Positions 1-64,000 of a DNA stretch of 64,000 bases are shown one piece after another. Numbering within the stretch: position 1 is the stretch's first letter; each line of letters starts with the position of its first letter. Where the stretch lies: contig NZ_QEYD01000009.1 in the NCBI RefSeq assembly GCF_003122215.1, positions 62,001 to 126,000 of the forward strand, written 5' to 3'. A program made the position numbers and the translations under genes. The notes under the pieces were generated by a model. The model was not told the origin of the DNA. It was given only the letters and a program-made list of their open reading frames with translations, and made no database searches. The DNA comes from Pararhodobacter marinus (GTDB lineage: Bacteria > Pseudomonadota > Alphaproteobacteria > Rhodobacterales > Rhodobacteraceae).

Positions 1-470
1 TGATCTTTCGCGGCGACTGGACGGCGATGGTTCGGTTCGAGATCGGGTTTGGCGAACAGCTTTATTTCGTCGGCTGCGCGCTGCATGCCTTTTACGCGCC
101 CGCGCTGAAATGGCTGAACCGCGGGGAAAGCGCTTTTGTCACCGCCTCGCTGATGACGCTGGCCGGGTTCATCCTGTTCGCGACCTATGGCTGGCGCGAG
201 ATCGCCGCGACCGACTGGCTGGCGCTGCCGGGGCGGGTCTGGTTGGTGCTGGCCTATCTGGTGGTGTTTGCAACCGCGCTGGCGGGGTCGGCGGTGCAGT
301 TCGCCGCCCAGCGTCTGCCGGCTTCGCGGGTGATGGCCTATACTTATGGCACGCCCGCCTGGGTGATCCTGTGGGAACTGGCGCTGGGCCATGGTGTGCC
401 CGGGGCGATCGTGCTGCCGGGAATCGCGCTGATCGCGGTGGCGCTTCTGGTTCTTTTGCGCGCGGACTGA
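1..470 (+). CDS. EamA/DMT-family transporter, C-terminal fragment
   Basis: The reading frame is open from the window edge (first full codon at base 3) to a TGA at 468-470, so the N-terminus lies outside. The visible 155 residues hold four to five hydrophobic helices with short polar loops, and end in a run of Val/Leu/Ala followed by RAD. A segment reading SRVMAYTYGTPAW sits just before the last two helices, as in the second EamA repeat of drug/metabolite transporters. Such proteins export small metabolites across the inner membrane; the substrate cannot be read from the sequence. Family assignment is from the pattern only; a different small permease is possible. Confidence 0.6.
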   Translation, partial: IFRGDWTAMVRFEIGFGEQLYFVGCALHAFYAPALKWLNRGESAFVTASLMTLAGFILFATYGWREIAATDWLALPGRVWLVLAYLVVFATALAGSAVQFAAQRLPASRVMAYTYGTPAWVILWELALGHGVPGAIVLPGIALIAVALLVLLRAD

Positions 471-803
471 GCCGCGCGGGCCGCCATGCGCCTTCCGACT
501 TCACGGCTTTATTTCTTGCCTTTGTCGCCCGTCCGGCGCAGCATTCGCGGCGTTTGAAAAAGACTATTTTCTGCGCTGCGAGCCTTTCTGGTTCCGGTCG
601 CGGGCAAGTGACAGCGAAAGGAGCGGCATGGGCCCGCATCTCCGATCACGGTTTGGCCGCCGCCCCTTGTGCATCGCATCAGCGCAGCCCCGGCCTGGCG
701 TGCCAGCTTGCGGAACGCCTTGCCCTGCGCCTTGCACAGGCGCCGCGCGGCCCTTTGAACAGGCCGGGTCGACCGGCCGAGCATTTCTTACCAGGAGGAC
801 AAG
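471..803. other. Intergenic region, no gene seen
   Basis: These 333 bases lie between the transporter fragment and the LCCL protein. Open frames here lack a ribosome site and a credible protein. A stretch around 552-580 is clearly A/T-richer than its surroundings and could hold a promoter for the downstream gene. A strong ribosome site (AGGAGG, 792-797) marks the right edge. Confidence 0.5.
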
Positions 804-2000
804 ATGATTCATGTTTTCACCCCCACCCGCCCGCGGGCCGTGGCTGCGCTGGCCCTGATCGGCAGCATGAGCGCCAGCGGCGCCTTCGCCTGCCCGGACT
901 GGAGCCTGCAGGGCACGCCCATCGCATTCGGGTCCGAACAGCTCTGGGTGCCGCAGGCCGTGGATGTCGTGGCGGGCGGGAATGTCGATCTCGCCACCTG
1001 TCCCGTCGAGGGCTATGGCTGGGTGATCACGCAGCCGGATTTCGACTTCACCTTCTCGGAAAACGATGCCGGGCGCGAGCTGGAGCTGCGGGTCGAGGGG
1101 ACCTGCGATACCGTGCTTCTGGTCAACGATGCCTCGGGGACGTGGCATTTCAACGACGACGACCGCGAGCTCAATCCCGGGATCCGTATCCCGAACGCGC
1201 CCGCCGGGGCCTATGACATCTGGGTCGGAACGTATGCGCCGCAGACCTGCGCGGCGCGGCTGGTTCTGGAAACCTTCGGCACGCCGCCGGGGGGCGGTTC
1301 GCAAGGCGGCGCGTCGCAGGGCGGCGATGGCGGGGGCGGGATGCAGGCGATGGCCGATCCCGGCAACCTGACCGATTACCGCGACCGGGTCGGGCAGAGC
1401 TTTACCTTCACCGTGACCGGCACGGACCGGGGATCGGTCTGGGGCTCGGATATCTATACCGACGATTCCGCGCTGGCGGCGGCGGCGGTTCATGCCGGGG
1501 CGATCGGCATGGGCGAAACCGGGCCGGTGACGGTGACGATCCTGCCGGGGCAGCAAAGCTATCAGGGCTCGCCCGCGAACGGGGTGACCACGTCGGATTA
1601 CGGCTCGTGGAGCGGCAGCTACCAGTTCGTCCTGCCCGAGGCCGCCGTGGAACCGGCGCCCGCCAGCCTGACCGATTACCGTGACCGCGTGGGCCAGACC
1701 TTCCGCTTCAGCGTGACGGGATCGGATCGCGGTTCGGTCTGGGGATCGGGGCCCTATACCGACGATTCGGCGGTGGCCGTGGCGGCGGTTCATGCTGGCG
1801 CCCTGGCCGTCGGCGAAACCGGCGTGGTCGAGATCCGCATCGTGCCCGGCCAGCAAAGCTATCAGGGGTCGAGCGCGAATGGCGTCACGACCTCGAATTA
1901 CGGCTCGTGGCAGGGCAGCTACGATTTCGTGGGTCACGAGGCCGCACCGGCGCCCGCGCCGGCAGCAGAAGCCCCGGCCGCACCGTCGGCAGGCAAGTAA
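804..2000 (+). CDS. Secreted protein with two tandem LCCL domains
   Basis: 398 residues with a Sec signal peptide (hydrophobic run about 13-27, then SASGAFA before CPDW). An AGGAGG ribosome site 7 bases upstream fixes the ATG. Residues about 30-155 form a Cys-containing beta-rich domain of the kind seen in rhodobacterial secreted proteins (motif YDIWVGTY). Two near-identical LCCL domains follow at about 188-277 and 288-377, each with DYRDRVGQ, GSVWGS, a YTDDS helix start, AAVHAG and GQQSYQGS..NGVTT..YGSW. The canonical LCCL cysteines are absent. A Gly/Ser/Gln linker (about 155-180) precedes the pair and a Pro/Ala tail closes the protein. In eukaryotes LCCL is an extracellular ligand-binding module; the role here is unknown. 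The gene stands alone and ends at a strong terminator. Confidence 0.85.
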   Translation: MIHVFTPTRPRAVAALALIGSMSASGAFACPDWSLQGTPIAFGSEQLWVPQAVDVVAGGNVDLATCPVEGYGWVITQPDFDFTFSENDAGRELELRVEGTCDTVLLVNDASGTWHFNDDDRELNPGIRIPNAPAGAYDIWVGTYAPQTCAARLVLETFGTPPGGGSQGGASQGGDGGGGMQAMADPGNLTDYRDRVGQSFTFTVTGTDRGSVWGSDIYTDDSALAAAAVHAGAIGMGETGPVTVTILPGQQSYQGSPANGVTTSDYGSWSGSYQFVLPEAAVEPAPASLTDYRDRVGQTFRFSVTGSDRGSVWGSGPYTDDSAVAVAAVHAGALAVGETGVVEIRIVPGQQSYQGSSANGVTTSNYGSWQGSYDFVGHEAAPAPAPAAEAPAAPSAGK

Positions 2001-2019
2001 CCGCCGCCAAAGACGACAG

Positions 2020-2047
2020 AAAAGGCCCGGCTGTTGCCGGGCCTTTT
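2020..2047. terminator. Bidirectional intrinsic terminator
   Basis: A perfect 11-base stem (AAAAGGCCCGG / CCGGGCCTTTT) with a 6-base loop lies between two convergent genes. Because the arms begin with A4 and end with T4, it can serve both the LCCL gene (+) and the TPR-sulfotransferase gene (-). Confidence 0.9.
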
Positions 2048-2049
2048 CG

Positions 2050-3618
2050 TCAGAGCGGACGGTCCTGGCGGGCCATGGCGCGAATGAAGGGGGCGAGCGC
2101 ATCCTCATGGCGCGTCCAGTCCTCGAACGCGCCGGGGGCGTCCAGTGCTTCCATCATCGCCGGATGAGGCGCGAGGCCCAAAGCCTCGGCCAGAGCACGA
2201 AGCTGCGGGTCGGGATCGGCGCGCAGACCCTCGTAGCGGCAGGTCACGAAGGCATCGGGAAACTGCGCCTGCCAATGCTCGATCAGTGCGTCAAGCTGGG
2301 CGTGATAGCTGGCGATATCCTCCAGATCATGCGCCCAGGGGAAGGGCTCGGCGGGCATGTCCTGCGCGTAGAGATCAAGCGCGGTGGCGCGGGGATCGCG
2401 CGTGACATGCACGATGCGGGCCTTGGGGAACAGCGTCAGGATCAGCCCGGCCCAGTCCGCATTGGCGGGCGTGGGATCGAAAAGGCGCGGCGCATCGCTG
2501 GCCCCCGAGGCCAGCGCCCCGGCCCGCGCGGCAACCCAGTCCGGCGTCATCACGCGCGGCGCGGCCAGCACGGCGCGGCCCAGCCCGGGGATCGCGCCGG
2601 GCGCGTCGGTGGCGTGGATCTGCGGATGCGCGGCGAGCGCGCGCGCCACGGTCTCGGCCGCCGTGCCGGGCATCCCGATCAGGAAGACGGGCTGCACATC
2701 CGTCCGGCCCTGCGCGGAAAGGGCGGCGACCTGTTCCGGGCCAAAGAGCGTGCGGATGCGGCCGATCTCCTTGCGGCGCTGGGCGTGGGAATAGGCCGGG
2801 GCCTGCTGGCGACGAACGGCCTGCGCGGTGTCGAGCAGCGCGAAGACCTGCGCGTCGGCGCCGCTGTCGGCCAGCGCCCGGGCCAGCACGAAGGACAGCC
2901 GCGTGCGGGCCTCGCCGCTTGCCGCGTCGAGCGCCGCGCGCAGCCGGTCGAGCCGGGGATCGTCCGGGGCGAAGGTGGTGACGGCGGCGATGCCCTCCCA
3001 CGCGGCGACCTCGGCCGGATCGAGCGCCAGCGCGGCCTCGAAGGCGGCGCGCGCCGCGCCGGGTTCGCCCTGCGCCGCAAGGATCTCGCCCCGGACCAGC
3101 TGTGCCTCGGCCACGTCCGCAAGCGGGGCGAGGGTTTCGAGCGCCTCGGTCAGCTGCCCCTGCTCGCGCTGGATCGAGGCCAGCATGACGCGGGCGGCGG
3201 GATGGCCGGGTTCGGCGATCATCGCCTGCTTTGCGGCCTCTTGCGCGGCGGGCCAGTCGGCCTTGAGCACCAGCGCGCTGGCAAGGTTGCGCAGCAGCGA
3301 AGGGTCGCCGGGCCTGTCCCTGAGCGCGGCGCGGATCGGCGCCTCGGCCTCGGCGACGCGGCCGGTTCCGATCAGCGCCGCGACGAGGTTATGCGTCACC
3401 TCGGTGTAATCGGGCGCCATGGCATGGGCGCGCTGGAAGGCGCGGGTGGCGTCGTCGGGCCGCCCGGTCTGCATCATCGCCACGCCCATCACGTTGTAGA
3501 GCAGCGGCACATCGGCATTGCGCCGCAACATGCCGCGCGCGGCGACGATCGCGTCGTCGAAACGCTCGTCCTGCATCAGGCTTTGAAGGTCGTTCAGTTC
3601 GCTTTCGGTCAGGGCCAT
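2050..3618 (-). CDS. TPR-repeat sulfotransferase-family protein
   Basis: 522 residues. The first half (about 1-270) is a chain of TPR helices with typical A-Y-N-L-x-x-x-G and ALxxDP signatures. The second half is a sulfotransferase domain starting at PVFLIGMPG (residue about 310) with a later VTRDPRATALDLY stretch that fits the 3'-phosphate site. The 5'-PAPS loop, normally GMPRSGTT, reads GMPGTAAET and is degenerate, so catalysis is uncertain. TPR-sulfotransferases of this kind are frequent in marine Rhodobacterales, but their acceptors are mostly unknown. I start at the ATG (3616-3618); a GTG 33 bases upstream would add 11 residues. It is transcribed convergently with the LCCL gene and shares its terminator. 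Confidence 0.85.
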   Translation of the reverse strand: MALTESELNDLQSLMQDERFDDAIVAARGMLRRNADVPLLYNVMGVAMMQTGRPDDATRAFQRAHAMAPDYTEVTHNLVAALIGTGRVAEAEAPIRAALRDRPGDPSLLRNLASALVLKADWPAAQEAAKQAMIAEPGHPAARVMLASIQREQGQLTEALETLAPLADVAEAQLVRGEILAAQGEPGAARAAFEAALALDPAEVAAWEGIAAVTTFAPDDPRLDRLRAALDAASGEARTRLSFVLARALADSGADAQVFALLDTAQAVRRQQAPAYSHAQRRKEIGRIRTLFGPEQVAALSAQGRTDVQPVFLIGMPGTAAETVARALAAHPQIHATDAPGAIPGLGRAVLAAPRVMTPDWVAARAGALASGASDAPRLFDPTPANADWAGLILTLFPKARIVHVTRDPRATALDLYAQDMPAEPFPWAHDLEDIASYHAQLDALIEHWQAQFPDAFVTCRYEGLRADPDPQLRALAEALGLAPHPAMMEALDAPGAFEDWTRHEDALAPFIRAMARQDRPL

Positions 3619-3699
3619 GACGCTCTCGTCTCGGGGATCGGGTGGTGTCACAGGTGCCCGCTGCGAGGGCCGGGGTCAAGCGGGGGCAGGTTCGGGGGC

Positions 3700-6600
3700 T
3701 CAATGGAAGTCCCGGCTGGGAAACAGGATCCGCGCCTGATCGCGCGGATGCACCCGCCCGCCGCCGCCGCCCGTCTTCGAGCGCAGCGGATGCTTGCCCG
3801 GCAATTCGCGCAGCGGCACCGGGCGGCGGGTCTCGTCGCCGCGCCCCTCGGTCGGGTCGATCGCCTCGGTCCCCAGCTCGCCCAGGTAGTTCAGCGCCAT
3901 CGAGTAATCCTCGACCGTTTCGGCGATCAGGTGGATGATGCCTTCCTGCCGCTGCAGCCGCCCGGTGATCTTCAGCAGCCGCCCGCCGATGACGATCCGG
4001 CGGAAGCGTTCATAGACCTTGGGCCAGACGACGACGTTGCACACGCCGGTCTCGTCCTCGAGCGTGATGAAGATCACCCCCGAGGCGGTGCCGGGCCGCT
4101 GCCGGGTGATGACCAGCCCACAGACGCTGACGGCAAGCGGGGATTGTCCCAGATCGGCGGCAGCGGTGAGACCGGGCAGGTTGGGGCGCACGATCTCCAT
4201 CGGATGCGCGCGCAGGCTCAGGCGCAGCGACAGGTAATCGTCGATCACCTGCTCGCCCAGCGTCATCTGCGGCAGGTCGGCCTCGGGTTCGATGACGCCC
4301 TCGCCGGTATCGCCGAACAGCGGCAGGGGCTTGGGCGCGCGAATGGCCTTCACCGCCCAGAGCGCGTCGCGCCGGTTCAGCCGCATCGGCGCGAAAGCAT
4401 CGGCCAGTGCCAGCTTTTCCAGCGCGGCCGGCGCCACGCCCGCGCGCCGCCACAGGCTTTCCACATCCGGATAGCCGTTGCCCCGGCAGGCGGTGATCCA
4501 TTGCGCGTCCTCTTCGCGCAGGCCCTTGATCTGGCGAAACCCCAGCCTGAGCGCCAGCGCGCCGTCGGGCCGCCTTTCCAGCGTGTTGTCCCATTCCGAA
4601 TGGTTGACGCTGATCGGCCGGACCTCGTGCCCGTGTTCCTGCAGGTCGCGCACCAGCTGGGCGGGGGCATAAAAGCCCATCGGCTGGGAATTGAGCAACG
4701 CGCAGGTAAAGGCCGCCGGGTGGTGCCGCTTCAGCCAGGCCGAGGCATAGACCAGAAGCGCGAAGCTGGCGGCGTGGCTTTCGGGGAACCCGTATTCGCC
4801 GAAGCCCTCGATCTGGGCGAAGCATTGCTCGGCGAAGGGCAGGTCATAGCCGCGAGCCAGCATCCCGCCGATGAAGCGGTCCTTGAAGGTGCCGATCGTG
4901 CCCATCCGCTTGAAGGTCGCCAGCGAGCGGCGCAGGCGGTCGGCCTCTTCGGGGGTGAAACCGGCCGCGACCACGGCGATCTGCATCGCCTGTTCCTGGA
5001 ACAGCGGCACGCCCATCGTCCGCTCCAGCACCGCGCGCAATTCGGTCGAGGGCAGGACGACCTCCTCCTTGCCCTGACGGCGGTTGATATAGGGATGCAC
5101 CATCCCACCCTGAATCGGGCCGGGGCGGATGATCGCCACCTCGATCACCAGATCGTAGAATTCGCGCGGCTTCATGCGCGGCAGAAAGGCCATCTGCGCG
5201 CGGCTTTCGACCTGAAACACCCCGATGGCATCGGCGCGGCACAGCATGTCATAGGTGTCGGGATCCTCGCGCGGCAGATTTTCAAGGTCCCAGTGCTGGC
5301 CCCGGTGCTGCGCGATCAGGTCGAAGGCCTTGCGGATGCAGGTCAGCATCCCGAGGCTGAGCACATCCACCTTCAGGATCCCCAGCGCGTCGATATCGTC
5401 CTTGTCCCATTCGATGACGGTGCGCCCGTCCATCGTCGCGTTCTCGATGGGGCAGAGTTCATCCAGCCGCCCCCGGGTGATGACGAAGCCGCCCACATGC
5501 TGCGACAGGTGACGCGGGAAGCCGATGATCTCGGCGATCAGGTCCAGCGTCTGCGCCAGCCTGCGGTCGTCGGGATTGAGCCCCAGTTCCAGAAGCGAAT
5601 CACGCGAGGGCGCGCGCGACGACCAGCCCCACGATCCCGAGGCGATGGCGGCCAGCAGATCCTCGGACAGGCCCATGACCTTGCCCACCTCGCGGATCGC
5701 CGCGCGCGAGCGGAAATGGATCACCGTCGCGGTCAGCCCGGCGCGGTGGCGGCCATAGGTCTCGTAGATATGCTGGATCACCTCTTCGCGGCGCTCGTGC
5801 TCGAAATCGACGTCGATATCGGGCGGCTCGCCGCGCGCCTCGGACATGAAGCGCTCGAAGACCATGCTGATCGTGTCGGGCGCCACCTCGGTGATCCCCA
5901 GCGCGTAGCAGATCACCGAATTGGCGGCCGAGCCCCGGCCCTGACACAGGATCCCGCGCGAGCGCGCGAAGGTCACGATATCGTTGACGGTCAGGAAATA
6001 GGCGGCAAAGCCCAGCGTGCCGATGATGCGCAGCTCTTTCTCGACCTTCTGCAGCGTGTCCTGCGGTGTGCCGCGCGGGAAGCGGCGGCGCAGCCCCTCG
6101 ATGGTCAGCCGCTCCAGCCGCTTCTGCGGCGGTTCGCCGTTGCTGATCTCGTCGGGATAATCGTAGCTCAGCTCATCCAGCGAGAAGGTGCAGCGCCGGG
6201 CGATGTCCAGCGTGCGCCGGATCGCGGCCGGATGATCGCGGAACATCCGCGCCATGTCGGCGGGGGCTTTCAGCCGCCGCTCGGCATTGGGCAGGGCGCG
6301 CCGGCCGATCCGGTCGATGGTGCAGCCCTCGCGCAGACAGGTCAGCACATCGGCCAGCCGCCGCCGCCGCGCGTGATGCATCAGCACGTCGCCCAGGGCC
6401 ACCATCGGCACCCCGGTGCGCTGCGCCAGCCGCGCGCGCTCGGCCAGCCGCGCGCGGTCGCGCCCGTCGTAACGCGGCGCGGCGCCCAGGAAGACATGGC
6501 CGGGAAAGCGCCGCATCATGTCGCGTAGCCGCGCCTCGGTCGTGCGCGCCTCCGGGTCTTCGGCCCCGGGCGAGGCCTCCTCGGGCGGCAGCCCGATCAG

Positions 6601-7200
6601 GATCAGCCCCTCGCCCTCGGCCTGCAGGTCGGCCAGATGCAGATCGCACCGCCCCTTGCGGGCGCGCCGCTTGCCGGTGGACAGCATCCGCGACAGCCGC
6701 GCATAGGCGTCGCGGTCGGTGGGCAGGGCCAGCCACTCGACCGGGCTGTCGCTGAAGACAAGCCGCGCGCCGACGATCAGCCGGGGCAGGCGCGGCGGAA
6801 CCGGAAGGCCCGCGCCGCGGTCGTCCTGCCGGCTGGACGGGTCGTGCACGACCTGCCCGCGAATCGTCACCGTGCCGCCCTCGGCCAGTCCGCGCCGGAT
6901 CTCGCGCAGCGCGGAATGCGCGCGGACCACGCCCGCAAGGCTGTTGCGGTCGGTGATCGCCACTGCCTCGAGCCCCAGTTCGGCGGCGCGCGCGACCATC
7001 TCCTCGGGATGCGAGGCCCCGGTCAGGAAGGTGAAATTCGTCGTCACGCAAAGCTCGGCATAGCGCGTGCCGGGGGCCAGATCGACCCGCCTTTCGTCCG
7101 GCGTGCCTTCGTGCCTTTCACCTTGTCCCAAATACTCCGGAGACCCGCCATCGGCAGCGCCACCGGTTCCGGTCTCTTCCATCCTGTCCTCGGGGATCAT
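3700..7200 (-). CDS. dnaE2: Error-prone DNA polymerase III alpha-like subunit DnaE2
   Basis: 1166 residues, close to the family's usual 1050-1100 plus an N-terminal extension. The PHP domain begins at RYAELCVTTNFTFLTGASHP and contains AITDRNSLAGVVRAH. The polymerase palm carries PDIDVDF at 460-466, with D461, D463 and D465 as catalytic carboxylates. A C-terminal OB-fold (ASGVIFITLEDETG) is present. DnaE2 performs SOS-induced translesion synthesis with ImuB. Its ATG overlaps the imuB stop in an ATGA junction (7197-7200), so the two are translationally coupled. The first about 45 residues (Gly/Glu/Pro-rich) are unusual: they contain a translated copy of the dispersed repeat element described at 7115-7146. 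No better start exists between there and the conserved domain. Confidence 0.96.
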   Translation of the reverse strand: MIPEDRMEETGTGGAADGGSPEYLGQGERHEGTPDERRVDLAPGTRYAELCVTTNFTFLTGASHPEEMVARAAELGLEAVAITDRNSLAGVVRAHSALREIRRGLAEGGTVTIRGQVVHDPSSRQDDRGAGLPVPPRLPRLIVGARLVFSDSPVEWLALPTDRDAYARLSRMLSTGKRRARKGRCDLHLADLQAEGEGLILIGLPPEEASPGAEDPEARTTEARLRDMMRRFPGHVFLGAAPRYDGRDRARLAERARLAQRTGVPMVALGDVLMHHARRRRLADVLTCLREGCTIDRIGRRALPNAERRLKAPADMARMFRDHPAAIRRTLDIARRCTFSLDELSYDYPDEISNGEPPQKRLERLTIEGLRRRFPRGTPQDTLQKVEKELRIIGTLGFAAYFLTVNDIVTFARSRGILCQGRGSAANSVICYALGITEVAPDTISMVFERFMSEARGEPPDIDVDFEHERREEVIQHIYETYGRHRAGLTATVIHFRSRAAIREVGKVMGLSEDLLAAIASGSWGWSSRAPSRDSLLELGLNPDDRRLAQTLDLIAEIIGFPRHLSQHVGGFVITRGRLDELCPIENATMDGRTVIEWDKDDIDALGILKVDVLSLGMLTCIRKAFDLIAQHRGQHWDLENLPREDPDTYDMLCRADAIGVFQVESRAQMAFLPRMKPREFYDLVIEVAIIRPGPIQGGMVHPYINRRQGKEEVVLPSTELRAVLERTMGVPLFQEQAMQIAVVAAGFTPEEADRLRRSLATFKRMGTIGTFKDRFIGGMLARGYDLPFAEQCFAQIEGFGEYGFPESHAASFALLVYASAWLKRHHPAAFTCALLNSQPMGFYAPAQLVRDLQEHGHEVRPISVNHSEWDNTLERRPDGALALRLGFRQIKGLREEDAQWITACRGNGYPDVESLWRRAGVAPAALEKLALADAFAPMRLNRRDALWAVKAIRAPKPLPLFGDTGEGVIEPEADLPQMTLGEQVIDDYLSLRLSLRAHPMEIVRPNLPGLTAAADLGQSPLAVSVCGLVITRQRPGTASGVIFITLEDETGVCNVVVWPKVYERFRRIVIGGRLLKITGRLQRQEGIIHLIAETVEDYSMALNYLGELGTEAIDPTEGRGDETRRPVPLRELPGKHPLRSKTGGGGGRVHPRDQARILFPSRDFH
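7115..7146 (+). repeat. Dispersed element copy F, inside the dnaE2 5' end
   Basis: On the + strand this reads TTCACCTTGTCCCAAATACTCCGG around 7117-7140, matching the core CATCTTTGTTC..CAAATATCC..GG of the intergenic copies at 8.8, 43.9 and 58.1 kb. Here it lies inside the dnaE2 frame (antisense) and encodes residues reading SPEYLGQG. The C/G-rich hairpin half is missing. Confidence 0.6.
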
Positions 7201-8741
7201 TCGAACTCCCCCTGCACCGCCCAGCCGGGATCCTGCGGCGTGAAGAAGATCCACAGCCGCGGCCCTTCGAGCGTGTCCAGCCGCCAGTAATCGCGCACCC
7301 CGCTGCGCCAGAGCGGATCGTCCAGCCACCATTCCGGCGTCAGCCGCTCGGGACCGAATACCCGCAGCCGCGTCAGCGCCTGCCGCCGCCAGCGCAGGTG
7401 CCGGGGCGGATCGGGCAGGGCCGGGGCGTCGAGCGGCTCGGGCGGGAACAGCACCAGCGGCCGCACGGCGCCGGGGCGCCCGTCGGCCGGCCCGGGACGC
7501 GGCCAGCCGTCCGGCGGTTCGGTGAAGGCGGCGGCGGCGCTGAGAAAGGCGCGCTCGGGGATATGGCTGTCGGCGGGCAGGGGGCGGATCAGCGCCTCCA
7601 GCCCGACCCGGTTGCCCAGCCGCGTCATCAGATCGGCCAGCGCCTCCGAGCTGCCGCTGCGCGCCCCGCCCTGCGCGGGCGACGTCCCGCCCCGCCGGGT
7701 GCCGCCGCCGCCGGTCAGTTGCGCGGGCGGCAGGGCCTCGACCAGGGGCGCCGAAAGCCGCAGCGCATCGAAGCCGAACCCCGCCTCCAGCGCGTCGATC
7801 GCGCGCTCGAACAGCGCGGCCATCGCCGCCGCCTCGCGCATCGGCCGGGCCAGGGCGATCTCGGCCTCGGCCCGGCCGCCATCCGCGCGCGCCAGTTCCA
7901 GCCGGAGCTGGCGCGCCCCGGCCTCTTCGCGTTCGAGCCTGCGGCACAGCCGTTCCAGCAGCCGCGTGAGCCCCGCCATCACGTCCTGCGACGTGCCGAT
8001 CGGCTCGGGCAGCGACAGGCGCACGGCATGGGGCGCGGTTTCGGCGGGCGCGGCGACGGGTTCGCGCAGCACGCCCTGCGCCTGGTCGAGCCGCATCATC
8101 AGCTCGGGCCCGAAACGGCGGGTCAGCGGCGCGCGGGGCGTGCGCCCGAGATCCGCGATCCGCGTCAGGCCCAGCCGCGCCAGCCCGGCGACGGTCTCGG
8201 CCTCGATCCTGAGCGCGGCCATCGGCAGCGGCGCAATCGCCGCGCCCGCCTCCTCGGCCAGCGTGACCGGGCCGGGCGCGAACCGCGCCAGCCCCCAGGC
8301 CGCGCCGCGCGTCGGCGCCACGGCGATCCGCGCCTCGATCCCCATCGCCGCCAGGCGCTGCGCCATGTCCGCGCAGAGCGCCGCCTCGCCCCCCATCAGA
8401 TGCGCCGATCCCGTCAGGTCCAGCACCAGCCCGTCCTCGCCGTCGACCGCGACCCAGGGCGCATAGCGCAGCGCTTGGCGGCGCAGCGCCTGCAGCGCGC
8501 GGCGGGGCAGGGCGGGATCGTACGGGCGGGTGGTCAGGCCGGGCACCAGGCTGCGCGCCTCGGACAGGGATTGCCCGCAGCGCAGCCCCTGGGCCGAGGC
8601 CGCCGGGGACAGGCAGGCCACGACCTCGCCCCGGCCCCGGCGCGCCACCAGCACCAGAGGCTCGCTCACCTTGCGCGCCCGCCGCCGCACGAGATCGCTG
8701 GCGAGGCGGGGGAGGAACAGGGACAGGATACGCGCGGACAT
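7197..8741 (-). CDS. imuB: DNA polymerase Y-family protein ImuB
   Basis: 514 residues with Y-family polymerase architecture but without its catalytic acids: the strand that in DinB reads DMDAFFASVE reads SLFLPRLASDLV here, and the later S-D-E motif is replaced by VDGEDGLVLDLTG. This is the hallmark of ImuB, a catalytically inactive bridge that recruits DnaE2 and the sliding clamp to lesions. A helix-hairpin-helix-like stretch (VAGLARLGLTRIADLGRTP) and a C-terminal domain of about 150 residues, separated by a Gly/Ser linker, follow. A LexA box lies 10 bases upstream of the ATG, and the stop overlaps the dnaE2 start. The usual first gene, imuA, is not between the LexA box and imuB. Confidence 0.93.
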   Translation of the reverse strand: MSARILSLFLPRLASDLVRRRARKVSEPLVLVARRGRGEVVACLSPAASAQGLRCGQSLSEARSLVPGLTTRPYDPALPRRALQALRRQALRYAPWVAVDGEDGLVLDLTGSAHLMGGEAALCADMAQRLAAMGIEARIAVAPTRGAAWGLARFAPGPVTLAEEAGAAIAPLPMAALRIEAETVAGLARLGLTRIADLGRTPRAPLTRRFGPELMMRLDQAQGVLREPVAAPAETAPHAVRLSLPEPIGTSQDVMAGLTRLLERLCRRLEREEAGARQLRLELARADGGRAEAEIALARPMREAAAMAALFERAIDALEAGFGFDALRLSAPLVEALPPAQLTGGGGTRRGGTSPAQGGARSGSSEALADLMTRLGNRVGLEALIRPLPADSHIPERAFLSAAAAFTEPPDGWPRPGPADGRPGAVRPLVLFPPEPLDAPALPDPPRHLRWRRQALTRLRVFGPERLTPEWWLDDPLWRSGVRDYWRLDTLEGPRLWIFFTPQDPGWAVQGEFE

Positions 8742-8750
8742 CGGCCATTT

Positions 8751-8765
8751 GTTCTTGATATGTTC
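8751..8765. promoter_or_regulatory. LexA (SOS) box of imuB-dnaE2
   Basis: GTTC at 8751-8754, seven bases TTGATAT, GTTC at 8762-8765. This is exactly the alphaproteobacterial LexA consensus GTTC-N7-GTTC. It sits directly in front of imuB and should repress the imuB-dnaE2 operon until DNA damage. Confidence 0.9.
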
Positions 8766-8821
8766 TCATTTAGCGCGCCGGACAAAACGAGTCGAGTCGA
8801 TCCGGCGCCGGGCTGGCCGAC

Positions 8822-8872
8822 AGCCCCGGGGGCCAGCCCCCGGACCCCCGGGATATTTGAAGAACAAAGATG
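8822..8872 (-). repeat. Dispersed element copy A (left arm of inverted pair)
   Basis: Read on the minus strand: CATCTTTGTTCTTCAAATA, then TCCCGGGGG and a short GC hairpin CCGGGGGC/GCCCCCGG. It faces copy B across 23 bases, and the two CAAATA cores can pair as a long stem. It lies in the divergent imuB/gpmI intergenic region. Confidence 0.85.
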
Positions 8873-8876
8873 GGCG

Positions 8877-8891
8877 TTAACGCGTCGCTAA
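8877..8891. promoter_or_regulatory. CtrA-like motif between element copies A and B
   Basis: TTAA (8877-8880), seven bases, CTAA (8888-8891). This matches the CtrA consensus TTAA-N7-TTAA at 7 of 8 positions and lies exactly in the loop of the A/B inverted pair. Function is inferred only; compare the perfect site at 43904-43918. Confidence 0.4.
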
Positions 8892-8895
8892 CCGG

Positions 8896-8963
8896 CATCT
8901 TTGTTCCCCAAATATCCTCGGGGGGTGAGGCCGCAGGCCGAGGGGGGCAGACAGCCCCCCTTT
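8896..8963 (+). repeat. Dispersed element copy B (right arm of inverted pair)
   Basis: CATCTTTGTTCCCCAAATA followed by TCCTCGGGGGGTGAGG, a CCGCAGGCC spacer and a GGGGGGCAGACAGCCCCCC hairpin with TTT. It is the fullest version of the element and almost identical to copy E at 58.1 kb, which argues for a mobile or conserved family and against chance. Confidence 0.88.
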
Positions 8964-9091
8964 CGGGCGCGCCGCGTCTCGAGGCCGCCGCGCGCGACAT
9001 GATGCGCAGCGCGGGTCTTCGGCATTGCTCCCGGCCGGTCAGGGGCATAGACAGTGCCGGACAACAGGCCACAAAAGACCGGAGGCCCGGC

Positions 9092-10615
9092 ATGACCGGC
9101 AAGAAACCCGTCGTTCTGTGCATTCTCGACGGATGGGGGATCAATCCGAAGACCGAAGGCAATGCCGTAGCTCTTGCCGATACGCCGAATTTCGACCGGG
9201 TGATGGCGACCTGCCCGCATGCGACGCTGGTGACTTTCGGCAATGACGTGGGCCTGCCCGCCGGCCAGATGGGCAATTCCGAGGTCGGCCACACCAATAT
9301 CGGCGCGGGCCGGGTGGTGGCGATGGATCTGGGCCAGATCGACCTGGCGGTCGAGGACGGTTCCTTCGCGCAGAACGCGGCGCTGCTGACCTTCATCAAG
9401 CGGCTGCAAGGCACGGGCGGCACCGCGCATCTGATGGCGCTGGTGTCGGATGGCGGCGTGCACGGGCATATCACCCATCTCAAGGCGGCCGTCGCGGCGA
9501 TCGCGGGCGCGGGCGTGCCGGTGGTGATCCATGCGATCACCGACGGGCGCGACGTGGCGCCGAAATCGGCCGATGGGTTCATCGCCGATCTGGTGGCCAG
9601 CCTGCCCGAAGGGGCCAGCATCGGCACCGTGATCGGGCGCTATTACGCGATGGACCGCGATTCGCGCTGGGAGCGGGTCGAGAAGGCCTATGACGCGATG
9701 GTTCGGGCTTCGGGGCGCGAGGCGCCCGATGCGCAGGCCGCCGTCGCGCAGGCCTACGCGGCGGGCGAGACGGATGAGTTCATCCTGCCCACGGTGATCG
9801 GCAACTACAAGGGCGCGCGCAGCGGCGACGGCCTGTTCTGTCTGAACTTCCGCGCCGACCGCGCGCGCGAGATCCTCGCCGCGGTGGGGGCGCCTGCCTT
9901 CAACGGGTTCGAGGCGCGCCAGCGGCCCGACTGGGCGATGATGCTGGGCATGGTGGAATATTCCGAGGCCCACAACGCCTTCATGAAGACGGCCTTCCCC
10001 AAGCGGGTGATCCGCAACACGCTGGGCGAATGGGTGGCAAAGCAGGGGCTGCGCCAGTTCCGGCTGGCCGAGACCGAGAAATACCCGCATGTGACCTTCT
10101 TCCTCAACGGCGGCAAGGAAGTGCCCGAAGAGGGCGAGGACCGTTTCATGCCGCCCTCGCCGAAAGTGGCGACCTACGATCTGCAGCCCGAGATGTCGGC
10201 CGCGCAGGTGACGGAGAAATTCGTCGAGGCGATCGAGGCGGGCTATGACCTGATCGTCACCAATTTCGCCAATCCCGACATGGTCGGTCATACCGGCGTG
10301 GTCGAGGCCGGGATCCGCGCGGTTGAGGCGGTGGATCAGGGCCTGGGCACGGTTCTGACCGCTCTCGAGAAGGCGGGCGGTGCGATGGTGCTGACCGCGG
10401 ACCATGGCAATTGCGAGCAGATGATCGACTACGCCACCGGCGGGCCGCATACCGCGCATACCACCAATCTGGTTCCCGTGGCGCTGATCGGCGGGCCCGA
10501 GGGCGCGACGCTGGCCGATGGCCGGCTGGCCGATGTGGCGCCCACGCTGCTGGCGCTCATGGGATTGCCGCAGCCTGACGAGATGACCGGCAAAAGCCTG
10601 ATCCGGAAGGCCTGA
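9092..10615 (+). CDS. gpmI: 2,3-bisphosphoglycerate-independent phosphoglycerate mutase
   Basis: 507 residues, the usual length. Interconverts 3- and 2-phosphoglycerate in glycolysis/gluconeogenesis using two Mn ions in the cytoplasm. Visible signatures are ILDGWG (metal ligand D13), the phosphorylated serine S63 in MGNSEVGHTNIGAG, SDGGVHGH, TDGRD and TADHGN near the C-terminus. A GGAGG ribosome site (9081-9085) fixes the ATG; the frame is open further upstream but crosses the repeat pair. It is the first gene of a tight run gpmI-envC-ctpA-rppH, an order common in Rhodobacterales. Confidence 0.97.
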   Translation: MTGKKPVVLCILDGWGINPKTEGNAVALADTPNFDRVMATCPHATLVTFGNDVGLPAGQMGNSEVGHTNIGAGRVVAMDLGQIDLAVEDGSFAQNAALLTFIKRLQGTGGTAHLMALVSDGGVHGHITHLKAAVAAIAGAGVPVVIHAITDGRDVAPKSADGFIADLVASLPEGASIGTVIGRYYAMDRDSRWERVEKAYDAMVRASGREAPDAQAAVAQAYAAGETDEFILPTVIGNYKGARSGDGLFCLNFRADRAREILAAVGAPAFNGFEARQRPDWAMMLGMVEYSEAHNAFMKTAFPKRVIRNTLGEWVAKQGLRQFRLAETEKYPHVTFFLNGGKEVPEEGEDRFMPPSPKVATYDLQPEMSAAQVTEKFVEAIEAGYDLIVTNFANPDMVGHTGVVEAGIRAVEAVDQGLGTVLTALEKAGGAMVLTADHGNCEQMIDYATGGPHTAHTTNLVPVALIGGPEGATLADGRLADVAPTLLALMGLPQPDEMTGKSLIRKA

Positions 10616-10618
10616 TCC

Positions 10619-11755
10619 ATGAGGCGCGGGGGCTTTCTGGGCTGGATGCTCGCGGCGGGGCTGGGACTGAGCCCGGCGGCGCCGGGTCTGGCCAATACCG
10701 CCGAGAACGCGCAGGCCGCCGCGATCGACCTTCTGACCGCGATCGACAGCCTGGGCGAGGCCCGGCAGGCGCCCGACCAGATCGAGGCGCTGACCCGCGC
10801 GATCCAAGCGCACGAGGCCGGGTTGTCGGCGCTGCGCGAGGGGATGCGCGAGGCCGCCCTGCGCGAGGCCGCCGTCGCGCGTGTGCTTGAGCAGCAGCAG
10901 GCACAGGTCAGCCGCGTTCTGGGCGCGATGATGGCCGTCGAGCGGGTCGAGGGGCCGGTGATGATGGTGCATCCGCAGGGGCCTCTGGCCACGGCGCGGG
11001 CGGGAATGATGATCGCCGATGTCGCGGCCGGCATGCAGGCCGAGGCCGATCGTATCGGCACGCTGGTGCGCGAATTGCGCGACCTGCGCGCGGTGCGCGA
11101 GGACGCGGTCGAGACCCTGGCCTCGGGGCTGGCCAGCCTGCAGGGCGCGCGCGCCGAGTTGAGCCAGGCGATGGCCGACCGGCGCGAATTGCCCCCCCGG
11201 GTGGGCGATGACGAGGCACGGATGCTGGCGCTTCTGGAATCGGTGCGCACGCTGCAGGGACTGGCGGCCGGGCTGGCCGAGCGGCCCTCGGGCACGGCCT
11301 CGGAACTGCCGTTGTTCGAAACCGCGCGCGGGCGGCTGGAACTGCCCGCCATCGCCACGATCCTGCGCGGCGCGGGCGAGGCCGACGCCGCCGGGATCGA
11401 ACGTCCGGGGCTGGTTCTGGCGACCGAGCCGGGGGCGCTGGTCGTGGCGCCGTGGTACGGCACCGTGCGCTATCGCGGGCCGCTTCTGGATTACGGCAAT
11501 GTCGTGCTTCTGGAACCGGGCGAGGGCTGGCTGATCGTGGTGGCGGGGCTCGACGTGGTCTATCCGCGCGCGGGCGAGGTGCTGGCGCAGGGCGACGCGC
11601 TGGGCCTGATGCCCGGGGGCGATCCCGTGGCTGACGAATTCGTGCGCGCCGACGAGGTAGCGAGCCGCAGCGAAACGCTGTATCTGGAATTGCGGCGGAA
11701 CGGGCAGGCCATTGACCCTGCCGACTGGTTCGATTTGAGTGGACAGGAGCCGTGA
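10619..11755 (+). CDS. Murein hydrolase activator, EnvC family
   Basis: 378 residues with a signal peptide (hydrophobic about 7-24, cut near PGLA-NT). A long coiled-coil region (about 30-210, rich in Ala/Glu/Arg/Leu) is followed by a C-terminal LytM/M23-like domain. The zinc-binding histidines of active LytM enzymes are absent: the strand that usually reads GYGN.V.I.H reads DYGNVVLLEPGEG. This is expected for EnvC, which opens periplasmic amidases during cell division and is not itself a peptidase. It starts 3 bases after the gpmI stop with GGAAGG upstream, and precedes ctpA. Confidence 0.88.
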   Translation: MRRGGFLGWMLAAGLGLSPAAPGLANTAENAQAAAIDLLTAIDSLGEARQAPDQIEALTRAIQAHEAGLSALREGMREAALREAAVARVLEQQQAQVSRVLGAMMAVERVEGPVMMVHPQGPLATARAGMMIADVAAGMQAEADRIGTLVRELRDLRAVREDAVETLASGLASLQGARAELSQAMADRRELPPRVGDDEARMLALLESVRTLQGLAAGLAERPSGTASELPLFETARGRLELPAIATILRGAGEADAAGIERPGLVLATEPGALVVAPWYGTVRYRGPLLDYGNVVLLEPGEGWLIVVAGLDVVYPRAGEVLAQGDALGLMPGGDPVADEFVRADEVASRSETLYLELRRNGQAIDPADWFDLSGQEP

Positions 11756-11810
11756 AACGGCTGGACACGCGTGCGACAGGGCGCGCAGGACCGACAGACG
11801 GGATGGAAGC

Positions 11811-13151
11811 ATGAACAAGTATCTGGTGGCAGCGGCGGCGGGCATCCTGGGCGGTGCCGTGCTGTCGACGCAGGTCGCCGCGCCGCTTCTGGCGCAGGAA
11901 CAGGACGCCAACCAGTCGGTCTATGAGCAGCTCGACCTGTTCGGCGACGTCTTCGAGCGGATCCGCGCGCAATATGTCAACGAAGCGGATACCGGCCAGC
12001 TGATCGAGGCGGCGATCAACGGCATGCTGAACTCGCTCGACCCGCATTCCAGCTATCTGCCGCCCGACGATTACGAAGACATGCGTGTGCAGACCCGGGG
12101 CGCCTTTGGCGGGCTGGGGATCGAGATCACCCAGCAGGACGGTTATGTCCGCGTCATCACCCCGATCGACGAGACCCCCGCCGCCGATGCCGGCGTGCAG
12201 CCCGGCGATTTGCTGACGCATGTGGACGGCGTGTCGCTTCTGGGCCTGACGCTGCCCGAAGCGGTCGATCTGATGCGCGGCCCGGTCGGCAGCGAGATCG
12301 TCGTGACGATCCTGCGCGAGGGCGTGAGCGAGCCCTTCGACCTGTCGATCATCCGCGACACGATCCGCATTCAGGCGGTGCGCTCGCGGGTCGAGGGCAA
12401 TATCGTCGTGCTGCGCGTGACGACCTTCAACGAACAGACCTACGACAATCTTGAAGCCGAGCTTCAGCAGGGCATCGAGGAACTGGGCGGGATCGACCAG
12501 CTTCAGGGGATCGTGCTGGACCTGCGCAACAATCCCGGCGGCCTGCTGATGCAGGCGATCCGCGTGTCTGATGCGTTCCTGGAACAGGGCGAGGTCGTCT
12601 CGACCCGCGGCCGCGACGAGGCCGAGGGCGAGCGTTACAACGCCACGCCCGGCGACCTGATCGAAGGGCGGCCCATGGTGGTGCTGATCAACGGCGGCTC
12701 GGCCTCGGCAAGCGAGATCGTCGCGGGCGCGCTGCAGGATCACCGCCGCGCGGTCGTGGTGGGCGAGCGCAGCTTCGGCAAGGGCTCGGTCCAGTCGCTG
12801 ATCCCGCTGCGCGGCGACGGCGCGATGCGGCTGACGACGGCCCTGTACTACACCCCCTCGGGGCGGTCGATCCAGGCGCTGGGCGTGGCTCCCGACATCG
12901 TCGTGCACCAGCCCCAGCGCCACGATGCCGCCATCGCGCCCGAGGAAGACGGCGCCGTGCCGCGCCCGCTGCGCTCGGAATCGACGCTGCGGGGCGCGCT
13001 GTCCAACACCAACATCACCGACGATGAACGCCGGCAGATGGAGGAGGAAGAGCGCGCCGCCGAAGAGGTCGCCCAGCTGCGCGACGAGGATTATCAGCTG
13101 GCCTACGCGCTCGACATCCTGCGCGGCCTGTCGGCGATGAACGACAACTGA
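11811..13151 (+). CDS. S41 carboxyl-terminal processing protease (CtpA type)
   Basis: 446 residues with an N-terminal signal/anchor (about 5-28). Order: helical segment with [13 protein letters not shown], a PDZ domain (about 75-160, [11 protein letters not shown]...GVQPGD), and the protease core. The catalytic serine lies in [15 protein letters not shown] and the lysine in RSFGKGSVQ. CtpA proteins trim or degrade periplasmic proteins, often cell-wall hydrolases, which fits its place directly after the EnvC gene. The acidic C-terminal tail ([17 protein letters not shown]) is coiled-coil-like. Its TGA shares one base with the ATG of rppH (TGATG), so coupling is likely. Confidence 0.95.
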
Positions 13152-13636
13152 TGACGCCCGAAGAGCTTCAGGCGCTGCCCTACCGGCCCAATGTCGGCGT
13201 GATGATGATCGACGGGCGCGGCATGATCTTTGCCGCAAGGCGGCTCGACAGCGCGGTCCCGGCCTGGCAGATGCCGCAGGGTGGGATCGACGCGGGCGAA
13301 GACCCCCGCGCCGCCGCCCTGCGCGAGCTTCAGGAAGAGACCGGCGTCGCCCCGGCGCTGGTCCAGGTGCTGGCCGAGACGCCCGACTGGCTGTGCTATG
13401 ACCTTCCGCCCGAATTGCTGGGCAAGATGTGGAAGGGCCGCTACCGGGGCCAGCAGCAGAAATGGTACCTGCTGCGCTATCTCGGCCGCGACGATCAGAT
13501 CGACCTGGAGCAGGAACATCCGGAATTCAGCGAATGGCGCTGGGTCACGGCAGATGAGATGATCGAGGCGATCGTCCCCTTCAAGCGCGAGATCTACAAG
13601 CAGGTGGTCGCGGCCTTCCGCCCGCATCTGGCCTGA
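13151..13636 (+). CDS. rppH: RNA pyrophosphohydrolase RppH
   Basis: 161 residues, standard for the family. The Nudix box GX5EX7REUXEEXGU spans residues 44-66 (G44, E50, R58, E59, E62, E63, G65). The N-terminal [10 protein letters not shown] and C-terminal [10 protein letters not shown] segments are typical of RppH. It removes pyrophosphate from the 5' triphosphate of mRNA, which triggers decay. Last gene of the gpmI-envC-ctpA-rppH run, joined to ctpA by a one-base overlap. Confidence 0.95.
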
Positions 13637-13756
13637 CTCCGCACGGCAGGGCGAACGGCGCGGCGAATCGGGCGTCGGAATCGACGCGCGCGCTCTGGAC
13701 GTTGCCTGCGCAATCCGCATAACTGCACGCTGTTTAATCATTTCGGGAAAAGCGGC

Positions 13757-14935
13757 GTGAAACTCGGCATCTCCTTTCTGGTCCTCGCCTATGTGCTGAG
13801 CCAGTTCTACCGCGCGTTCCTGGCCGTGCTCTCGCCGCTTCTGTCGCGCGATATCGGCGCTCTGCCCGAGGATCTGGCGCTGTCGTCGGGCCTCTGGTTC
13901 CTGACCTTCGCCCTGATGCAGATCCCGGTGGGCGCCGCGCTCGACCGGATCGGACCGCGCCGCATCTCGGCCTGGCTTCTGGGCGTCGCGGGGGCTGGCG
14001 GCGCGCTGGTCTTCGGGCTGGCGCAGGCGCCGTGGCACATCCATGTGGCGATGATCCTGATCGGCATTGGCTGCTCGCCCGTGCTGATGGCCAGCTATTA
14101 CATCTTCGGCCGGATGTATCCCGCCCGGGTCTTCGCCACGCTGGCGGGCGCGATCATCGGCTTCGGTACGCTGGGCAACCTGGCCGGCGCCTGGCCGCTG
14201 GCCTGGGCCGCGGAGAGCTTTGGCTGGCGGCTGACCGTGCTGACGCTGGCAGGCGTGACGCTGGCGGTGGCGCTGGCGCTCATGCGGCTGGTGCAGGACC
14301 CGCCGCCGCTGCCCCGGCACGAGGCCGGCCGGGGATCGCTGTTCGATGTGCTGAGGATCCCGGCCCTGTGGCTGATCCTGCCCTTGATGGCGGTGAACTA
14401 TGTCCCCGCCGCCGCCGTGCGCGGGCTCTGGGCCGGGCCGTTCTTTGCCGATGTCTACGGCGCCAGCGCGATCGATATCGGCTGGGTCACGCTGGCCATG
14501 GCGCTGGCGATGGTGGCGGGATCCTTCGCTTATGGTCCGCTCGACCGCGTCTTCGGCACGCGCAAATGGGTGGTGCTGACGGGCAACGTTCTGGGCGCGG
14601 CCTGTATCCTGACGCTCTGGGCGGTGCCGACCATCGGCTTCCTGCCCGCCACGGCGCTTCTGGCGGGGGTGGGGCTGTTCGGCTCGTCCTTTCCGCTGAT
14701 GATCGCCCATGGCCGCAGCTTCTTTCCGCCGCATCTGCTGGGGCGCGGCGTCACGCTGATGAACCTGTTCGGCATCGGCGGGGTCGGGGTGATGCAGACC
14801 GTGTCGGGCGGCCTGCACCGCGCGACCGCGCCGGTCCCGCCCGAGGCCCCCTATCAGGCGATCTTCCTGCTGTTCGGGCTGCTCTTGCTGGCGGGCTGCG
14901 CGATCTATCTGTTCTCGCAGGACCGCACGGACTGA
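13757..14935 (+). CDS. Major facilitator superfamily transporter
   Basis: 392 residues with about 12 predicted membrane helices. The N-terminal half shows the MFS signature between helices 2 and 3 (GAALDRIGPRR), and the equivalent GPLDRVFGTRK lies in the second half. The start codon is GTG with GGGAAA upstream; no ATG fits the first helix. The substrate cannot be deduced. It follows rppH after 120 bases and precedes asd after 153 bases, so it is probably its own unit. Its type (short loops, no large central loop) resembles nitrate/sugar-phosphate-like MFS members. Confidence 0.88.
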   Translation: MKLGISFLVLAYVLSQFYRAFLAVLSPLLSRDIGALPEDLALSSGLWFLTFALMQIPVGAALDRIGPRRISAWLLGVAGAGGALVFGLAQAPWHIHVAMILIGIGCSPVLMASYYIFGRMYPARVFATLAGAIIGFGTLGNLAGAWPLAWAAESFGWRLTVLTLAGVTLAVALALMRLVQDPPPLPRHEAGRGSLFDVLRIPALWLILPLMAVNYVPAAAVRGLWAGPFFADVYGASAIDIGWVTLAMALAMVAGSFAYGPLDRVFGTRKWVVLTGNVLGAACILTLWAVPTIGFLPATALLAGVGLFGSSFPLMIAHGRSFFPPHLLGRGVTLMNLFGIGGVGVMQTVSGGLHRATAPVPPEAPYQAIFLLFGLLLLAGCAIYLFSQDRTD

Positions 14936-15088
14936 GATTTTCGGGCCCTAATCGGCGCTTATGCGGGGTCCGGCCCCCCATTGGGCTTTAATCCCGGGCG
15001 GAAACCGCGTATTCGCGCTGCTGTCCATGACGCTTCTGTCCTTCCGGGCGGGGCGGTCATGCCTGTCCGTACGTCCAAGGAGGATCTG

Positions 15089-16111
15089 ATGGGTTACAAG
15101 GTTGTTGTTGTCGGTGCCACGGGGAATGTGGGCCGCGAAATGCTGAACATCCTCGCCGAGCGCGAGTTTCCGGTCGACGAGATCGCCGCGCTGGCCTCGC
15201 GTCGCTCGCTGGGAACCGAATGCAGCTTCGGCGACAAGACGCTGAAATGCCAGGATCTCGAGCATTTCGATTTCACCGGCTGGGACATCGCGCTGTTCGC
15301 CATCGGCTCGGACGCGACCAAGGTCTACGCGCCCAAGGCCGCCGCCGCCGGCTGCGTGGTGATCGACAATTCGTCGCTCTACCGCTACGACCCCGACGTG
15401 CCGCTGGTGGTGCCGGAAGTGAACGCCGCCGCCGTCGACGGCTATACCAAGAAGAACATCATCGCGAACCCCAACTGCTCGACCGCGCAGATGGTCGTCG
15501 CGCTGAAGCCGCTGCATGACCGCGCGAAGATCAAGCGCGTCGTGGTGTCGACCTATCAATCCGTGTCGGGCACCGGCAAGGACGCGATGGACGAGCTGTG
15601 GAACCAGACCAAGGGCGTGTTCGTGCCGGGTCAGGAGGTCGCGCCCTCGGTCTATCCCAAGCAGATCGCCTTCAACGTGATCCCGCATATCGACGTCTTC
15701 CTCGACAGCGGCGACACGAAAGAAGAATGGAAGATGGTCACCGAGACCAAGAAGATCGTCGATCCCAAGATCAAGGTCACCGCGACCTGCGTCCGGGTTC
15801 CGGTCTTCGTCGGCCATGCCGAATCGATCAATGTCGAGTTCGAGGATTTCCTCGACTGGGAAGAGGCGACCGAGATCCTGCGCGAGGCGCCCGGCATCCT
15901 GGTCGTCGACAAGCGCGAGGCGGGCGGCTACATCACGCCGGTCGAATGCGTGGGCGAATACGCCACCTATGTCAGCCGCATCCGTCAGGACGTGACGATC
16001 GAGAACGGCATCAACTTCTGGTGCGTCTCGGACAACCTGCGCAAGGGCGCGGCCCTCAACGCCGTGCAGATCGCCGAGGTCCTGGGCCAGCGCTGCCTGA
16101 AGAAGGGCTGA
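15089..16111 (+). CDS. asd: Aspartate-semialdehyde dehydrogenase
   Basis: 340 residues. Reduces aspartyl phosphate to aspartate semialdehyde, the branch point to lysine/diaminopimelate, methionine and threonine. NADP-binding motif GATGNVGREML begins at residue 8; the catalytic cysteine is C130 in NPNCSTAQM; the histidine/arginine part includes GHAESINVEF. AAGGAGG at 15077-15083 sets the ATG; the frame is open further up but without support. Monocistronic by position. The following gene is markedly A/T-richer, so asd marks the left border of the polysaccharide locus. Confidence 0.96.
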   Translation: MGYKVVVVGATGNVGREMLNILAEREFPVDEIAALASRRSLGTECSFGDKTLKCQDLEHFDFTGWDIALFAIGSDATKVYAPKAAAAGCVVIDNSSLYRYDPDVPLVVPEVNAAAVDGYTKKNIIANPNCSTAQMVVALKPLHDRAKIKRVVVSTYQSVSGTGKDAMDELWNQTKGVFVPGQEVAPSVYPKQIAFNVIPHIDVFLDSGDTKEEWKMVTETKKIVDPKIKVTATCVRVPVFVGHAESINVEFEDFLDWEEATEILREAPGILVVDKREAGGYITPVECVGEYATYVSRIRQDVTIENGINFWCVSDNLRKGAALNAVQIAEVLGQRCLKKG

Positions 16112-16296
16112 GGTTCGGAAAAACACTGCCAACGGGTCGCGGCATCGAAAATCAACTTGGATGCCGCGATCAGCCTTTTATTCTGCCGTTGTCCCGTCCG
16201 ACGGGGCAAGACATTTCACTTTATCATTGGTGCCTTCAGCCGGCACGCTATGACTCTTCCAAAGCGGTTCGGCGGGCAACTCGGGATAAGATTTCC

Positions 16297-17331
16297 ATGC
16301 GTGCAATCGTTCATATCGGTGCCCCGAAAGCCGGCTCTACCGCAATTCAGAGTAACATCCGCGACAACAGGCAGGAGCTGTCGGATCAAGGCTTCTTCTG
16401 TTACTGGCCGTCGCGCGGTCCGAATGATCGAGCGCTTTCAGAACGTTTTGAAGCGGCAAAGGGTCCGAGGCCTCCTCAAGTGCAGCATGCCTTTGAGAAG
16501 ATTCCTGACCCTGTTTCGTGGAGCAACGCCTGCTGGAGAGAACTCGCTGAACAGGTCGCCCGGAGCGACCATGATTTCGCGATCATTTCTAGCGAGCATT
16601 TCTTCAATACGCCTGACCCTAACGGGCTTCTTGATGCCCTGAGCGGGATTTTCGACGATCTAACCCTCGTGGTTTATCTTCGTGACCCCGTGGAGCAATA
16701 CAACTCACACTTGAATCAGCTGATCCGAGGGGGCGCACGGTTTCGCAATCTGAAAACCCCTGTAGCCTACCAATATTATGCATACTCGCATCTGCCGGCG
16801 ATGCTAGAGAAGATCGGTTCCGAAAAGGTTGTGGCGCGGAATTTCAGCCGCAAACACTTGAAGAACGGTGACGTTGCAGATGATTTCTTCGATGTTGTCT
16901 CTTCTATTGCCGATCGTCCTGTTTCAGTGTCGCAAAAAGCGGCTCGCGTGAATGAAAGCCTGTGCGGTGCGGCGACAGTTTGGCTCATGGCGCAGAACGA
17001 AAGTTTTTCCGTTCAGGCGCCGAAACATCTGGAGCTCCGCCGGCAAGTGATCCGGCGTCTGCGCGAGGATCTCGCCCTGAAAGATCTTCCGCCGCTTAAG
17101 CTGGAAGATCCTGCCATGGCGGCTATCCTTCGTTGGAACGCGCGCGAAGCGTGCCAATGGTATAACGACACATTGCTTGGCTCCGATTCTTTGCTTGCTC
17201 TGGAAACGGCAGCTCCGGATGTTCCGGACTACCGAGAAGCGCGTGAGCAAATGCGAGCTTGGATGTTTAGCTACCTGTCGCAGGATGCCTTGGAAAAAGT
17301 CTTGCGCGCTGCGGTTCCTGTAACGGGCTGA
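16297..17331 (+). CDS. Sulfotransferase-like protein, A/T-rich insert
   Basis: 344 residues starting MRAIVHIGAPKAGSTAIQ. The GAPKAGST loop (residues 8-15) is the 5'-PAPS binding loop of sulfotransferases, and LVVYLRDPVEQYNSHL gives the R-x-x-S-like 3'-phosphate site. It is related in layout to the genes at 24370 and 26879. The gene and its upstream region have visibly lower G+C than both neighbours (asd and the glycosyltransferase), pointing to recent acquisition. It presumably transfers sulfate to a sugar of the polysaccharide made by the locus; the acceptor is unknown. The ATG at 16297 is the first that places the PAPS loop at the N-terminus. Confidence 0.8.
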   Translation: MRAIVHIGAPKAGSTAIQSNIRDNRQELSDQGFFCYWPSRGPNDRALSERFEAAKGPRPPQVQHAFEKIPDPVSWSNACWRELAEQVARSDHDFAIISSEHFFNTPDPNGLLDALSGIFDDLTLVVYLRDPVEQYNSHLNQLIRGGARFRNLKTPVAYQYYAYSHLPAMLEKIGSEKVVARNFSRKHLKNGDVADDFFDVVSSIADRPVSVSQKAARVNESLCGAATVWLMAQNESFSVQAPKHLELRRQVIRRLREDLALKDLPPLKLEDPAMAAILRWNAREACQWYNDTLLGSDSLLALETAAPDVPDYREAREQMRAWMFSYLSQDALEKVLRAAVPVTG

Positions 17332-17347
17332 AAGCCGTTACTTCTTG
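17319..17347 (+). terminator. Possible intrinsic terminator
   Basis: GTAACGG (17320-17326) pairs with CCGTTAC (17335-17341) around an 8-base loop and is followed by TTCTTG. It overlaps the stop codon of the A/T-rich sulfotransferase gene and lies in the gap to the convergent gene. The U-tract is interrupted, so it is weak. Confidence 0.45.
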
Positions 17348-17412
17348 TCGCGCCCGTTCTGCTGCTGGATAGCAAAGCAAAAAGCAGTCCGCCCTGGGCC
17401 TAGGTTTCGCGC

Positions 17413-18123
17413 CTATTCCGCAGTCTTCTTCAGGTGCATCAGCTTCCGCGACATGACATTCGACACCAGCTCGGGGTCGTAGTCCTCGCCCAGAAAGGCA
17501 AACAGCGGCTCCAGCTTGCTGTGGTCGCTCGTATAGTCGTTGTAATGGATATGATGGCAACGGTCGGGATTGTTGCGCATGTAGCGATGGAACAGCGCTT
17601 CGGTCGCGGACAGCCGCTTCTTGACCTCGCTGGGGTCCTGCTGTGCCCACCAGCCCGAGCGCACCACCTCGTCCAGATTGCGGGTGTTGAAGACGAACTT
17701 GGCCGGGCTCAGGAAACGGTGCAGGAAATTCAGCGTATTGCTGAGATCCGCGAAGCTGTTGCCCCAGCGGATTTCCTTGAACCCCGTAACCCGGGTGCCG
17801 GCAGGCGGCATCAGGATCTGGTTGCGAAAGGTCCGGGCCAGCGCATCGCCATATCGGCGATGATTGCAGTTCTCGGCCCCGTACCAAGGGTTGTTGGGCT
17901 GTGTCGTCTCACCTGTGCGGGCATGGCTGCGGATGACGTCGTTGTCCCGGACATTGACCCAGGCCTGCGCCAGAGGACCGGCCGCGTTCGCGTTCTCCCC
18001 GCGGATGCAGTACCCGTCGATCGCGTTGAGCAGGTTCTGGACCAGTGTCGATCCCGAACGCCCATAAGTGACCACGAACACATAACCCTTTATGTCGGTG
18101 CTCTGGGCATCGCCTGACGACAT
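17413..18123 (-). CDS. Sulfotransferase-family protein
   Basis: 236 residues. The N-terminal strand-loop-helix FVVTYGRSGSTLVQNLL (about 16-32) is a full 5'-PAPS loop (YGRSGST). FVFNTRNLDEVVRSGWW matches the 3'-phosphate region with an Arg and a Ser after it. It is a different subfamily from the IHIG-type genes at 16297, 24370 and 26879, being closer to the 'YGRSGST' bacterial enzymes. It stands alone on the minus strand, convergent with 16297 and divergent from the glycosyltransferase at 18261 (137-base gap). Likely role: sulfation of a carbohydrate in the polysaccharide pathway; acceptor unknown. Confidence 0.85.
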   Translation of the reverse strand: MSSGDAQSTDIKGYVFVVTYGRSGSTLVQNLLNAIDGYCIRGENANAAGPLAQAWVNVRDNDVIRSHARTGETTQPNNPWYGAENCNHRRYGDALARTFRNQILMPPAGTRVTGFKEIRWGNSFADLSNTLNFLHRFLSPAKFVFNTRNLDEVVRSGWWAQQDPSEVKKRLSATEALFHRYMRNNPDRCHHIHYNDYTSDHSKLEPLFAFLGEDYDPELVSNVMSRKLMHLKKTAE

Positions 18124-18260
18124 CCGTTCGTCCTCTAACCGTCTACGCGCCTTGAATATCGTTGCGAATTGTGGAGAACAAGCGGAAACCAGACCTCGGG
18201 GCGGCCACCAAGGCGGCGCGGAGGCAAGCCTGAAAGACGTAGCGGAGCGCGGGGCACGCC

Positions 18261-20054
18261 ATGACGCAGACCGACGAACCGCTCATCTCCGTCATCGTCG
18301 CAGTGCATGACGTGGCCGATCACGTCGGCGCGGCGGTGGCCAGTCTCAGGGCGCAGAGCCTGACCGATTTCGAGGCTCTGATCGTCGATGACGGCTCGAC
18401 CGACGGCTCGGGCACGGTCGCGGCCGAGGCCTGCGCGGGGGATCCGCGTTTTCGCGTGATCCGGCAGGACAACCGGGGTCTGTCGGGCGCGCGCAATACC
18501 GGGCTGGATCAGGCGCGGGGCCGGTTCGTGGCCTTTCTCGACGGCGATGACGCCTATGCGCCGGGCTACCTGTCGGGGCTGCACGGGGCGCTGACGCGGC
18601 AGGGGACCGACTGGGCCGCCTGCGCGATCGAGCTTGCCTATCCCGACGGGACGCGGATCAGCCATCCCGCGCTGCATGCCTCGGAACCGCTGAACGCCGA
18701 ACAGATCCTGCAGCTGGACGATGCGCGCGCGGCCGTGCGGGTGTTTCCCTCGGCCTGGAACAAGCTCTACCGGCGCAGCCTGTTCGACGGGCTGCGCTTT
18801 CCCGAAGGCATCTGGTTCGAGGATCACGAGGTGTTCTGGGAGATGGTCGCCCGCGCGCCCGCGCTCGCCTATACGCCCGAACCGCTGTACCTGCATCGCC
18901 GCGAACGGGCGGGCCAGATCACCGGGCGCGACGACGACCGGGTCTTCGATCAGCTGCGCGTGCTCGACCGGCTGCATCCCCGGCTGACGGCCCTGGCCCA
19001 CGGCAAGGAGGCTTTCGACCGGCTGGCGACCCGGCTGGTCCACGAGCGCGCGGCCGTGCTGGTCGACCGCGCCCGCCGGACCCGGTTCCTGACCGCCACC
19101 TACGCGCTGTTCGACCGTCTGGATGCGCAATGGTCGCCCGACTGGGACCCGGATATCAGCCGCGCGCTGGGCCGGGTGCTGGCCGGCGAAACGCCGCTGA
19201 CGATCCTCGTGCTGGATCCCGATCCGGGCCGGGCGCTGGCGGCGCTCGACCGCACGGCGCAGGGCGATTTCGAGCTTCTGGTCACCGCCGCCGACGCGCC
19301 GGAAACCCTGCCGTCCGGGCAGGTGGTGGAGCGGGTCTCGCCCGAAGGGCTGACGCCGCGGCGGCTGGGCGAGATCGCGCGCGGCGATTGGGTGATCGTG
19401 CTGGCCCCGGGCGAGATCCCCGCGCCGGACGGGCTGAAGCGGCTGCTCAACCTGGCGATGGAAAGCGGTTGCGATCTGGCGATCGGGGCGCTGCTGCGCG
19501 AGCGGCAGGGCTATCACGACGGCTGGACCAATAACGCCGCCCTGGGGTTCGATCCGACCGCCCTGCCTGCGACCGGGGGAAGGATCGCGATGGGCGAGGG
19601 GGCGGTCACCCGGCAATATCCCGCGCTGGGCAACCGGATCCTCCGGCGCGACCTGCTGGCCGCGATGCCCGAGCGCCAGGCGCTTCGCGGCGATCCGCTT
19701 TCGGTTCAGATGATCGTGACCGAACTGGCGCAATCCGCGCGCCATGTCGTCTATACCCGCTACGCGGTCACCTGCATTCCCGATTTCATGGCAGACAGAC
19801 GCGGCCTGTTTGCGCTGCGGCGCGCGGTGGCGCATCTGCCCGAGGCCGGGCTGGCGCCGGGATGGCGCGGACAGGTCTATCTGCGCCTGCTGCGCCTGAC
19901 AGGGCTGCGCGGCGCCTTGCGCTGGGCGCTGGCGGCAGGGCTGGTTCTGCTGTCGGGCTGGGGACCCGGCCATCCGCGTGCACAACCGCATGGTCAGCCC
20001 GACCCCGAGACGCCCGCTCTGGCACGCAGGATGCTGACTCGCGGGCGGCGTTGA
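18261..20054 (+). CDS. Family 2 glycosyltransferase with second, degenerate GT-A-like half
   Basis: 597 residues. The first about 280 residues are a classic GT2 inverting transferase: ISVIVAVHDV, VDDGSTDGS (DDGS at 43-46), RGLSGARNTG and a FLDGDD motif (D94, D96, D97), then WFEDHEVFWEM. From about 310 a second region repeats the layout (TILVLDPDPGRALAALD, then DWVIVLAPGE where FLDGDD would stand) but lacks the acidic metal-binding motif, so it looks like a decayed GT-A domain. A short hydrophobic segment near the C-terminus (WALAAGLVLLSGW) may touch the membrane. It lies 85 bases before the giant galectin-GT gene, in the same direction. Confidence 0.85.
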   Translation: MTQTDEPLISVIVAVHDVADHVGAAVASLRAQSLTDFEALIVDDGSTDGSGTVAAEACAGDPRFRVIRQDNRGLSGARNTGLDQARGRFVAFLDGDDAYAPGYLSGLHGALTRQGTDWAACAIELAYPDGTRISHPALHASEPLNAEQILQLDDARAAVRVFPSAWNKLYRRSLFDGLRFPEGIWFEDHEVFWEMVARAPALAYTPEPLYLHRRERAGQITGRDDDRVFDQLRVLDRLHPRLTALAHGKEAFDRLATRLVHERAAVLVDRARRTRFLTATYALFDRLDAQWSPDWDPDISRALGRVLAGETPLTILVLDPDPGRALAALDRTAQGDFELLVTAADAPETLPSGQVVERVSPEGLTPRRLGEIARGDWVIVLAPGEIPAPDGLKRLLNLAMESGCDLAIGALLRERQGYHDGWTNNAALGFDPTALPATGGRIAMGEGAVTRQYPALGNRILRRDLLAAMPERQALRGDPLSVQMIVTELAQSARHVVYTRYAVTCIPDFMADRRGLFALRRAVAHLPEAGLAPGWRGQVYLRLLRLTGLRGALRWALAAGLVLLSGWGPGHPRAQPHGQPDPETPALARRMLTRGRR

Positions 20055-20139
20055 GGCAGAGTTGCATCGCGTAGCAGCGCTTGCCATAAGGTCCGGATTT
20101 AATGCTGCGATGCAGTGTCGATTGAATGGCAGGGTTTGA

Positions 20140-23100
20140 ATGGAGTCCTTTCGTACCGCCCAAGGGGCAAGATTCTGGACTTTGGCCGATTTTTCCGCCG
20201 GCTTCGTCCTGAACCTCGATTTCTATAACGACGCCGAAACCGAGATTCCCTTTCACCTGTCGGTCCGGCGCGATGAGAAGCTGGTCGTGGTGAACCGTAA
20301 GGCGCCCGAGGGCTGGCGCCGCGAGATCCGCTTTCCCATGGAGTTCGAGAACCGGCTCACCCCGGTTCAGATCGTTTTCGCCAATGGCACCGCCGAGGTG
20401 CATGTCGACGAGCGGCGCATCGGGCTGTTCGATTCGCTGCCCCGGCTGGACCTGTCGGGGCGCATGTTGATGCGGCGCGGCTTTCCCCGGCTGGACCAGA
20501 TCGCCAAGGTGAATGTCACGGGCTGGTCGGCCTATGACCGGATGGTTCTGGACACGTCCAGCGACCGCTGGCGCAACGAAACCGGCCTGCACCTGAACGA
20601 TTCGTTCGAAGCGGTGGTGCGGAAGCTTCGGGCCGAACACGCGCGCGACGGGGTGCTGCGGATCGCCGGGATGGAAGAGACGTTCCGCGCCTCGCTGCGC
20701 CTGATCGTCCCTGCGGCCGACCGCGCCCGGGCCGAGTTTGGTATGGTCGCGCTGCCGCCGGGCCGGATCTGGACCGGGGCGGGCGACACGCTCGTGCTGA
20801 CGATGACCACGCGGGATGGCGCCATGCTGGGGCAGATGACTCTGACCCGCGCCGACCTGGCCGCACGGATCAGCGAGCTGGCGCGCGCGGGGGGGCTCGA
20901 TCAGAACGACCGGGCGGCCCTGCAGGCGCTCGAACACGTCAAGTTCGCCGAGATCGGCGACGACCTGTCGCCCGAGGTCTGGGGCGTCCTGTCGAAGGCG
21001 GCCGAGCGGTTCAAGCTGAAGGACTACCTGCCCGAGCGCGCGTCGGCCGGGGCGGCGCCCCTGCGCCCGGCTGTGGCCGAGGATCCCGAGCAGCCGGCGA
21101 TCGAGGCGGTCGAGCGTTTCACCGTCGCCATGCGCGCCGATCCGTTGCGCGACCCGGTGGCGCTGCTTGACGCCGAAATGAAGATTCTTGCGGCTCAGGC
21201 GGCCAATCTGCCGAAGAGCCGCCTGCCTGAGGTGGAGCCTTCCGCCACCGCGGACGGCACGCCCGTCGCCCCGGTGGACATGCTGAAACTGATGTTCCTG
21301 TACCGGCTGATGATCTGGTTCGCGCAGAACGACCGGATGGACGATCTGCTGCGCTACCGGCGCGATGCGGGACTGCCGTACCGACCGCTCGACTGGCCGA
21401 TCAGCTCGGCCCGCTCGCTGATGATCGCGCTCTATTACGGCGAAGGCCGGTTTCAGGAGGCGATGGAGGCCATGCACCAGATCGCCGCGCCGGGCGGCGA
21501 CTGGCTGAACACGCCGGTGATCGCCTGGGTGATGGAACAGGCGGCACGAAGCGCGCCGGCGCTCGATGGCACGCTGCCGCTCGACTGGGTTGCGCGCGAG
21601 ATCCTGGCCGGCGCGCTGAACCTGATCGAATGGCACAGCGGCGATTACTGGAGCCACATGACCTGTCAGCGCCTGATGCGGGCGACCGTGGCGATCCTGT
21701 CGCGCGACAAGGCGCTGCCGCCCGAAGTGCGCGAGCGCGCGATCTGGGTTGCGGGCAAGGTCTATGCGCTCAATCCCGGCTTCTGGGCGATGGTGGACGA
21801 GGCTCAGGCCGCCACCGGCTGGGTTCTGCCCGACAGCCTGCGCGCGATGCGCGAGGTCTTCGAGCCGATCGAGGCCGCGATCCTGAACGGGCCGGTTCTG
21901 TCGATCGCCGATGCCGAGCGGGTCGATCACGCGCTGAACCTGCACCGGCAACTCGGCACCGGCGCGATGGTCCGTTTCCGGCGCGAACTATTCGGGCCGC
22001 TGGGCATTGCCGAGACGGCGATGGGGGGGGCGCTGGCCCCGCTGATGGCGGGCATGGATCCGGCCGAGGGCGCGCTGCGGCTTCTGACCTTCCCGCGCGC
22101 CCGGGTCGACCTGACCGAGGACCAGCGTCAGGAGGCCCTGCGCGGGCTGGAGCGCTGTAACGAACAGCTCGTCGTCCTGCCTTTCGCGGATCAGAACAAT
22201 CATCTGCGCGCCCAGGCCGAGGCCATCCTCGCCGGCGACGCGGACGCCCCGGCGCTGACGCGCTGGCTTGAGGCCCTGCCGCCGATTTCGGGCGCGCAGG
22301 GGCGGTTCGTCGGCATCATGCTGGCCTTTGCCACCGCGCGCGGGCTTCTGGACCGGGGCCGCGCCGACGAAGCCGGGCAGGTGCTGGAACAGGCGCGCCG
22401 CCTTGTCGCGACGCAGCTGTCCGACAGGGTGGCCACCGGGCTGCTCCTGGCCTCGTCGCTGGTCGGAATGTCGTTTCATGCTCTGAACAGGGCGCATGGC
22501 GACAGGCCGGACATCCGCGCGCTTGCCGGTCTTCTGACCCACCGTCTTCCCGCCGCGCCGCTCGAGGCGATCGACGACCGCGCCGCCGACCTGATGCAGG
22601 CGGCCAGCCCGCTTCAGAACACGCTGCTTTGCGTCTATACCTGTCAGCCCAATCTGGACACCCGGGTCCGGATCATGCGCGAGACATGGCTGCCGCTTCT
22701 GAAGGCGATGGGCGTGCCGTTTCTTGTTTTCGTGGGCAATGGCGACGGGCGGCGCGAGGGCGATGTCGTCTATCTCGACGCGCCCGACGATTACGAGGGG
22801 CTGCCGCAAAAGAGCCTCGCGCTGGCGAAATGGGTGCTCGAACACACCAATTTCGCGCATCTGGTCAAGGTCGACGACGATTGCTTCATCGACCCCGAAG
22901 CGTGGTTCGGGGATCTCGCGCATCGGGGCGCCGATTACCATGGCCGGCGGCTGCATCGCTCGCGCGGGCAGGTCGACCGCGCGTGGCATCAGGGCAAGTC
23001 CCGCTCGCAGCGGGGCCGCTTCGAACTGGACAAGTCGCCCGAGCCGTCGACCTATGCCGATGGCGGTACGGGCTATTCGCTGTCGCGCGTGGCGATGGCC

Positions 23101-24345
23101 GCGCTGGTCGAGGCCGCGCAGACGGCCGAGGGGCGCGAGCTGGAGCAATTGTCCTTCATGGAGGACAAGCTGGTCGGCGACCTGCTGAGCCTGCGCAATA
23201 TCGGGCTCGACAATACCGGCTATCATGTCAGCGTCCTGCGCCGCACCGCACCGGGCGGTCCGATCGTGCCACAATGGGTGAACGGCTTCCTGCCGTTCAG
23301 GGGCGCGCGGGTGAAGCTGGCGCATCTGGACGGCGTCGACCGCATGGCCGAGGTACTGGCCGGGATGGATCAGGACCGCCCGCTCGACCGCAAGATCTGG
23401 CCAAGCTATCAGCCGGTTACCTTGGGCTTCAATTCGAACGCGCTGGATCTGGTGTCTTCGCAGGCAAGGCTCGACACTGTGAACGAGGCCGAGGTGGCGG
23501 CGGTCATCTGCCTGCGCAACGAGATGTTCATCCTGCCCGCCTTCCTTGACCATTACCGCAAGCTGGGCGTCGGCGGGTTCCTGATCGCCGATAACGGCTC
23601 GGATGACGGCAGTTTCGAATATCTGGCCGAGCAGCCCGACGTGGCGCTGTTCTCGGTCGATACCGAATACGGCAAGTCGGGCTACGGCGTGGCATGGCAA
23701 CAGGCGCTGATGTCGAATTTCCGTGTCGGGCGCTGGTCGCTGGCCGTCGATGCAGACGAATTCCTGTTCTGGAACCTCGACCGGTCGGGCGATCTGCCGA
23801 CGCTGGTGCAATCGCCCGAATTCGAGGGCGCCGATGCCGCGCGGATCTTCATGCTGGACATGTATCCCGAAGGCTCGCTCTCGACGGCGGATTTCAAGAG
23901 CGGCGATCCCTTCGCGCAGGCCGGCTTCGTCGAGCGCGAGCCGTTTCTCACCGCGTCGATGGCGCTGGGGCCGTTTTCGAACTCGCCCACATGGACCAGC
24001 GCGCTGCGTCACCGGCTTATCCCCGGCTCGCGCAGCGATCTGTTCGTTGCGCAGAAATACGCGCTGTTGCGCTATCGGCCGTGGATGCGGCTGTCGGCGG
24101 GGCTGCATTACGTGTCCGAGACGCGGCTGGCCCGGCGCGAGCTGCTGTTCGCGCATTTCAAGTACAACGCCCATTTCCGCGCCAAGGCGCAGGCCGAGGT
24201 CGCGCGCAGCCAGCATTTCAACAATGCCGAGGAATACCGCAAGTATCTGGCGCTGGTGGGCGAGGGGCGCGACGTGATCCACGATCCCGAAATCTCGGTG
24301 CCGTGGGATCAGGCCGCTTTCGTGCGGCGGGTCTGCGGCGGCTGA
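20140..24345 (+). CDS. Giant galectin-like / GT31-like / GT2-like multidomain glycosyltransferase
   Basis: 1401 residues. N-terminal part (about 10-130): beta-rich with the galectin carbohydrate-binding signature H39-x3-R43 ... N52 ... W59-x2-E62-x-R64; only the Asn two after the His (here S41) differs. Residues about 150-270 form another beta-rich part, 290-830 are mostly helical and unrecognised. Residues about 825-1060 match the GT31 beta-1,3-galactosyltransferase layout: RETW (847-850), DDYEGLPQKSL, KVDDDCF (DDD 912-914), GGTGYSLS (975-982) and MEDKLVG (E1008-D1009). The C-terminal part from about 1115 is a GT2/GT92-like domain: CLRNEMFILPAFLDHY, ADNGSDDGS, VDADEFLFW (D1204, D1206). No signal peptide, so it should act in the cytoplasm on lipid-linked or growing chains. 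Motifs are seen directly; family names are my assignment. AGGG lies upstream of the ATG. Confidence 0.85.
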   Translation: MESFRTAQGARFWTLADFSAGFVLNLDFYNDAETEIPFHLSVRRDEKLVVVNRKAPEGWRREIRFPMEFENRLTPVQIVFANGTAEVHVDERRIGLFDSLPRLDLSGRMLMRRGFPRLDQIAKVNVTGWSAYDRMVLDTSSDRWRNETGLHLNDSFEAVVRKLRAEHARDGVLRIAGMEETFRASLRLIVPAADRARAEFGMVALPPGRIWTGAGDTLVLTMTTRDGAMLGQMTLTRADLAARISELARAGGLDQNDRAALQALEHVKFAEIGDDLSPEVWGVLSKAAERFKLKDYLPERASAGAAPLRPAVAEDPEQPAIEAVERFTVAMRADPLRDPVALLDAEMKILAAQAANLPKSRLPEVEPSATADGTPVAPVDMLKLMFLYRLMIWFAQNDRMDDLLRYRRDAGLPYRPLDWPISSARSLMIALYYGEGRFQEAMEAMHQIAAPGGDWLNTPVIAWVMEQAARSAPALDGTLPLDWVAREILAGALNLIEWHSGDYWSHMTCQRLMRATVAILSRDKALPPEVRERAIWVAGKVYALNPGFWAMVDEAQAATGWVLPDSLRAMREVFEPIEAAILNGPVLSIADAERVDHALNLHRQLGTGAMVRFRRELFGPLGIAETAMGGALAPLMAGMDPAEGALRLLTFPRARVDLTEDQRQEALRGLERCNEQLVVLPFADQNNHLRAQAEAILAGDADAPALTRWLEALPPISGAQGRFVGIMLAFATARGLLDRGRADEAGQVLEQARRLVATQLSDRVATGLLLASSLVGMSFHALNRAHGDRPDIRALAGLLTHRLPAAPLEAIDDRAADLMQAASPLQNTLLCVYTCQPNLDTRVRIMRETWLPLLKAMGVPFLVFVGNGDGRREGDVVYLDAPDDYEGLPQKSLALAKWVLEHTNFAHLVKVDDDCFIDPEAWFGDLAHRGADYHGRRLHRSRGQVDRAWHQGKSRSQRGRFELDKSPEPSTYADGGTGYSLSRVAMAALVEAAQTAEGRELEQLSFMEDKLVGDLLSLRNIGLDNTGYHVSVLRRTAPGGPIVPQWVNGFLPFRGARVKLAHLDGVDRMAEVLAGMDQDRPLDRKIWPSYQPVTLGFNSNALDLVSSQARLDTVNEAEVAAVICLRNEMFILPAFLDHYRKLGVGGFLIADNGSDDGSFEYLAEQPDVALFSVDTEYGKSGYGVAWQQALMSNFRVGRWSLAVDADEFLFWNLDRSGDLPTLVQSPEFEGADAARIFMLDMYPEGSLSTADFKSGDPFAQAGFVEREPFLTASMALGPFSNSPTWTSALRHRLIPGSRSDLFVAQKYALLRYRPWMRLSAGLHYVSETRLARRELLFAHFKYNAHFRAKAQAEVARSQHFNNAEEYRKYLALVGEGRDVIHDPEISVPWDQAAFVRRVCGG

Positions 24346-24369
24346 AAGCCGCCGGGCCCGGGAGGGCGC

Positions 24370-25305
24370 TCAGAACCTGGTGAAAAGCCGCTCGCGGTCG
24401 GGGAAGAACTGCGCGCGCAGGCGCTCGTTGCTCTCGGCATGGGCGGCGCGGATCCGTTCGCGCTGCGCGTCGCTCAGGACCAGTTTCGACCCCGGCTGTT
24501 TCAGCCCGCGCCGCTTCAGCGCCATGACCGCGTGAAACAGCGGGTTCGGCCCGCCGCTTTTCAGCCGCGACGGCGTCCATTTCCCGATCCGGATCGACAG
24601 ATCCACCTCTTCGGCGCTGAGCGACTGGTTCAGATAGGGCGGATCTTCCAGCGGGCCGCGATCGATCCCGGCCACCGCGCAGAAATCATCCAGCAGATCG
24701 CCGTTCTTCATCACGCCCCGGTCGAACAGCCGGACGGTCAGGTTTTCCTGCCCCACGACCGAAGCCCACATGCGCGCGCGGCGGAAGAAATTCATCTTCG
24801 GCAGCATCGTGTCGATATGCTGGTCGAGTGTCTGGAACTCGCCGCGCTTGATCGCCTCGGAATAGGTCGAGAGCATGAACTCGTCCTGCGGGCGGTAATA
24901 GACGATGTAGCGCACGCTGTCGAAATGGCGGTTCAGCGTGTCGTGCAGCGCCTGCATCCGGTCGAGCGTGTGGCACCAGGCATGGATCTGCTCGCTTGAG
25001 GCCAGATAGGTATGCTCGGGCCATGTCCGCACACCCTTGCTCAGCATCGCCTCGAACCGGTCGACATAGGCTTCCTGGCTGGCGCGGCCCTTGACGCCCA
25101 TGGCGTAGAGCTTGTTCGCCGCTTCCAGCTCGCCGCCCGAGCGGATGATGGCGGTCAGGCCCAGCTCCATCTGCGCGGGGTTGCGGGGCGTGAAGGGCTC
25201 GAAACGCAGCCCCTGCGAGGACAGCGCCGGGCGGTTCAGGGCCAGAAACGACTGGATCGTCGTCGTGCCGGTCTTCTGCGTTCCGATGTGAATGACGGCT
25301 TTCAT
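24370..25305 (-). CDS. Sulfotransferase-like protein
   Basis: 311 residues beginning MKAVIHIGTQKTGTTTIQSFL. GTQKTGTT (8-15) is the 5'-PAPS loop. YIVYYRPQDEFMLSTYSEA corresponds to the 3'-phosphate region, with R-P and downstream S. It is the same subfamily as 16297 and 26879 (GNGDLL/GD-type segment NGDLLDDF is shared with 16297's NGDVADDFF). It is the last gene of a minus-strand run kpsE-kpsT-26879-25302-24370; its ATG overlaps the stop of the GT4 gene (ATGA at 25302-25305), so it is co-translated with it. Presumed role: sulfation of the exported polysaccharide. Confidence 0.85.
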   Translation of the reverse strand: MKAVIHIGTQKTGTTTIQSFLALNRPALSSQGLRFEPFTPRNPAQMELGLTAIIRSGGELEAANKLYAMGVKGRASQEAYVDRFEAMLSKGVRTWPEHTYLASSEQIHAWCHTLDRMQALHDTLNRHFDSVRYIVYYRPQDEFMLSTYSEAIKRGEFQTLDQHIDTMLPKMNFFRRARMWASVVGQENLTVRLFDRGVMKNGDLLDDFCAVAGIDRGPLEDPPYLNQSLSAEEVDLSIRIGKWTPSRLKSGGPNPLFHAVMALKRRGLKQPGSKLVLSDAQRERIRAAHAESNERLRAQFFPDRERLFTRF

Positions 25306-26882
25306 GGCGTTTCCCGGTAAATCTGCAGAAGCTCTTCGATATGGGTCTGGACGCTGACGGGCGCGATGGCGTTGGCCCAGTAATTGGCTGGCGTGACGCT
25401 GCCGTCCAGAAGCCGCGACATCACCCTGTGGAAGGCGTCGATGCTGTCGGCGCGGAACACCAGGTCGTTGCAGCGCCCCAGTTCCTGCGCGCCGCCGCGG
25501 TCCGAGGTGATCAGCGGGATGTGGCGCGAATGCATCTCGATGGCGACTTGCGGCAGGTTGTCTTCCCACACCACCGGCACCACGCCCAGATCGACATCGG
25601 ACAGCATGGTCTTCAGGTCGTCATGCGAATAGCCGGCGATATGCGTGACCTCGGCCAGATGCCCACGCAGATCGGCCAGAAGGCCCATCGCCTCGCCGTC
25701 GCCGGGCAGGGCGGCCAGTTTCAGCCGCACGCGCGCGGCCAGTTCGGCGGGCAGGGCGGCAAGCGCGCGCATCAGGAAGTGATAGCCCTTGTCGCGGCGC
25801 ATGTAGCCCAGATAGGCGATCCGCAGCGTGCCGTCTTCGTGCAGAAAGGTGGTGCGCGGGCGGCTGTAGTGCCATTCGCCCGCCTCGGCCGAGCCGATAT
25901 AGCTGGTCTGCAGCTTCGAGGCATGGATCCCGTGATGCAGCGCGATCTGGCGCACCCGGTCGGACACGCACAGCACGCTGTCGCAATGTGCGTTGATCAG
26001 GCTCACGAAGCGCGCGCGGCGTCGGGCGAAAGCCTCGGCCGGGGTGGCGCTGCTGGGCTTGGGATGGGCGCGGCGCTGGTCGTCGCTCGCGGGGGGGATC
26101 ACGGTCGGCACGTTGCCGCCCTGCGCGGCCTGCGCGCTGGCGCTCGCCCCCGCGCCGGCACCAGCGGCGACAAGGCGCACGGGCTCGGCCATCTGGCGGC
26201 GCCGCCGCACGTTCAGGATGCGCCGCAGGCTGCGCCAGGCCAGCCGCATCGCGGGACGGAACACATGGTCGTAAAACCGCGTCCCCGGTCCCAGCCCGGT
26301 CCGGGCGAAGGTCCAGGCGATGGCATAGGCCGTGCGGATCGAGCGCGGCTCGGGCTGGGCGGCAAGACAGCGCGTGCAGCTCGATCCGCCGTGGAAATCG
26401 TCGCAATGCTCGCGCTCGGCATACCACAGGTTCACTTGCGGGCAGAACGGGTAGTAATTGTGCAGGGACAGCACGAATTTCGTCCCGGGCCAGCGCCGTT
26501 TGAGGTTCAGCACATTGGCGGGCAGGCCTTCGAGATTGTTGAAATGGATGACGTCCCACGGGCCGGTGCGATCGACGAAATCGGCAAAGGCCGCTTCGGT
26601 CGCCGGATCGTCAAGCTGCGCGCGTCCGCCGAAATCGGCATGGGACGGGGCGATCAGGCCGGAATTGACCAGCGTGTAGCGCGGGCTCTTGCCACCCTCG
26701 ACGGTGATCACATGCGGCTTGCGGCGCAGGAATTCCTGCGACAGGCCCGAGGACAGAAAGGCGGTTTCGATGTCCTCATGCGCGGCCATCCCGTTGATGA
26801 CATTGCGCTGATAGACGCTGACGCCGCCGCCGCGCCGCTCGCGATCAAGGTAATCGGCCCAGTTGTAATACAGGATTCTCAT
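25302..26882 (-). CDS. Family 4 glycosyltransferase
   Basis: 526 residues, no signal peptide. The N-terminal half holds GGGVSVYQRNVINGM (acceptor-side Gly-rich loop of GT-B enzymes) and KFVLSLHNYYPFCPQ. A CxxC pair lies in GGSSCTRCLAAQ. An Ala/Gly/Gln-rich, probably disordered insert lies near 245-275. The C-terminal half shows LCVSDRVRQIALHHG, IAYLGYMRRDKGYHFL, VWEDNLPQVAIEM (nucleotide-sugar E-x7-E-like region) and LITSDRGGAQEL, as in GT4. It likely adds a sugar during polysaccharide assembly. Both ends overlap their neighbours by four bases (ATGA), showing a tightly coupled operon with the two sulfotransferase genes. Confidence 0.9.
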   Translation of the reverse strand: MRILYYNWADYLDRERRGGGVSVYQRNVINGMAAHEDIETAFLSSGLSQEFLRRKPHVITVEGGKSPRYTLVNSGLIAPSHADFGGRAQLDDPATEAAFADFVDRTGPWDVIHFNNLEGLPANVLNLKRRWPGTKFVLSLHNYYPFCPQVNLWYAEREHCDDFHGGSSCTRCLAAQPEPRSIRTAYAIAWTFARTGLGPGTRFYDHVFRPAMRLAWRSLRRILNVRRRRQMAEPVRLVAAGAGAGASASAQAAQGGNVPTVIPPASDDQRRAHPKPSSATPAEAFARRRARFVSLINAHCDSVLCVSDRVRQIALHHGIHASKLQTSYIGSAEAGEWHYSRPRTTFLHEDGTLRIAYLGYMRRDKGYHFLMRALAALPAELAARVRLKLAALPGDGEAMGLLADLRGHLAEVTHIAGYSHDDLKTMLSDVDLGVVPVVWEDNLPQVAIEMHSRHIPLITSDRGGAQELGRCNDLVFRADSIDAFHRVMSRLLDGSVTPANYWANAIAPVSVQTHIEELLQIYRETP

Positions 26883-28051
26883 TGCGGCTTGTCCTTGCCC
26901 GGAGCCTTGCCCTGCGCCTTGGCCGGAGTCTCGTCCGGCGCCTTGGCCGGGGCCGGGGCCTGCGGCTTGCCCAGCTGATCCTCCAGCGTCTTGATGCGCT
27001 GGGCCTGCGTGGCCAGCCTTTCGCGCAGGCGGGCGATCTCGCTGGACAGGATCGCGAACATCTCGGCGGTTTCGCGCCGCGCCGGGTCCTGCGGGCGGGG
27101 CGGATCGGCGCGCATGGCCGCCAGATCCAGCGCCGCGCCCGGCAGCGCCGCCAGCGTGTCGAGCCCCGTCAACGCGCGGTCGCGGATCTGCTCGAAGGTC
27201 AGCGGCGGGCGCGGTTCGGACCATTGCGGCGCGCGGGTCTCGGCGCCGAGCGCGCTGTCCACATCCTGCATCATCGCCGTCTTGACCCACCGCCGCGCCG
27301 GCACATGCTGCATCCCGCGCTTGATCGGCAGAAGCTTTTCATCGAGCCGGGGATTGGGATCGGCATCGGGCGTTCCCGCACGGGCGGGGAAGGGCTGGCC
27401 GATCGCGTTCAGGAAATCGCGGTACATCGCATCATCGCGGCGCAGCGCCGGCGTGAAGCCCCGCAGGATCACCGCGTCGCGCCCGAAGATGTCGATCCAC
27501 GGCCGCAGCGCCTGCGCGTAATCCCAGTGGATCGGCTCCATCACCTGCTCGACCGTGGTATCGAAGCCGGGCACGTCGAAACCGATCTTGATCAGCTGGT
27601 TGTACCAGCTTTCCAGATGGCTTTGCGGCGCGCGCAGATAGCACACGACGCGAAAGCGCAGCCTGTCGCGCACGGTGTCGATCAGCGCCCGCAGCGCCGC
27701 CTCGGCGCCGGGATGCGCGCCCAGCCGCATGAATTCCTCGCTGCTGACCAGAAGCGACTGCCCGCCCTTCAGCGCCAGCGCCTCGTCGAACAGCGCCTGC
27801 CACATGTCGCGCGCCGGGGCGGGGGGCTGGAAATTGTAGAGCAGCGATTGCACGCCCGCCTCGTGATAGAGGACATGCGCAAGCGGCGAATGCTTGGCCA
27901 GCTTTTCATGCGTCCGGGCGTAAACCAGCCCCTGCCGCGCCAGCTTGCCGCGATTGGCCTGGAAAAAAACCTGAAGCGCCGTCGTCCCGGTCTTGAAGTG
28001 ACCGATATGGAAAATGATTTCCGGCGGCGTCTTGTCGAAGAATCGTACCAA
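26879..28051 (-). CDS. Sulfotransferase-like protein with C-terminal coiled coil
   Basis: 390 residues. HIGHFKTGTTALQVFF (14-29) is the 5'-PAPS loop; RVVCYLRAPQSHLESWYNQ fits the 3'-phosphate site. After about residue 330 a coiled coil (IARLRERLATQAQRIKTLEDQL) leads into a tail made only of Pro, Ala, Lys, Gly, Asp and Gln. The coiled coil could tether the enzyme to a partner in the export complex. The start is TTG: no ATG precedes the PAPS loop, and GGAG stands 7 bases upstream of this TTG. It lies 17 bases after kpsT and overlaps the GT4 gene by four bases. The acceptor is unknown. Confidence 0.82.
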   Translation of the reverse strand: MVRFFDKTPPEIIFHIGHFKTGTTALQVFFQANRGKLARQGLVYARTHEKLAKHSPLAHVLYHEAGVQSLLYNFQPPAPARDMWQALFDEALALKGGQSLLVSSEEFMRLGAHPGAEAALRALIDTVRDRLRFRVVCYLRAPQSHLESWYNQLIKIGFDVPGFDTTVEQVMEPIHWDYAQALRPWIDIFGRDAVILRGFTPALRRDDAMYRDFLNAIGQPFPARAGTPDADPNPRLDEKLLPIKRGMQHVPARRWVKTAMMQDVDSALGAETRAPQWSEPRPPLTFEQIRDRALTGLDTLAALPGAALDLAAMRADPPRPQDPARRETAEMFAILSSEIARLRERLATQAQRIKTLEDQLGKPQAPAPAKAPDETPAKAQGKAPGKDKPQ

Positions 28052-28068
28052 ACAGGAACTCCAGAAAC

Positions 28069-28722
28069 TCAGGCGAGCAGTTGCTCGTGGTGTTTGATGG
28101 CTTCGTCGAGATCCTCGAAATACCGCAAACGGCCTTCGTGCAAGACCAGAGCGGAATCGCAGAAGGCGCGCAGTTCGTTGAGGTTGTGATTGACGAGAAT
28201 AGCGCTGGAACGCTGCATCCGGTCCCGGAACAGCAACTGGCTCTTGCGTCGGAAGCGCTGGTCGCCGACCGCGGTCACCTCGTCCACCAGGTAGGTGTCG
28301 AAATGGATCCCCATCGAGATGCCGAAGGTCAGCCGCGAGCGCATCCCCGACGAATAGGTCCGGATCGGCATGTAGAAGTGTTTGCCGATCTCGGCGAAAT
28401 CCTGAACGAAATCGGCCAGTTCCTCGGTGTCGACGCCGTAGACGCGGGCCAGGAAACGGGTGTTCTGCGCGCCGGTCAGGTCGCGGTGGAAACTGCCGCC
28501 GAACCCGACCGGCCAGGAAATCGTGCCGTCGCTGATGATGCGTCCGCGGTCGGGCGCCATGGTGCCCGCGATCAGTTCCAGAAGCGTGGACTTGCCCGCG
28601 CCGTTCCCGCCCAGCAAAGCCATCGACTTGCCGCTGGGCAGGGTCAGGTTCAGGTTGCGGATCACCGGCTGGTATTGCCGGCGGATCCAGAACCCCTTGG
28701 ACAGATTCTCGAACTGGATCAT
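28069..28722 (-). CDS. kpsT: Capsule polysaccharide ABC exporter, ATP-binding subunit (KpsT type)
   Basis: 217 residues, the short length typical of KpsT without a C-terminal sugar-binding domain. Walker A GGNGAGKST (38-46), signature YSSGMRSRL, Walker B TYLVDEVTAVGD and the switch histidine in LVNHNLNEL are all present. It drives export of capsular polysaccharide across the inner membrane together with KpsM. It follows the kpsE-like gene by 13 bases, and the kpsM-like partner is divergent across the short promoter region. Confidence 0.93.
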   Translation of the reverse strand: MIQFENLSKGFWIRRQYQPVIRNLNLTLPSGKSMALLGGNGAGKSTLLELIAGTMAPDRGRIISDGTISWPVGFGGSFHRDLTGAQNTRFLARVYGVDTEELADFVQDFAEIGKHFYMPIRTYSSGMRSRLTFGISMGIHFDTYLVDEVTAVGDQRFRRKSQLLFRDRMQRSSAILVNHNLNELRAFCDSALVLHEGRLRYFEDLDEAIKHHEQLLA

Positions 28723-28735
28723 CGTGCGTCTCGCG

Positions 28736-29989
28736 TCAGCCGCGGTCCCGAAGACTGTAGAAGACCAGCGTAAAGGCCCCCCAGGCCAGAAGCAGGAAGA
28801 ACCCGAAAAGCAGGATCAGGGTGCTGCGCTGGGGATATTCGGCGCGCTGGGCCAGGGTGGGACGGACATAGGTGGCCAGATACAGACTCTGCCGGTCGGC
28901 ATTCGAGCGCGCGACATCCAGTGCTTCCAGCGCGGCGGTATAGGTGCGCTCGGCGAATTCCTGGTTGACCATCAGCGATTCGAACTGCGCGATCAGGCGC
29001 GGATAATCGGTATCGAAGACCGTCACGTCCTGCGTGGCGAAGTTGCGGCGCTCTTCCGAGATCCGCTCGCGGATCACCTCGATCCGGCGCTCGGCCTGAC
29101 GCACGCGGGGATCGTTCTCGGCCGTGGTCTGCAGCAGCAGGTCGTATTCGACCAGCGATTCAGCCAGCGTGGTTTGCAGCCCGTTGATCACGCCCATTCG
29201 GCCGGCGATATCGGCTTGCGGATCGACGATCTGGGTCCGGGCGCGGAAGCTGGCCAACTCTTCACGCGCGGTGCGCAGCCGCTCGAGCGCGTTTTCCAGA
29301 TCCTGCTGCGCATTGGCGATGCTGTCGCGGCGCGACTGGGCGTTGAGCGCGTTGATCATCGCTTCGCTCTCGGCGACGATCTCTTCGGCGACCTGCTGGG
29401 CGAACTCGGCGGTGTTGGCGCGCACTTGGACGTCCATCAGCCCCGAGCTCTGGTCATAAGAGACGATGACGACGCGTTCCCAGAACGACATCAGGTCTTC
29501 GACCGTGGCGTCAGGCCAGATCGAGAAGACCGGGTCGATGCTCCAGTTCTGCGAGTAATGCGCGCGGATATCCAGTGCTTCCTGCGCCCGTTCGACCATC
29601 TGCTGGCTATGGATGAAGGCATAGAGAACATCGGTATTCGACGACGAGCTGCCGCCGACGATGGAGCTAAGCCCGCCCACCAGTTCCGAAGCCGAGCTCG
29701 TTTCGTCGCTGCGCACGGTGAACCCGGTATTCGAGGCATACTGGTCCTGCGCGAAGACATAGAGGTAGGTCGCGATGATCAGAAGCGGCGCGAAGACGAT
29801 CACGACCAGCGACAGGAACAGCGCGCTGTGCCGGCGGCGGATCGTGGCGCGTCCGACGACCGGCCGCACCATCGCATCCTCCGTGCCCCCGCCGGCTTGC
29901 TGGGCGCGGCGTGCGGCGCGTCTTTGGCCTCTCTGCTCGGCGTCAGAGCTCCCGTTCGGCCGTTGCTGGCCGGGATTGTTGGTGCCCAC
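28736..29989 (-). CDS. kpsE: Capsule export inner-membrane protein (KpsE/Wzz-like)
   Basis: 417 residues with the usual two-helix topology: a polar N-terminus (about 1-55, Gln/Arg/Gly-rich), a membrane helix LFLSLVVIVFAPLLIIATYL, a long periplasmic coiled-coil part (about 185-330, with many Ala/Glu/Arg heptads) and a C-terminal membrane helix (LILLFGFFLLLAWGAFTLVF). KpsE bridges the inner-membrane ABC exporter to the outer-membrane channel KpsD. I start at GTG 29989, which has GGAG 6 bases upstream; a TTG at 30001 in the same frame would add four residues. First gene of the minus-strand operon. Confidence 0.9.
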   Translation of the reverse strand: MGTNNPGQQRPNGSSDAEQRGQRRAARRAQQAGGGTEDAMVRPVVGRATIRRRHSALFLSLVVIVFAPLLIIATYLYVFAQDQYASNTGFTVRSDETSSASELVGGLSSIVGGSSSSNTDVLYAFIHSQQMVERAQEALDIRAHYSQNWSIDPVFSIWPDATVEDLMSFWERVVIVSYDQSSGLMDVQVRANTAEFAQQVAEEIVAESEAMINALNAQSRRDSIANAQQDLENALERLRTAREELASFRARTQIVDPQADIAGRMGVINGLQTTLAESLVEYDLLLQTTAENDPRVRQAERRIEVIRERISEERRNFATQDVTVFDTDYPRLIAQFESLMVNQEFAERTYTAALEALDVARSNADRQSLYLATYVRPTLAQRAEYPQRSTLILLFGFFLLLAWGAFTLVFYSLRDRG

Positions 29990-30006
29990 GGAGCGCTCCA
30001 AGTGTT

Positions 30007-30050
30007 GTTTGCCTTGTCAGCCGGTTTTCTACATAGTCCGGCGGGCAAAC
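30007..30050. promoter_or_regulatory. Interrupted dyad in the kpsE/kpsM divergent promoter region
   Basis: GTTTGCC (30007-30013) and CCGG (30021-30024) are mirrored by CCGG (30038-30041) and GGCAAAC (30044-30050) in the only gap between the divergent export operons. A regulator controlling both directions could bind here. The arms are not perfectly centred, so this is tentative. Confidence 0.35.
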
Positions 30051-30070
30051 ACCAGTGAAAGGACTGCTCG

Positions 30071-30898
30071 ATGAGCGCTGGGTCGTACCCGGATTTGCCT
30101 GCTGCGCCGCCGGCGCCGCTGAAGCAGCACCGCCAATCCTATCACGACGCGCGCGTGCTCCTGGCCTTGGTCATGCGCGAGGTGACGACCCGTTTCGGTC
30201 GCACGCCGGGCGGGTTCATCTGGGCGATCATGCAGCCCTTGGGGCAGATCATCATCCTGGGCTTCGCCTTTTCGCTGATCGCCCGAAACCCGGCGCTGGG
30301 CACCAGCTTTCTGTTGTTCAAAGCCACCGGGATCCTGGTGTTTCAGGCGTTCAAGACCACCTCGAACATGATTGGCAAGTCGCTGAGCTATTCCAACAAG
30401 CTGCTGTCCTATCCGGGGGTTGAGTGGCCGCACGCCTTGCTGGCGCGGTTCATCCTGAACATCTTCGTGAACCTGGTGGTCAGCATCCTGATCTTGAGCG
30501 GGATCATCATCGCCGAGAACCTGACCCTGATCATGGACTGGAAGCCGGTCTTCCTGGCCTATTGCCTGGCGTGGATCCTGTCCTTCGGCATCGGAGCGCT
30601 GAACTGCTACCTGTTCGAACGCGTCGATATCTGGTCGAATGTCTGGGGCATCATGACCGGCCCGCTGATGATCGTGTCGGGGGTTATCATCCTGTACGAG
30701 GATCTGCCGCCCGTCGCGCAGGAAATCCTGTGGTACAACCCGCTTTTGCATATCACCGGCCTGATGCGCGAAGGGTTCTATTCGACCTACACGCCCGGCT
30801 ATATCTCGATCCCGTTCGTGCTGGCCTGCGGGATGATCCCGATGGTGCTGGGGCTGATGCTGGTGCGCAAGCATCACCTGTACCTGCTCAACCGCTGA
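30071..30898 (+). CDS. kpsM: Capsule polysaccharide ABC exporter, permease subunit (KpsM type)
   Basis: 275 residues with six membrane helices and the ABC-2 permease layout: an amphipathic N-terminus with REVTTRFGRTPGGFIWAI (typical of KpsM/TagG), and a last helix ending VRKHHLYLLNR. It forms the membrane channel for the capsule polymer with KpsT. AAAGGA lies 9 bases before the ATG. It is transcribed away from kpsE-kpsT, an unusual split of the exporter. A 13-base sequence covering the stop (CGCTGACCCGTGG) is directly repeated one base later. Confidence 0.93.
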   Translation: MSAGSYPDLPAAPPAPLKQHRQSYHDARVLLALVMREVTTRFGRTPGGFIWAIMQPLGQIIILGFAFSLIARNPALGTSFLLFKATGILVFQAFKTTSNMIGKSLSYSNKLLSYPGVEWPHALLARFILNIFVNLVVSILILSGIIIAENLTLIMDWKPVFLAYCLAWILSFGIGALNCYLFERVDIWSNVWGIMTGPLMIVSGVIILYEDLPPVAQEILWYNPLLHITGLMREGFYSTYTPGYISIPFVLACGMIPMVLGLMLVRKHHLYLLNR

Positions 30899-30920
30899 CC
30901 CGTGGTCGCTGACCCGTGGC
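30894..30920. repeat. Short direct repeat across the kpsM stop codon
   Basis: CGCTGACCCGTGG at 30894-30906 is repeated at 30908-30920. The first copy contains the kpsM stop. It is most simply a small slippage duplication. Confidence 0.7.
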
Positions 30921-30930
30921 CGCGTGACCC

Positions 30931-31974
30931 TTAGCCTTCCGTGCCGGGCTTCTGCTTGCGGCCCTCTGCGCGGCGCAGGATCTCGTCATGCGACCGCTCG
31001 GTGCGCCGGCGCAGGCCATCGGCGACCGCAAGCCCGAAAAGCCGAAGGAACGTCCCGCGCTCGCCCCTGTGGTGGCGCAGCCTGAAGAGCCAGCGCGGCA
31101 GGTAGAGCAGCAGCACCGGACCAAAGAAGAGACCGGTGGCGATGCGGTACAGGATCAGCAGGTTGCGGTGGTAGTAATAGACTTTCCACAGCGGCCGGAT
31201 GCGTGGATCGGCGCTGGAATAGGTGCTGCTGTCATGCTCGAAGCGGACCGAGGGATCGAAGCCGATCGCGTGGCCCGCCTTGGTCAGGCCCATCGTGTAG
31301 ATCGCGTCGTCGCCATAAAGAAACAGCGCCGGATCGGGATAGCCGCGCTGGCGTACCGTGCGGGCGCGGACAAAGAAGCCGACGAAGGACGCGCCATCGA
31401 CCCGGCGCAGGCCCGGGATCTCGAAATCCTCGGGCCCCAGATGGAAGGCGCCGCGGCCTCCGCCAAGCAGGGTGCGGGCAAGGATCGTCTTGTGCCAGAA
31501 CGGGTTGAAGGTCGGGCGGTTCATCTCGCACAGGGTGCCGTCGGGATGGCGTACGGCGGCGGCGAAACCGTCGAACCCGGTCAGGTCCAGCGCCTGAAAA
31601 GCGGCGAAGGCGCCCGGTTCGGGCCGCGCGTCGTCATCCATGACGACGATCCAGTCGGGTGACAGATGCTCGACGGCGTGGCGCATCCCGGCCTCGAAGC
31701 CGCCCGCGCCGCCGCGGTTTTCGGGCAGGGTCAGGGTGATCAGCCGCGCATCGCTTTGCCCGGCCAGCCATTCCGCCGTCCCGTCCTGCGAGGCGTTGTC
31801 GACGACCAGCACGGCGGACAGGTCGCGCGTGGGTTGGTCCAGAAGCGCCTGCAGCGTCACTCTGAGCTGATCGAGCCGCTGATAGGTCACGACCACCGCG
31901 ACGAGCCGCCCGTTCGGACCCACCGCGACCGCGTCGGAAAGAGATGTCGTGCCCGCAGGTTCTGTCTTCGTCAC
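30931..31974 (-). CDS. Family 2 glycosyltransferase, galactofuranosyltransferase (GlfT2)-like
   Basis: 347 residues. GT2 motifs: VAVVVTYQRLDQLR, VVDNASQDGT, GGAGGFEAGM, then the metal site VVMDDDARPEPGAF. The acceptor-side segment FLYGDDAIYTMGLTKAGH followed by VRFEHDSS is the W/Y-D-D-x-E/I-Y layout of the rhamnosyl/galactofuranosyl subgroup (COG1216). The presence of a UDP-galactopyranose mutase gene 5 kb away supports a galactofuranosyltransferase role; this part is inference. The C-terminal amphipathic and hydrophobic stretch (FFGPVLLLYLPRWLF) suggests membrane association. The start is GTG with a poor ribosome site. Convergent with kpsM. Confidence 0.82.
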   Translation of the reverse strand: MTKTEPAGTTSLSDAVAVGPNGRLVAVVVTYQRLDQLRVTLQALLDQPTRDLSAVLVVDNASQDGTAEWLAGQSDARLITLTLPENRGGAGGFEAGMRHAVEHLSPDWIVVMDDDARPEPGAFAAFQALDLTGFDGFAAAVRHPDGTLCEMNRPTFNPFWHKTILARTLLGGGRGAFHLGPEDFEIPGLRRVDGASFVGFFVRARTVRQRGYPDPALFLYGDDAIYTMGLTKAGHAIGFDPSVRFEHDSSTYSSADPRIRPLWKVYYYHRNLLILYRIATGLFFGPVLLLYLPRWLFRLRHHRGERGTFLRLFGLAVADGLRRRTERSHDEILRRAEGRKQKPGTEG

Positions 31975-32184
31975 GCGTCGTCTGCCCGCTGCTGGCCCTC
32001 GGGGCCCGATTTCGGCGCAGAGCTAGGCGGGGCGGCGGAGTTTGTCAAACGCCAAGCGATGCGGCCATTCGTATGGGCGTTCCGTAAAATCCAAGCTGTT
32101 TGCCTCATTCTTGCCGCATTCGGGCGCCTGCAACCGCCACGCCGTCGGGCGATGACGGAAGCAGGCGTTGCAAAGGGTTCGGCC

Positions 32185-34815
32185 ATGCGGCTGCATTTGG
32201 AAGGGGTCATCGAAACCGGGACCAACCTGCTGGATCAGGGGATCACCGATTTCGAGATCGCGGTCATTGACGGGGTCACGCATCTTTATGCGTCGACCGG
32301 GCGCAATGGCGGGCTTTCGGAATACGTGATCGGCGGCAATGGTGACATCACCCTGAGCACCAGCGTGATCTTCCCGGCCAATATCCGGGGCGTGGTCAGC
32401 GACCGGATCATCCTCAATGACGGCGCCGACGGGCCCGAAATGTTGCTGGGCGGGCGTGGCAGCGGGCTGATGGCCTACGGGCTGCGCAACGACGGGGATA
32501 TCGGCTATCTCTACAACGTGTCGTGGTCCGATGCGCGCGCGGCCTTCGATGCCGGAAGCGACGCGTTCCTGCAGGCCATCGTGATGATGGATGGCAGCAC
32601 CTGGGGAATCTTCCCCAACGGGTTCGACGGGGATCAGGTGGTCGATCTGGAATGCGTGACCATCGGCGTGCGCGATTTCGTCGTCGTCGCGAATGCACAA
32701 TCCGACAATGTCGTGGCCTACCGGATCGACCCGGCGACGGGCGACCTGGTGCAGGTGGATTCGCTGGGCGCCGGGCGCGGGTTGGGGATCGACGCGCCGG
32801 TGGCGATGGAGACGATCACGCTGGGCGGGCGGACCTTCGTCGTGCTGGCCTCGGCCAATACCTCGTCCGTTTCGGTGATGGAACTCACGGCGACCGGTCA
32901 GTTGGAACCCGTCGACCACGTCGTCGATACCGGGGCGCTCAGGATCGGCGGCGTGCAGGCCATGGACGTGATCGAGGTCGGCGGCCAGGTCTTTGTCGTC
33001 GCGGGCGGTGCCGATAACGGGATCACGCTGTTCAGCCTGTTGCCCGACGGAACGCTGGTCGAGGTGCTGACGCTGGGCGATGATGCCGATACCGCGATGC
33101 ACAATGTCAGCGCGATCGAGATGACGGTCGATGGCGGCACGCTCTATATCTTCGTGGCCTCGCAGAACGAGGCGGGGATCACCACCTTCACGCTGGATCT
33201 GGCCGATCTGGGCCGCGTGCTGGAAAGTGGCTGGGCGGCCGAGACGGTGAGTGGCACGCAGCGCAACGACATCCTGATGGCCAAGGGGCAGAACGACACG
33301 CTTCTGGGCGGCGCCGGGGACGATATCCTTGTCTCGGGCGGGACCGGCACGCAGATGACCGGCGGCGAGGGCGCGGATATCTTCGTCATCCGCGACGGCA
33401 GCGGCACCACCACGATCGAGGATTTTCAGGCCGGAAGCGACATACTCAACCTGTCCGACCTGCCGATGCTGCGCGACGTGTCGCAGCTGGATTTCACGGT
33501 GACAGGGACGGGGGCGGTGATTTCCTACCGGGGCGTGGTGATCGTGCTGAACTCGGCGGACGGGCAGCCGCTGAGCCTGTCGGACGTCTTTCCCGACGGG
33601 TTTGCATGGGGGGACCATTTTCCCTTCACGCCGATCGATGACGGCAACACGTCCAATCCCGGGATCTGGCGGCGGGGAAGCAATGGCGCCGATACGATCT
33701 GGGGCGGCGCGCGCGACGACACGCTGCTGGGCGGCGGCGGCAACGACCAGATCAGCGGCGGGCAGGGGGACGACCATATCGACGGCGGCGCCGGCCACGA
33801 CACGTTGCGCGGCATCGACGGCGAAAACACGCTTCTGGGCGGGCTGGGGAACGATTTCATCGCCGGGGGCGCGGGCGCGGATTCGATCTCGGGCGGGGAC
33901 GGGAACGACAGCGTTTTCGCGAATGACGGGGACGACACGCTCTATGGCGGGGCGGGCAATGACCTGCTTTACGGCGGCGCCGGCAACGACTTCGTCAGCG
34001 TTACCGCCGGGCGGAACATGATCGGTCTTTCGACCGGCAACGACACAGCGCAGGGCGGGACAGGGCAGGACACGATCTGGTGCGGAACGGGCGATGACGT
34101 CGCCCGCGGCGGCGAGGGGCACGACAAGATCGGGGCCGGGCTGGGCGACGACATGATCTATGGCGATGCCGGCAACGACACGGTCTACGGCGCCGCAGGA
34201 AACGACATGATTTCCGGGGGCGACGGCAACGACCTGCTTTTCGCCTCGACCGGCAACGACACCGTTTTGGGCGGAGCGGGCAACGACAACCTGTGGCTGG
34301 GCGATGGCGATGACCGCGCCGATGGCGGGGCCGGGGCCGACCAGTTGCGGGGCGGCACCGGCAATGACCGCCTGCATGCCGGGGGCGACAACGACATCGT
34401 CTGGGGGCAGGATGGCAACGACACGATGGAGGGCGCGGGCGGCGACGACTGGTTGTCGGGCGGCGCGGGCAACGACATCCTGAACGGCGGATCGGGCAAC
34501 GACACGCTGCGCGGCGGATCGGGATACGACGTCTATTGGGGCGGCGCCGGGGCCGACGTGTTCGAATTCTTCCGCGATCACGATACCGGGCGGGTGATGG
34601 ATTTCGACCCGGCCGAGGGCGATCTGATCCGGCTCGACGACTGGATCTGGTTCAGCCTGGGGGATCTGACCCCGCAGCAGGTGGTCGAGCGCTTCGGCTC
34701 GCTCGACGATCAGGGCAATGTCGTGCTGGATTTCAGCGATGTCGGCGGGAACGTGGTGATCCTGAACGGCTATGACGACCTGGCCGGCCTGTCCGATCAC
34801 ATCGAGATCTTCTGA
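32185..34815 (+). CDS. RTX calcium-binding protein with beta-propeller-like N-terminal half
   Basis: 876 residues. Residues about 1-350 consist of repeated beta-strand blades (patterns such as FVVVANAQSDNVVAYRID, FVVLASANTSSVSVMEL, VFVVAGGADNGITLFSL), typical of a lactonase-type beta-propeller. A first small RTX block (about 355-400) ends with a DFQAGSDILNLSDL cap. A second, large block of about 28 GGxGxDxLx nonapeptides covers about 501-792 and ends with VMDFDPAEGDLIRLDD. There is no signal peptide, and the C-terminal VVILNGYDDL..DHIEIF is a plausible type I secretion signal. Such proteins fold in external Ca2+ and often sit on the cell surface. No T1SS genes are in view. A second in-frame ATG at 32152 is possible. 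Confidence 0.88.
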   Translation: MRLHLEGVIETGTNLLDQGITDFEIAVIDGVTHLYASTGRNGGLSEYVIGGNGDITLSTSVIFPANIRGVVSDRIILNDGADGPEMLLGGRGSGLMAYGLRNDGDIGYLYNVSWSDARAAFDAGSDAFLQAIVMMDGSTWGIFPNGFDGDQVVDLECVTIGVRDFVVVANAQSDNVVAYRIDPATGDLVQVDSLGAGRGLGIDAPVAMETITLGGRTFVVLASANTSSVSVMELTATGQLEPVDHVVDTGALRIGGVQAMDVIEVGGQVFVVAGGADNGITLFSLLPDGTLVEVLTLGDDADTAMHNVSAIEMTVDGGTLYIFVASQNEAGITTFTLDLADLGRVLESGWAAETVSGTQRNDILMAKGQNDTLLGGAGDDILVSGGTGTQMTGGEGADIFVIRDGSGTTTIEDFQAGSDILNLSDLPMLRDVSQLDFTVTGTGAVISYRGVVIVLNSADGQPLSLSDVFPDGFAWGDHFPFTPIDDGNTSNPGIWRRGSNGADTIWGGARDDTLLGGGGNDQISGGQGDDHIDGGAGHDTLRGIDGENTLLGGLGNDFIAGGAGADSISGGDGNDSVFANDGDDTLYGGAGNDLLYGGAGNDFVSVTAGRNMIGLSTGNDTAQGGTGQDTIWCGTGDDVARGGEGHDKIGAGLGDDMIYGDAGNDTVYGAAGNDMISGGDGNDLLFASTGNDTVLGGAGNDNLWLGDGDDRADGGAGADQLRGGTGNDRLHAGGDNDIVWGQDGNDTMEGAGGDDWLSGGAGNDILNGGSGNDTLRGGSGYDVYWGGAGADVFEFFRDHDTGRVMDFDPAEGDLIRLDDWIWFSLGDLTPQQVVERFGSLDDQGNVVLDFSDVGGNVVILNGYDDLAGLSDHIEIF
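33685..34560 (+). repeat. RTX nonapeptide-coding repeat array
   Basis: About 28 units of 27 bases each encode GGxGxDxLx-type sequences. The units differ too much in sequence to be recent duplications. They fold as a calcium beta-roll in the protein at 32185. Confidence 0.9.
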
Positions 34816-34854
34816 CCCCGACGCGCCCCGGTTGCTGATCCGATCGCCGGGCCG

Positions 34855-36741
34855 TCAGCCGCGGGCGAGGCTTTCGGCAAGCCGCAAATTGTTGTCCAGA
34901 TCGCGCTTCAGCCAGTGCATCATCTCGGCGACGGCGGTGTCGGCATCGCCCGTCTCGACCGCGCCGCGCAGCGATTGCAGGGCGCGGACGATTTCGAATT
35001 CGGTCAGCAATTCCTCGCGCGCGCAGCCCAGCTTGGGATGCGCGGTCTGCGACAGGCGCGGGCTGACGGTCAGTTCCTCGTGCAGCTTCTCGCCTTCGCG
35101 CAGGCCGGTGGTGATGACCTCGATATCGCCGTCGGGATTGTCCTTGTCCTGAACGGAATACCCGGCCGCTTCGATCACCTGCCGCGCCAGATCGGCGATC
35201 TTCACGGGCTTGCCCATGTCCAGAACGAAGATCTCGCCGCCCTCGGACAGCGTGCCCGCCCACAGGACCAGGCGACAGGCTTCCTGGATCGTCATGAAAT
35301 AGCGCGTGACCTCGGGGTCGGTGACGGTGACGGGCCCGCCGCGGCTGACCTGATCGTAGAAGATCGGCACGACCGATCCCGACGAGCCCAGCACATTGCC
35401 GAACCGCACCATCGAGAACACGGTTTCCTTCGAGCGCCGGGCGCAATCGCCGACGATCAGCTCGGCCATGCGCTTGGTCGCCCCCATCACGCCCAGCGGA
35501 CGCACCGCCTTGTCGGTCGAGACCAGCACGAAACGCTCGATCTTGTTGTCGAGCGCGGCCATGGCCACGGTCTGCGTCCCGAAGACGTTGTTCGCGATCC
35601 CGGCCAGCGGGTTCTTTTCGACCATCGGCACATGCTTGTAGGCGGCGGCATGCAGGATCACCTGCACGCCCTGCGCGCGGATCGTCGCGTCCACAAGCCG
35701 CGCATCGTTGACCGAGCCCAGGATCGGCACGATCTCGGTGCCCGTATCCTCGGCCAGGGCGCGCAATTCCCGGTCGATGGAGAACAGCGCGAATTCGGTC
35801 AGTTCCAGCAAGACCAGCCGCTCGGGCTTGCAGCTGAGGATCTGGCGGCAGATTTCAGACCCGATCGAACCGCCCGCGCCGGTGATCATCACGCAGCGCC
35901 CGCGATAGGCGGTGCAGCCGCCATCCAGCGCGTCTTTCAGATGCTTGCGGCCCAGAACCTGGTTGGGCAGCACCGGCGCCAGCTTGTCGACGATTTCTTC
36001 CTGCCCGATCAGCTGCGCGAACGAGGGGAGCGTCTGCACCTCGACCTTCATCTTCGCCACGCGCCGCGCGATCTGCGCCTGACGGGGCTGGCTGAGCGAC
36101 GGCATGGCCAGCAGCACCTTGTCGACATTCTGCGACCGGATCAGCGCCTCGATCCGCTGGGCGGGATACACGGTCTGCCCGGCGACGGTCATGCCGTGCA
36201 GGACGCTGTTGTCGTCCAGAAAGCCCAGCAGACGCACGTCTTCGGTCGATTTCAGCGCCATGGCCAGCTGGATGCCGGTCTTGCCCGCGCCGTAGATCAG
36301 CACGCGGGTCTCGTCGACATTCTTGCGGTACAGCGCGAGGAGGATCTGCAGCAGCACCAGCCGCGACGTGGCCGAGAAGACCGAATACATCAGCGCCAGA
36401 ATGACGGGCGTGCCCGCCTGGACGTTCGACTGCCCCATCAGCACCATGATCGCCAGCATCCCGGCCAGCATCCCGCCCAGCGCGGCCGAGCGGCCCAGCG
36501 CCGACAATTCGTAGGATTTGAGCTGCACGCGCGGCAATCCCAGCGAGACCGAGATGAACCCCGCCGCGACCGACAACAGGATCATCGCCGGAAGCTCGGC
36601 GCGGATTTCCTGCAGGAAGGGGATCGTGCTGGACGACACCGCCATCGACACCAGAAGCGAGACGGGAACCAGCAGGATGTCCAGCCAGAGCAGGATCAAT
36701 TGCTTGGTCCGCCGGGACAGGGTGGTCAAACGGGTCAGCAT
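34855..36741 (-). CDS. Membrane-bound nucleoside-diphosphate-sugar 4,6-dehydratase (FlaA1/CapD/WbpM family)
   Basis: 628 residues. Four N-terminal membrane helices (about 15-135) are followed by a first Rossmann domain (VLIYGAGKTGIQLA) and a second, catalytic SDR domain: TGAGGSIGSEICRQI, HAAAYKHVPMVEKNP, VSTDKAVRPLGVMGATKR. The family makes UDP- or other NDP-4-keto-6-deoxy-sugars for capsule, O-antigen or glycoprotein glycans. The ATG at 36741 has GAAGG 4-5 bases upstream; the TTG 12 bases earlier is less likely. The upstream 220 bases are A/T-rich and probably contain its promoter. Confidence 0.92.
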   Translation of the reverse strand: MLTRLTTLSRRTKQLILLWLDILLVPVSLLVSMAVSSSTIPFLQEIRAELPAMILLSVAAGFISVSLGLPRVQLKSYELSALGRSAALGGMLAGMLAIMVLMGQSNVQAGTPVILALMYSVFSATSRLVLLQILLALYRKNVDETRVLIYGAGKTGIQLAMALKSTEDVRLLGFLDDNSVLHGMTVAGQTVYPAQRIEALIRSQNVDKVLLAMPSLSQPRQAQIARRVAKMKVEVQTLPSFAQLIGQEEIVDKLAPVLPNQVLGRKHLKDALDGGCTAYRGRCVMITGAGGSIGSEICRQILSCKPERLVLLELTEFALFSIDRELRALAEDTGTEIVPILGSVNDARLVDATIRAQGVQVILHAAAYKHVPMVEKNPLAGIANNVFGTQTVAMAALDNKIERFVLVSTDKAVRPLGVMGATKRMAELIVGDCARRSKETVFSMVRFGNVLGSSGSVVPIFYDQVSRGGPVTVTDPEVTRYFMTIQEACRLVLWAGTLSEGGEIFVLDMGKPVKIADLARQVIEAAGYSVQDKDNPDGDIEVITTGLREGEKLHEELTVSPRLSQTAHPKLGCAREELLTEFEIVRALQSLRGAVETGDADTAVAEMMHWLKRDLDNNLRLAESLARG

Positions 36742-36961
36742 AAATACCTTCAATGCAGCTGCGGCAAAACGGGATTGATCGTGCGACTCGAACCGATGCG
36801 CGTCAGGTGCCGTAACAGGCCTATCTGAGCATGAAACGGCCGATATTGCATCATAATTTGGACTACATGGTCAGGCTTGGGCATTCTTTTGCCCAATGCC
36901 GTGGCATTTTCGCATAGGTCGCGATGCTGCGGTGCGGCGCGAGGGTCTTGGAAATGCTGCG

Positions 36962-38320
<1,359 letters not shown>

Positions 38321-38332
38321 TCAACGCCCGCG

Positions 38333-40024
38333 TCAATGCGCGCCCATCGTGGTGGCCGTAATCTGCCCGGCACCCGTGTCGCGCGTCAGTTCCGCGCGGG
38401 CCAGCGCGATGCCCGCCTGGATGTCGGGGGCGTGCGGGACGCCCGGGGCCGCCAGGCCATGCGCCTGAAGCCCGGCTTGCAAGGCCTCGTCGCCGCCGGA
38501 CAGCACGACCAGAACACCCCGCCGCTGCGCGCTTGTCACCAGCCCGGCGATGGTGTGGATCGCGGTGGAATCCACCATCGCCGCTTCGGTGAAATCGACG
38601 ACCATCGCGCGATGGGTGTCGCCGATCCGTTCCAGCACCGCCCCGACCGAGGCCGCGGCGCCAAAGAAAAACGCCCCCCGGATGCGGTAGACGACGATCT
38701 CGTCGTCGCGGCGCAGCCCGGTCGGGGCAGTGTCGGACTCGTCTCCCTCCAGCGTCGCCACCTCGGCTGCCTTGCTCATACGGTGGATGAACAGCACCGA
38801 TCCCAGCGCGAAACCGACGACGATCGCCTCGGTCAGGTCGCGGAACACGGTCAGCAGCAGCGTCACGGCCAGCACCGCCGCATCGGCTTTCGAACTGCGG
38901 ATCAGCGTGGCGATGGCGTGGCGCTCGATCATGTTCCACGCCACCGTCGCCAGAACCCCCGCCAGCGCGGCGAGCGGGATCATCCCCACAAGGGGCGCGG
39001 CCAGCATCATGAAGGCCAAGACGAAGACCGCATGCAGCATCCCCGCGACCGGCGAATGCGCATTGGCGCGGACATTGGTCGCGGTCCGGGCGATGGTGCC
39101 GGTCGCGACCATGCCGCCCATCATCCCCGAGGCAAGGTTCGCAGCCCCCTGCGCGATCAGCTCCATGTTCGAGGAATGGCGCCGCCCGCTCATCCCGTCC
39201 GCGACCACCGCCGACAACAGCGCCTCGATGGAACCCAAGAGCGCAAAGCCCACCGCATTGGGCAACACGGCGACCACCAGCTCCCACGAGACCGGCGGCA
39301 GGGACGGCGCGGGCAGCATCGCCGGGACCGCGCCGAAGGTCGACACGATGGTCGGCGTGTCCAGATCGAGAAGCGCCACAGCCAGCGTCGTGACCACGAC
39401 CGCGATCAGCAGCTCGGGCAGGCGCGGGGCGACGCGCTTGAGGCCAAGGATCAGCGCGATGGTGACGGCGGCCAGCGCGATGGTGACGGGGTTGGCGGTG
39501 GGCAGCGCCTGCCAGATCGCGGGCAGTTTCTCAAGGATCGGGCCGGGCTCGGGGCCGTCCAGCGTCAGGCCCAGCAGATCCTTGATCTGGCTGGCGAAAA
39601 TGATCGTGCCGATGCCGGTCGTAAAGCCCACGGTGACGGGATAGGGGATGAAACGGATATACGAGCCCAGCCGCAAAAGCCCGAGAGCGGCCATGATGAC
39701 CCCGGCCAGCATGGTGGCCAGGAACATCCCGCCGATCCCGTGCTGCGCCACCGTCGCCGCGACCAGCACGATGAACGCGCCCGCCGGCCCGCCGATCTGA
39801 TAGCGCGAGCCGCCCAGGGCCGAGATCATGAAGCCGCCGACGATCGCCGTGTAGAGCCCCATCGCCGGCGTCCCGCCCGAGGCAATGGCGATGGCCATCG
39901 ACAGGGGCAGGGCGACGATGGCGACGGTCAGCCCGGCAAGGGCGTCGCGTTTGAGATGTGTCAGCGAGTATCCCTCGCGCAGGACGGGATACAGGGCCGG
40001 AACGAGCCTGTCGGAATAGGGCAT
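38333..40024 (-). CDS. SulP (SLC26) family anion transporter with STAS domain
   Basis: 563 residues: about 12-14 membrane helices (1-430) and a cytoplasmic STAS domain (about 435-550, with RGAFFFGAA and MVDSTAIHT, the usual regulatory Ser/Thr). Early signature GYSLTHLKRDALAGLTVAIVALP and PAGAFIVLV are typical. Members import sulfate, or bicarbonate with Na+ (BicA type). A beta-carbonic anhydrase gene 87 bases upstream argues for bicarbonate; the nearby sulfotransferases argue for sulfate. Substrate not decidable from the sequence. Confidence 0.9.
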   Translation of the reverse strand: MPYSDRLVPALYPVLREGYSLTHLKRDALAGLTVAIVALPLSMAIAIASGGTPAMGLYTAIVGGFMISALGGSRYQIGGPAGAFIVLVAATVAQHGIGGMFLATMLAGVIMAALGLLRLGSYIRFIPYPVTVGFTTGIGTIIFASQIKDLLGLTLDGPEPGPILEKLPAIWQALPTANPVTIALAAVTIALILGLKRVAPRLPELLIAVVVTTLAVALLDLDTPTIVSTFGAVPAMLPAPSLPPVSWELVVAVLPNAVGFALLGSIEALLSAVVADGMSGRRHSSNMELIAQGAANLASGMMGGMVATGTIARTATNVRANAHSPVAGMLHAVFVLAFMMLAAPLVGMIPLAALAGVLATVAWNMIERHAIATLIRSSKADAAVLAVTLLLTVFRDLTEAIVVGFALGSVLFIHRMSKAAEVATLEGDESDTAPTGLRRDDEIVVYRIRGAFFFGAAASVGAVLERIGDTHRAMVVDFTEAAMVDSTAIHTIAGLVTSAQRRGVLVVLSGGDEALQAGLQAHGLAAPGVPHAPDIQAGIALARAELTRDTGAGQITATTMGAH

Positions 40025-40111
40025 GGGACCGCCGGAAAAGAAGGAACGGCGCGAACTTAGCGCGCCGTTCCCGGATTTCGCAAGAGCGGCGCGCGGCGCG
40101 CCGGCTGCGAC

Positions 40112-40765
40112 TCAGCCGACCGGCACGAAGGCGTCGATGTCGGAATCGTAGGCGTCCAGCCCGCCTTCGCCAATATTATGCCACAATCCGTGCAGCGTCA
40201 GGGTCTCGGACTCGACGGCCTCGCGCACGAAGGGAAAGGTCATCAGGTTGGCGAGCGAGATCTTCACCGCCTCTTTCTCCATCGCCGCGATGCGCTCGGC
40301 CTCGTCGGCGATCGCGCCGGTGGCCTCGTATCCCGGGCGCAGGATCTCCATCCATGTTCCCACGAAGCTCGACTCCGCCGACAGCTCGGGCGCCTTGCCC
40401 GCGCACATGTCATGACAGCCGCGCACACCGCCGCAATTTGAATGCCCGACGACGATCAAATGCGCGACTTTCAAGGCGGTTACCGCATATTCGACCGCCG
40501 CCGAGGTGCCGTGCTGCTGACCATCCGGCGTGTAGGGCGGCACCAGGTTGGCGATGTTGCGGTGGATGAAGAACTCGCCGGGATCCGCGCCGAAGATCGA
40601 GGTCACATGCACGCGCGAGTCACAACAGGCGATCAGCATCGAGCGCGGATGCTGGCCTTCCTGGGCGAGGTGGCGAAACCAGCTCTTGTTCTCGGCGTAA
40701 TGCGTAGCGCGCCAGCCACGAAACCGGTTGGTCAGGTATCCGGGCAATTTGCGGGCATTCGGCAT
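40112..40765 (-). CDS. Beta-class carbonic anhydrase
   Basis: 217 residues, the usual length. Catalyses CO2/bicarbonate interconversion. Zinc and active-site residues: C47, D49, R51 in ACCDSR, H108 and C111 in GHSNCGGV. SVGTWMEIL-type and LWHNIGEGGLDAYDSD end segments fit the prokaryotic branch. It is transcribed upstream of, and in the same direction as, the SulP gene, a pairing known from putative bicarbonate-uptake units. Confidence 0.95.
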   Translation of the reverse strand: MPNARKLPGYLTNRFRGWRATHYAENKSWFRHLAQEGQHPRSMLIACCDSRVHVTSIFGADPGEFFIHRNIANLVPPYTPDGQQHGTSAAVEYAVTALKVAHLIVVGHSNCGGVRGCHDMCAGKAPELSAESSFVGTWMEILRPGYEATGAIADEAERIAAMEKEAVKISLANLMTFPFVREAVESETLTLHGLWHNIGEGGLDAYDSDIDAFVPVG

Positions 40766-40923
40766 CGGCGTTTCCTCTTAATTCCACCACAATCCGGTGC
40801 TAAGCTCAATTTGCAGGAAAATCGAGCAGCTTTCCCGCACCCGGGGCAACGAATTGTTAGCCCGGATCAAAGATCCTTCGGGCGGGTGCAAGGGAAATAG
40901 ACTGGGGCAGAAAGGGTGCGATC

Positions 40924-41304
40924 GTGACTATTGTCGTCGAATTGCGTCCAAGCGAACGTGTCATCATCGACACGGCGACCTTGGATGCCGTCTTTAAGAC
41001 TCTGGGCCACCGTGGGGCCGAGAGTCATGTCATCGAAACCGTCGAGGCGATCTCGGACCTTCTGGCCGAGGTCGACGCGATGGTGCGGGCCGATAATCTG
41101 GCCGGGATTCCGGAACTGGCGCAGCGCGTGTCGCGGCTGAGTTTGGATATCGGCCTGACCTCGCTGGCGCGTGTCTCGCGCGACATGGGGATTTCGGCGC
41201 GTGAGGGCGATATCGTCGCCTATCGGGCGATCTGGGAACGGCTGGTGCGCATCGGCGACCGCTCGCTGGCGCTGGTCTGGGAAGTGCCCGGCCTGTCGAT
41301 GTAG
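40924..41304 (+). CDS. Small helical protein of unknown function
   Basis: 126 residues starting at GTG (MTIVVELRPSERVIIDTATL). The body is mostly amphipathic helix, with HRGAESHVIETVEAISDLLAE and VSRLSLDIGLTSLARVSRDM. It has the size of a histidine-phosphotransfer helix bundle, but the canonical HxLKG histidine motif is not present, so no such claim is made. AAAGGG precedes the start by about 10 bases. Divergent from the carbonic anhydrase gene (158 bases) and 298 bases before the aminopeptidase gene; no operon partner. Confidence 0.65.
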   Translation: MTIVVELRPSERVIIDTATLDAVFKTLGHRGAESHVIETVEAISDLLAEVDAMVRADNLAGIPELAQRVSRLSLDIGLTSLARVSRDMGISAREGDIVAYRAIWERLVRIGDRSLALVWEVPGLSM

Positions 41305-41602
41305 CCGGTCGCGGTCCCGCGCGGACAGGGCGGCGGAACCGGGTGTATCCCCCGCCGCCACGCGCTTGCGTCGGGCGGGCAGGGGATTCCTGTCACGCCC
41401 TCCGGCGCCAGGACTTTCTGCGAACCCGTTTCGACATCCGGATTGGTGCGCGCAGTTTGGTGCGCGCCGCGACGCCGGCTGTTCATGCGGCTTTCTTATC
41501 CGGGCTGTTCCGGCGGGGCCTCGCTGAGCGCGGTTCAATCGCTCTTTCCCTTCGGGACCCCGACGGCATAGGGTGGCGCAAAGATCGAAACCGGGACTTT
41601 CC

Positions 41603-43036
41603 ATGCGCCGTTCTCTCTCAGCCTTCGCTTCGACCGATCAAGCCTCGATCCCGCTGCATGTCGTCACCGCCGACAGTCTGGCGCAATGGCTTGACGGACA
41701 GCCCGAGCGTGTGCGCGCCTGGGTCGCCAATACGGGCTTCCAGGGCCGCTCGGGCGAGACGCTCTGCGTGCCGGATGCCTCGGGCGGGATCGACATGGCC
41801 TTGTCCGGCCTCGGCAGCGCCGCGGCGCAGGCCCGCAACCGCTTCGCGCTGGGCGCGGCCCGGCTCAAACTGCCTGCCGGAACCTATCATCTTGCCGGCG
41901 GCCTTGACCCTGAAGCCGTCGCCGAACAGGCGCTCGGCTGGCTTCTGGCCGGCTACAGTTTCGAGCGGTTCCGCCATCGCCCGGCCGAGGAATTGTCGCT
42001 TCCCGCGCTCAAGGCCCCGCCGGGTCTCGACGCCAAGCGCATTGAGATCCTCGCCGCGGCCGAATGGCTGACGCGCGACCTGATCAACACGCCCGCCTCG
42101 CAGCTTGGCCCCGAAGAGCTGGAAACCACGGTCCTGTCGCTGGCCGAGGAATACAAGGCCGAAGTATCGGTCACCTATGGCGACGATCTCCTGGTCGAGA
42201 ATTTTCCGCTGATCCACGCCGTGGGCCGCGCCTCGGACCGGATGCCGCGGCTTCTGGACCTGCGCTGGGGCGATGAGGGGCCGCGCCTGACGCTGGTTGG
42301 CAAGGGCGTCTGTTTCGATACCGGCGGGCTGAACATCAAGCCGGGCGCCTCGATGGGGCTGATGAAGAAGGATATGGGCGGGGCGGCCACCGTTCTGGGG
42401 CTGGCGATGATGATCATGGCGCTGGGCTGGAAGGTCCGCCTGCGCGTGCTGATCCCGGCGGTCGAAAACGCCATTTCCGGCAGCGCGATGCGACCGGGCG
42501 ACGTGCTGACCGCGCGCAACGGCAAGACCATCGAAGTCAACAACACTGATGCCGAAGGCCGTCTGGTGCTGGCCGACGCGCTGGCACTCGCCTGCGAGGA
42601 AGCGCCCGACGCGCTGATCTGCATGGCGACGCTGACGGGAGCGGCACGCGTGGCGCTGGGGCCCGACCTGCCGCCCTTCTACACCGACGACGAACTGCTG
42701 GCCGAGGCGCTGGCCCGCGCCGCGCGCGCCGAATCCGATCCGCTCTGGCGGATGCCCTTCCACGCGCCCTATGAAAGCCTGATCGAACCCGGGATCGCCG
42801 ATCTGGACAACGCGCCCTCGGGCGGCATGGCGGGCTCGATCACCGCCGCGCTGTTTCTGCGTCGCTTCGCGGAAGGGGCGCAGCGTTTCGCGCATTTCGA
42901 TATCTATGGCTGGCAGCCCACCGCCGCGCCCGGCCGGCCCAAGGGCGGCGTCGGGCAGGGCGCGCGCGCGCTTCTGCGGGCCCTGCCCGAGATCCTCGGC
43001 CCCGATATCGCGCCGGGGGGCCGTGCCGCGTCATGA
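41603..43036 (+). CDS. Leucyl aminopeptidase (M17 family)
   Basis: 477 residues. Two-metal cytoplasmic aminopeptidase. The catalytic core shows VGKGVCFDTGGLNIKP, MKKDMGGAA and the signature NTDAEGRL at 314-321 (D316, E318, R320). The N-terminal macro-like domain is shorter than in PepA. The ATG is at 41603; an upstream GTG at 41573 would add ten residues. The stop overlaps the NlpC/P60 gene by four bases (ATGA), so both enzymes may work in peptide recycling, including wall peptides. The 298 bases upstream contain no gene. Confidence 0.93.
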   Translation: MRRSLSAFASTDQASIPLHVVTADSLAQWLDGQPERVRAWVANTGFQGRSGETLCVPDASGGIDMALSGLGSAAAQARNRFALGAARLKLPAGTYHLAGGLDPEAVAEQALGWLLAGYSFERFRHRPAEELSLPALKAPPGLDAKRIEILAAAEWLTRDLINTPASQLGPEELETTVLSLAEEYKAEVSVTYGDDLLVENFPLIHAVGRASDRMPRLLDLRWGDEGPRLTLVGKGVCFDTGGLNIKPGASMGLMKKDMGGAATVLGLAMMIMALGWKVRLRVLIPAVENAISGSAMRPGDVLTARNGKTIEVNNTDAEGRLVLADALALACEEAPDALICMATLTGAARVALGPDLPPFYTDDELLAEALARAARAESDPLWRMPFHAPYESLIEPGIADLDNAPSGGMAGSITAALFLRRFAEGAQRFAHFDIYGWQPTAAPGRPKGGVGQGARALLRALPEILGPDIAPGGRAAS

Positions 43037-43848
43037 CCGATCGTCGCTATCTGCGCGCGGCGGGCGGCGTCGCGCATGACAGCCTCCGCGGCGCGCTGGA
43101 CGGGGTGCTCTTCGTGGCCGGGCGCTGGCAGCGGGTGAGGGCCCCACTTGCGGATCTGCGCGAAACGCCCGGCGGCGCGCGCGACCGGCAGCTTCTGCAC
43201 GGCACGCGGGTCTGCATCATCACCGAATGCGACGGCCATGCCTTCGGCTTCGACGAGGACGAGGGCTATTGCGGCTGGCTGCGCGAGAGCGATCTGGGCG
43301 ATGACGGCGCGGTCACGCATTGGGTCTCGGCGCCCGCGACGCATCTCTATAACGCGCCCGACATCAAGCAAGGCGACCGCATGGCCCTGAACATGGGCGC
43401 GCGGCTGAGGGTCACGGGTGAAGAAGGCCGCTTCGCCGTCACGCCCGACGGCTATGTCCCGGCCCGCCACCTGCGCGCGATCGGCGACTGGCGCGATGAC
43501 CTCGTGTCGGTGGCGCGCGACTTCCTGGGAACGCCCTATCTGTGGGGCGGCAATTCGCGCAGCGGCATCGATTGTTCGGGGCTGGTTCAGGCCGCGTTCC
43601 GCGCGCTCGGCCGCGACTGCGCGGGCGACAGCGATATCCAGAGCCAGATGGCCGGGGCCGAGGTGGTGCCGGGGCAGGAAGAGGCGGGCGACCTGATCTT
43701 CTGGGCGGGCCATGTGGCGATCGTCAGCGCCCCGGGCCGGACGATCCACGCCAATGCCCACCACATGGCGGTGACAGAGGAGGCGCTCGACGCGGTGATC
43801 GCCCGCGCCGAAGAACCGGTGCTGCGCCGGGTGCGCCCGGCAGGGTGA
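43033..43848 (+). CDS. NlpC/P60 family cell-wall peptidase with two SH3-like domains
   Basis: 271 residues. Residues about 25-145 form two SH3b-like domains (HLYNAPDIKQGDR...). The C-terminal catalytic domain contains DCSGLVQ (C181), GHVAIV (H227) and a polar third residue in HANAHHMAV. The family cleaves D-Glu-diaminopimelate bonds in murein peptides. No signal peptide is seen, so it probably works on recycled muropeptides in the cytoplasm, together with the co-translated aminopeptidase. A repeat pair follows the stop. Confidence 0.9.
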   Translation: MTDRRYLRAAGGVAHDSLRGALDGVLFVAGRWQRVRAPLADLRETPGGARDRQLLHGTRVCIITECDGHAFGFDEDEGYCGWLRESDLGDDGAVTHWVSAPATHLYNAPDIKQGDRMALNMGARLRVTGEEGRFAVTPDGYVPARHLRAIGDWRDDLVSVARDFLGTPYLWGGNSRSGIDCSGLVQAAFRALGRDCAGDSDIQSQMAGAEVVPGQEEAGDLIFWAGHVAIVSAPGRTIHANAHHMAVTEEALDAVIARAEEPVLRRVRPAG

Positions 43849-43877
43849 GCGCGTCGCAGGCGGGAGCGCCGCGCCGT

Positions 43878-43900
43878 GAGTATTTAAGGCAAAGTGAAGG
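43878..43900 (-). repeat. Dispersed element copy G (short left arm)
   Basis: On the minus strand CCTTCACTTTGCCTTAAATA, a diverged copy of the CTTTGTTC..CAAATA core, most like copy F. It faces copy C across 22 bases. Confidence 0.6.
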
Positions 43901-43903
43901 GGC

Positions 43904-43918
43904 TTAACGAAGTCTTAA
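43904..43918. promoter_or_regulatory. Perfect CtrA-type motif in the loop between element copies G and C
   Basis: TTAA (43904-43907), seven bases CGAAGTC, TTAA (43915-43918). This is the full CtrA consensus TTAA-N7-TTAA. It lies between two convergent gene ends and not at an obvious promoter, so its role is unclear. Confidence 0.5.
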
Positions 43919-43922
43919 GGCC

Positions 43923-43985
43923 CGTCTTTGTTCTTCAAATATCCTGGGGGGTGAGCCGCAGGCGAGGGGGGCAAAGCCCCCCTTT
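43923..43985 (+). repeat. Dispersed element copy C (right arm)
   Basis: CGTCTTTGTTCTTCAAATA, TCCTGGGGGGTGAGCC, then a GGGGGGC-AAA-GCCCCCC hairpin with TTT. The hairpin could also terminate transcription of the NlpC gene. Confidence 0.85.
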
Positions 43986-43995
43986 CCCCGGGCCG

Positions 43996-45234
43996 TTACG
44001 CGTTCCAGGCCCGGTCGCCTGACGCGTCCTTCACCCGAGTCGGCAGGCCGATCCGGTCGAGGATCTCGAAGAAGGGTTTCGGGTCCAGCTCTTCGACATT
44101 CACCATCTTCGACACGTCCCAGGTCCCCTGCGCGATCAGCATCGCCGCGGCCACGGGCGGGACGCCGGCGGTATAGCTGATGCCCTGGCTGCCGACTTCG
44201 TTATAGGCATCCTTGTGATCGGCCACGTTATAGACGAAGACCTCGGTCTCCTTGCCGTCCTTGGTGCCCTTGACCACCGTTCCGATACAGGTTTTGCCGA
44301 CGTAATCGGGCGCCAGCGAGGAGGGGTCGGGCAGCACCGCCTTCACCACCTTGAGCGGGATGACTTCCAGCCCCTCGGCGGTGGTGACGGGTTTCTCCGA
44401 CAGAAGGCCCAGGTTCTTCAGCACCGTGAAGACGTTGATGTAATGGTCGCCGAAGCCCATCCAGAAGCGCACATCCGCCTGCGGGTAATTGGTGGCGAGC
44501 GAATGAACCTCGTCATGGCCGGTCATGTAGGCCTTCTGCATGCCCACGACCGGCAGGTCCCATTCCTTGCCCACTTCGAACATCGTGTTCGACTGCCAGG
44601 CGCCGTTCTGCCACGAATAGACCGTGCCGGTGAATTCGCGGAAATTGATCTCGGGGTCGAAATTGGTCGAGAACCAGCGCCCGTGCGAGCCCGCGTTGAT
44701 GTCGACGATGTCGATCGAGGCGACCGCGTCGAGATAGGTGTCGATGCCGTAGCGGGCATAGGCGTTCACCACGCCCGGATCGAAGCCCACGCCCAGGATC
44801 GCCGTCACGCCCTTTTCGGCGCAGGCTTCCTTCCGCTTCCATTCGTAATTGCCGTACCACGGCGGCGTTTCGCAGATCAGGTTCGGCTCTTCGTGGATCG
44901 CGGTGTCCATATAGGCCACGCCCGTCTCGATGCAGGCGTCGAGCACCGGCATGTTCACGAAGGCCTGCGCGACGTTGATCACGATGTCGACGCCGGTTTC
45001 GCGGATCAGCGCCGCGACCTCGTCCGAATTGCGGGCGTTGACGGCATGGGCTTTCAAAACGCCCTCGCCCTTCATCGCGCCTTTCTCATGGACCGAGGCG
45101 ATGATCGCCTCGCATTTCGAAAGGGTCCGGCTGGCGATATGGATGTCGCCCAGGATGTCGTTGTTCTGCGCGCATTTATGCGCCACGACCTGGGCGACGC
45201 CCCCGGCTCCGATGATCAGGACATTGCGTTTCAT
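43996..45234 (-). CDS. Carboxynorspermidine/carboxyspermidine dehydrogenase (saccharopine dehydrogenase-like)
   Basis: 412 residues. N-terminal NADP-binding NVLIIGAGGVAQVVAHKCAQ, then VDIVINVAQAFVNMPVLDAC and GVGFDPGVVNAYARYG; the length fits carboxynorspermidine synthase (about 400). The enzyme condenses aspartate semialdehyde with putrescine (or diaminopropane) and reduces the product. It is followed 37 bases upstream in the operon by the matching decarboxylase. I use ATG 45234 (AGGGG just upstream); a GTG four codons earlier is possible. Confidence 0.9.
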   Translation of the reverse strand: MKRNVLIIGAGGVAQVVAHKCAQNNDILGDIHIASRTLSKCEAIIASVHEKGAMKGEGVLKAHAVNARNSDEVAALIRETGVDIVINVAQAFVNMPVLDACIETGVAYMDTAIHEEPNLICETPPWYGNYEWKRKEACAEKGVTAILGVGFDPGVVNAYARYGIDTYLDAVASIDIVDINAGSHGRWFSTNFDPEINFREFTGTVYSWQNGAWQSNTMFEVGKEWDLPVVGMQKAYMTGHDEVHSLATNYPQADVRFWMGFGDHYINVFTVLKNLGLLSEKPVTTAEGLEVIPLKVVKAVLPDPSSLAPDYVGKTCIGTVVKGTKDGKETEVFVYNVADHKDAYNEVGSQGISYTAGVPPVAAAMLIAQGTWDVSKMVNVEELDPKPFFEILDRIGLPTRVKDASGDRAWNA

Positions 45235-45271
45235 TCGCCCCTGCACCTCCGTGTTGGTTGGCTTTACTCTG

Positions 45272-46369
45272 TCAGCTCAGCGCGGCGGCGAAATCGTCAT
45301 AGCCGAAATCGCGCACCTCGCGGATGGTTCCGTCCATCTCGCGGATGGCGATGGCGGGCATCTTCACGCCGTTGAACCAGTTCTTTTTGACCATCGTGTA
45401 ACCGCCCGCGTCCTGCACCGACAGCCGGTCGCCGGCTTTCAGTGGCTGCGGAAAGCGGAATTCGCCGAAAATGTCCCCCGCAAGGCAGGATTTCCCGCAG
45501 ACCATCCATTCGTGATCGCCCGCATTCGGCTCCATCTTGGCCTGCTCGCGGTAGATCAGCAGATCGAGCATATGCGCCTCGATCGAGCTGTCGACGATGG
45601 CGAGGTTCTTGCCGTTGTAGAGCGTATCCAGCACCGTCACCTCGAGCGTGGTCGATTTGGTGATCGAGGCCTCGCCCGGTTCCAGGTAGACCTGCACGCC
45701 GTTCGTGTCGGCGAAGCGTTTCAGCCGGTCGGCCAGACGCTCGAGCGGATAGCCCTCGCCGGTGAAATGGATGCCGCCGCCGAGGCTGATCCAGTCCATG
45801 TCGCGGATCAGGTGGCCGAAGCGCTGTTCGATCAGCGAGAGCATGGTGTCGAAGCGGTCGAAATCCGCGTTCTCGCAATTGTTGTGGAACATGAAGCCGG
45901 AAATCTTGTCCGCGACCTTGGCGATCTCTTCGGGGTCGTGTTCGCCCAGCCGCGAGAAGGGGCGCGCCGGATCGGCGAGGTCGAAGCCCGAGGTCGAGAC
46001 GCCGGGATTGACCCGCAGGCCGCGCACATGGTTGGCGCTCTGGGTCTCGAAGCGTTCGAGCTGGCCGATCGTGTTGAAGATGATCTTGTCGGAATGCGCC
46101 AGCACCTCGCCGATCTCGTGATCCGCATAGGCGACCGAATAGGCGTGCGTTTCCTTGCCGAACTTCTCGCGTCCCAGCCGGACCTCGTAGAGCGAGGACG
46201 AGGTCGTGCCGTCCATGTATTCCGACATGAAATCGAAGACCGACCATGTGGCGAAGCATTTCAGGGCCAGCAGCGATTTCGCGCCCGAAGCCTCCCTCAG
46301 CCAGGCGATCTTTTCCATGTTCGGCAGAAGCCGCGCTTTGTCGATCAGGTAATAGGGAGTTTGCAGCAT
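45272..46369 (-). CDS. nspC: Carboxynorspermidine/carboxyspermidine decarboxylase
   Basis: 365 residues, PLP-dependent alanine-racemase fold. The cofactor lysine is K37 in LLALKCFATW; FMFHNNCENADFD and VDSSIEAHMLD (dimer-side residues), GKSCLAGDIFGEF and DAGGYTMVKKNWFNG are diagnostic for CANSDC. It decarboxylates carboxy(nor)spermidine to the triamine, giving spermidine by the route that avoids S-adenosylmethionine. First gene of the two-gene polyamine operon; 37 bases to the dehydrogenase gene. Confidence 0.93.
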   Translation of the reverse strand: MLQTPYYLIDKARLLPNMEKIAWLREASGAKSLLALKCFATWSVFDFMSEYMDGTTSSSLYEVRLGREKFGKETHAYSVAYADHEIGEVLAHSDKIIFNTIGQLERFETQSANHVRGLRVNPGVSTSGFDLADPARPFSRLGEHDPEEIAKVADKISGFMFHNNCENADFDRFDTMLSLIEQRFGHLIRDMDWISLGGGIHFTGEGYPLERLADRLKRFADTNGVQVYLEPGEASITKSTTLEVTVLDTLYNGKNLAIVDSSIEAHMLDLLIYREQAKMEPNAGDHEWMVCGKSCLAGDIFGEFRFPQPLKAGDRLSVQDAGGYTMVKKNWFNGVKMPAIAIREMDGTIREVRDFGYDDFAAALS

Positions 46370-46548
46370 CTCGGGCCCTTCTGTCGGCACGGGGTGTGGC
46401 GTGTCTTTGGCAACGCAGCCCGGCCCCGCCCGGCGGACGAGGCACTGGGTTGCGGATTCGACGCTGCTGATAGCGCCAGTCTCGTGCAGAGACAAATGGC
46501 TTTTACGGGCGCGAAGGCAAGCACCAGGCGCCCACGGGCCCGAAAGGG

Positions 46549-47859
46549 TCAGCCTTCGAGCGCCTTTTTCAGCCTGCCGAAGCTTTCGGCATTCGACTTC
46601 GCGCCCTGTCCGCCCAGAAACGCGTCGAGCTTCGGCCACAGCTTGATCGCCCGGTCGGTCAGCGGGTCCGAGCCCTGCGCGTAGAGCCCGGCCTGCACCA
46701 TCATCTCGGCCCGTTCCCAGGCGCCGATCAGCCGCCGCGCTTCGGTGATCTGCGCGTTTTCGCTGGGCGAGGCGGCGGCGGGCAGCGAGCGCGAGACGCT
46801 GCGCATCAGGTCAATGGCGGGGAAGCGGCCGCGCTCGGCAATCGCCCGGTCGAGGATCACATGCCCGTCCAGCACTCCGCGCAGGATGTCGGCGACGGGT
46901 TCGTCCATGTCCGATCCGGCGACCAGCACGGTAAAGATCGCGGTGATGTCGCCCGTTCCGGGCGCGCCCGGTCCGGCGCGTTCGGCCAGAGCCATGATCT
47001 GATGCGCGGTCGAGGGCGGGAAGCCCCGGAGCGACGGTTGTTCCCCCGCAGCCAGGGCGATCTCGCGATGCGCTTCGGCAAAGCGGGTGACGGAATCGAA
47101 CAGCAACAGCACATGCTGACCCGCATCGCGGAAATGCTCGGCCACGCTCATCGCGGTCAGCGCCGCGCGGCGCCGGGCAAGCGGCGATTCGTCCGAGGTG
47201 GCGCTGACCACGACCGACCGGGCAAGCCCTTGGGCTCCCAGCACATCCTCGACGAAATCGCGCAATTCGCGTCCGCGCTCGCCCACCAGCGCCAGCACGA
47301 CGACGTCGCATTCGATCCCGCGCGCAAGCTGACCCAGAAGCATCGTCTTGCCCACGCCCGAGCCCGCGAACAGGCCCACCCGCTGGCCGCGCACCAGGGG
47401 CAGCATCGTGTTGAACGCGTCGAGCCCCGTGGACAGTCGCCCGCCCAGCCGCTTGCGCCGCGCGGGCGAGGGGGGCGCGCTGCGCAGGCTGCGCGGGGTC
47501 TGGCCGCGCACCAGCGGTCGTCCGTCCAGAGGGTCGCCGTAAGGGTCGATGACGCGCCCGATCCATCGGTCGTCGGGGGCGATCATGTTGCGGCCCACAT
47601 GCTCGACCCGGTCGCCGATGGCCAGCCCCTCGGTCGTGTCCTCGGGCAGGATCTCGGCCCCGGCGGACGTGAGGGCGATGATTTCGCCGCCGATCCGATT
47701 GCCCTGTTGGTCAAGCACCACGACCCGGTCCCCCAGCCGCGCGCGCTGCGACAGGCCCAAGACCGTCAGCGTGGTCGCCTGCATCGCCTCGACCCGGCCG
47801 GAATGGCGCACGGGCCGGATCGTGGCCAGGTCGGCCAGAAGGGGATCGAAAACCGACAT
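46549..47859 (-). CDS. fliI: Flagellum-specific ATPase FliI
   Basis: 436 residues. RecA-type hexameric ATPase that feeds substrates to the flagellar export gate. Walker A GSGVGKT, LALVGERGRELRDF, Walker B VLLLFDSVTRFAEAHRE and GTGDITAIFTVLVAGSDM are intact. It is divergent from flgB across 102 bases, in which TTAA half-sites are present (for example at 47926), as expected for CtrA-influenced flagellar promoters; this is only a hint. Confidence 0.96.
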   Translation of the reverse strand: MSVFDPLLADLATIRPVRHSGRVEAMQATTLTVLGLSQRARLGDRVVVLDQQGNRIGGEIIALTSAGAEILPEDTTEGLAIGDRVEHVGRNMIAPDDRWIGRVIDPYGDPLDGRPLVRGQTPRSLRSAPPSPARRKRLGGRLSTGLDAFNTMLPLVRGQRVGLFAGSGVGKTMLLGQLARGIECDVVVLALVGERGRELRDFVEDVLGAQGLARSVVVSATSDESPLARRRAALTAMSVAEHFRDAGQHVLLLFDSVTRFAEAHREIALAAGEQPSLRGFPPSTAHQIMALAERAGPGAPGTGDITAIFTVLVAGSDMDEPVADILRGVLDGHVILDRAIAERGRFPAIDLMRSVSRSLPAAASPSENAQITEARRLIGAWERAEMMVQAGLYAQGSDPLTDRAIKLWPKLDAFLGGQGAKSNAESFGRLKKALEG

Positions 47860-47961
47860 CGGCAGGCTCCTTTGCGCAACGGGCGCCGGGATGACGCCCG
47901 ATTACGGTTTCTAAAGGAATCACCCTTAATCCTTCGTGTAAGCCAGCAACGGGAGAATCCC

Positions 47962-48309
47962 ATGTTCGAAAGCCTGGACGTCCTGCGCATGGCGCAGGCC
48001 TATGCCACCCACGCCGCGAGCCGCCAGCAGGCCATCTCGCAAAACGTCGCGAATGCCGACACGCCCGGCTACCGCTCGCGCGATGCGATTCCCTTCGCCG
48101 ATTACTGGAATGCCAGCCTCGACGGGTCGCTGGCGGATCGCGGACGGCTGCGGCTGGACGAAAACCCCGCCACCGTCGCGCCCGACGGCAACACCGTGTC
48201 GGTCGAATACGAGATGATGCGCGCGGTCGAAGCGCGCCAGCAGCACGAAATGGCGCTGGGCATCTATTCCATGTCGCGCGACCTGATGCGCGCCAGCCTG
48301 GGCCGGTGA
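47962..48309 (+). CDS. flgB: Flagellar basal-body rod protein FlgB
   Basis: 115 residues. The rod-family N-terminal motif SQNVANADTPGYRSRD is complete, and the C-terminal helix EARQQHEMALGIYSMSRDLMR is typical. Builds the proximal rod in the periplasm. GGGAGA lies upstream. First gene of a plus-strand operon running to the FliL-like gene at 52585; flgC starts 2 bases after its stop. Confidence 0.95.
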   Translation: MFESLDVLRMAQAYATHAASRQQAISQNVANADTPGYRSRDAIPFADYWNASLDGSLADRGRLRLDENPATVAPDGNTVSVEYEMMRAVEARQQHEMALGIYSMSRDLMRASLGR

Positions 48310-48310
48310 G

Positions 48311-48712
48311 ATGAGCGCGCTGTTCGATACCCTCGCGCTGTCCGCCTCGGGGATGCGGGCGCAGGCCCAGCGGCTGCGCCATGTCTCGGAAAACATCGCC
48401 AATGCCGACACGCCCGGCTACCACCGCAAATTCATCGATTTCCGGCCCGCCGCCATGCCGGGCGACGCGTTCGGCGACGAAAGCGGCGTGCGGCCCGGCC
48501 CCGTCCAGCTCGACCGCGCGGAACTCACCCGCGTGTACGACCCCGGCCATATCCTGGCCGACGAATCCGGCCATTACGATGGATCGAATGTCGATCTGAT
48601 GGTCGAGATCGCAGACGCGCGCGAAGCGCAGCGTTCCTACGAGGCGAACCTCAGGATGTTCGATCAGGCGCGGCAAATGTCGCAAAGCCTGATCGGGCTT
48701 CTGCGCAGATAA
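48311..48712 (+). CDS. flgC: Flagellar basal-body rod protein FlgC
   Basis: 133 residues. SENIANADTPGYHRKFIDF at the N-terminus and NVDLMVEIADAREAQRSYEAN near the C-terminus are the rod signatures. Forms the proximal rod with FlgB, FlgF and FliE. It follows flgB by one base and precedes fliE by 11 bases. Confidence 0.95.
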   Translation: MSALFDTLALSASGMRAQAQRLRHVSENIANADTPGYHRKFIDFRPAAMPGDAFGDESGVRPGPVQLDRAELTRVYDPGHILADESGHYDGSNVDLMVEIADAREAQRSYEANLRMFDQARQMSQSLIGLLRR

Positions 48713-48723
48713 GGAGACATCTC

Positions 48724-49011
48724 ATGGACATTTCAGCCGCCTTCGCCGCCCGTTCCTACGGCGCGGCACGGCCCGCCACCCGCCCCGACGAGGCCGCCGG
48801 TCCCTCCGCCAGCGCGCAGCGCGCGGCCGAGGATTTCTCGCAGGTGCTTCAGCGGGCCGAAACCACCGCGCAACAGGCGATGACGGGCGACGCCGATCCC
48901 CACGCGCTGGTTTCCGCGCTGAGCGAGGCGCAGCTCGCGGTCGAAACCGCCGTCGCCGTGCGCGACAAGGTGGTCGAGGCCTATCTCGAAATCCTGCGCA
49001 TGCCGGTCTGA
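48724..49011 (+). CDS. fliE: Flagellar hook-basal body protein FliE
   Basis: 95 residues. The C-terminal two thirds carry DFSQVLQRAETTAQQAM and VSALSEAQLAVETAVAVRDKVVEAYLEILRMPV, the helical core of FliE, which joins the MS ring to the rod. AAGGAGA precedes the ATG. Position between flgC and fliQ is the rule in this group. Confidence 0.93.
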   Translation: MDISAAFAARSYGAARPATRPDEAAGPSASAQRAAEDFSQVLQRAETTAQQAMTGDADPHALVSALSEAQLAVETAVAVRDKVVEAYLEILRMPV

Positions 49012-49025
49012 CAAGGGAGACGGCG

Positions 49026-49292
49026 ATGACCGAGGTGGATTTCTACGACATCCTCCGGCAGGGGCTTTGGGTTTCGGTGGCGATGTCCGCGCCGCTTCTC
49101 GGGATCGCGCTGATCGCGGGGCTGGCCGTCGGGCTGTTTCAGGCCCTGACCTCGGTTCAGGAAATGACCCTTACCTTCGTCCCCAAGATCCTGGCCATGC
49201 TGGTCGTGTTCTGGGTGTCGATGAGCGCGATGACCGCGCTTCTGGTGGACTTCTTTCACCGTCAGGTCCTGCCCGTCGTGGCAGGGGGCTGA
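49026..49292 (+). CDS. fliQ: Flagellar export apparatus protein FliQ
   Basis: 88 residues with two membrane helices (about 16-38 and 50-75) joined by the conserved loop QALTSVQEMTLTFVPK. FliQ is part of the export gate with FliP and FliR. Length is exact for the family. Starts 14 bases after fliE. Confidence 0.94.
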   Translation: MTEVDFYDILRQGLWVSVAMSAPLLGIALIAGLAVGLFQALTSVQEMTLTFVPKILAMLVVFWVSMSAMTALLVDFFHRQVLPVVAGG

Positions 49293-49315
49293 CGCATCCG
49301 GAACGGAGAGACCGC

Positions 49316-50032
49316 ATGGACAATGCCGGATACACCCAGCTCACGCGCCAGTCGGGCCTGCTGCGCGAGATACAGCTTATCGCCCACAACATCGCCAATC
49401 TGTCGACCACCGGTTTCCGGCGCGAGGGGCTGTTGTTCTCCGAATATGTCAGCGCGCTGGGCCACGAGGAAGAATCCCTGTCGATGGCGGCGGCGCGCGC
49501 GCATCAGACCTATCTGACGCAGGGGACGATGACGATGACGGGCGGAACGCTCGATCTGGGGATCGAGGGCGACGGGTTCTTCACCATCCAGACCCCGGAC
49601 GGCGAGCGGTACACCCGCGCCGGCCATTTCACCCCCAACCAGGCCGGCGATCTGGTCACGCCCGACGGGCACCCGGTTCTGGATATCGGCGGCGCGCCCA
49701 TCTTCATTCCGCCCGCGGCCGGCCAGATCGCCATCGCGCGCGACGGCACGATCTCGGCCGACGGGCAGCCATTGGCGCAGATCGGCCTGGTGGTGCCGGC
49801 CGAACAGGCCGATCTCAAGCGCGAAACGGGCGTTCTGCACCGGATCGACGGCGATGTCCTGCCGGTCGAGACGCCGGTCGTCCTGCAGGGTTTTCTGGAG
49901 GAGTCGAACGTCAACGCGATTTCCGAAATGGCCCGTCTCATCCAGGTCCAGCGCGCCTATGAGACCGGGCAGAAATTCCTCGACCGCGAGGATGAGCGCA
50001 TCCGCAACGTGGTCCAGACCCTTGGCAAATAG
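49316..50032 (+). CDS. flgF: Flagellar basal-body rod protein FlgF
   Basis: 238 residues, with the rod N-terminus IAHNIANLSTTGFRREG and the FlgE/F/G beta domain DLGIEGDGFFTIQTPDGERYTRAG. The C-terminal EMARLIQVQRAYETGQKFL motif completes it. It is the shorter of the two rod genes here and precedes flgG. The ATG at 49316 follows ACGGAGA; the frame is open upstream through fliQ but not coding. Confidence 0.93.
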   Translation: MDNAGYTQLTRQSGLLREIQLIAHNIANLSTTGFRREGLLFSEYVSALGHEEESLSMAAARAHQTYLTQGTMTMTGGTLDLGIEGDGFFTIQTPDGERYTRAGHFTPNQAGDLVTPDGHPVLDIGGAPIFIPPAAGQIAIARDGTISADGQPLAQIGLVVPAEQADLKRETGVLHRIDGDVLPVETPVVLQGFLEESNVNAISEMARLIQVQRAYETGQKFLDREDERIRNVVQTLGK

Positions 50033-50041
50033 GAGGTTCCG

Positions 50042-50827
50042 ATGAGAGCCCTGCAAATCGCCGCCACCGGCATGAGCGCCCAGCAGATGCGGGTCGATAC
50101 CGTGGCCAACAACCTCGCCAACATGTCGACCACGGGCTACAACGCCCGCCGGGCCGAGTTTGCCGACCTGCATTATCAGCAACATACGCGCGCGGGCACG
50201 ATCAGCGCGTCGGATGGCACGATCGTGCCGACCGGCGTGCAGCTGGGGCTGGGCGCGCGTCCGGCGGCGGTGTCGATGATGGTGCAGCAGGGCGTGCTCA
50301 GCGCCACGGGCGGCGATCTGGATATCGCCATCGAGGGGCGCGGCTGGCTGGAGGTCACGCTGCCCGACGGGCGCGCGGCCTATACGCGCGACGGCTCGCT
50401 CAAGCGGACGGGCGAGGGGTTGATCGTCACCTCGGACGGCTACGAGGTCGCGCCCGGCATCACCATTCCCGCCGATGCGCGGCAGATCTCGGTCAATGCG
50501 CAGGGCGAGATCTACGCCTATTTCCTCGATCAGGTGCAGCCGCAGCTTCTGGGCCAGCTCACCCTGACCGGCTTCACCAACGAACGCGGGCTTGAAGCCT
50601 TGGGGTCGAACCTGTTCGTCGAGACCGAAGCCTCGGGGCCGCCGGTGCAATCGGTACCGGGCGAGGATGGCCTGGGCCTGTTGCGGCAGGGCTATCTTGA
50701 GGAAAGCTCGGTCGATCCGGTGCGCGAATTGACCGAGATGATCAAGGCGCAGCGCGGCTACGAGCTGAACGCCAAGGTCATCACCGCCGCCGACCAGATG
50801 CTCGCCGCGACGACGCAGGTGCGCTGA
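50042..50827 (+). CDS. flgG: Flagellar distal rod protein FlgG
   Basis: 261 residues, the exact FlgG length. VANNLANMSTTGYNARRAEFADL, GDLDIAIEGRGWLEVTLPDG, and the C-terminal YLEESSVDPVRELTEMI plus QRGYELNAKVI identify FlgG over FlgF. Forms the distal rod. Its TGA shares a base with the flgA start (TGATG). Confidence 0.96.
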   Translation: MRALQIAATGMSAQQMRVDTVANNLANMSTTGYNARRAEFADLHYQQHTRAGTISASDGTIVPTGVQLGLGARPAAVSMMVQQGVLSATGGDLDIAIEGRGWLEVTLPDGRAAYTRDGSLKRTGEGLIVTSDGYEVAPGITIPADARQISVNAQGEIYAYFLDQVQPQLLGQLTLTGFTNERGLEALGSNLFVETEASGPPVQSVPGEDGLGLLRQGYLEESSVDPVRELTEMIKAQRGYELNAKVITAADQMLAATTQVR

Positions 50828-51252
50828 TGCGCAGGCTCGCGCTCCCGCTGGCGCTTGCGCTCGGCGCCGCTCCGCCGGTCCCGGCCGAGGTCCTGCTGGC
50901 CGCCCGGACCCTGCGGGCGGGTACCCAGATCGCGCCCGGCGACGTCGTCGTCTCGCGCGAAGCCGCGGCGCCGGGCATAGCGCAGACCCCGGACGAGGCC
51001 ATCGGACAGGAGGCGCGCGTCACGCTCTATGCCGGCCGGCCCATCCCTATCGGCAGCCTCGGCCCCCCCGCTCTGGTCGAGCGCAACGAGCTGGTCACGC
51101 TGGTCTTCCGGCAAGGCGGGCTCGATATCCGCGCCGAGGGGCGCGCGCTGGGGCGCGGCGCCGGGGGCGACACGATCCGGATCATGAACCTCGGTTCGCG
51201 CGCCACCGTCACCGGCACGATCGTCGAGCCGGGACTGGTCAGCGTACCGTGA
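50827..51252 (+). CDS. flgA: Flagellar P-ring assembly chaperone FlgA
   Basis: 141 residues with a signal peptide (about 1-20, ends VPAEV). A SAF/CBM-like domain with LRAGTQIAPGDVVVSREA, GQEARVTLYAGRPIPIGSL and the C-terminal IRIMNLGSRATVTGTIVEPG is the C-terminal half of classical FlgA; the N-terminal about 80 residues of longer FlgA proteins are absent. Helps assemble the periplasmic P ring. Confidence 0.88.
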   Translation: MRRLALPLALALGAAPPVPAEVLLAARTLRAGTQIAPGDVVVSREAAAPGIAQTPDEAIGQEARVTLYAGRPIPIGSLGPPALVERNELVTLVFRQGGLDIRAEGRALGRGAGGDTIRIMNLGSRATVTGTIVEPGLVSVP

Positions 51253-51263
51253 AAGGAACCTCC

Positions 51264-52004
51264 ATGCGTCTTGCCTTCCCGCTGACCGGGCCCCTTCTGG
51301 GCCTCGCCCTTATGCTCGCCGCCTGCAGCGATCTGGCCGAGGTGGGGCGCGCGCCCGAATTTTCGCCGCTGGTGCCGACGCTGGAACATCACGCGCTCTA
51401 CAACGTGCCGCTGCCCGAGACGGCCGAGCGGCGCGGTTCCACCGACGCGGCGTCGCTCTGGACGGCCAGCCAGCGGTCGCTCTTCGGCGACCGGCGCGCG
51501 GCGCAGCCCGGCGATATCCTGACCGTGGTGATCGAGATCGACGATTCCGCGCAGATGACCAACTCGACCGGGCGGGGGCGGACCGGCTCGCAGAGCATGG
51601 GCGTCCCGCAATTCATGGGCCTGCCGCAGATCATCGACCGCAACCTGCCCGACGGCGCGACGATGGCCGATGCGGTCGGGTTCAACGGCACGACCAGCTT
51701 TCAGGGCCAGGGCAGTGTCAGCCGCAACGAACAGCTTGCCCTGCGCGTTGCGACCACGATCATCGAGCGTCTGCCCAACGGCGTGCTGCGCATCGAGGGC
51801 AGTCAGGAGGTGCGCGTGAACCACGAACTGCGCGAGCTGATCGTCACCGGCTATATCCGCCCCGAGGACATCTCGCGCCGCAACGAGATCGCCTATGACC
51901 GCATCGCGGGCGCGCGCATCAGCTATGGCGGGCGCGGCACGATCAGCCAGATGCAGCAGCCGGGTTACGGCCAGCAGATCACCGATATCATCCTGCCGTT
52001 CTGA
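51264..52004 (+). CDS. flgH: Flagellar L-ring lipoprotein FlgH
   Basis: 246 residues with a lipoprotein signal peptide: LALMLAAC with lipobox cysteine at about residue 20. SLWTASQRSLFGDRRA, PGDILTVVIEIDDSAQM and NGVLRIEGSQEVRVNHELRE are FlgH signatures. It forms the outer-membrane L ring. The GTG fifteen bases upstream would break the lipobox spacing, so ATG 51264 is used. Starts 11 bases after flgA. Confidence 0.94.
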   Translation: MRLAFPLTGPLLGLALMLAACSDLAEVGRAPEFSPLVPTLEHHALYNVPLPETAERRGSTDAASLWTASQRSLFGDRRAAQPGDILTVVIEIDDSAQMTNSTGRGRTGSQSMGVPQFMGLPQIIDRNLPDGATMADAVGFNGTTSFQGQGSVSRNEQLALRVATTIIERLPNGVLRIEGSQEVRVNHELRELIVTGYIRPEDISRRNEIAYDRIAGARISYGGRGTISQMQQPGYGQQITDIILPF

Positions 52005-52018
52005 AGGGAGCCGGGCCC

Positions 52019-52585
52019 ATGATACGCAAGCTTGTTCCCGTTCTTTTGCTTCTTCTCGGCCTGGGGCTGGGCGCTGGCGCGGGGATCTTCCTCAGACCGG
52101 CCCCGTCCGAAGCGGTGGCGCATGACGGGGGCGATGCCGGCCACGGTGCCGGCTTCGGTGCCAGTTCCGGTGGCGGAACGGAAGCGGATGGCCATGGCGC
52201 CGCCGATGATCACGGGGATGGCGCTTCCGGTGGCGACGGGCATTACACGCCAGAAACCGGCCCGACCGAGACGGTGCGGTTGCCGAACCAGTTCGTGGTT
52301 CCGGTGCTGCATGACGGGCGGGTCGAGGCGCTGGTGGTGATCGGGCTCGCGCTGGAGATGCGGACGGGGCATGCCTTCGATCTGGCCACCGACGAGCCCC
52401 GGCTGCGCGCCGCGCTTTTGCAACTGCTGTTCGATCACGCGAATATCGGCGGCTTCGACGGGTTGTTCACCTCGGGCGAGGTCCTGCTGTCGCTGCGCCG
52501 CGCGCTGGTGACGACCGCCCGCGGCGAGGTCGGCCCGGATGTGCAGGACGTGCTGATCACCGAGCTGTTGCGGCAGGAAAGCTGA
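52019..52585 (+). CDS. FliL-like flagellar basal-body associated protein
   Basis: 188 residues: one N-terminal membrane anchor (LVPVLLLLLGLGLGAGAGIFL), then a low-complexity Gly/His/Asp/Ser linker (about 33-80), then a domain with RLPNQFVVPVLHDGRVEALVVIGLALEM and QLLFDHANIGGFDGLF, as in the FliL fold. FliL stabilises the stator around the rotor. It is the last gene of the flagellar block, 14 bases after flgH. The His/Asp-rich linker is unusual and could bind metal or simply be a spacer. Confidence 0.75.
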   Translation: MIRKLVPVLLLLLGLGLGAGAGIFLRPAPSEAVAHDGGDAGHGAGFGASSGGGTEADGHGAADDHGDGASGGDGHYTPETGPTETVRLPNQFVVPVLHDGRVEALVVIGLALEMRTGHAFDLATDEPRLRAALLQLLFDHANIGGFDGLFTSGEVLLSLRRALVTTARGEVGPDVQDVLITELLRQES

Positions 52586-52595
52586 ACGCGGCGAC

Positions 52596-52629
52596 GAAAA
52601 ACGCCCGGGCAGCATTCTGCACCGGGCGT
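52596..52629 (-). terminator. Intrinsic terminator of carB
   Basis: ACGCCCGG (52601-52608) pairs with CCGGGCGT (52622-52629); read on the minus strand the stem is followed by TTTTTCG (52594-52600). It lies between the convergent fliL-like and carB genes and fits carB. On the plus side there is no T-run. Confidence 0.8.
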
Positions 52630-52652
52630 CAATCTGGGTCTTGGACCGCGGC

Positions 52653-55982
<3,330 letters not shown>

Positions 55983-56225
55983 GGCGGACCCTTTCCAGCG
56001 CGGCGCACGGGACGTCGGGCCCGGTGCTGCGGATTCGTGCTTCAAGCAAATTGTGCGGGGTTTAGGCGAGCGCGCGCCGCCGCGCAACCCCGGTTCGGCA
56101 TCGCCCGGGCGGGGGGCTGGACGAGCCGGTGATCGTCGGGGGACGCGGGGTCTGTATCCCGCCGCGCAACCGTGCTACGCGCCGCCGCAGCATCACGCAG
56201 GCGCGTTGCCAGTCGCGGAAATCGC

Positions 56226-57359
56226 ATGATCCTCATCGAACACGGTCCGGCGGGACAGCCCGCCCTTTTCGAGCAGGCCGCGCACCTCCTGGTGGCGCGG
56301 GACGCGGCAGAACTGCTGCCGGTGCTGGAACGGGCCGAGGCCGCGCGGCAAGCCGGCGCCTGGGTTGCGGGGTGGCTCGCCTACGAGGCGGGATACGCGC
56401 TCGAGCCGCGTCTTGCGCCGCTCCTGCCGCAGGGGGCGGGGCCGCTGGCCGTCCTGGGGCTTTTCGAGGCGCCGCGCGACGCCGGCCCGCTTCTGACCCG
56501 GGCGGCGTCCGAAGCCGACGAGGCGCAACTCGCCCCCCTCGTGCCGATGATCGACGAGGCCGCCCATGCCCGCGCCATCGACCGGGTGCTCGAGTACATC
56601 GCGGCGGGCGATTGCTACCAGATCAACCTCACCTTCCCGCTGACCACCCGGCTGGAACGCGGCACCGCGCTGGGGCTCTACGGTGCGCTCCGGCAGCGCC
56701 AGGCGGTGGGCTTCGGCGCGCTGGCCGATCTCGGCGCAGGCCCGGTGCTGATCTCACGCTCGCCCGAATTGTTTTTCCGAACCGAGGGCGCGCGGATCGA
56801 AAGCCGCCCGATGAAGGGCACCCGCCCGCGCGCCATCGACCCGGTCGAGGATGCGCGGCTGGCGGAGGACCTGCGCCAATCGGTCAAGGACCGCGCCGAG
56901 AACCTGATGATCGTCGACCTCTTGCGCAACGACATCGCGCGCATCGCGCAGCCGGGCTCGGTCCGGGTGCCCGAGCTTTACGGCATCGACAGCTTCGCCA
57001 CCTTGCACCAGATGTCATCGACCGTTGAGGGCCGGTTGTTGCCGGGCGCGGGCCTGCCCGGCCTGATGGCGGCCTTGTTCCCCTGCGGCTCGATCACCGG
57101 CGCGCCGAAAATCCGCGCGATGGAGATCATCCGCGCGCTGGAACCCCATCCGCGCGGCGCCTATTGCGGCGCCATCGGCTGGGCGGGCCCGGACGGATCG
57201 CAAGCTTGGTCGGTGGCGATCCGCACGCTGTCGCTCGATCCGGGCGGCGCGATCACCTTGAATGTCGGCGGCGGCATCGTGCACGATTCCACCGCCCGGG
57301 GGGAATGGGAGGAGGCGCTGTGGAAAGCCGCCTATGCGGGGCCGGTGATCCCGGCCTGA
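56226..57359 (+). CDS. pabB: Aminodeoxychorismate synthase component I
   Basis: 377 residues. Converts chorismate and ammonia to 4-amino-4-deoxychorismate in folate synthesis. The N-terminal part is short; the chorismate-binding core shows AGDCYQINLTFPL, MKGTRPRAI, DLLRNDIARI, GSITGAPKIRAMEI and YCGAIGW, with the C-terminal LNVGGGIVHDSTARGEWEE. No PabA or PabC domain is fused, but the next gene is a PabC-like protein overlapping its end by 40 bases. The ATG is the first before the fold. Confidence 0.94.
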   Translation: MILIEHGPAGQPALFEQAAHLLVARDAAELLPVLERAEAARQAGAWVAGWLAYEAGYALEPRLAPLLPQGAGPLAVLGLFEAPRDAGPLLTRAASEADEAQLAPLVPMIDEAAHARAIDRVLEYIAAGDCYQINLTFPLTTRLERGTALGLYGALRQRQAVGFGALADLGAGPVLISRSPELFFRTEGARIESRPMKGTRPRAIDPVEDARLAEDLRQSVKDRAENLMIVDLLRNDIARIAQPGSVRVPELYGIDSFATLHQMSSTVEGRLLPGAGLPGLMAALFPCGSITGAPKIRAMEIIRALEPHPRGAYCGAIGWAGPDGSQAWSVAIRTLSLDPGGAITLNVGGGIVHDSTARGEWEEALWKAAYAGPVIPA

Positions 57360-57925
57360 CGCTCTTCGAAACGATGTACTGGGACGGCAACAGCGTGCCG
57401 CGCTGGCCGCTGCACCGCGCCCGGCTGGCGCGGGGCGCCGCGGCGCTGGGGTGGCGCCTGCCCGAGGTCACGCCGGCCGGTCCGCCCGAGCCGGCGCGCC
57501 TGCGCCTCGCGCTCGATGCCGAGGGGCGGGTCGATTTGCAGGCCGGCCCCTTGCCGCCGGCGCGCGATCTGTGGCGGCTGGGCCTGTCCTCCGAGCGGCT
57601 GCACTCGGACGATCCCTGGCTGCGGGTGAAATCGTCGCGCCGCGCGCCCTATGACCGCGCCCGCGCGGCGATGCCCGCGGAACTGGACGAGGTGCTCCTG
57701 CTCAATGAACGCGGCGAGGTCTGCGAGGGCTCGATCACCACGCTGTTCTTCGACCGTGGCCGGGGCATGCGCACGCCGCCCCTGTCCTGTGGTCTGCTGC
57801 CCGGAATCCTGCGCGCCGAGATGGACGTTCCCGAAGAAGTGCTGCTGCCCGAAGACCTGCCACGCGTGTCGCTCTGGGTCGGCAATGCGCTGCGCGGTCT
57901 CTGCCGGGCGGTCTGGGTCGGCTGA
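57320..57925 (+). CDS. pabC: PLP-dependent class IV aminotransferase, probable aminodeoxychorismate lyase
   Basis: 201 residues, shorter than most class IV proteins (about 270), starting at GTG inside pabB with GGGAGGAGG upstream. Visible: LTLFETMYWDG, a PLP lysine in RVKSSRRAPYDRARA, LLLNERGEVCEGSITTLFF and SCGLLPGILRAEM, all typical. With pabB it would release 4-aminobenzoate and pyruvate. Short parts between the first and second halves are missing relative to E. coli PabC. A repeat pair follows the stop. Confidence 0.87.
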   Translation: MESRLCGAGDPGLTLFETMYWDGNSVPRWPLHRARLARGAAALGWRLPEVTPAGPPEPARLRLALDAEGRVDLQAGPLPPARDLWRLGLSSERLHSDDPWLRVKSSRRAPYDRARAAMPAELDEVLLLNERGEVCEGSITTLFFDRGRGMRTPPLSCGLLPGILRAEMDVPEEVLLPEDLPRVSLWVGNALRGLCRAVWVG

Positions 57926-57929
57926 GGGC

Positions 57930-57986
57930 GGCGGGGGGCTTTGCCCCCCGCTTCGCTCCCCCCAGGATATTTGTGGCGTAAAGATG
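57930..57986 (-). repeat. Dispersed element copy D (left arm)
   Basis: Minus strand: GCATCTTTACGCCACAAATA, TCCTGGGGGG, then a GGGGGGC-AAA-GCCCCCC hairpin. It sits at the end of pabC and could work as a terminator-like structure. Confidence 0.85.
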
Positions 57987-58119
57987 CGCGCGTTTACGCT
58001 TTATCAAGATTGCCGCGCGATCATGGCAGAGCGGTACAGGCGGGGACGCCGATGACCGCGCGTGAAGATGGTGACGTGTCCCGTGCGGGCACGTCACTTT
58101 TCCGGGCGCGTCGCCTCTC

Positions 58120-58184
58120 CATCTTTACGCTCCAAATATCCCGGGGGGTGAGGCCGCAGGCCGAGGGGGGCAGCGCCCCCCTTC
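58120..58184 (+). repeat. Dispersed element copy E (right arm)
   Basis: CATCTTTACGCTCCAAATA, TCCCGGGGGGTGAGG, CCGCAGGCC spacer and GGGGGGCAGCGCCCCCC hairpin. It is inverted to copy D across 133 bases, again between convergent gene ends. The TTTACGCT inner part is shared with D, so D and E are more alike to each other than to A-C. Confidence 0.88.
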
Positions 58185-58195
58185 TGCCGGTCGCG

Positions 58196-59350
58196 TCAGA
58201 GACACGTCTCGAACAGCGCGCGGGTGTTTTCGGCCGTCATGGCGACCGGGTTCCCGCCGCAGGACGGATCCTCCAGCGCCATCGCCGTCAGCGTTTCGAG
58301 ATCGGGATCCGTCACCCCCAGCGCGGTCAGGTCGGCGGGGATCGACAGCATCTCGCGCAAATCCATCACCGCCGCGCGGAACCCGTCGAAACCGTCTGAA
58401 ATGTCCAGATAGGCGGCGGCGCGGGCCAGGCGGTCTTCGATGGCGGGGCGGTTGAAATCCAGCACCATGGGCATGACCACCGCATTCGTGGTGCCGTGAT
58501 GGGTGTTGTAGACCGCGCCCAGCGGGTGGCTCAGCGCGTGGATCGCGCCCAGCCCCTTCTGGAAGGCCACGGCGCCCATCGCGGCGGCCGACATCATGTG
58601 ACCACGGGCGGTCAGGTCCTCGGGCGTGGCATAAGCGCGGGCGAGGTTCTCGAACACCAGCCGCATCCCTTCCAGCGCGATCCCCTGGCTCATCGGGTGG
58701 TAATGCGGCGAGCAATAGGCCTCGAGGCAATGCGCCAGCGCGTCCATGCCGGTGCCGGCGGTGATCGCGGGCGGCATGCCGACGGTCAGCGCGGGGTCGC
58801 AGATCGTCACGGCGGGCATGAGCCCGGGGTGGAAGATGATCTTCTTGCGATGCGTCGTGGCATCGGTCAGCACGCCCGCACGCCCCACTTCCGAGCCGGT
58901 CCCTGCCGTGGTCGGCACGGCAACGATCGGCGCGATGGCGGCGGCGTCGGCGCGGGTCCACCAGTCGCCCACGTCCTCCAGATCCCAGACCGACAGCGCG
59001 GCGGGCTGGCCCGCCATCAGCGCGATCATCTTGGCGAGGTCCAGCGCCGAGCCGCCGCCGAAGCCGATCACCCCGTCATGGCCGCCCGCGCGGTAGGTCT
59101 CGATCCCGGCTTTCATGTTGTCTTCGGTCGGATTGGCATCGACCCCGGAAAACACCGCCCGGCCCAGCCCGCCTGCGTCGAGCGCATCGAGCGCCTGCGC
59201 GGTGATCGGCAGCGCGGCGAGCGCGCGGTCGGTGACGAGCAAGGGCGCGCGGATGCCTGAAGCGCGGACATGCTGCGGCAGTTCAGCGATCCGGCCGGCG
59301 CCGAATTTCACCGAGGTGGGATAGGACCAGTTCATCGGGGGCAGGGTCAT
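58196..59350 (-). CDS. Iron-containing alcohol dehydrogenase
   Basis: 384 residues, usual for the family. Rossmann-like start KFGAGRIAELPQHV, IGFGGGSALDLAKM, VPTTAGTGSEVGRAGVL. Metal ligands lie in AGTGMDALAHCLEAYCS (H), and IHALSHPLGAVYNTHHGTTN (H...H). NAD-dependent oxidation of small alcohols or reduction of aldehydes; the substrate is open. It is followed upstream (131 bases) by the ligase gene; the amine-catabolism neighbours suggest an aldehyde derived from an amine. Confidence 0.93.
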   Translation of the reverse strand: MTLPPMNWSYPTSVKFGAGRIAELPQHVRASGIRAPLLVTDRALAALPITAQALDALDAGGLGRAVFSGVDANPTEDNMKAGIETYRAGGHDGVIGFGGGSALDLAKMIALMAGQPAALSVWDLEDVGDWWTRADAAAIAPIVAVPTTAGTGSEVGRAGVLTDATTHRKKIIFHPGLMPAVTICDPALTVGMPPAITAGTGMDALAHCLEAYCSPHYHPMSQGIALEGMRLVFENLARAYATPEDLTARGHMMSAAAMGAVAFQKGLGAIHALSHPLGAVYNTHHGTTNAVVMPMVLDFNRPAIEDRLARAAAYLDISDGFDGFRAAVMDLREMLSIPADLTALGVTDPDLETLTAMALEDPSCGGNPVAMTAENTRALFETCL

Positions 59351-59480
59351 CGTGCTTCCTTCGCGGGTTTCCGGATTGGGGCCACAGAGTCGCGCGCCCG
59401 TCCAGAGCGGCAGGGCGCGCGCCGGGCTTCGTCCCATCGGCGCGCGTCCGGCGGCACGCGGTCGTGCCGGGCCTTGTGCG

Positions 59481-60848
59481 TCACGCCCGTTCCAGCCCGC
59501 GCTGCAGCTCGAAATCGGTGACGACGCGGTCGGCTTCGGAGAGTTCCCAGCGCGCGGCATGGACATAATGGTCGACGACGTCGTGGCCGAACGCGGCGCG
59601 CGCCCAGTCCGAGTTTCCGGTCAGGTCCGCGGCCTCGCGCAGGGTGGCGGGGACTTCGCGCAGGCCGTCCGTGGCGTACATGTCGCCTTTCTGCTCGGGC
59701 TCCAGCGCGAGCTTGCGCTCGATTCCGTCGAGCCCGGCTGCCAGCAGTGCCGCGCAGGCGATATAGGGGTTCAGATCCGCGCCGCCGATCCGGCATTCGA
59801 CCCGCACGCCCTTGGTCCCCGCGCCGCAGACGCGGAAGCCCGCGGTGCGGTTATCGGCGGACCACACGGCCTTGGTGGGGGCGAAGAGGCCCACGCAGAA
59901 GCGCTTGTAGCTGTTGACATAGGGCGCGAGGAACAGCGTCAGCTCGCGCGCATGCGCCAGTTGCCCGGCAAGGTAATGCCGCATCAGCCCGGACATGCCG
60001 TGCGGGCCGTCCGGATCGGCAAAGGCGGGCGTGCCGTCGAGTGTCCAGAGCGATTGATGCACATGGCTGGACGAGCCCGCGCGGTCGGTCCGGTACTTGG
60101 CCATGAAGGTCACGGATTGGCCCTGCGCATGGGCGATTTCCTTGGTCGCGGTCTTGATGATCGCGTGGTTGTCGGCGGTGGCGAGTGCCTCGCCGTAGCG
60201 CACGTTGATCTCGGCCTGTCCGATCTCGGCTTCGCCCTTGGTGCATTCGACCGGGATGCCCGCGCCGTAAAGACCGTTGCGCAGGGCGCGCATCAGCGGT
60301 TCTTCCTTGGTGGTCTGGAAGATGTTGTAATCCTCGTTGTAGCCGGCGACGGGCTGCAGGTCGCGCGGACCCTGCGCGCGGAAGGTTTCGTAGCTGTTCT
60401 CGAAGACGAAGAATTCCAGCTCGCTCGCCATCTTCGCCTCGAACCCCATCGCCCTGGCACGGGCGATCTGGCGCTTGAGGATCGCGCGGGGCGATTGCGG
60501 CACGTCCTGATGGGTGGCGTGGTCGAGGATGTCGCACAGGACCAGCGCCGTTCCGTCAAGCCACGGCACCCGGCGCAGGGTGGCCAGGTCGGGTTTCAGC
60601 ACGTAGTCGCCATAGCCCTGTTCCCAGCTTGCGGTCTTGTAGCCCGGGACCGTCCACATCTCCATGTCGATGGTCAGCAGGTAGTTGCAGCAATGCGTTT
60701 CCTCATGCGCCGATTCAAGGAAATGCGCGGCGTGGAAACGCTTGCCCATCAGCCGCCCCTGCATGTCGACGGCGGCCACGATGATGGTGTCGATCGTGCC
60801 TGCATCGAAGGCTTCGGCCAGTTGTTCCAGCGTCAGGTTACCGCTCAT
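59481..60848 (-). CDS. Glutamine synthetase-family ligase, gamma-glutamylpolyamine synthetase-like
   Basis: 455 residues. Glutamine-synthetase catalytic signatures: ASELEFFVFENSYE (metal-binding E), CTKGEAEIGQAEINVRYG, SSHVHQSLW (H near the ATP/ammonia site) and RTAGFRVCGAG-VECRIGGADLNPY. The spacing fits the PuuA/GlnT group that ligates glutamate to putrescine or other amines, not the nitrogen-assimilating GlnA. This fits with the N-formylglutamate amidohydrolase 9 bases upstream and the polyamine synthesis genes at 44-46 kb. Which amine is used is not shown by the sequence. Confidence 0.9.
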   Translation of the reverse strand: MSGNLTLEQLAEAFDAGTIDTIIVAAVDMQGRLMGKRFHAAHFLESAHEETHCCNYLLTIDMEMWTVPGYKTASWEQGYGDYVLKPDLATLRRVPWLDGTALVLCDILDHATHQDVPQSPRAILKRQIARARAMGFEAKMASELEFFVFENSYETFRAQGPRDLQPVAGYNEDYNIFQTTKEEPLMRALRNGLYGAGIPVECTKGEAEIGQAEINVRYGEALATADNHAIIKTATKEIAHAQGQSVTFMAKYRTDRAGSSSHVHQSLWTLDGTPAFADPDGPHGMSGLMRHYLAGQLAHARELTLFLAPYVNSYKRFCVGLFAPTKAVWSADNRTAGFRVCGAGTKGVRVECRIGGADLNPYIACAALLAAGLDGIERKLALEPEQKGDMYATDGLREVPATLREAADLTGNSDWARAAFGHDVVDHYVHAARWELSEADRVVTDFELQRGLERA

Positions 60849-60857
60849 GGGATCCTC

Positions 60858-61691
60858 TCATCTCAGCGCGTTCGCCGCGCGCAGGGCCTGCGTCAGGATC
60901 GGCGCAAGGCGCTCGGCCATGGCCTTCTGCGCGGGGGCGTCGGCGATCAGGTCGTTGCGGATTTCCAGCATCGTGTTGGGCAACCGCAGGGGGACGGCGT
61001 GCAGGCGGATCGTATGCGTCACGTCGCCGGCGGCCGAATAGGGTTCGTTGAGCCGGGTTTCCAGCCCGCTGCCCTGCGCGGCCTCGATCACGGCAAGGCT
61101 CAGCGTCGGATCCTCGTCATGGATCACGCCGAATTCCACCCTGCGGGTCTCGCCGTGATAAACCGGGGTGAAGGAATGCACGGCGATCAGCGCGGGGCGG
61201 CGGCCAAGCGCCACGAGCCGGGCGATTTCTGCGGCGAGCGAGGCGTGGAAGGGCAGGCAGATCGCCTCGGTCCGGGCGAGCCGGTCGGCGGGGGTCAGGT
61301 CGCGATTGCCGGGGATGTCGTGGATTTCCGACCGCGGCGGCATCGCGCCCGGATGATCGGGCGCGCGGTTGAGGTCATAGGCCAGCCGCGACAGCGGCGC
61401 CGTGACCAGAAGCGCGCCGCCGGTTTCGGGCGCCAGCCGCGCGGCCAGCCCCCGCGCCAGCCCGGCCGCGCCGATGTCATAGGCCGCGTGCGACAGGCGG
61501 GCCGCGTCGCTCAGCCCCAGATCGCCGCCCAGCTGCGGGTATCCCTCGGGCAAGGCGTTCGAGGCATGTTCGCAGATCACCACCAGCCCGGCGGGCGCCG
61601 GATCAAGGCCGGGCGTGCCATTGGCGCGCCAATGCTCGACGATGGCGTCGAAACGCGGATGCGAGGTGGTCGACAGGGTATCAGGGGGCAT
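60858..61691 (-). CDS. N-formylglutamate amidohydrolase family protein
   Basis: 277 residues. The core LVVICEHASNALPEGY, APLSRLAYDLNRAPDHPGA, PFHASLAAEI, LIAVHSFTPVYHGETRR and LRLPNTMLEIRNDLI are the family signatures (FGase). Known members split N-formylglutamate in histidine breakdown; here the partner is a GS-like ligase, so cleavage of another gamma-amide or N-acyl glutamate is possible. First gene of the two- or three-gene minus-strand unit. Confidence 0.9.
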   Translation of the reverse strand: MPPDTLSTTSHPRFDAIVEHWRANGTPGLDPAPAGLVVICEHASNALPEGYPQLGGDLGLSDAARLSHAAYDIGAAGLARGLAARLAPETGGALLVTAPLSRLAYDLNRAPDHPGAMPPRSEIHDIPGNRDLTPADRLARTEAICLPFHASLAAEIARLVALGRRPALIAVHSFTPVYHGETRRVEFGVIHDEDPTLSLAVIEAAQGSGLETRLNEPYSAAGDVTHTIRLHAVPLRLPNTMLEIRNDLIADAPAQKAMAERLAPILTQALRAANALR

Positions 61692-61795
61692 CGGTGGGGC
61701 CTTGGTCGGGACGTCCGGGCAGCGTCCGTGCCCGTCGCGGAAGTGTCAAGCATTTGCGGGGCTTTGCCGCCTGTTCATGGCCGAATGCGCACGTC

Positions 61796-62560
61796 TCAGA
61801 CGAAACCGGGCAAGAGTGCCACCAAGACCCCCGACAAGGCCAGCGCCGCGCCGAACGGCACGCGCCCCAGCCGCCGCATCGCGCGCCCCTTGCGCCGCGC
61901 GCGCAAGAGCGACAGCGCCAGCGTCGTCCCGGCGGCGAACAGCACGACCAGCGGCAGACGCGGCGCGCCCAGCGCCAGTCCCAGCGCGGCCAGCAGGAAG
62001 ACATCGCCCAGCGCCATGCCCTCGCGCCCGGTGAGGCGGAAATACGCCTCGCGGATCGCCCAGAACACGCCGCCGCCGAGGGCCGCGCCCAGGATCGCGG
62101 TGCTGGCGCGCTGGGCCAGGGGGGGCCAGGCGTAGCCATCGCCCGCCAGCGCCACCGCAAGGCCAAGCAGCGCGGCGGCGGCCATCAGCGGCTCGGGCAG
62201 GCGAAACCAGCGCAGATCGGCCACGGCGAGCGCCAGAAGCGACCACATCCACAATCCCAGAAGCAGCGCGCGCAGGGGATCGGGGGCGACCCAGGCTGCC
62301 GCAACCCCCATCGCGGCACCAAGGATCTCGGCTTGCCACAGGACCGACGGGATCTTCACGCCGCAATGCCGGCAGCGTCCGTTCAGCAAAGGCCATGACA
62401 GAAGCGGCACCAGGTCCGCCGCCGCCAGCGCAGTGCCGCAGCCCCGGCAATGCGACCGGGCCGCGACGAAGGGCTCGCCCCGTACCAGCCGCTCGGCCAC
62501 CAGGGCGGCGAAGGATCCCATCGCCGCCCCCAGAAGTCCCAGAACGATCATCAACCCCAT
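61796..62560 (-). CDS. gspO: Type IV prepilin peptidase / N-methyltransferase GspO (PilD family)
   Basis: 254 residues with seven to eight membrane helices. The cytoplasmic cysteine cluster CRGCG...CRHCG (about 38-67) is intact, as is the first catalytic aspartate in VADLRWFRLPE; the second lies in GREGMALGDVF (usually GMGxGD). It cleaves the leader of pseudopilins and methylates the new N-terminus. It is divergent from gspG by 83 bases, which holds the promoter region; the two are presumably one functional set. Confidence 0.92.
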   Translation of the reverse strand: MGLMIVLGLLGAAMGSFAALVAERLVRGEPFVAARSHCRGCGTALAAADLVPLLSWPLLNGRCRHCGVKIPSVLWQAEILGAAMGVAAAWVAPDPLRALLLGLWMWSLLALAVADLRWFRLPEPLMAAAALLGLAVALAGDGYAWPPLAQRASTAILGAALGGGVFWAIREAYFRLTGREGMALGDVFLLAALGLALGAPRLPLVVLFAAGTTLALSLLRARRKGRAMRRLGRVPFGAALALSGVLVALLPGFV

Positions 62561-62643
62561 GCGAGCGCTTCCCGTCGCGGTTGCCGAGGCCCCGGCACGG
62601 GGATAGGGTCTGAGGAGAGCATTGGAACTCGCAGGTTTCCCGA

Positions 62644-63138
62644 ATGACGTTTCGCGTCCCCTTTAACCCCAAATCGACTTTGTACACCAAGAAAAGACGC
62701 CCCGGGCGGCGGTTGCGCCGCGATGCCGGTCTGACGCTGATCGAGCTGATGGTGGTGGTCGTCATCCTTGCGCTTCTGGCCGTGGTGATCGTGCCCCGCG
62801 TCATCGACCGGCCCGACCAGGCCCGCGCGGCGCGGGCGCAGTCGGATATCGCGGCGATCGGCTCGGCGCTCAATCTCTACCGGCTCGATACCGGCAGCTA
62901 CCCGACGACCGATCAGGGCCTTGCCGCTTTGGTCAGCCGTCCGACCGTCGCGCCGGTACCGCAGAACTGGGCTGATGGCGGCTATCTCGAGCGCGTCCCC
63001 GAAGATCCCTGGGGCCGCGCCTATCTCTATCTGGCGCCGGGCGTGCACGGGCCCTATGACCTCGTGAGCTATGGCGCGGACGGGCGCAGCGGGGGAACCG
63101 GGGCCGATGCGGACATCACCAGCTGGCAGGGCGAATAA
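62644..63138 (+). CDS. gspG: Type II secretion major pseudopilin GspG
   Basis: 164 residues. Prepilin leader DAG|LTLIELMVVVVILALLAV: cleavage after G29, with E at +5. The hydrophobic helix and the C-terminal calcium region (DGGYLERVPEDPWGRAYLYL..YGADGRSGGTG..ADITSW) match GspG. The 29-residue basic leader is longer than usual. Pseudopilus formation drives export of folded proteins across the outer membrane. Overlaps gspH. Confidence 0.95.
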   Translation: MTFRVPFNPKSTLYTKKRRPGRRLRRDAGLTLIELMVVVVILALLAVVIVPRVIDRPDQARAARAQSDIAAIGSALNLYRLDTGSYPTTDQGLAALVSRPTVAPVPQNWADGGYLERVPEDPWGRAYLYLAPGVHGPYDLVSYGADGRSGGTGADADITSWQGE

Positions 63139-63622
63139 CGCGGTCGGTGCCGTCCGGGGCGTGACGCTGATCGAGCTTCTGGTCGTGGTGACGATCATGG
63201 CGGTGCTGGCGCTGGGCGTCGGCCTGTCCGCCGGGGGGCTGTTCGCGCCGCGCGGCGGCGTCTCGACCGCCGACCAACTGACACAGGCGGATCTGCGGGC
63301 GCGCGATGCGGCAGTTCTGGGGCGCGCGCGGATCGGGATCTACCCGCGCCGCGACGGCTGGATCATGGCGCGCCGCGATGACGCGGGGCGCTGGCAGCCC
63401 GAGGGTGCGCCGCTTCGCGTGGCCGATGCGCGGCTGACATGGCAGGTCGACGGGCGGCGCTATCTGCCGGGCCTGTCCGAGCCCGGCACGCGCGAGGCGC
63501 CGCCCGTGCAATTCGCACCGGATGGCGGCAGTACCGGCTTTTCCCTGCGCGTCGAACAGGGCCGTGACCGCCTTGACTGCGACGCCGAAGCCGGGCGGAG
63601 GCTGGAATGCGGCCTCCGATGA
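63107..63622 (+). CDS. gspH: Type II secretion minor pseudopilin GspH
   Basis: 171 residues from the ATG at 63107, inside gspG. Leader ...GAVRG|VTLIELLVVVTIMAVLAL with the usual prepilin cleavage site G|V and E at +5. The rest is short, beta-rich and ends with LDCDAEAGRRLECGLR. It is a minor pseudopilin at the pilus tip or body. An ATG at 63071 would give a still longer leader. Overlaps gspI by ATGA. Confidence 0.85.
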   Translation: MRTSPAGRANNAVGAVRGVTLIELLVVVTIMAVLALGVGLSAGGLFAPRGGVSTADQLTQADLRARDAAVLGRARIGIYPRRDGWIMARRDDAGRWQPEGAPLRVADARLTWQVDGRRYLPGLSEPGTREAPPVQFAPDGGSTGFSLRVEQGRDRLDCDAEAGRRLECGLR

Positions 63623-63987
63623 CGCCCCGCCGGCGCCCGGCCCGGGGGTTCACCCTGATCGAACTGGCGGTCGCGGTGGCGATCCTCGCCATCGGCACCG
63701 TCGCGGCGTACCGGAGCTTCGATCAGGCGCAGCGCGGGATCGGCGGGCAGCTGGACCGGACGCTCGCCACCGAGGTCGCGCTCAACCGCGCGGCCGAGCT
63801 TCGGCTGGAAGGAATGCGTGCGGGCCGCTCGCTGCCGGGCACCGAACCGATGGGCGGTATCGGCTGGGCGGTCGACGTCACCGAGGCGGCCACGGCGGGT
63901 GGCCTGATCGAGGCCACGATCCTTGTGACCGCCGACGAGCGCCCGGGTGCCCGCTATGTCGTCGTCGTTCCCGAGGCGCGGCCATGA
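63619..63987 (+). CDS. gspI: Type II secretion minor pseudopilin GspI
   Basis: 122 residues with leader RRRPARG|FTLIELAVAVAILAIGTV (cleavage G|F, E at +5). The ending VVVVPEARP and a GTEPMGGIGWAVDV region with a typical GspI 'W' fit. The ATG at 63619 shares an ATGA with the gspH stop and is preferred over 63607. Followed by another ATGA. Confidence 0.88.
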   Translation: MTPRRRPARGFTLIELAVAVAILAIGTVAAYRSFDQAQRGIGGQLDRTLATEVALNRAAELRLEGMRAGRSLPGTEPMGGIGWAVDVTEAATAGGLIEATILVTADERPGARYVVVVPEARP

Positions 63988-64000
63988 GCGCGCGGCGCGG
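63984..64000 (+). CDS. gspJ: Start of next pseudopilin gene, probably gspJ (partial)
   Basis: An ATG at 63984 overlaps the gspI stop (ATGA) and continues MSARR to the window edge. By the usual order gspG-H-I-J this should be gspJ, but only five codons are visible. Confidence 0.5.

Follow-up and report, generated by a model that had tools for sequence, protein, structure and literature searches.

A 1401-residue ORF of Pararhodobacter marinus, translated without a stop, combines a galectin domain, a glycosyltransferase (GT) family 31 domain and a GT2/GT92-like domain in a single polypeptide, and is a member of a bacterial family with more than 100 loci. The gene was found in a 64,000-nucleotide stretch of DNA, referred to here as the window. 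In teaching, galectins are presented as lectins of eukaryotes, and they are known chiefly from animals, fungi and plants. In this bacterial family, mainly from marine-type Rhodobacterales, a galectin whose sugar site is intact forms part of an enzyme that is predicted to make a polysaccharide. We propose, with a probability of roughly 0.6, that the protein is a cytoplasmic polymerase with two GTs, producing a galactose-containing, probably sulfated surface polysaccharide, and that its galectin domain holds the acceptor chain. An earlier note on the same DNA, made from the sequence alone, had claimed the three-domain fusion and had treated the protein as singular. Profile searches, the conserved residues and the folds predicted for the domains all bore out the fusion; the singularity was not borne out, given the size of the family. 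We found no description of bacterial galectin glycosyltransferases in the openly licensed literature.

Domain layout of the protein

The galectin, GT31 and GT2/GT92-like domains all exceeded their curated Pfam cut-offs (PF00337, PF01762 and PF13704), and an NCBIfam search of the 1401-residue protein named no part of it. The second beta domain gave no match in a Pfam search, and the middle region that follows looks helical by eye. An N-terminal membrane segment was not apparent in the protein. A one-off assembly artefact was ruled out, as the galectin was present in 77 of the 78 full-length relatives, nearly all of them from Rhodobacterales; the exception was Pararhodobacter sp. SW119 (L018/L117).

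Table 1. Features of the galectin-GT gene and of the surrounding locus, in positions of the window
Feature	Position	Strand	Basis
Sulfotransferase-like ORF, P-loop HIGAPKAGSTAIQ	16345..17331	+	Sequence; no Pfam match
Sulfotransferase	17413..18123	-	PF13469, 45.0 bits
GT2 glycosyltransferase upstream of galectin gene, 597 aa	18261..20054	+	PF00535, 125.8 bits
Gene, 1401 aa: galectin, beta2 domain, middle region, GT31, GT2/GT92-like	20140..24345	+	
Galectin domain, residues 1-140; sugar-contact H39, S41, R43, N52, W59, E62	20140..20559	+	PF00337, PDB profile matches, AF2 fold
Second beta domain and short helices, residues 145-345	20572..21174	+	AF2 strands 150-236; family-conserved
Middle region, residues 346-815	21175..22584	+	TPR_4 only, weak (15.4 bits, below cut-off)
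GT31 domain, residues 816-1100, DDD and ED motifs	22585..23439	+	PF01762; VIA fold match
GT2/GT92-like domain, residues 1115-1401, DADE(F/L)	23482..24342	+	PF13704; VIA fold match
Sulfotransferase-like ORF, HIGTQKTGTTTIQ	24370..25293	-	Sequence; no Pfam match
GT4 glycosyltransferase	25302..26906	-	
Sulfotransferase-like ORF, HIGHFKTGTTALQ	26879..28051	-	Sequence; no Pfam match
KpsT/Wzt-like polysaccharide ABC exporter ATPase	28069..28722	-	PF00005; best NCBIfam matches TagH, galactan Wzt and VexC, all below cut-off
KpsE/BexC/CtrB-like polysaccharide export protein	28736..30001	-	TIGR01010, 235.8 bits, E 7e-70 (below curated cut-off 437.5)
KpsM-like ABC-2 exporter permease	30071..30898	+	PF01061, 63 bits; NF050053 (KpsM), E 3e-20, below cut-off
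GT2 enzyme	30931..31974	-	Best NCBIfam match galactofuranosyltransferase GlfT1 (NF050113), 68.8 bits, E 4.5e-19, below cut-off 330
UDP-galactopyranose mutase, glf	36962..38113	-	PF03275, 258.8 bits

The galectin domain and its sugar site

Concerning the N-terminal domain, PF00337 scored 24.3 bits on the whole protein and 29.3 bits on the N-terminal piece (cut-off 22.1), and the family matched at E <= 0.1 in 53 of 61 relatives (best 8e-10). With a galectin profile built from the 61 relatives, the top 60 matches in the PDB were all galectins (best E 1.6e-17); the galectin domain of a viral fibre was among them. The AF2 model of the domain had a pLDDT of 88.7, with values above 90 across most of residues 11-130, and its best matches in Foldseek and VIA were again all galectins. 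VIA gave Z scores of 16.0-15.0 and rmsd values of 2.0-2.5 over 121-129 residues for the best galectins, the top match (Z 16.0) having an rmsd of 2.0 over 125 residues. The galectin assignment of the earlier note was upheld both by the profile match and by the fold.

The motifs H39-L-S41-V-R43, V50-V-N52 and W59-x-x-E62-x-R64 were present in the protein. Column conservation was calculated over 82 aligned galectin domains, whose mean column identity was 44%. W59 and N52 were invariant (82/82), H39, S41 and E62 were each found in 79 sequences and R43 in 78, and these six positions were the top six columns by conservation. A chance galectin match was ruled out by this family-wide conservation of sugar-contact columns. 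On the other hand, Arg was present at the position of R64 in just 12 of the 82 domains, so that the R64 of the ExR motif is a coincidence in the Pararhodobacter sequence. Of the contact residues originally listed, H39, R43, N52, W59 and E62 were thus conserved and R64 was not. The replacement of Asn by Ser after H39, which had been described as the lone departure from the galectin pattern, is indeed present, but R64 departs from conservation as well. Moreover, the Ser that stands for the canonical Asn of HxNPR in 79/82 domains is a fixed family feature and no local defect.

The top PDB match for both the galectin profile and the galectin fold was Toxascaris leonina Tl-gal (4hl0). Its first domain shares H-x-S-x-R, V-x-N and W-x-x-E with the bacterial galectin, although Tl-gal is a nematode tandem-repeat lectin without an enzyme domain. 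As the Ser is also found in this galectin, the Asn and Arg letters, which are common in galectins but not present in all of them, were not taken as excluding homology. With the HxNPR Asn replaced by Ser and the ExR Arg unconserved, affinity or specificity may differ from those of classical galectins. The dN/dS values against the closest relative were 0.113 for the galectin domain, 0.100 for GT31, 0.118 for GT2 and 0.30 for the intervening regions; purifying selection on the galectin domain is as strong as on the catalytic domains. Taking together the conservation of the site and a dN/dS on a par with that of the catalytic domains, continued sugar binding is well supported, if indirectly. The name galectin is used here on grounds of homology, and sugar binding by the domain is putative.

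The two glycosyltransferase domains and their relatives

PF01762 (Galactosyl_T) matched with 33.5 bits on the whole protein and 37.3 bits on the piece (cut-off 23), and was found in all of the 50 relatives in which the catalytic domains were counted. The GT31 motif series reported earlier (RETW, DDYEGLPQKSL, VDDDCF, GGTGYSLS and MEDKLVG) was present as described and corresponds to the family 31 set RxTW, Y-x-x-L-x-x-K, DDD, GxGY and ED-x-x-x-G. DDD and ED were invariant in the 50 relatives, the invariant columns of the fragment being D98-D100, E194, D195 and G199. In the AF2 model these motifs lie in a GT-A fold of GT31 type: VIA gave a Z of 20.7 to B3GALT5 and 19.5 to B3GALT6, the GT31 structures listed ranged from 20.7 to 16.8, and the next matches dropped to 13. 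The domain is predicted to make a beta-1,3 linkage, probably with UDP-galactose as donor. Human B3GALT6 and B3GALT5 were also its closest solved relatives by profile (E 4e-9 and 9e-6, respectively) and share the DDD and ED motifs, but are single-domain animal Golgi enzymes, and when the structures are aligned, some 19-23% of the residues are identical.

The C-terminal domain carries the motifs RNEMF...HYR and DADEF. It matched PF13704 (GT2) with 82.4 bits (cut-off 27.5). PF13704 was also found in all 50 relatives, whereas PF01697 (GT92) was found in only one of the 50 (E 0.009). The domain was therefore not a GT92 member by PF01697, although its nearest fold in VIA was Populus GalS1 (GT92; Z 13.0); the GT2/GT92-like description accordingly stood. 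GalS1 is a beta-1,4-galactan synthase with a CBM95 (PMC11062476). Its fold resembles that of our C-terminal catalytic domain, and it illustrates the principle that a galactan synthase may carry a sugar-binding module, but its binding module is a different one.

For the C-terminal half as a whole, the top Foldseek matches were chondroitin synthase CHSY3-CHPF (E 2.5e-13), in which a single chain likewise carries a GT31 domain and, after it, another GT-A domain. The two domains differ in their relative placement, which makes the rmsd over both of them large. The second domain of CHSY is a GT7, in contrast to the GT2/GT92-like domain here, and CHSY3-CHPF has no galectin.

In plant GALTs the galectin is located on the N-terminal side of GT31, an order that the bacterial protein shares. 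PF00337 and PF01762, the same two Pfam families, occur in one protein in plant GALT1-GALT6 (PMC4687291). These are type II Golgi proteins of less than 700 aa with adjacent domains and a single catalytic domain. The bacterial protein of 1401 aa falls outside this group: about 675 residues separate its galectin and GT31 domains, it has a further GT2/GT92-like domain after GT31, it lacks an apparent N-terminal membrane segment, and its gene resides in a bacterial polysaccharide locus.

Locus, proposed function and distribution

The surrounding genes (Table 1) include the KpsM/T/E-like set of a group 2-type export locus, with NCBIfam matches below curated cut-offs. The Kdo-linker enzymes KpsC and KpsS were not seen among the scanned ORFs of the window, and glf is a single copy in the genome. 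Among 55 longer related loci, GT4 was the commonest neighbour of the galectin-GT gene (38), and sulfotransferases, KpsT and glf were found in 33, 27 and 22, respectively. In 27 of the 78 relatives the upstream GT2 forms the N-terminal part of the galectin protein; of 50 relatives without this fusion, at least 30 have the GT2 adjoining the galectin gene. As exporter genes are absent nearby in the Natronohydrobacter branch, the link between locus and exporter is not universal.

In the mechanism we propose, the tandem GT-A domains, GT31 and then GT2/GT92-like, would together add alternating sugars. The N-terminal galectin would bind a beta-galactoside unit within the chain as it grows, keeping the acceptor near both active sites; because the sugar-binding residues are almost unchanged in some 80 relatives, it probably grips this chain. 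The upstream partner GT2 would work in the same assembly, and the polysaccharide would leave via the adjacent KpsM/T/E-type ABC exporter. The arrangement of two GT-A domains in tandem and the setting in a locus for polysaccharide export both fit a bifunctional polymerase, a predicted activity. ABC-dependent O antigens provide established cases of polymerases that combine several GTs in one polypeptide (PMC11231755). WbdA, WbbB and Klebsiella O7 ORF6, polymerases of ABC-dependent O antigens and capsules, resemble our protein in that each unites several GT modules in a cytoplasmic polypeptide next to an ABC exporter, but they are not described as having GT31 or galectin domains (PMC11231755).

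More tentatively, the galectin-GT31 pair may be of eukaryotic origin: Rhodobacterales may have acquired it from a eukaryote and incorporated it in a cytoplasmic polymerase, where a true beta-galactoside-binding galectin would hold the chain; in this same tentative scenario, the chain would be a sulfated galactan for attachment and biofilm. If so, a chain-holding role would also explain the galectin domain of plant GALTs, and the role of this domain on GT31 galactosyltransferases is a question posed in the plant literature (PMC4687291). The bacterial galectin-GT would be an experimentally easy system for addressing that question, being a bacterial protein from mutable strains.

We consider it unlikely that the galectin, instead of aiding catalysis, binds the polysaccharide in order to gauge the chain or to pass the finished chain to the exporter, in which case it might be likened to a Wzt carbohydrate-binding module or a chain-length control part. 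Exporter genes are indeed near in 27/55 loci, and the KpsT-like ATPase, with 217 aa, has no extra C-terminal module of its own. Wzt sugar-binding modules are export checkpoints in ABC-dependent systems, and the O7 terminator has a CBM-like fold whose role is unassigned (PMC11231755). However, the galectin is covalently part of a glycosyltransferase protein, not of a transporter or coiled-coil terminator, and the branch without nearby exporter genes keeps it too.

That the enzyme makes no polysaccharide polymer and instead has a protein or a lipid as its acceptor is, in our view, improbable. Plant GALT1-GALT6, the hydroxyproline/N-glycan galactosyltransferases in which both Pfam domains recur, have proteins or N-glycans as acceptors (PMC4687291), but the locus here is one of polysaccharide export, with an exporter, several GTs, glf and sulfotransferases, and on non-systematic inspection no acceptor-protein candidate was noticed as a constant neighbour. 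We likewise give little credence to the galectin being a structural relic without sugar binding: the HxNPR substitution and the unconserved R64 would agree with this, as would the loss of lactose binding in some galectins such as galectin-13 (PMC6294630), but the best-conserved columns are the sugar-contact residues, dN/dS is low and Tl-gal shares the H-x-S-x-R.

Returning to the distribution of the galectin, searches of 398 Pseudomonadota genomes with PF00337 and PF01762 each identified only 2 genomes, and the two profiles agreed on both genomes and on the ORFs. With our own galectin profile, 15 genomes of the order (293 searched) and one of the class (289 searched) gave matches; every matching ORF was 1360-2085 aa long. 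A general occurrence of galectin as a bacterial domain was ruled out, as the sampled genomes have it in this GT protein only. Related genes were also observed on roseobacter plasmids that carry rml genes; rml-bearing plasmids of the roseobacter group have been linked to biofilm formation (PMC13386836).

Domain composition and predicted folds

The uninterrupted open reading frame at the centre of this analysis encodes a protein of 1401 residues, referred to here as the galectin protein. From N to C terminus, it matched galectin (PF00337), GT31 (PF01762) and GT2 (PF13704) models above their curated Pfam cut-offs, bearing out the galectin, GT31 and GT2-like reading that the earlier note had made from sequence. 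A search of the whole protein against NCBIfam returned no name. The P. marinus genome harbours one copy of the full protein and two stand-alone relatives of its last domain.

We built a galectin profile from 61 relatives. Its 60 best PDB matches were galectins, including one viral-fibre galectin domain, and the top match was the Toxascaris leonina galectin (E 1.6e-17). An AF2 model of residues 1-345 (pLDDT 88.7) matched galectins in both Foldseek and VIA-align 2, in the latter at Z 16.0 with an rmsd of 2.0 across 125 residues.

With the GT31 profile, B3GALT6 (4e-9) and B3GALT5 (9e-6) were the only PDB sequences with E < 0.01. For residues 815-1401, the AF2 model (pLDDT 90.0, pTM 0.85) aligned with GT31 structures at Z 20.7-16.8, the next in the list falling to 13 (VIA-align 2). 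This upholds the claim that the GT31 motifs lie in a GT-A fold. By sequence, the C-terminal domain matched PF13704; by fold, it matched GalS1, a GT92 galactan synthase (Z 13.0). The top Foldseek matches of the GT31-GT2 pair were chondroitin synthase chains, with large rmsd; in these chains, as in the galectin protein, another GT-A domain comes after GT31.

Conservation of the sugar site

In an alignment of 82 galectin sequences, the six most conserved columns of the domain were W59 and N52 (82/82 each), H39, S41 and E62 (79/82 each) and R43 (78/82), the mean column being 44%. Among the proposed sugar-contact residues, H39, R43, N52, W59 and E62 are thus conserved, while R64 is not. The chance of six of the seven named positions filling the top six of 140 is ~1e-9 assuming independent columns, but as the columns are non-independent and the motif weighs heavily in the alignment, it is safer to rely on the rank order. 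Across the family HxSxR is fixed, and the profile alignment shows the Toxascaris galectin to have it in its first domain as well. Calculated against the closest relative, which is 84% identical, dN/dS was 0.113 for galectin, 0.100 for GT31 and 0.118 for GT2, compared with 0.30 for the two regions between domains. The lectin part is therefore as tightly constrained as the enzyme domains.

The polysaccharide locus and a possible function

The gene is surrounded by those for a GT2 enzyme, a GT4 enzyme and a KpsT/KpsE/KpsM-like exporter. The locus also contains glf, the sole UDP-galactopyranose mutase gene of the genome, as well as a UDP-GlcNAc 4,6-dehydratase-like gene and a further GT2 gene whose product is closest to GlfT1. 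One sulfotransferase was recognized by Pfam and three by motif, the latter matching no Pfam model. RTX-type genes similar to the repeat protein gene of the locus are found close to the relatives on Thalassococcus and Sulfitobacter plasmids.

Coordinates of features in the window and in related loci
Sequence	Position	Strand	Feature	Remarks
Window	16001-18000		Start of polysaccharide locus	G+C 57%; rest of window 62-74%
Window	16345-17331		Sulfotransferase-like ORF	P-loop motif GAPKAGST
Window	20140-24345	+	Galectin protein	
Window	24370-25293		Sulfotransferase-like ORF	P-loop motif GTQKTGTT
Window	26879-28051		Sulfotransferase-like ORF	P-loop motif GHFKTGTT
Window	31666-34815		Large repeat protein, in polysaccharide locus	Many GGxGxDxx calcium-binding repeats
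L018, Pararhodobacter sp. SW119	772-5010		Relative without galectin	
L117, Pararhodobacter sp. SW119	from 7487		Relative without galectin	
L061, Gemmobacter nectariphilus	~1619-2146	-	Stand-alone ORF, 176 codons	Weak galectin-profile match (29 bits)

Of 55 longer related loci, 38 have GT4, 33 a sulfotransferase, 27 KpsT, 22 glf and 12 rmlB. In 27 of 78 relatives, the GT2 enzyme encoded just upstream forms one polypeptide with the galectin protein; among 50 relatives without the fusion, at least 30 have the GT2 gene immediately upstream. On the tree of the GT31-GT2 part, no fewer than four fusions or fissions are required. In the Natronohydrobacter branch the neighbourhood differs, and the only neighbour found consistently was a sulfotransferase gene. 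On Roseobacteraceae plasmids of 50-125 kb (L033-L037), the gene occurs with rml, glf, gmd or kds genes, and some of these plasmids resemble biofilm plasmids described for Roseobacteraceae.

We propose that the two GT-A domains, in tandem, polymerise a chain of alternating sugars, with galactose added or extended in one or more of the steps. The galectin domain may hold a beta-galactoside of the growing chain near the active sites, and the chain would be sulfated and exit via the ABC exporter. Single-chain polymerases with multiple glycosyltransferase domains have precedents in ABC-dependent export (PMC11231755), and GalS1 (PMC11062476) is a precedent for a galactan synthase that carries a binding module. 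Plant GALT1-6 also combine galectin and GT31 in one protein, the role of the galectin domain being stated as an open question (PMC4687291); the bacterial proteins differ in domain spacing, extra catalytic domain and setting. A literature search, with most subscription journals outside its scope, found no description of bacterial galectin-bearing glycosyltransferases.

Distribution and origin

The genome collection contained relatives at 110 loci, almost all labelled as Rhodobacterales, and 80 were kept for analysis. Full-length relatives occur in most sampled genomes of the genus and in certain other genera of the same family. Plasmids of Thalassococcus, Tropicibacter, Palleronia and Sulfitobacter carry them too, and Pararhodobacter accounts for several of the closest named relatives. 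The order galectin, beta2 (residues 145-345), middle region, GT31 and GT2 is common to 77 of 78 non-redundant full-length members, the exception being that of Pararhodobacter sp. SW119. This relative retains beta2, GT31 and GT2 behind a different N-terminus (GKIEGWVIDSD...). Two outliers, from records labelled Methylobacterium sp. Leaf118 and Bordetella petrii BT, branch together outside most Rhodobacterales, reflecting either transfer or mislabelling.

PF00337 and PF01762 were each found in 2 of 398 Pseudomonadota genomes, in the same genomes and the same ORFs. The family galectin profile, more sensitive than PF00337, gave hits in 15 of the 293 genomes from the order and in 1 of the 289 from the class. 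In the sampled genomes, both domains are therefore confined to this fusion, which points to their probable uptake from outside. Eukaryotes, in which both families are common, would be the likely source. The stand-alone Gemmobacter nectariphilus ORF, which has VLN and WGAEE motifs and lacks HxSxR, lies near the gene for the fusion and possibly encodes a galectin-like protein that is free of it.
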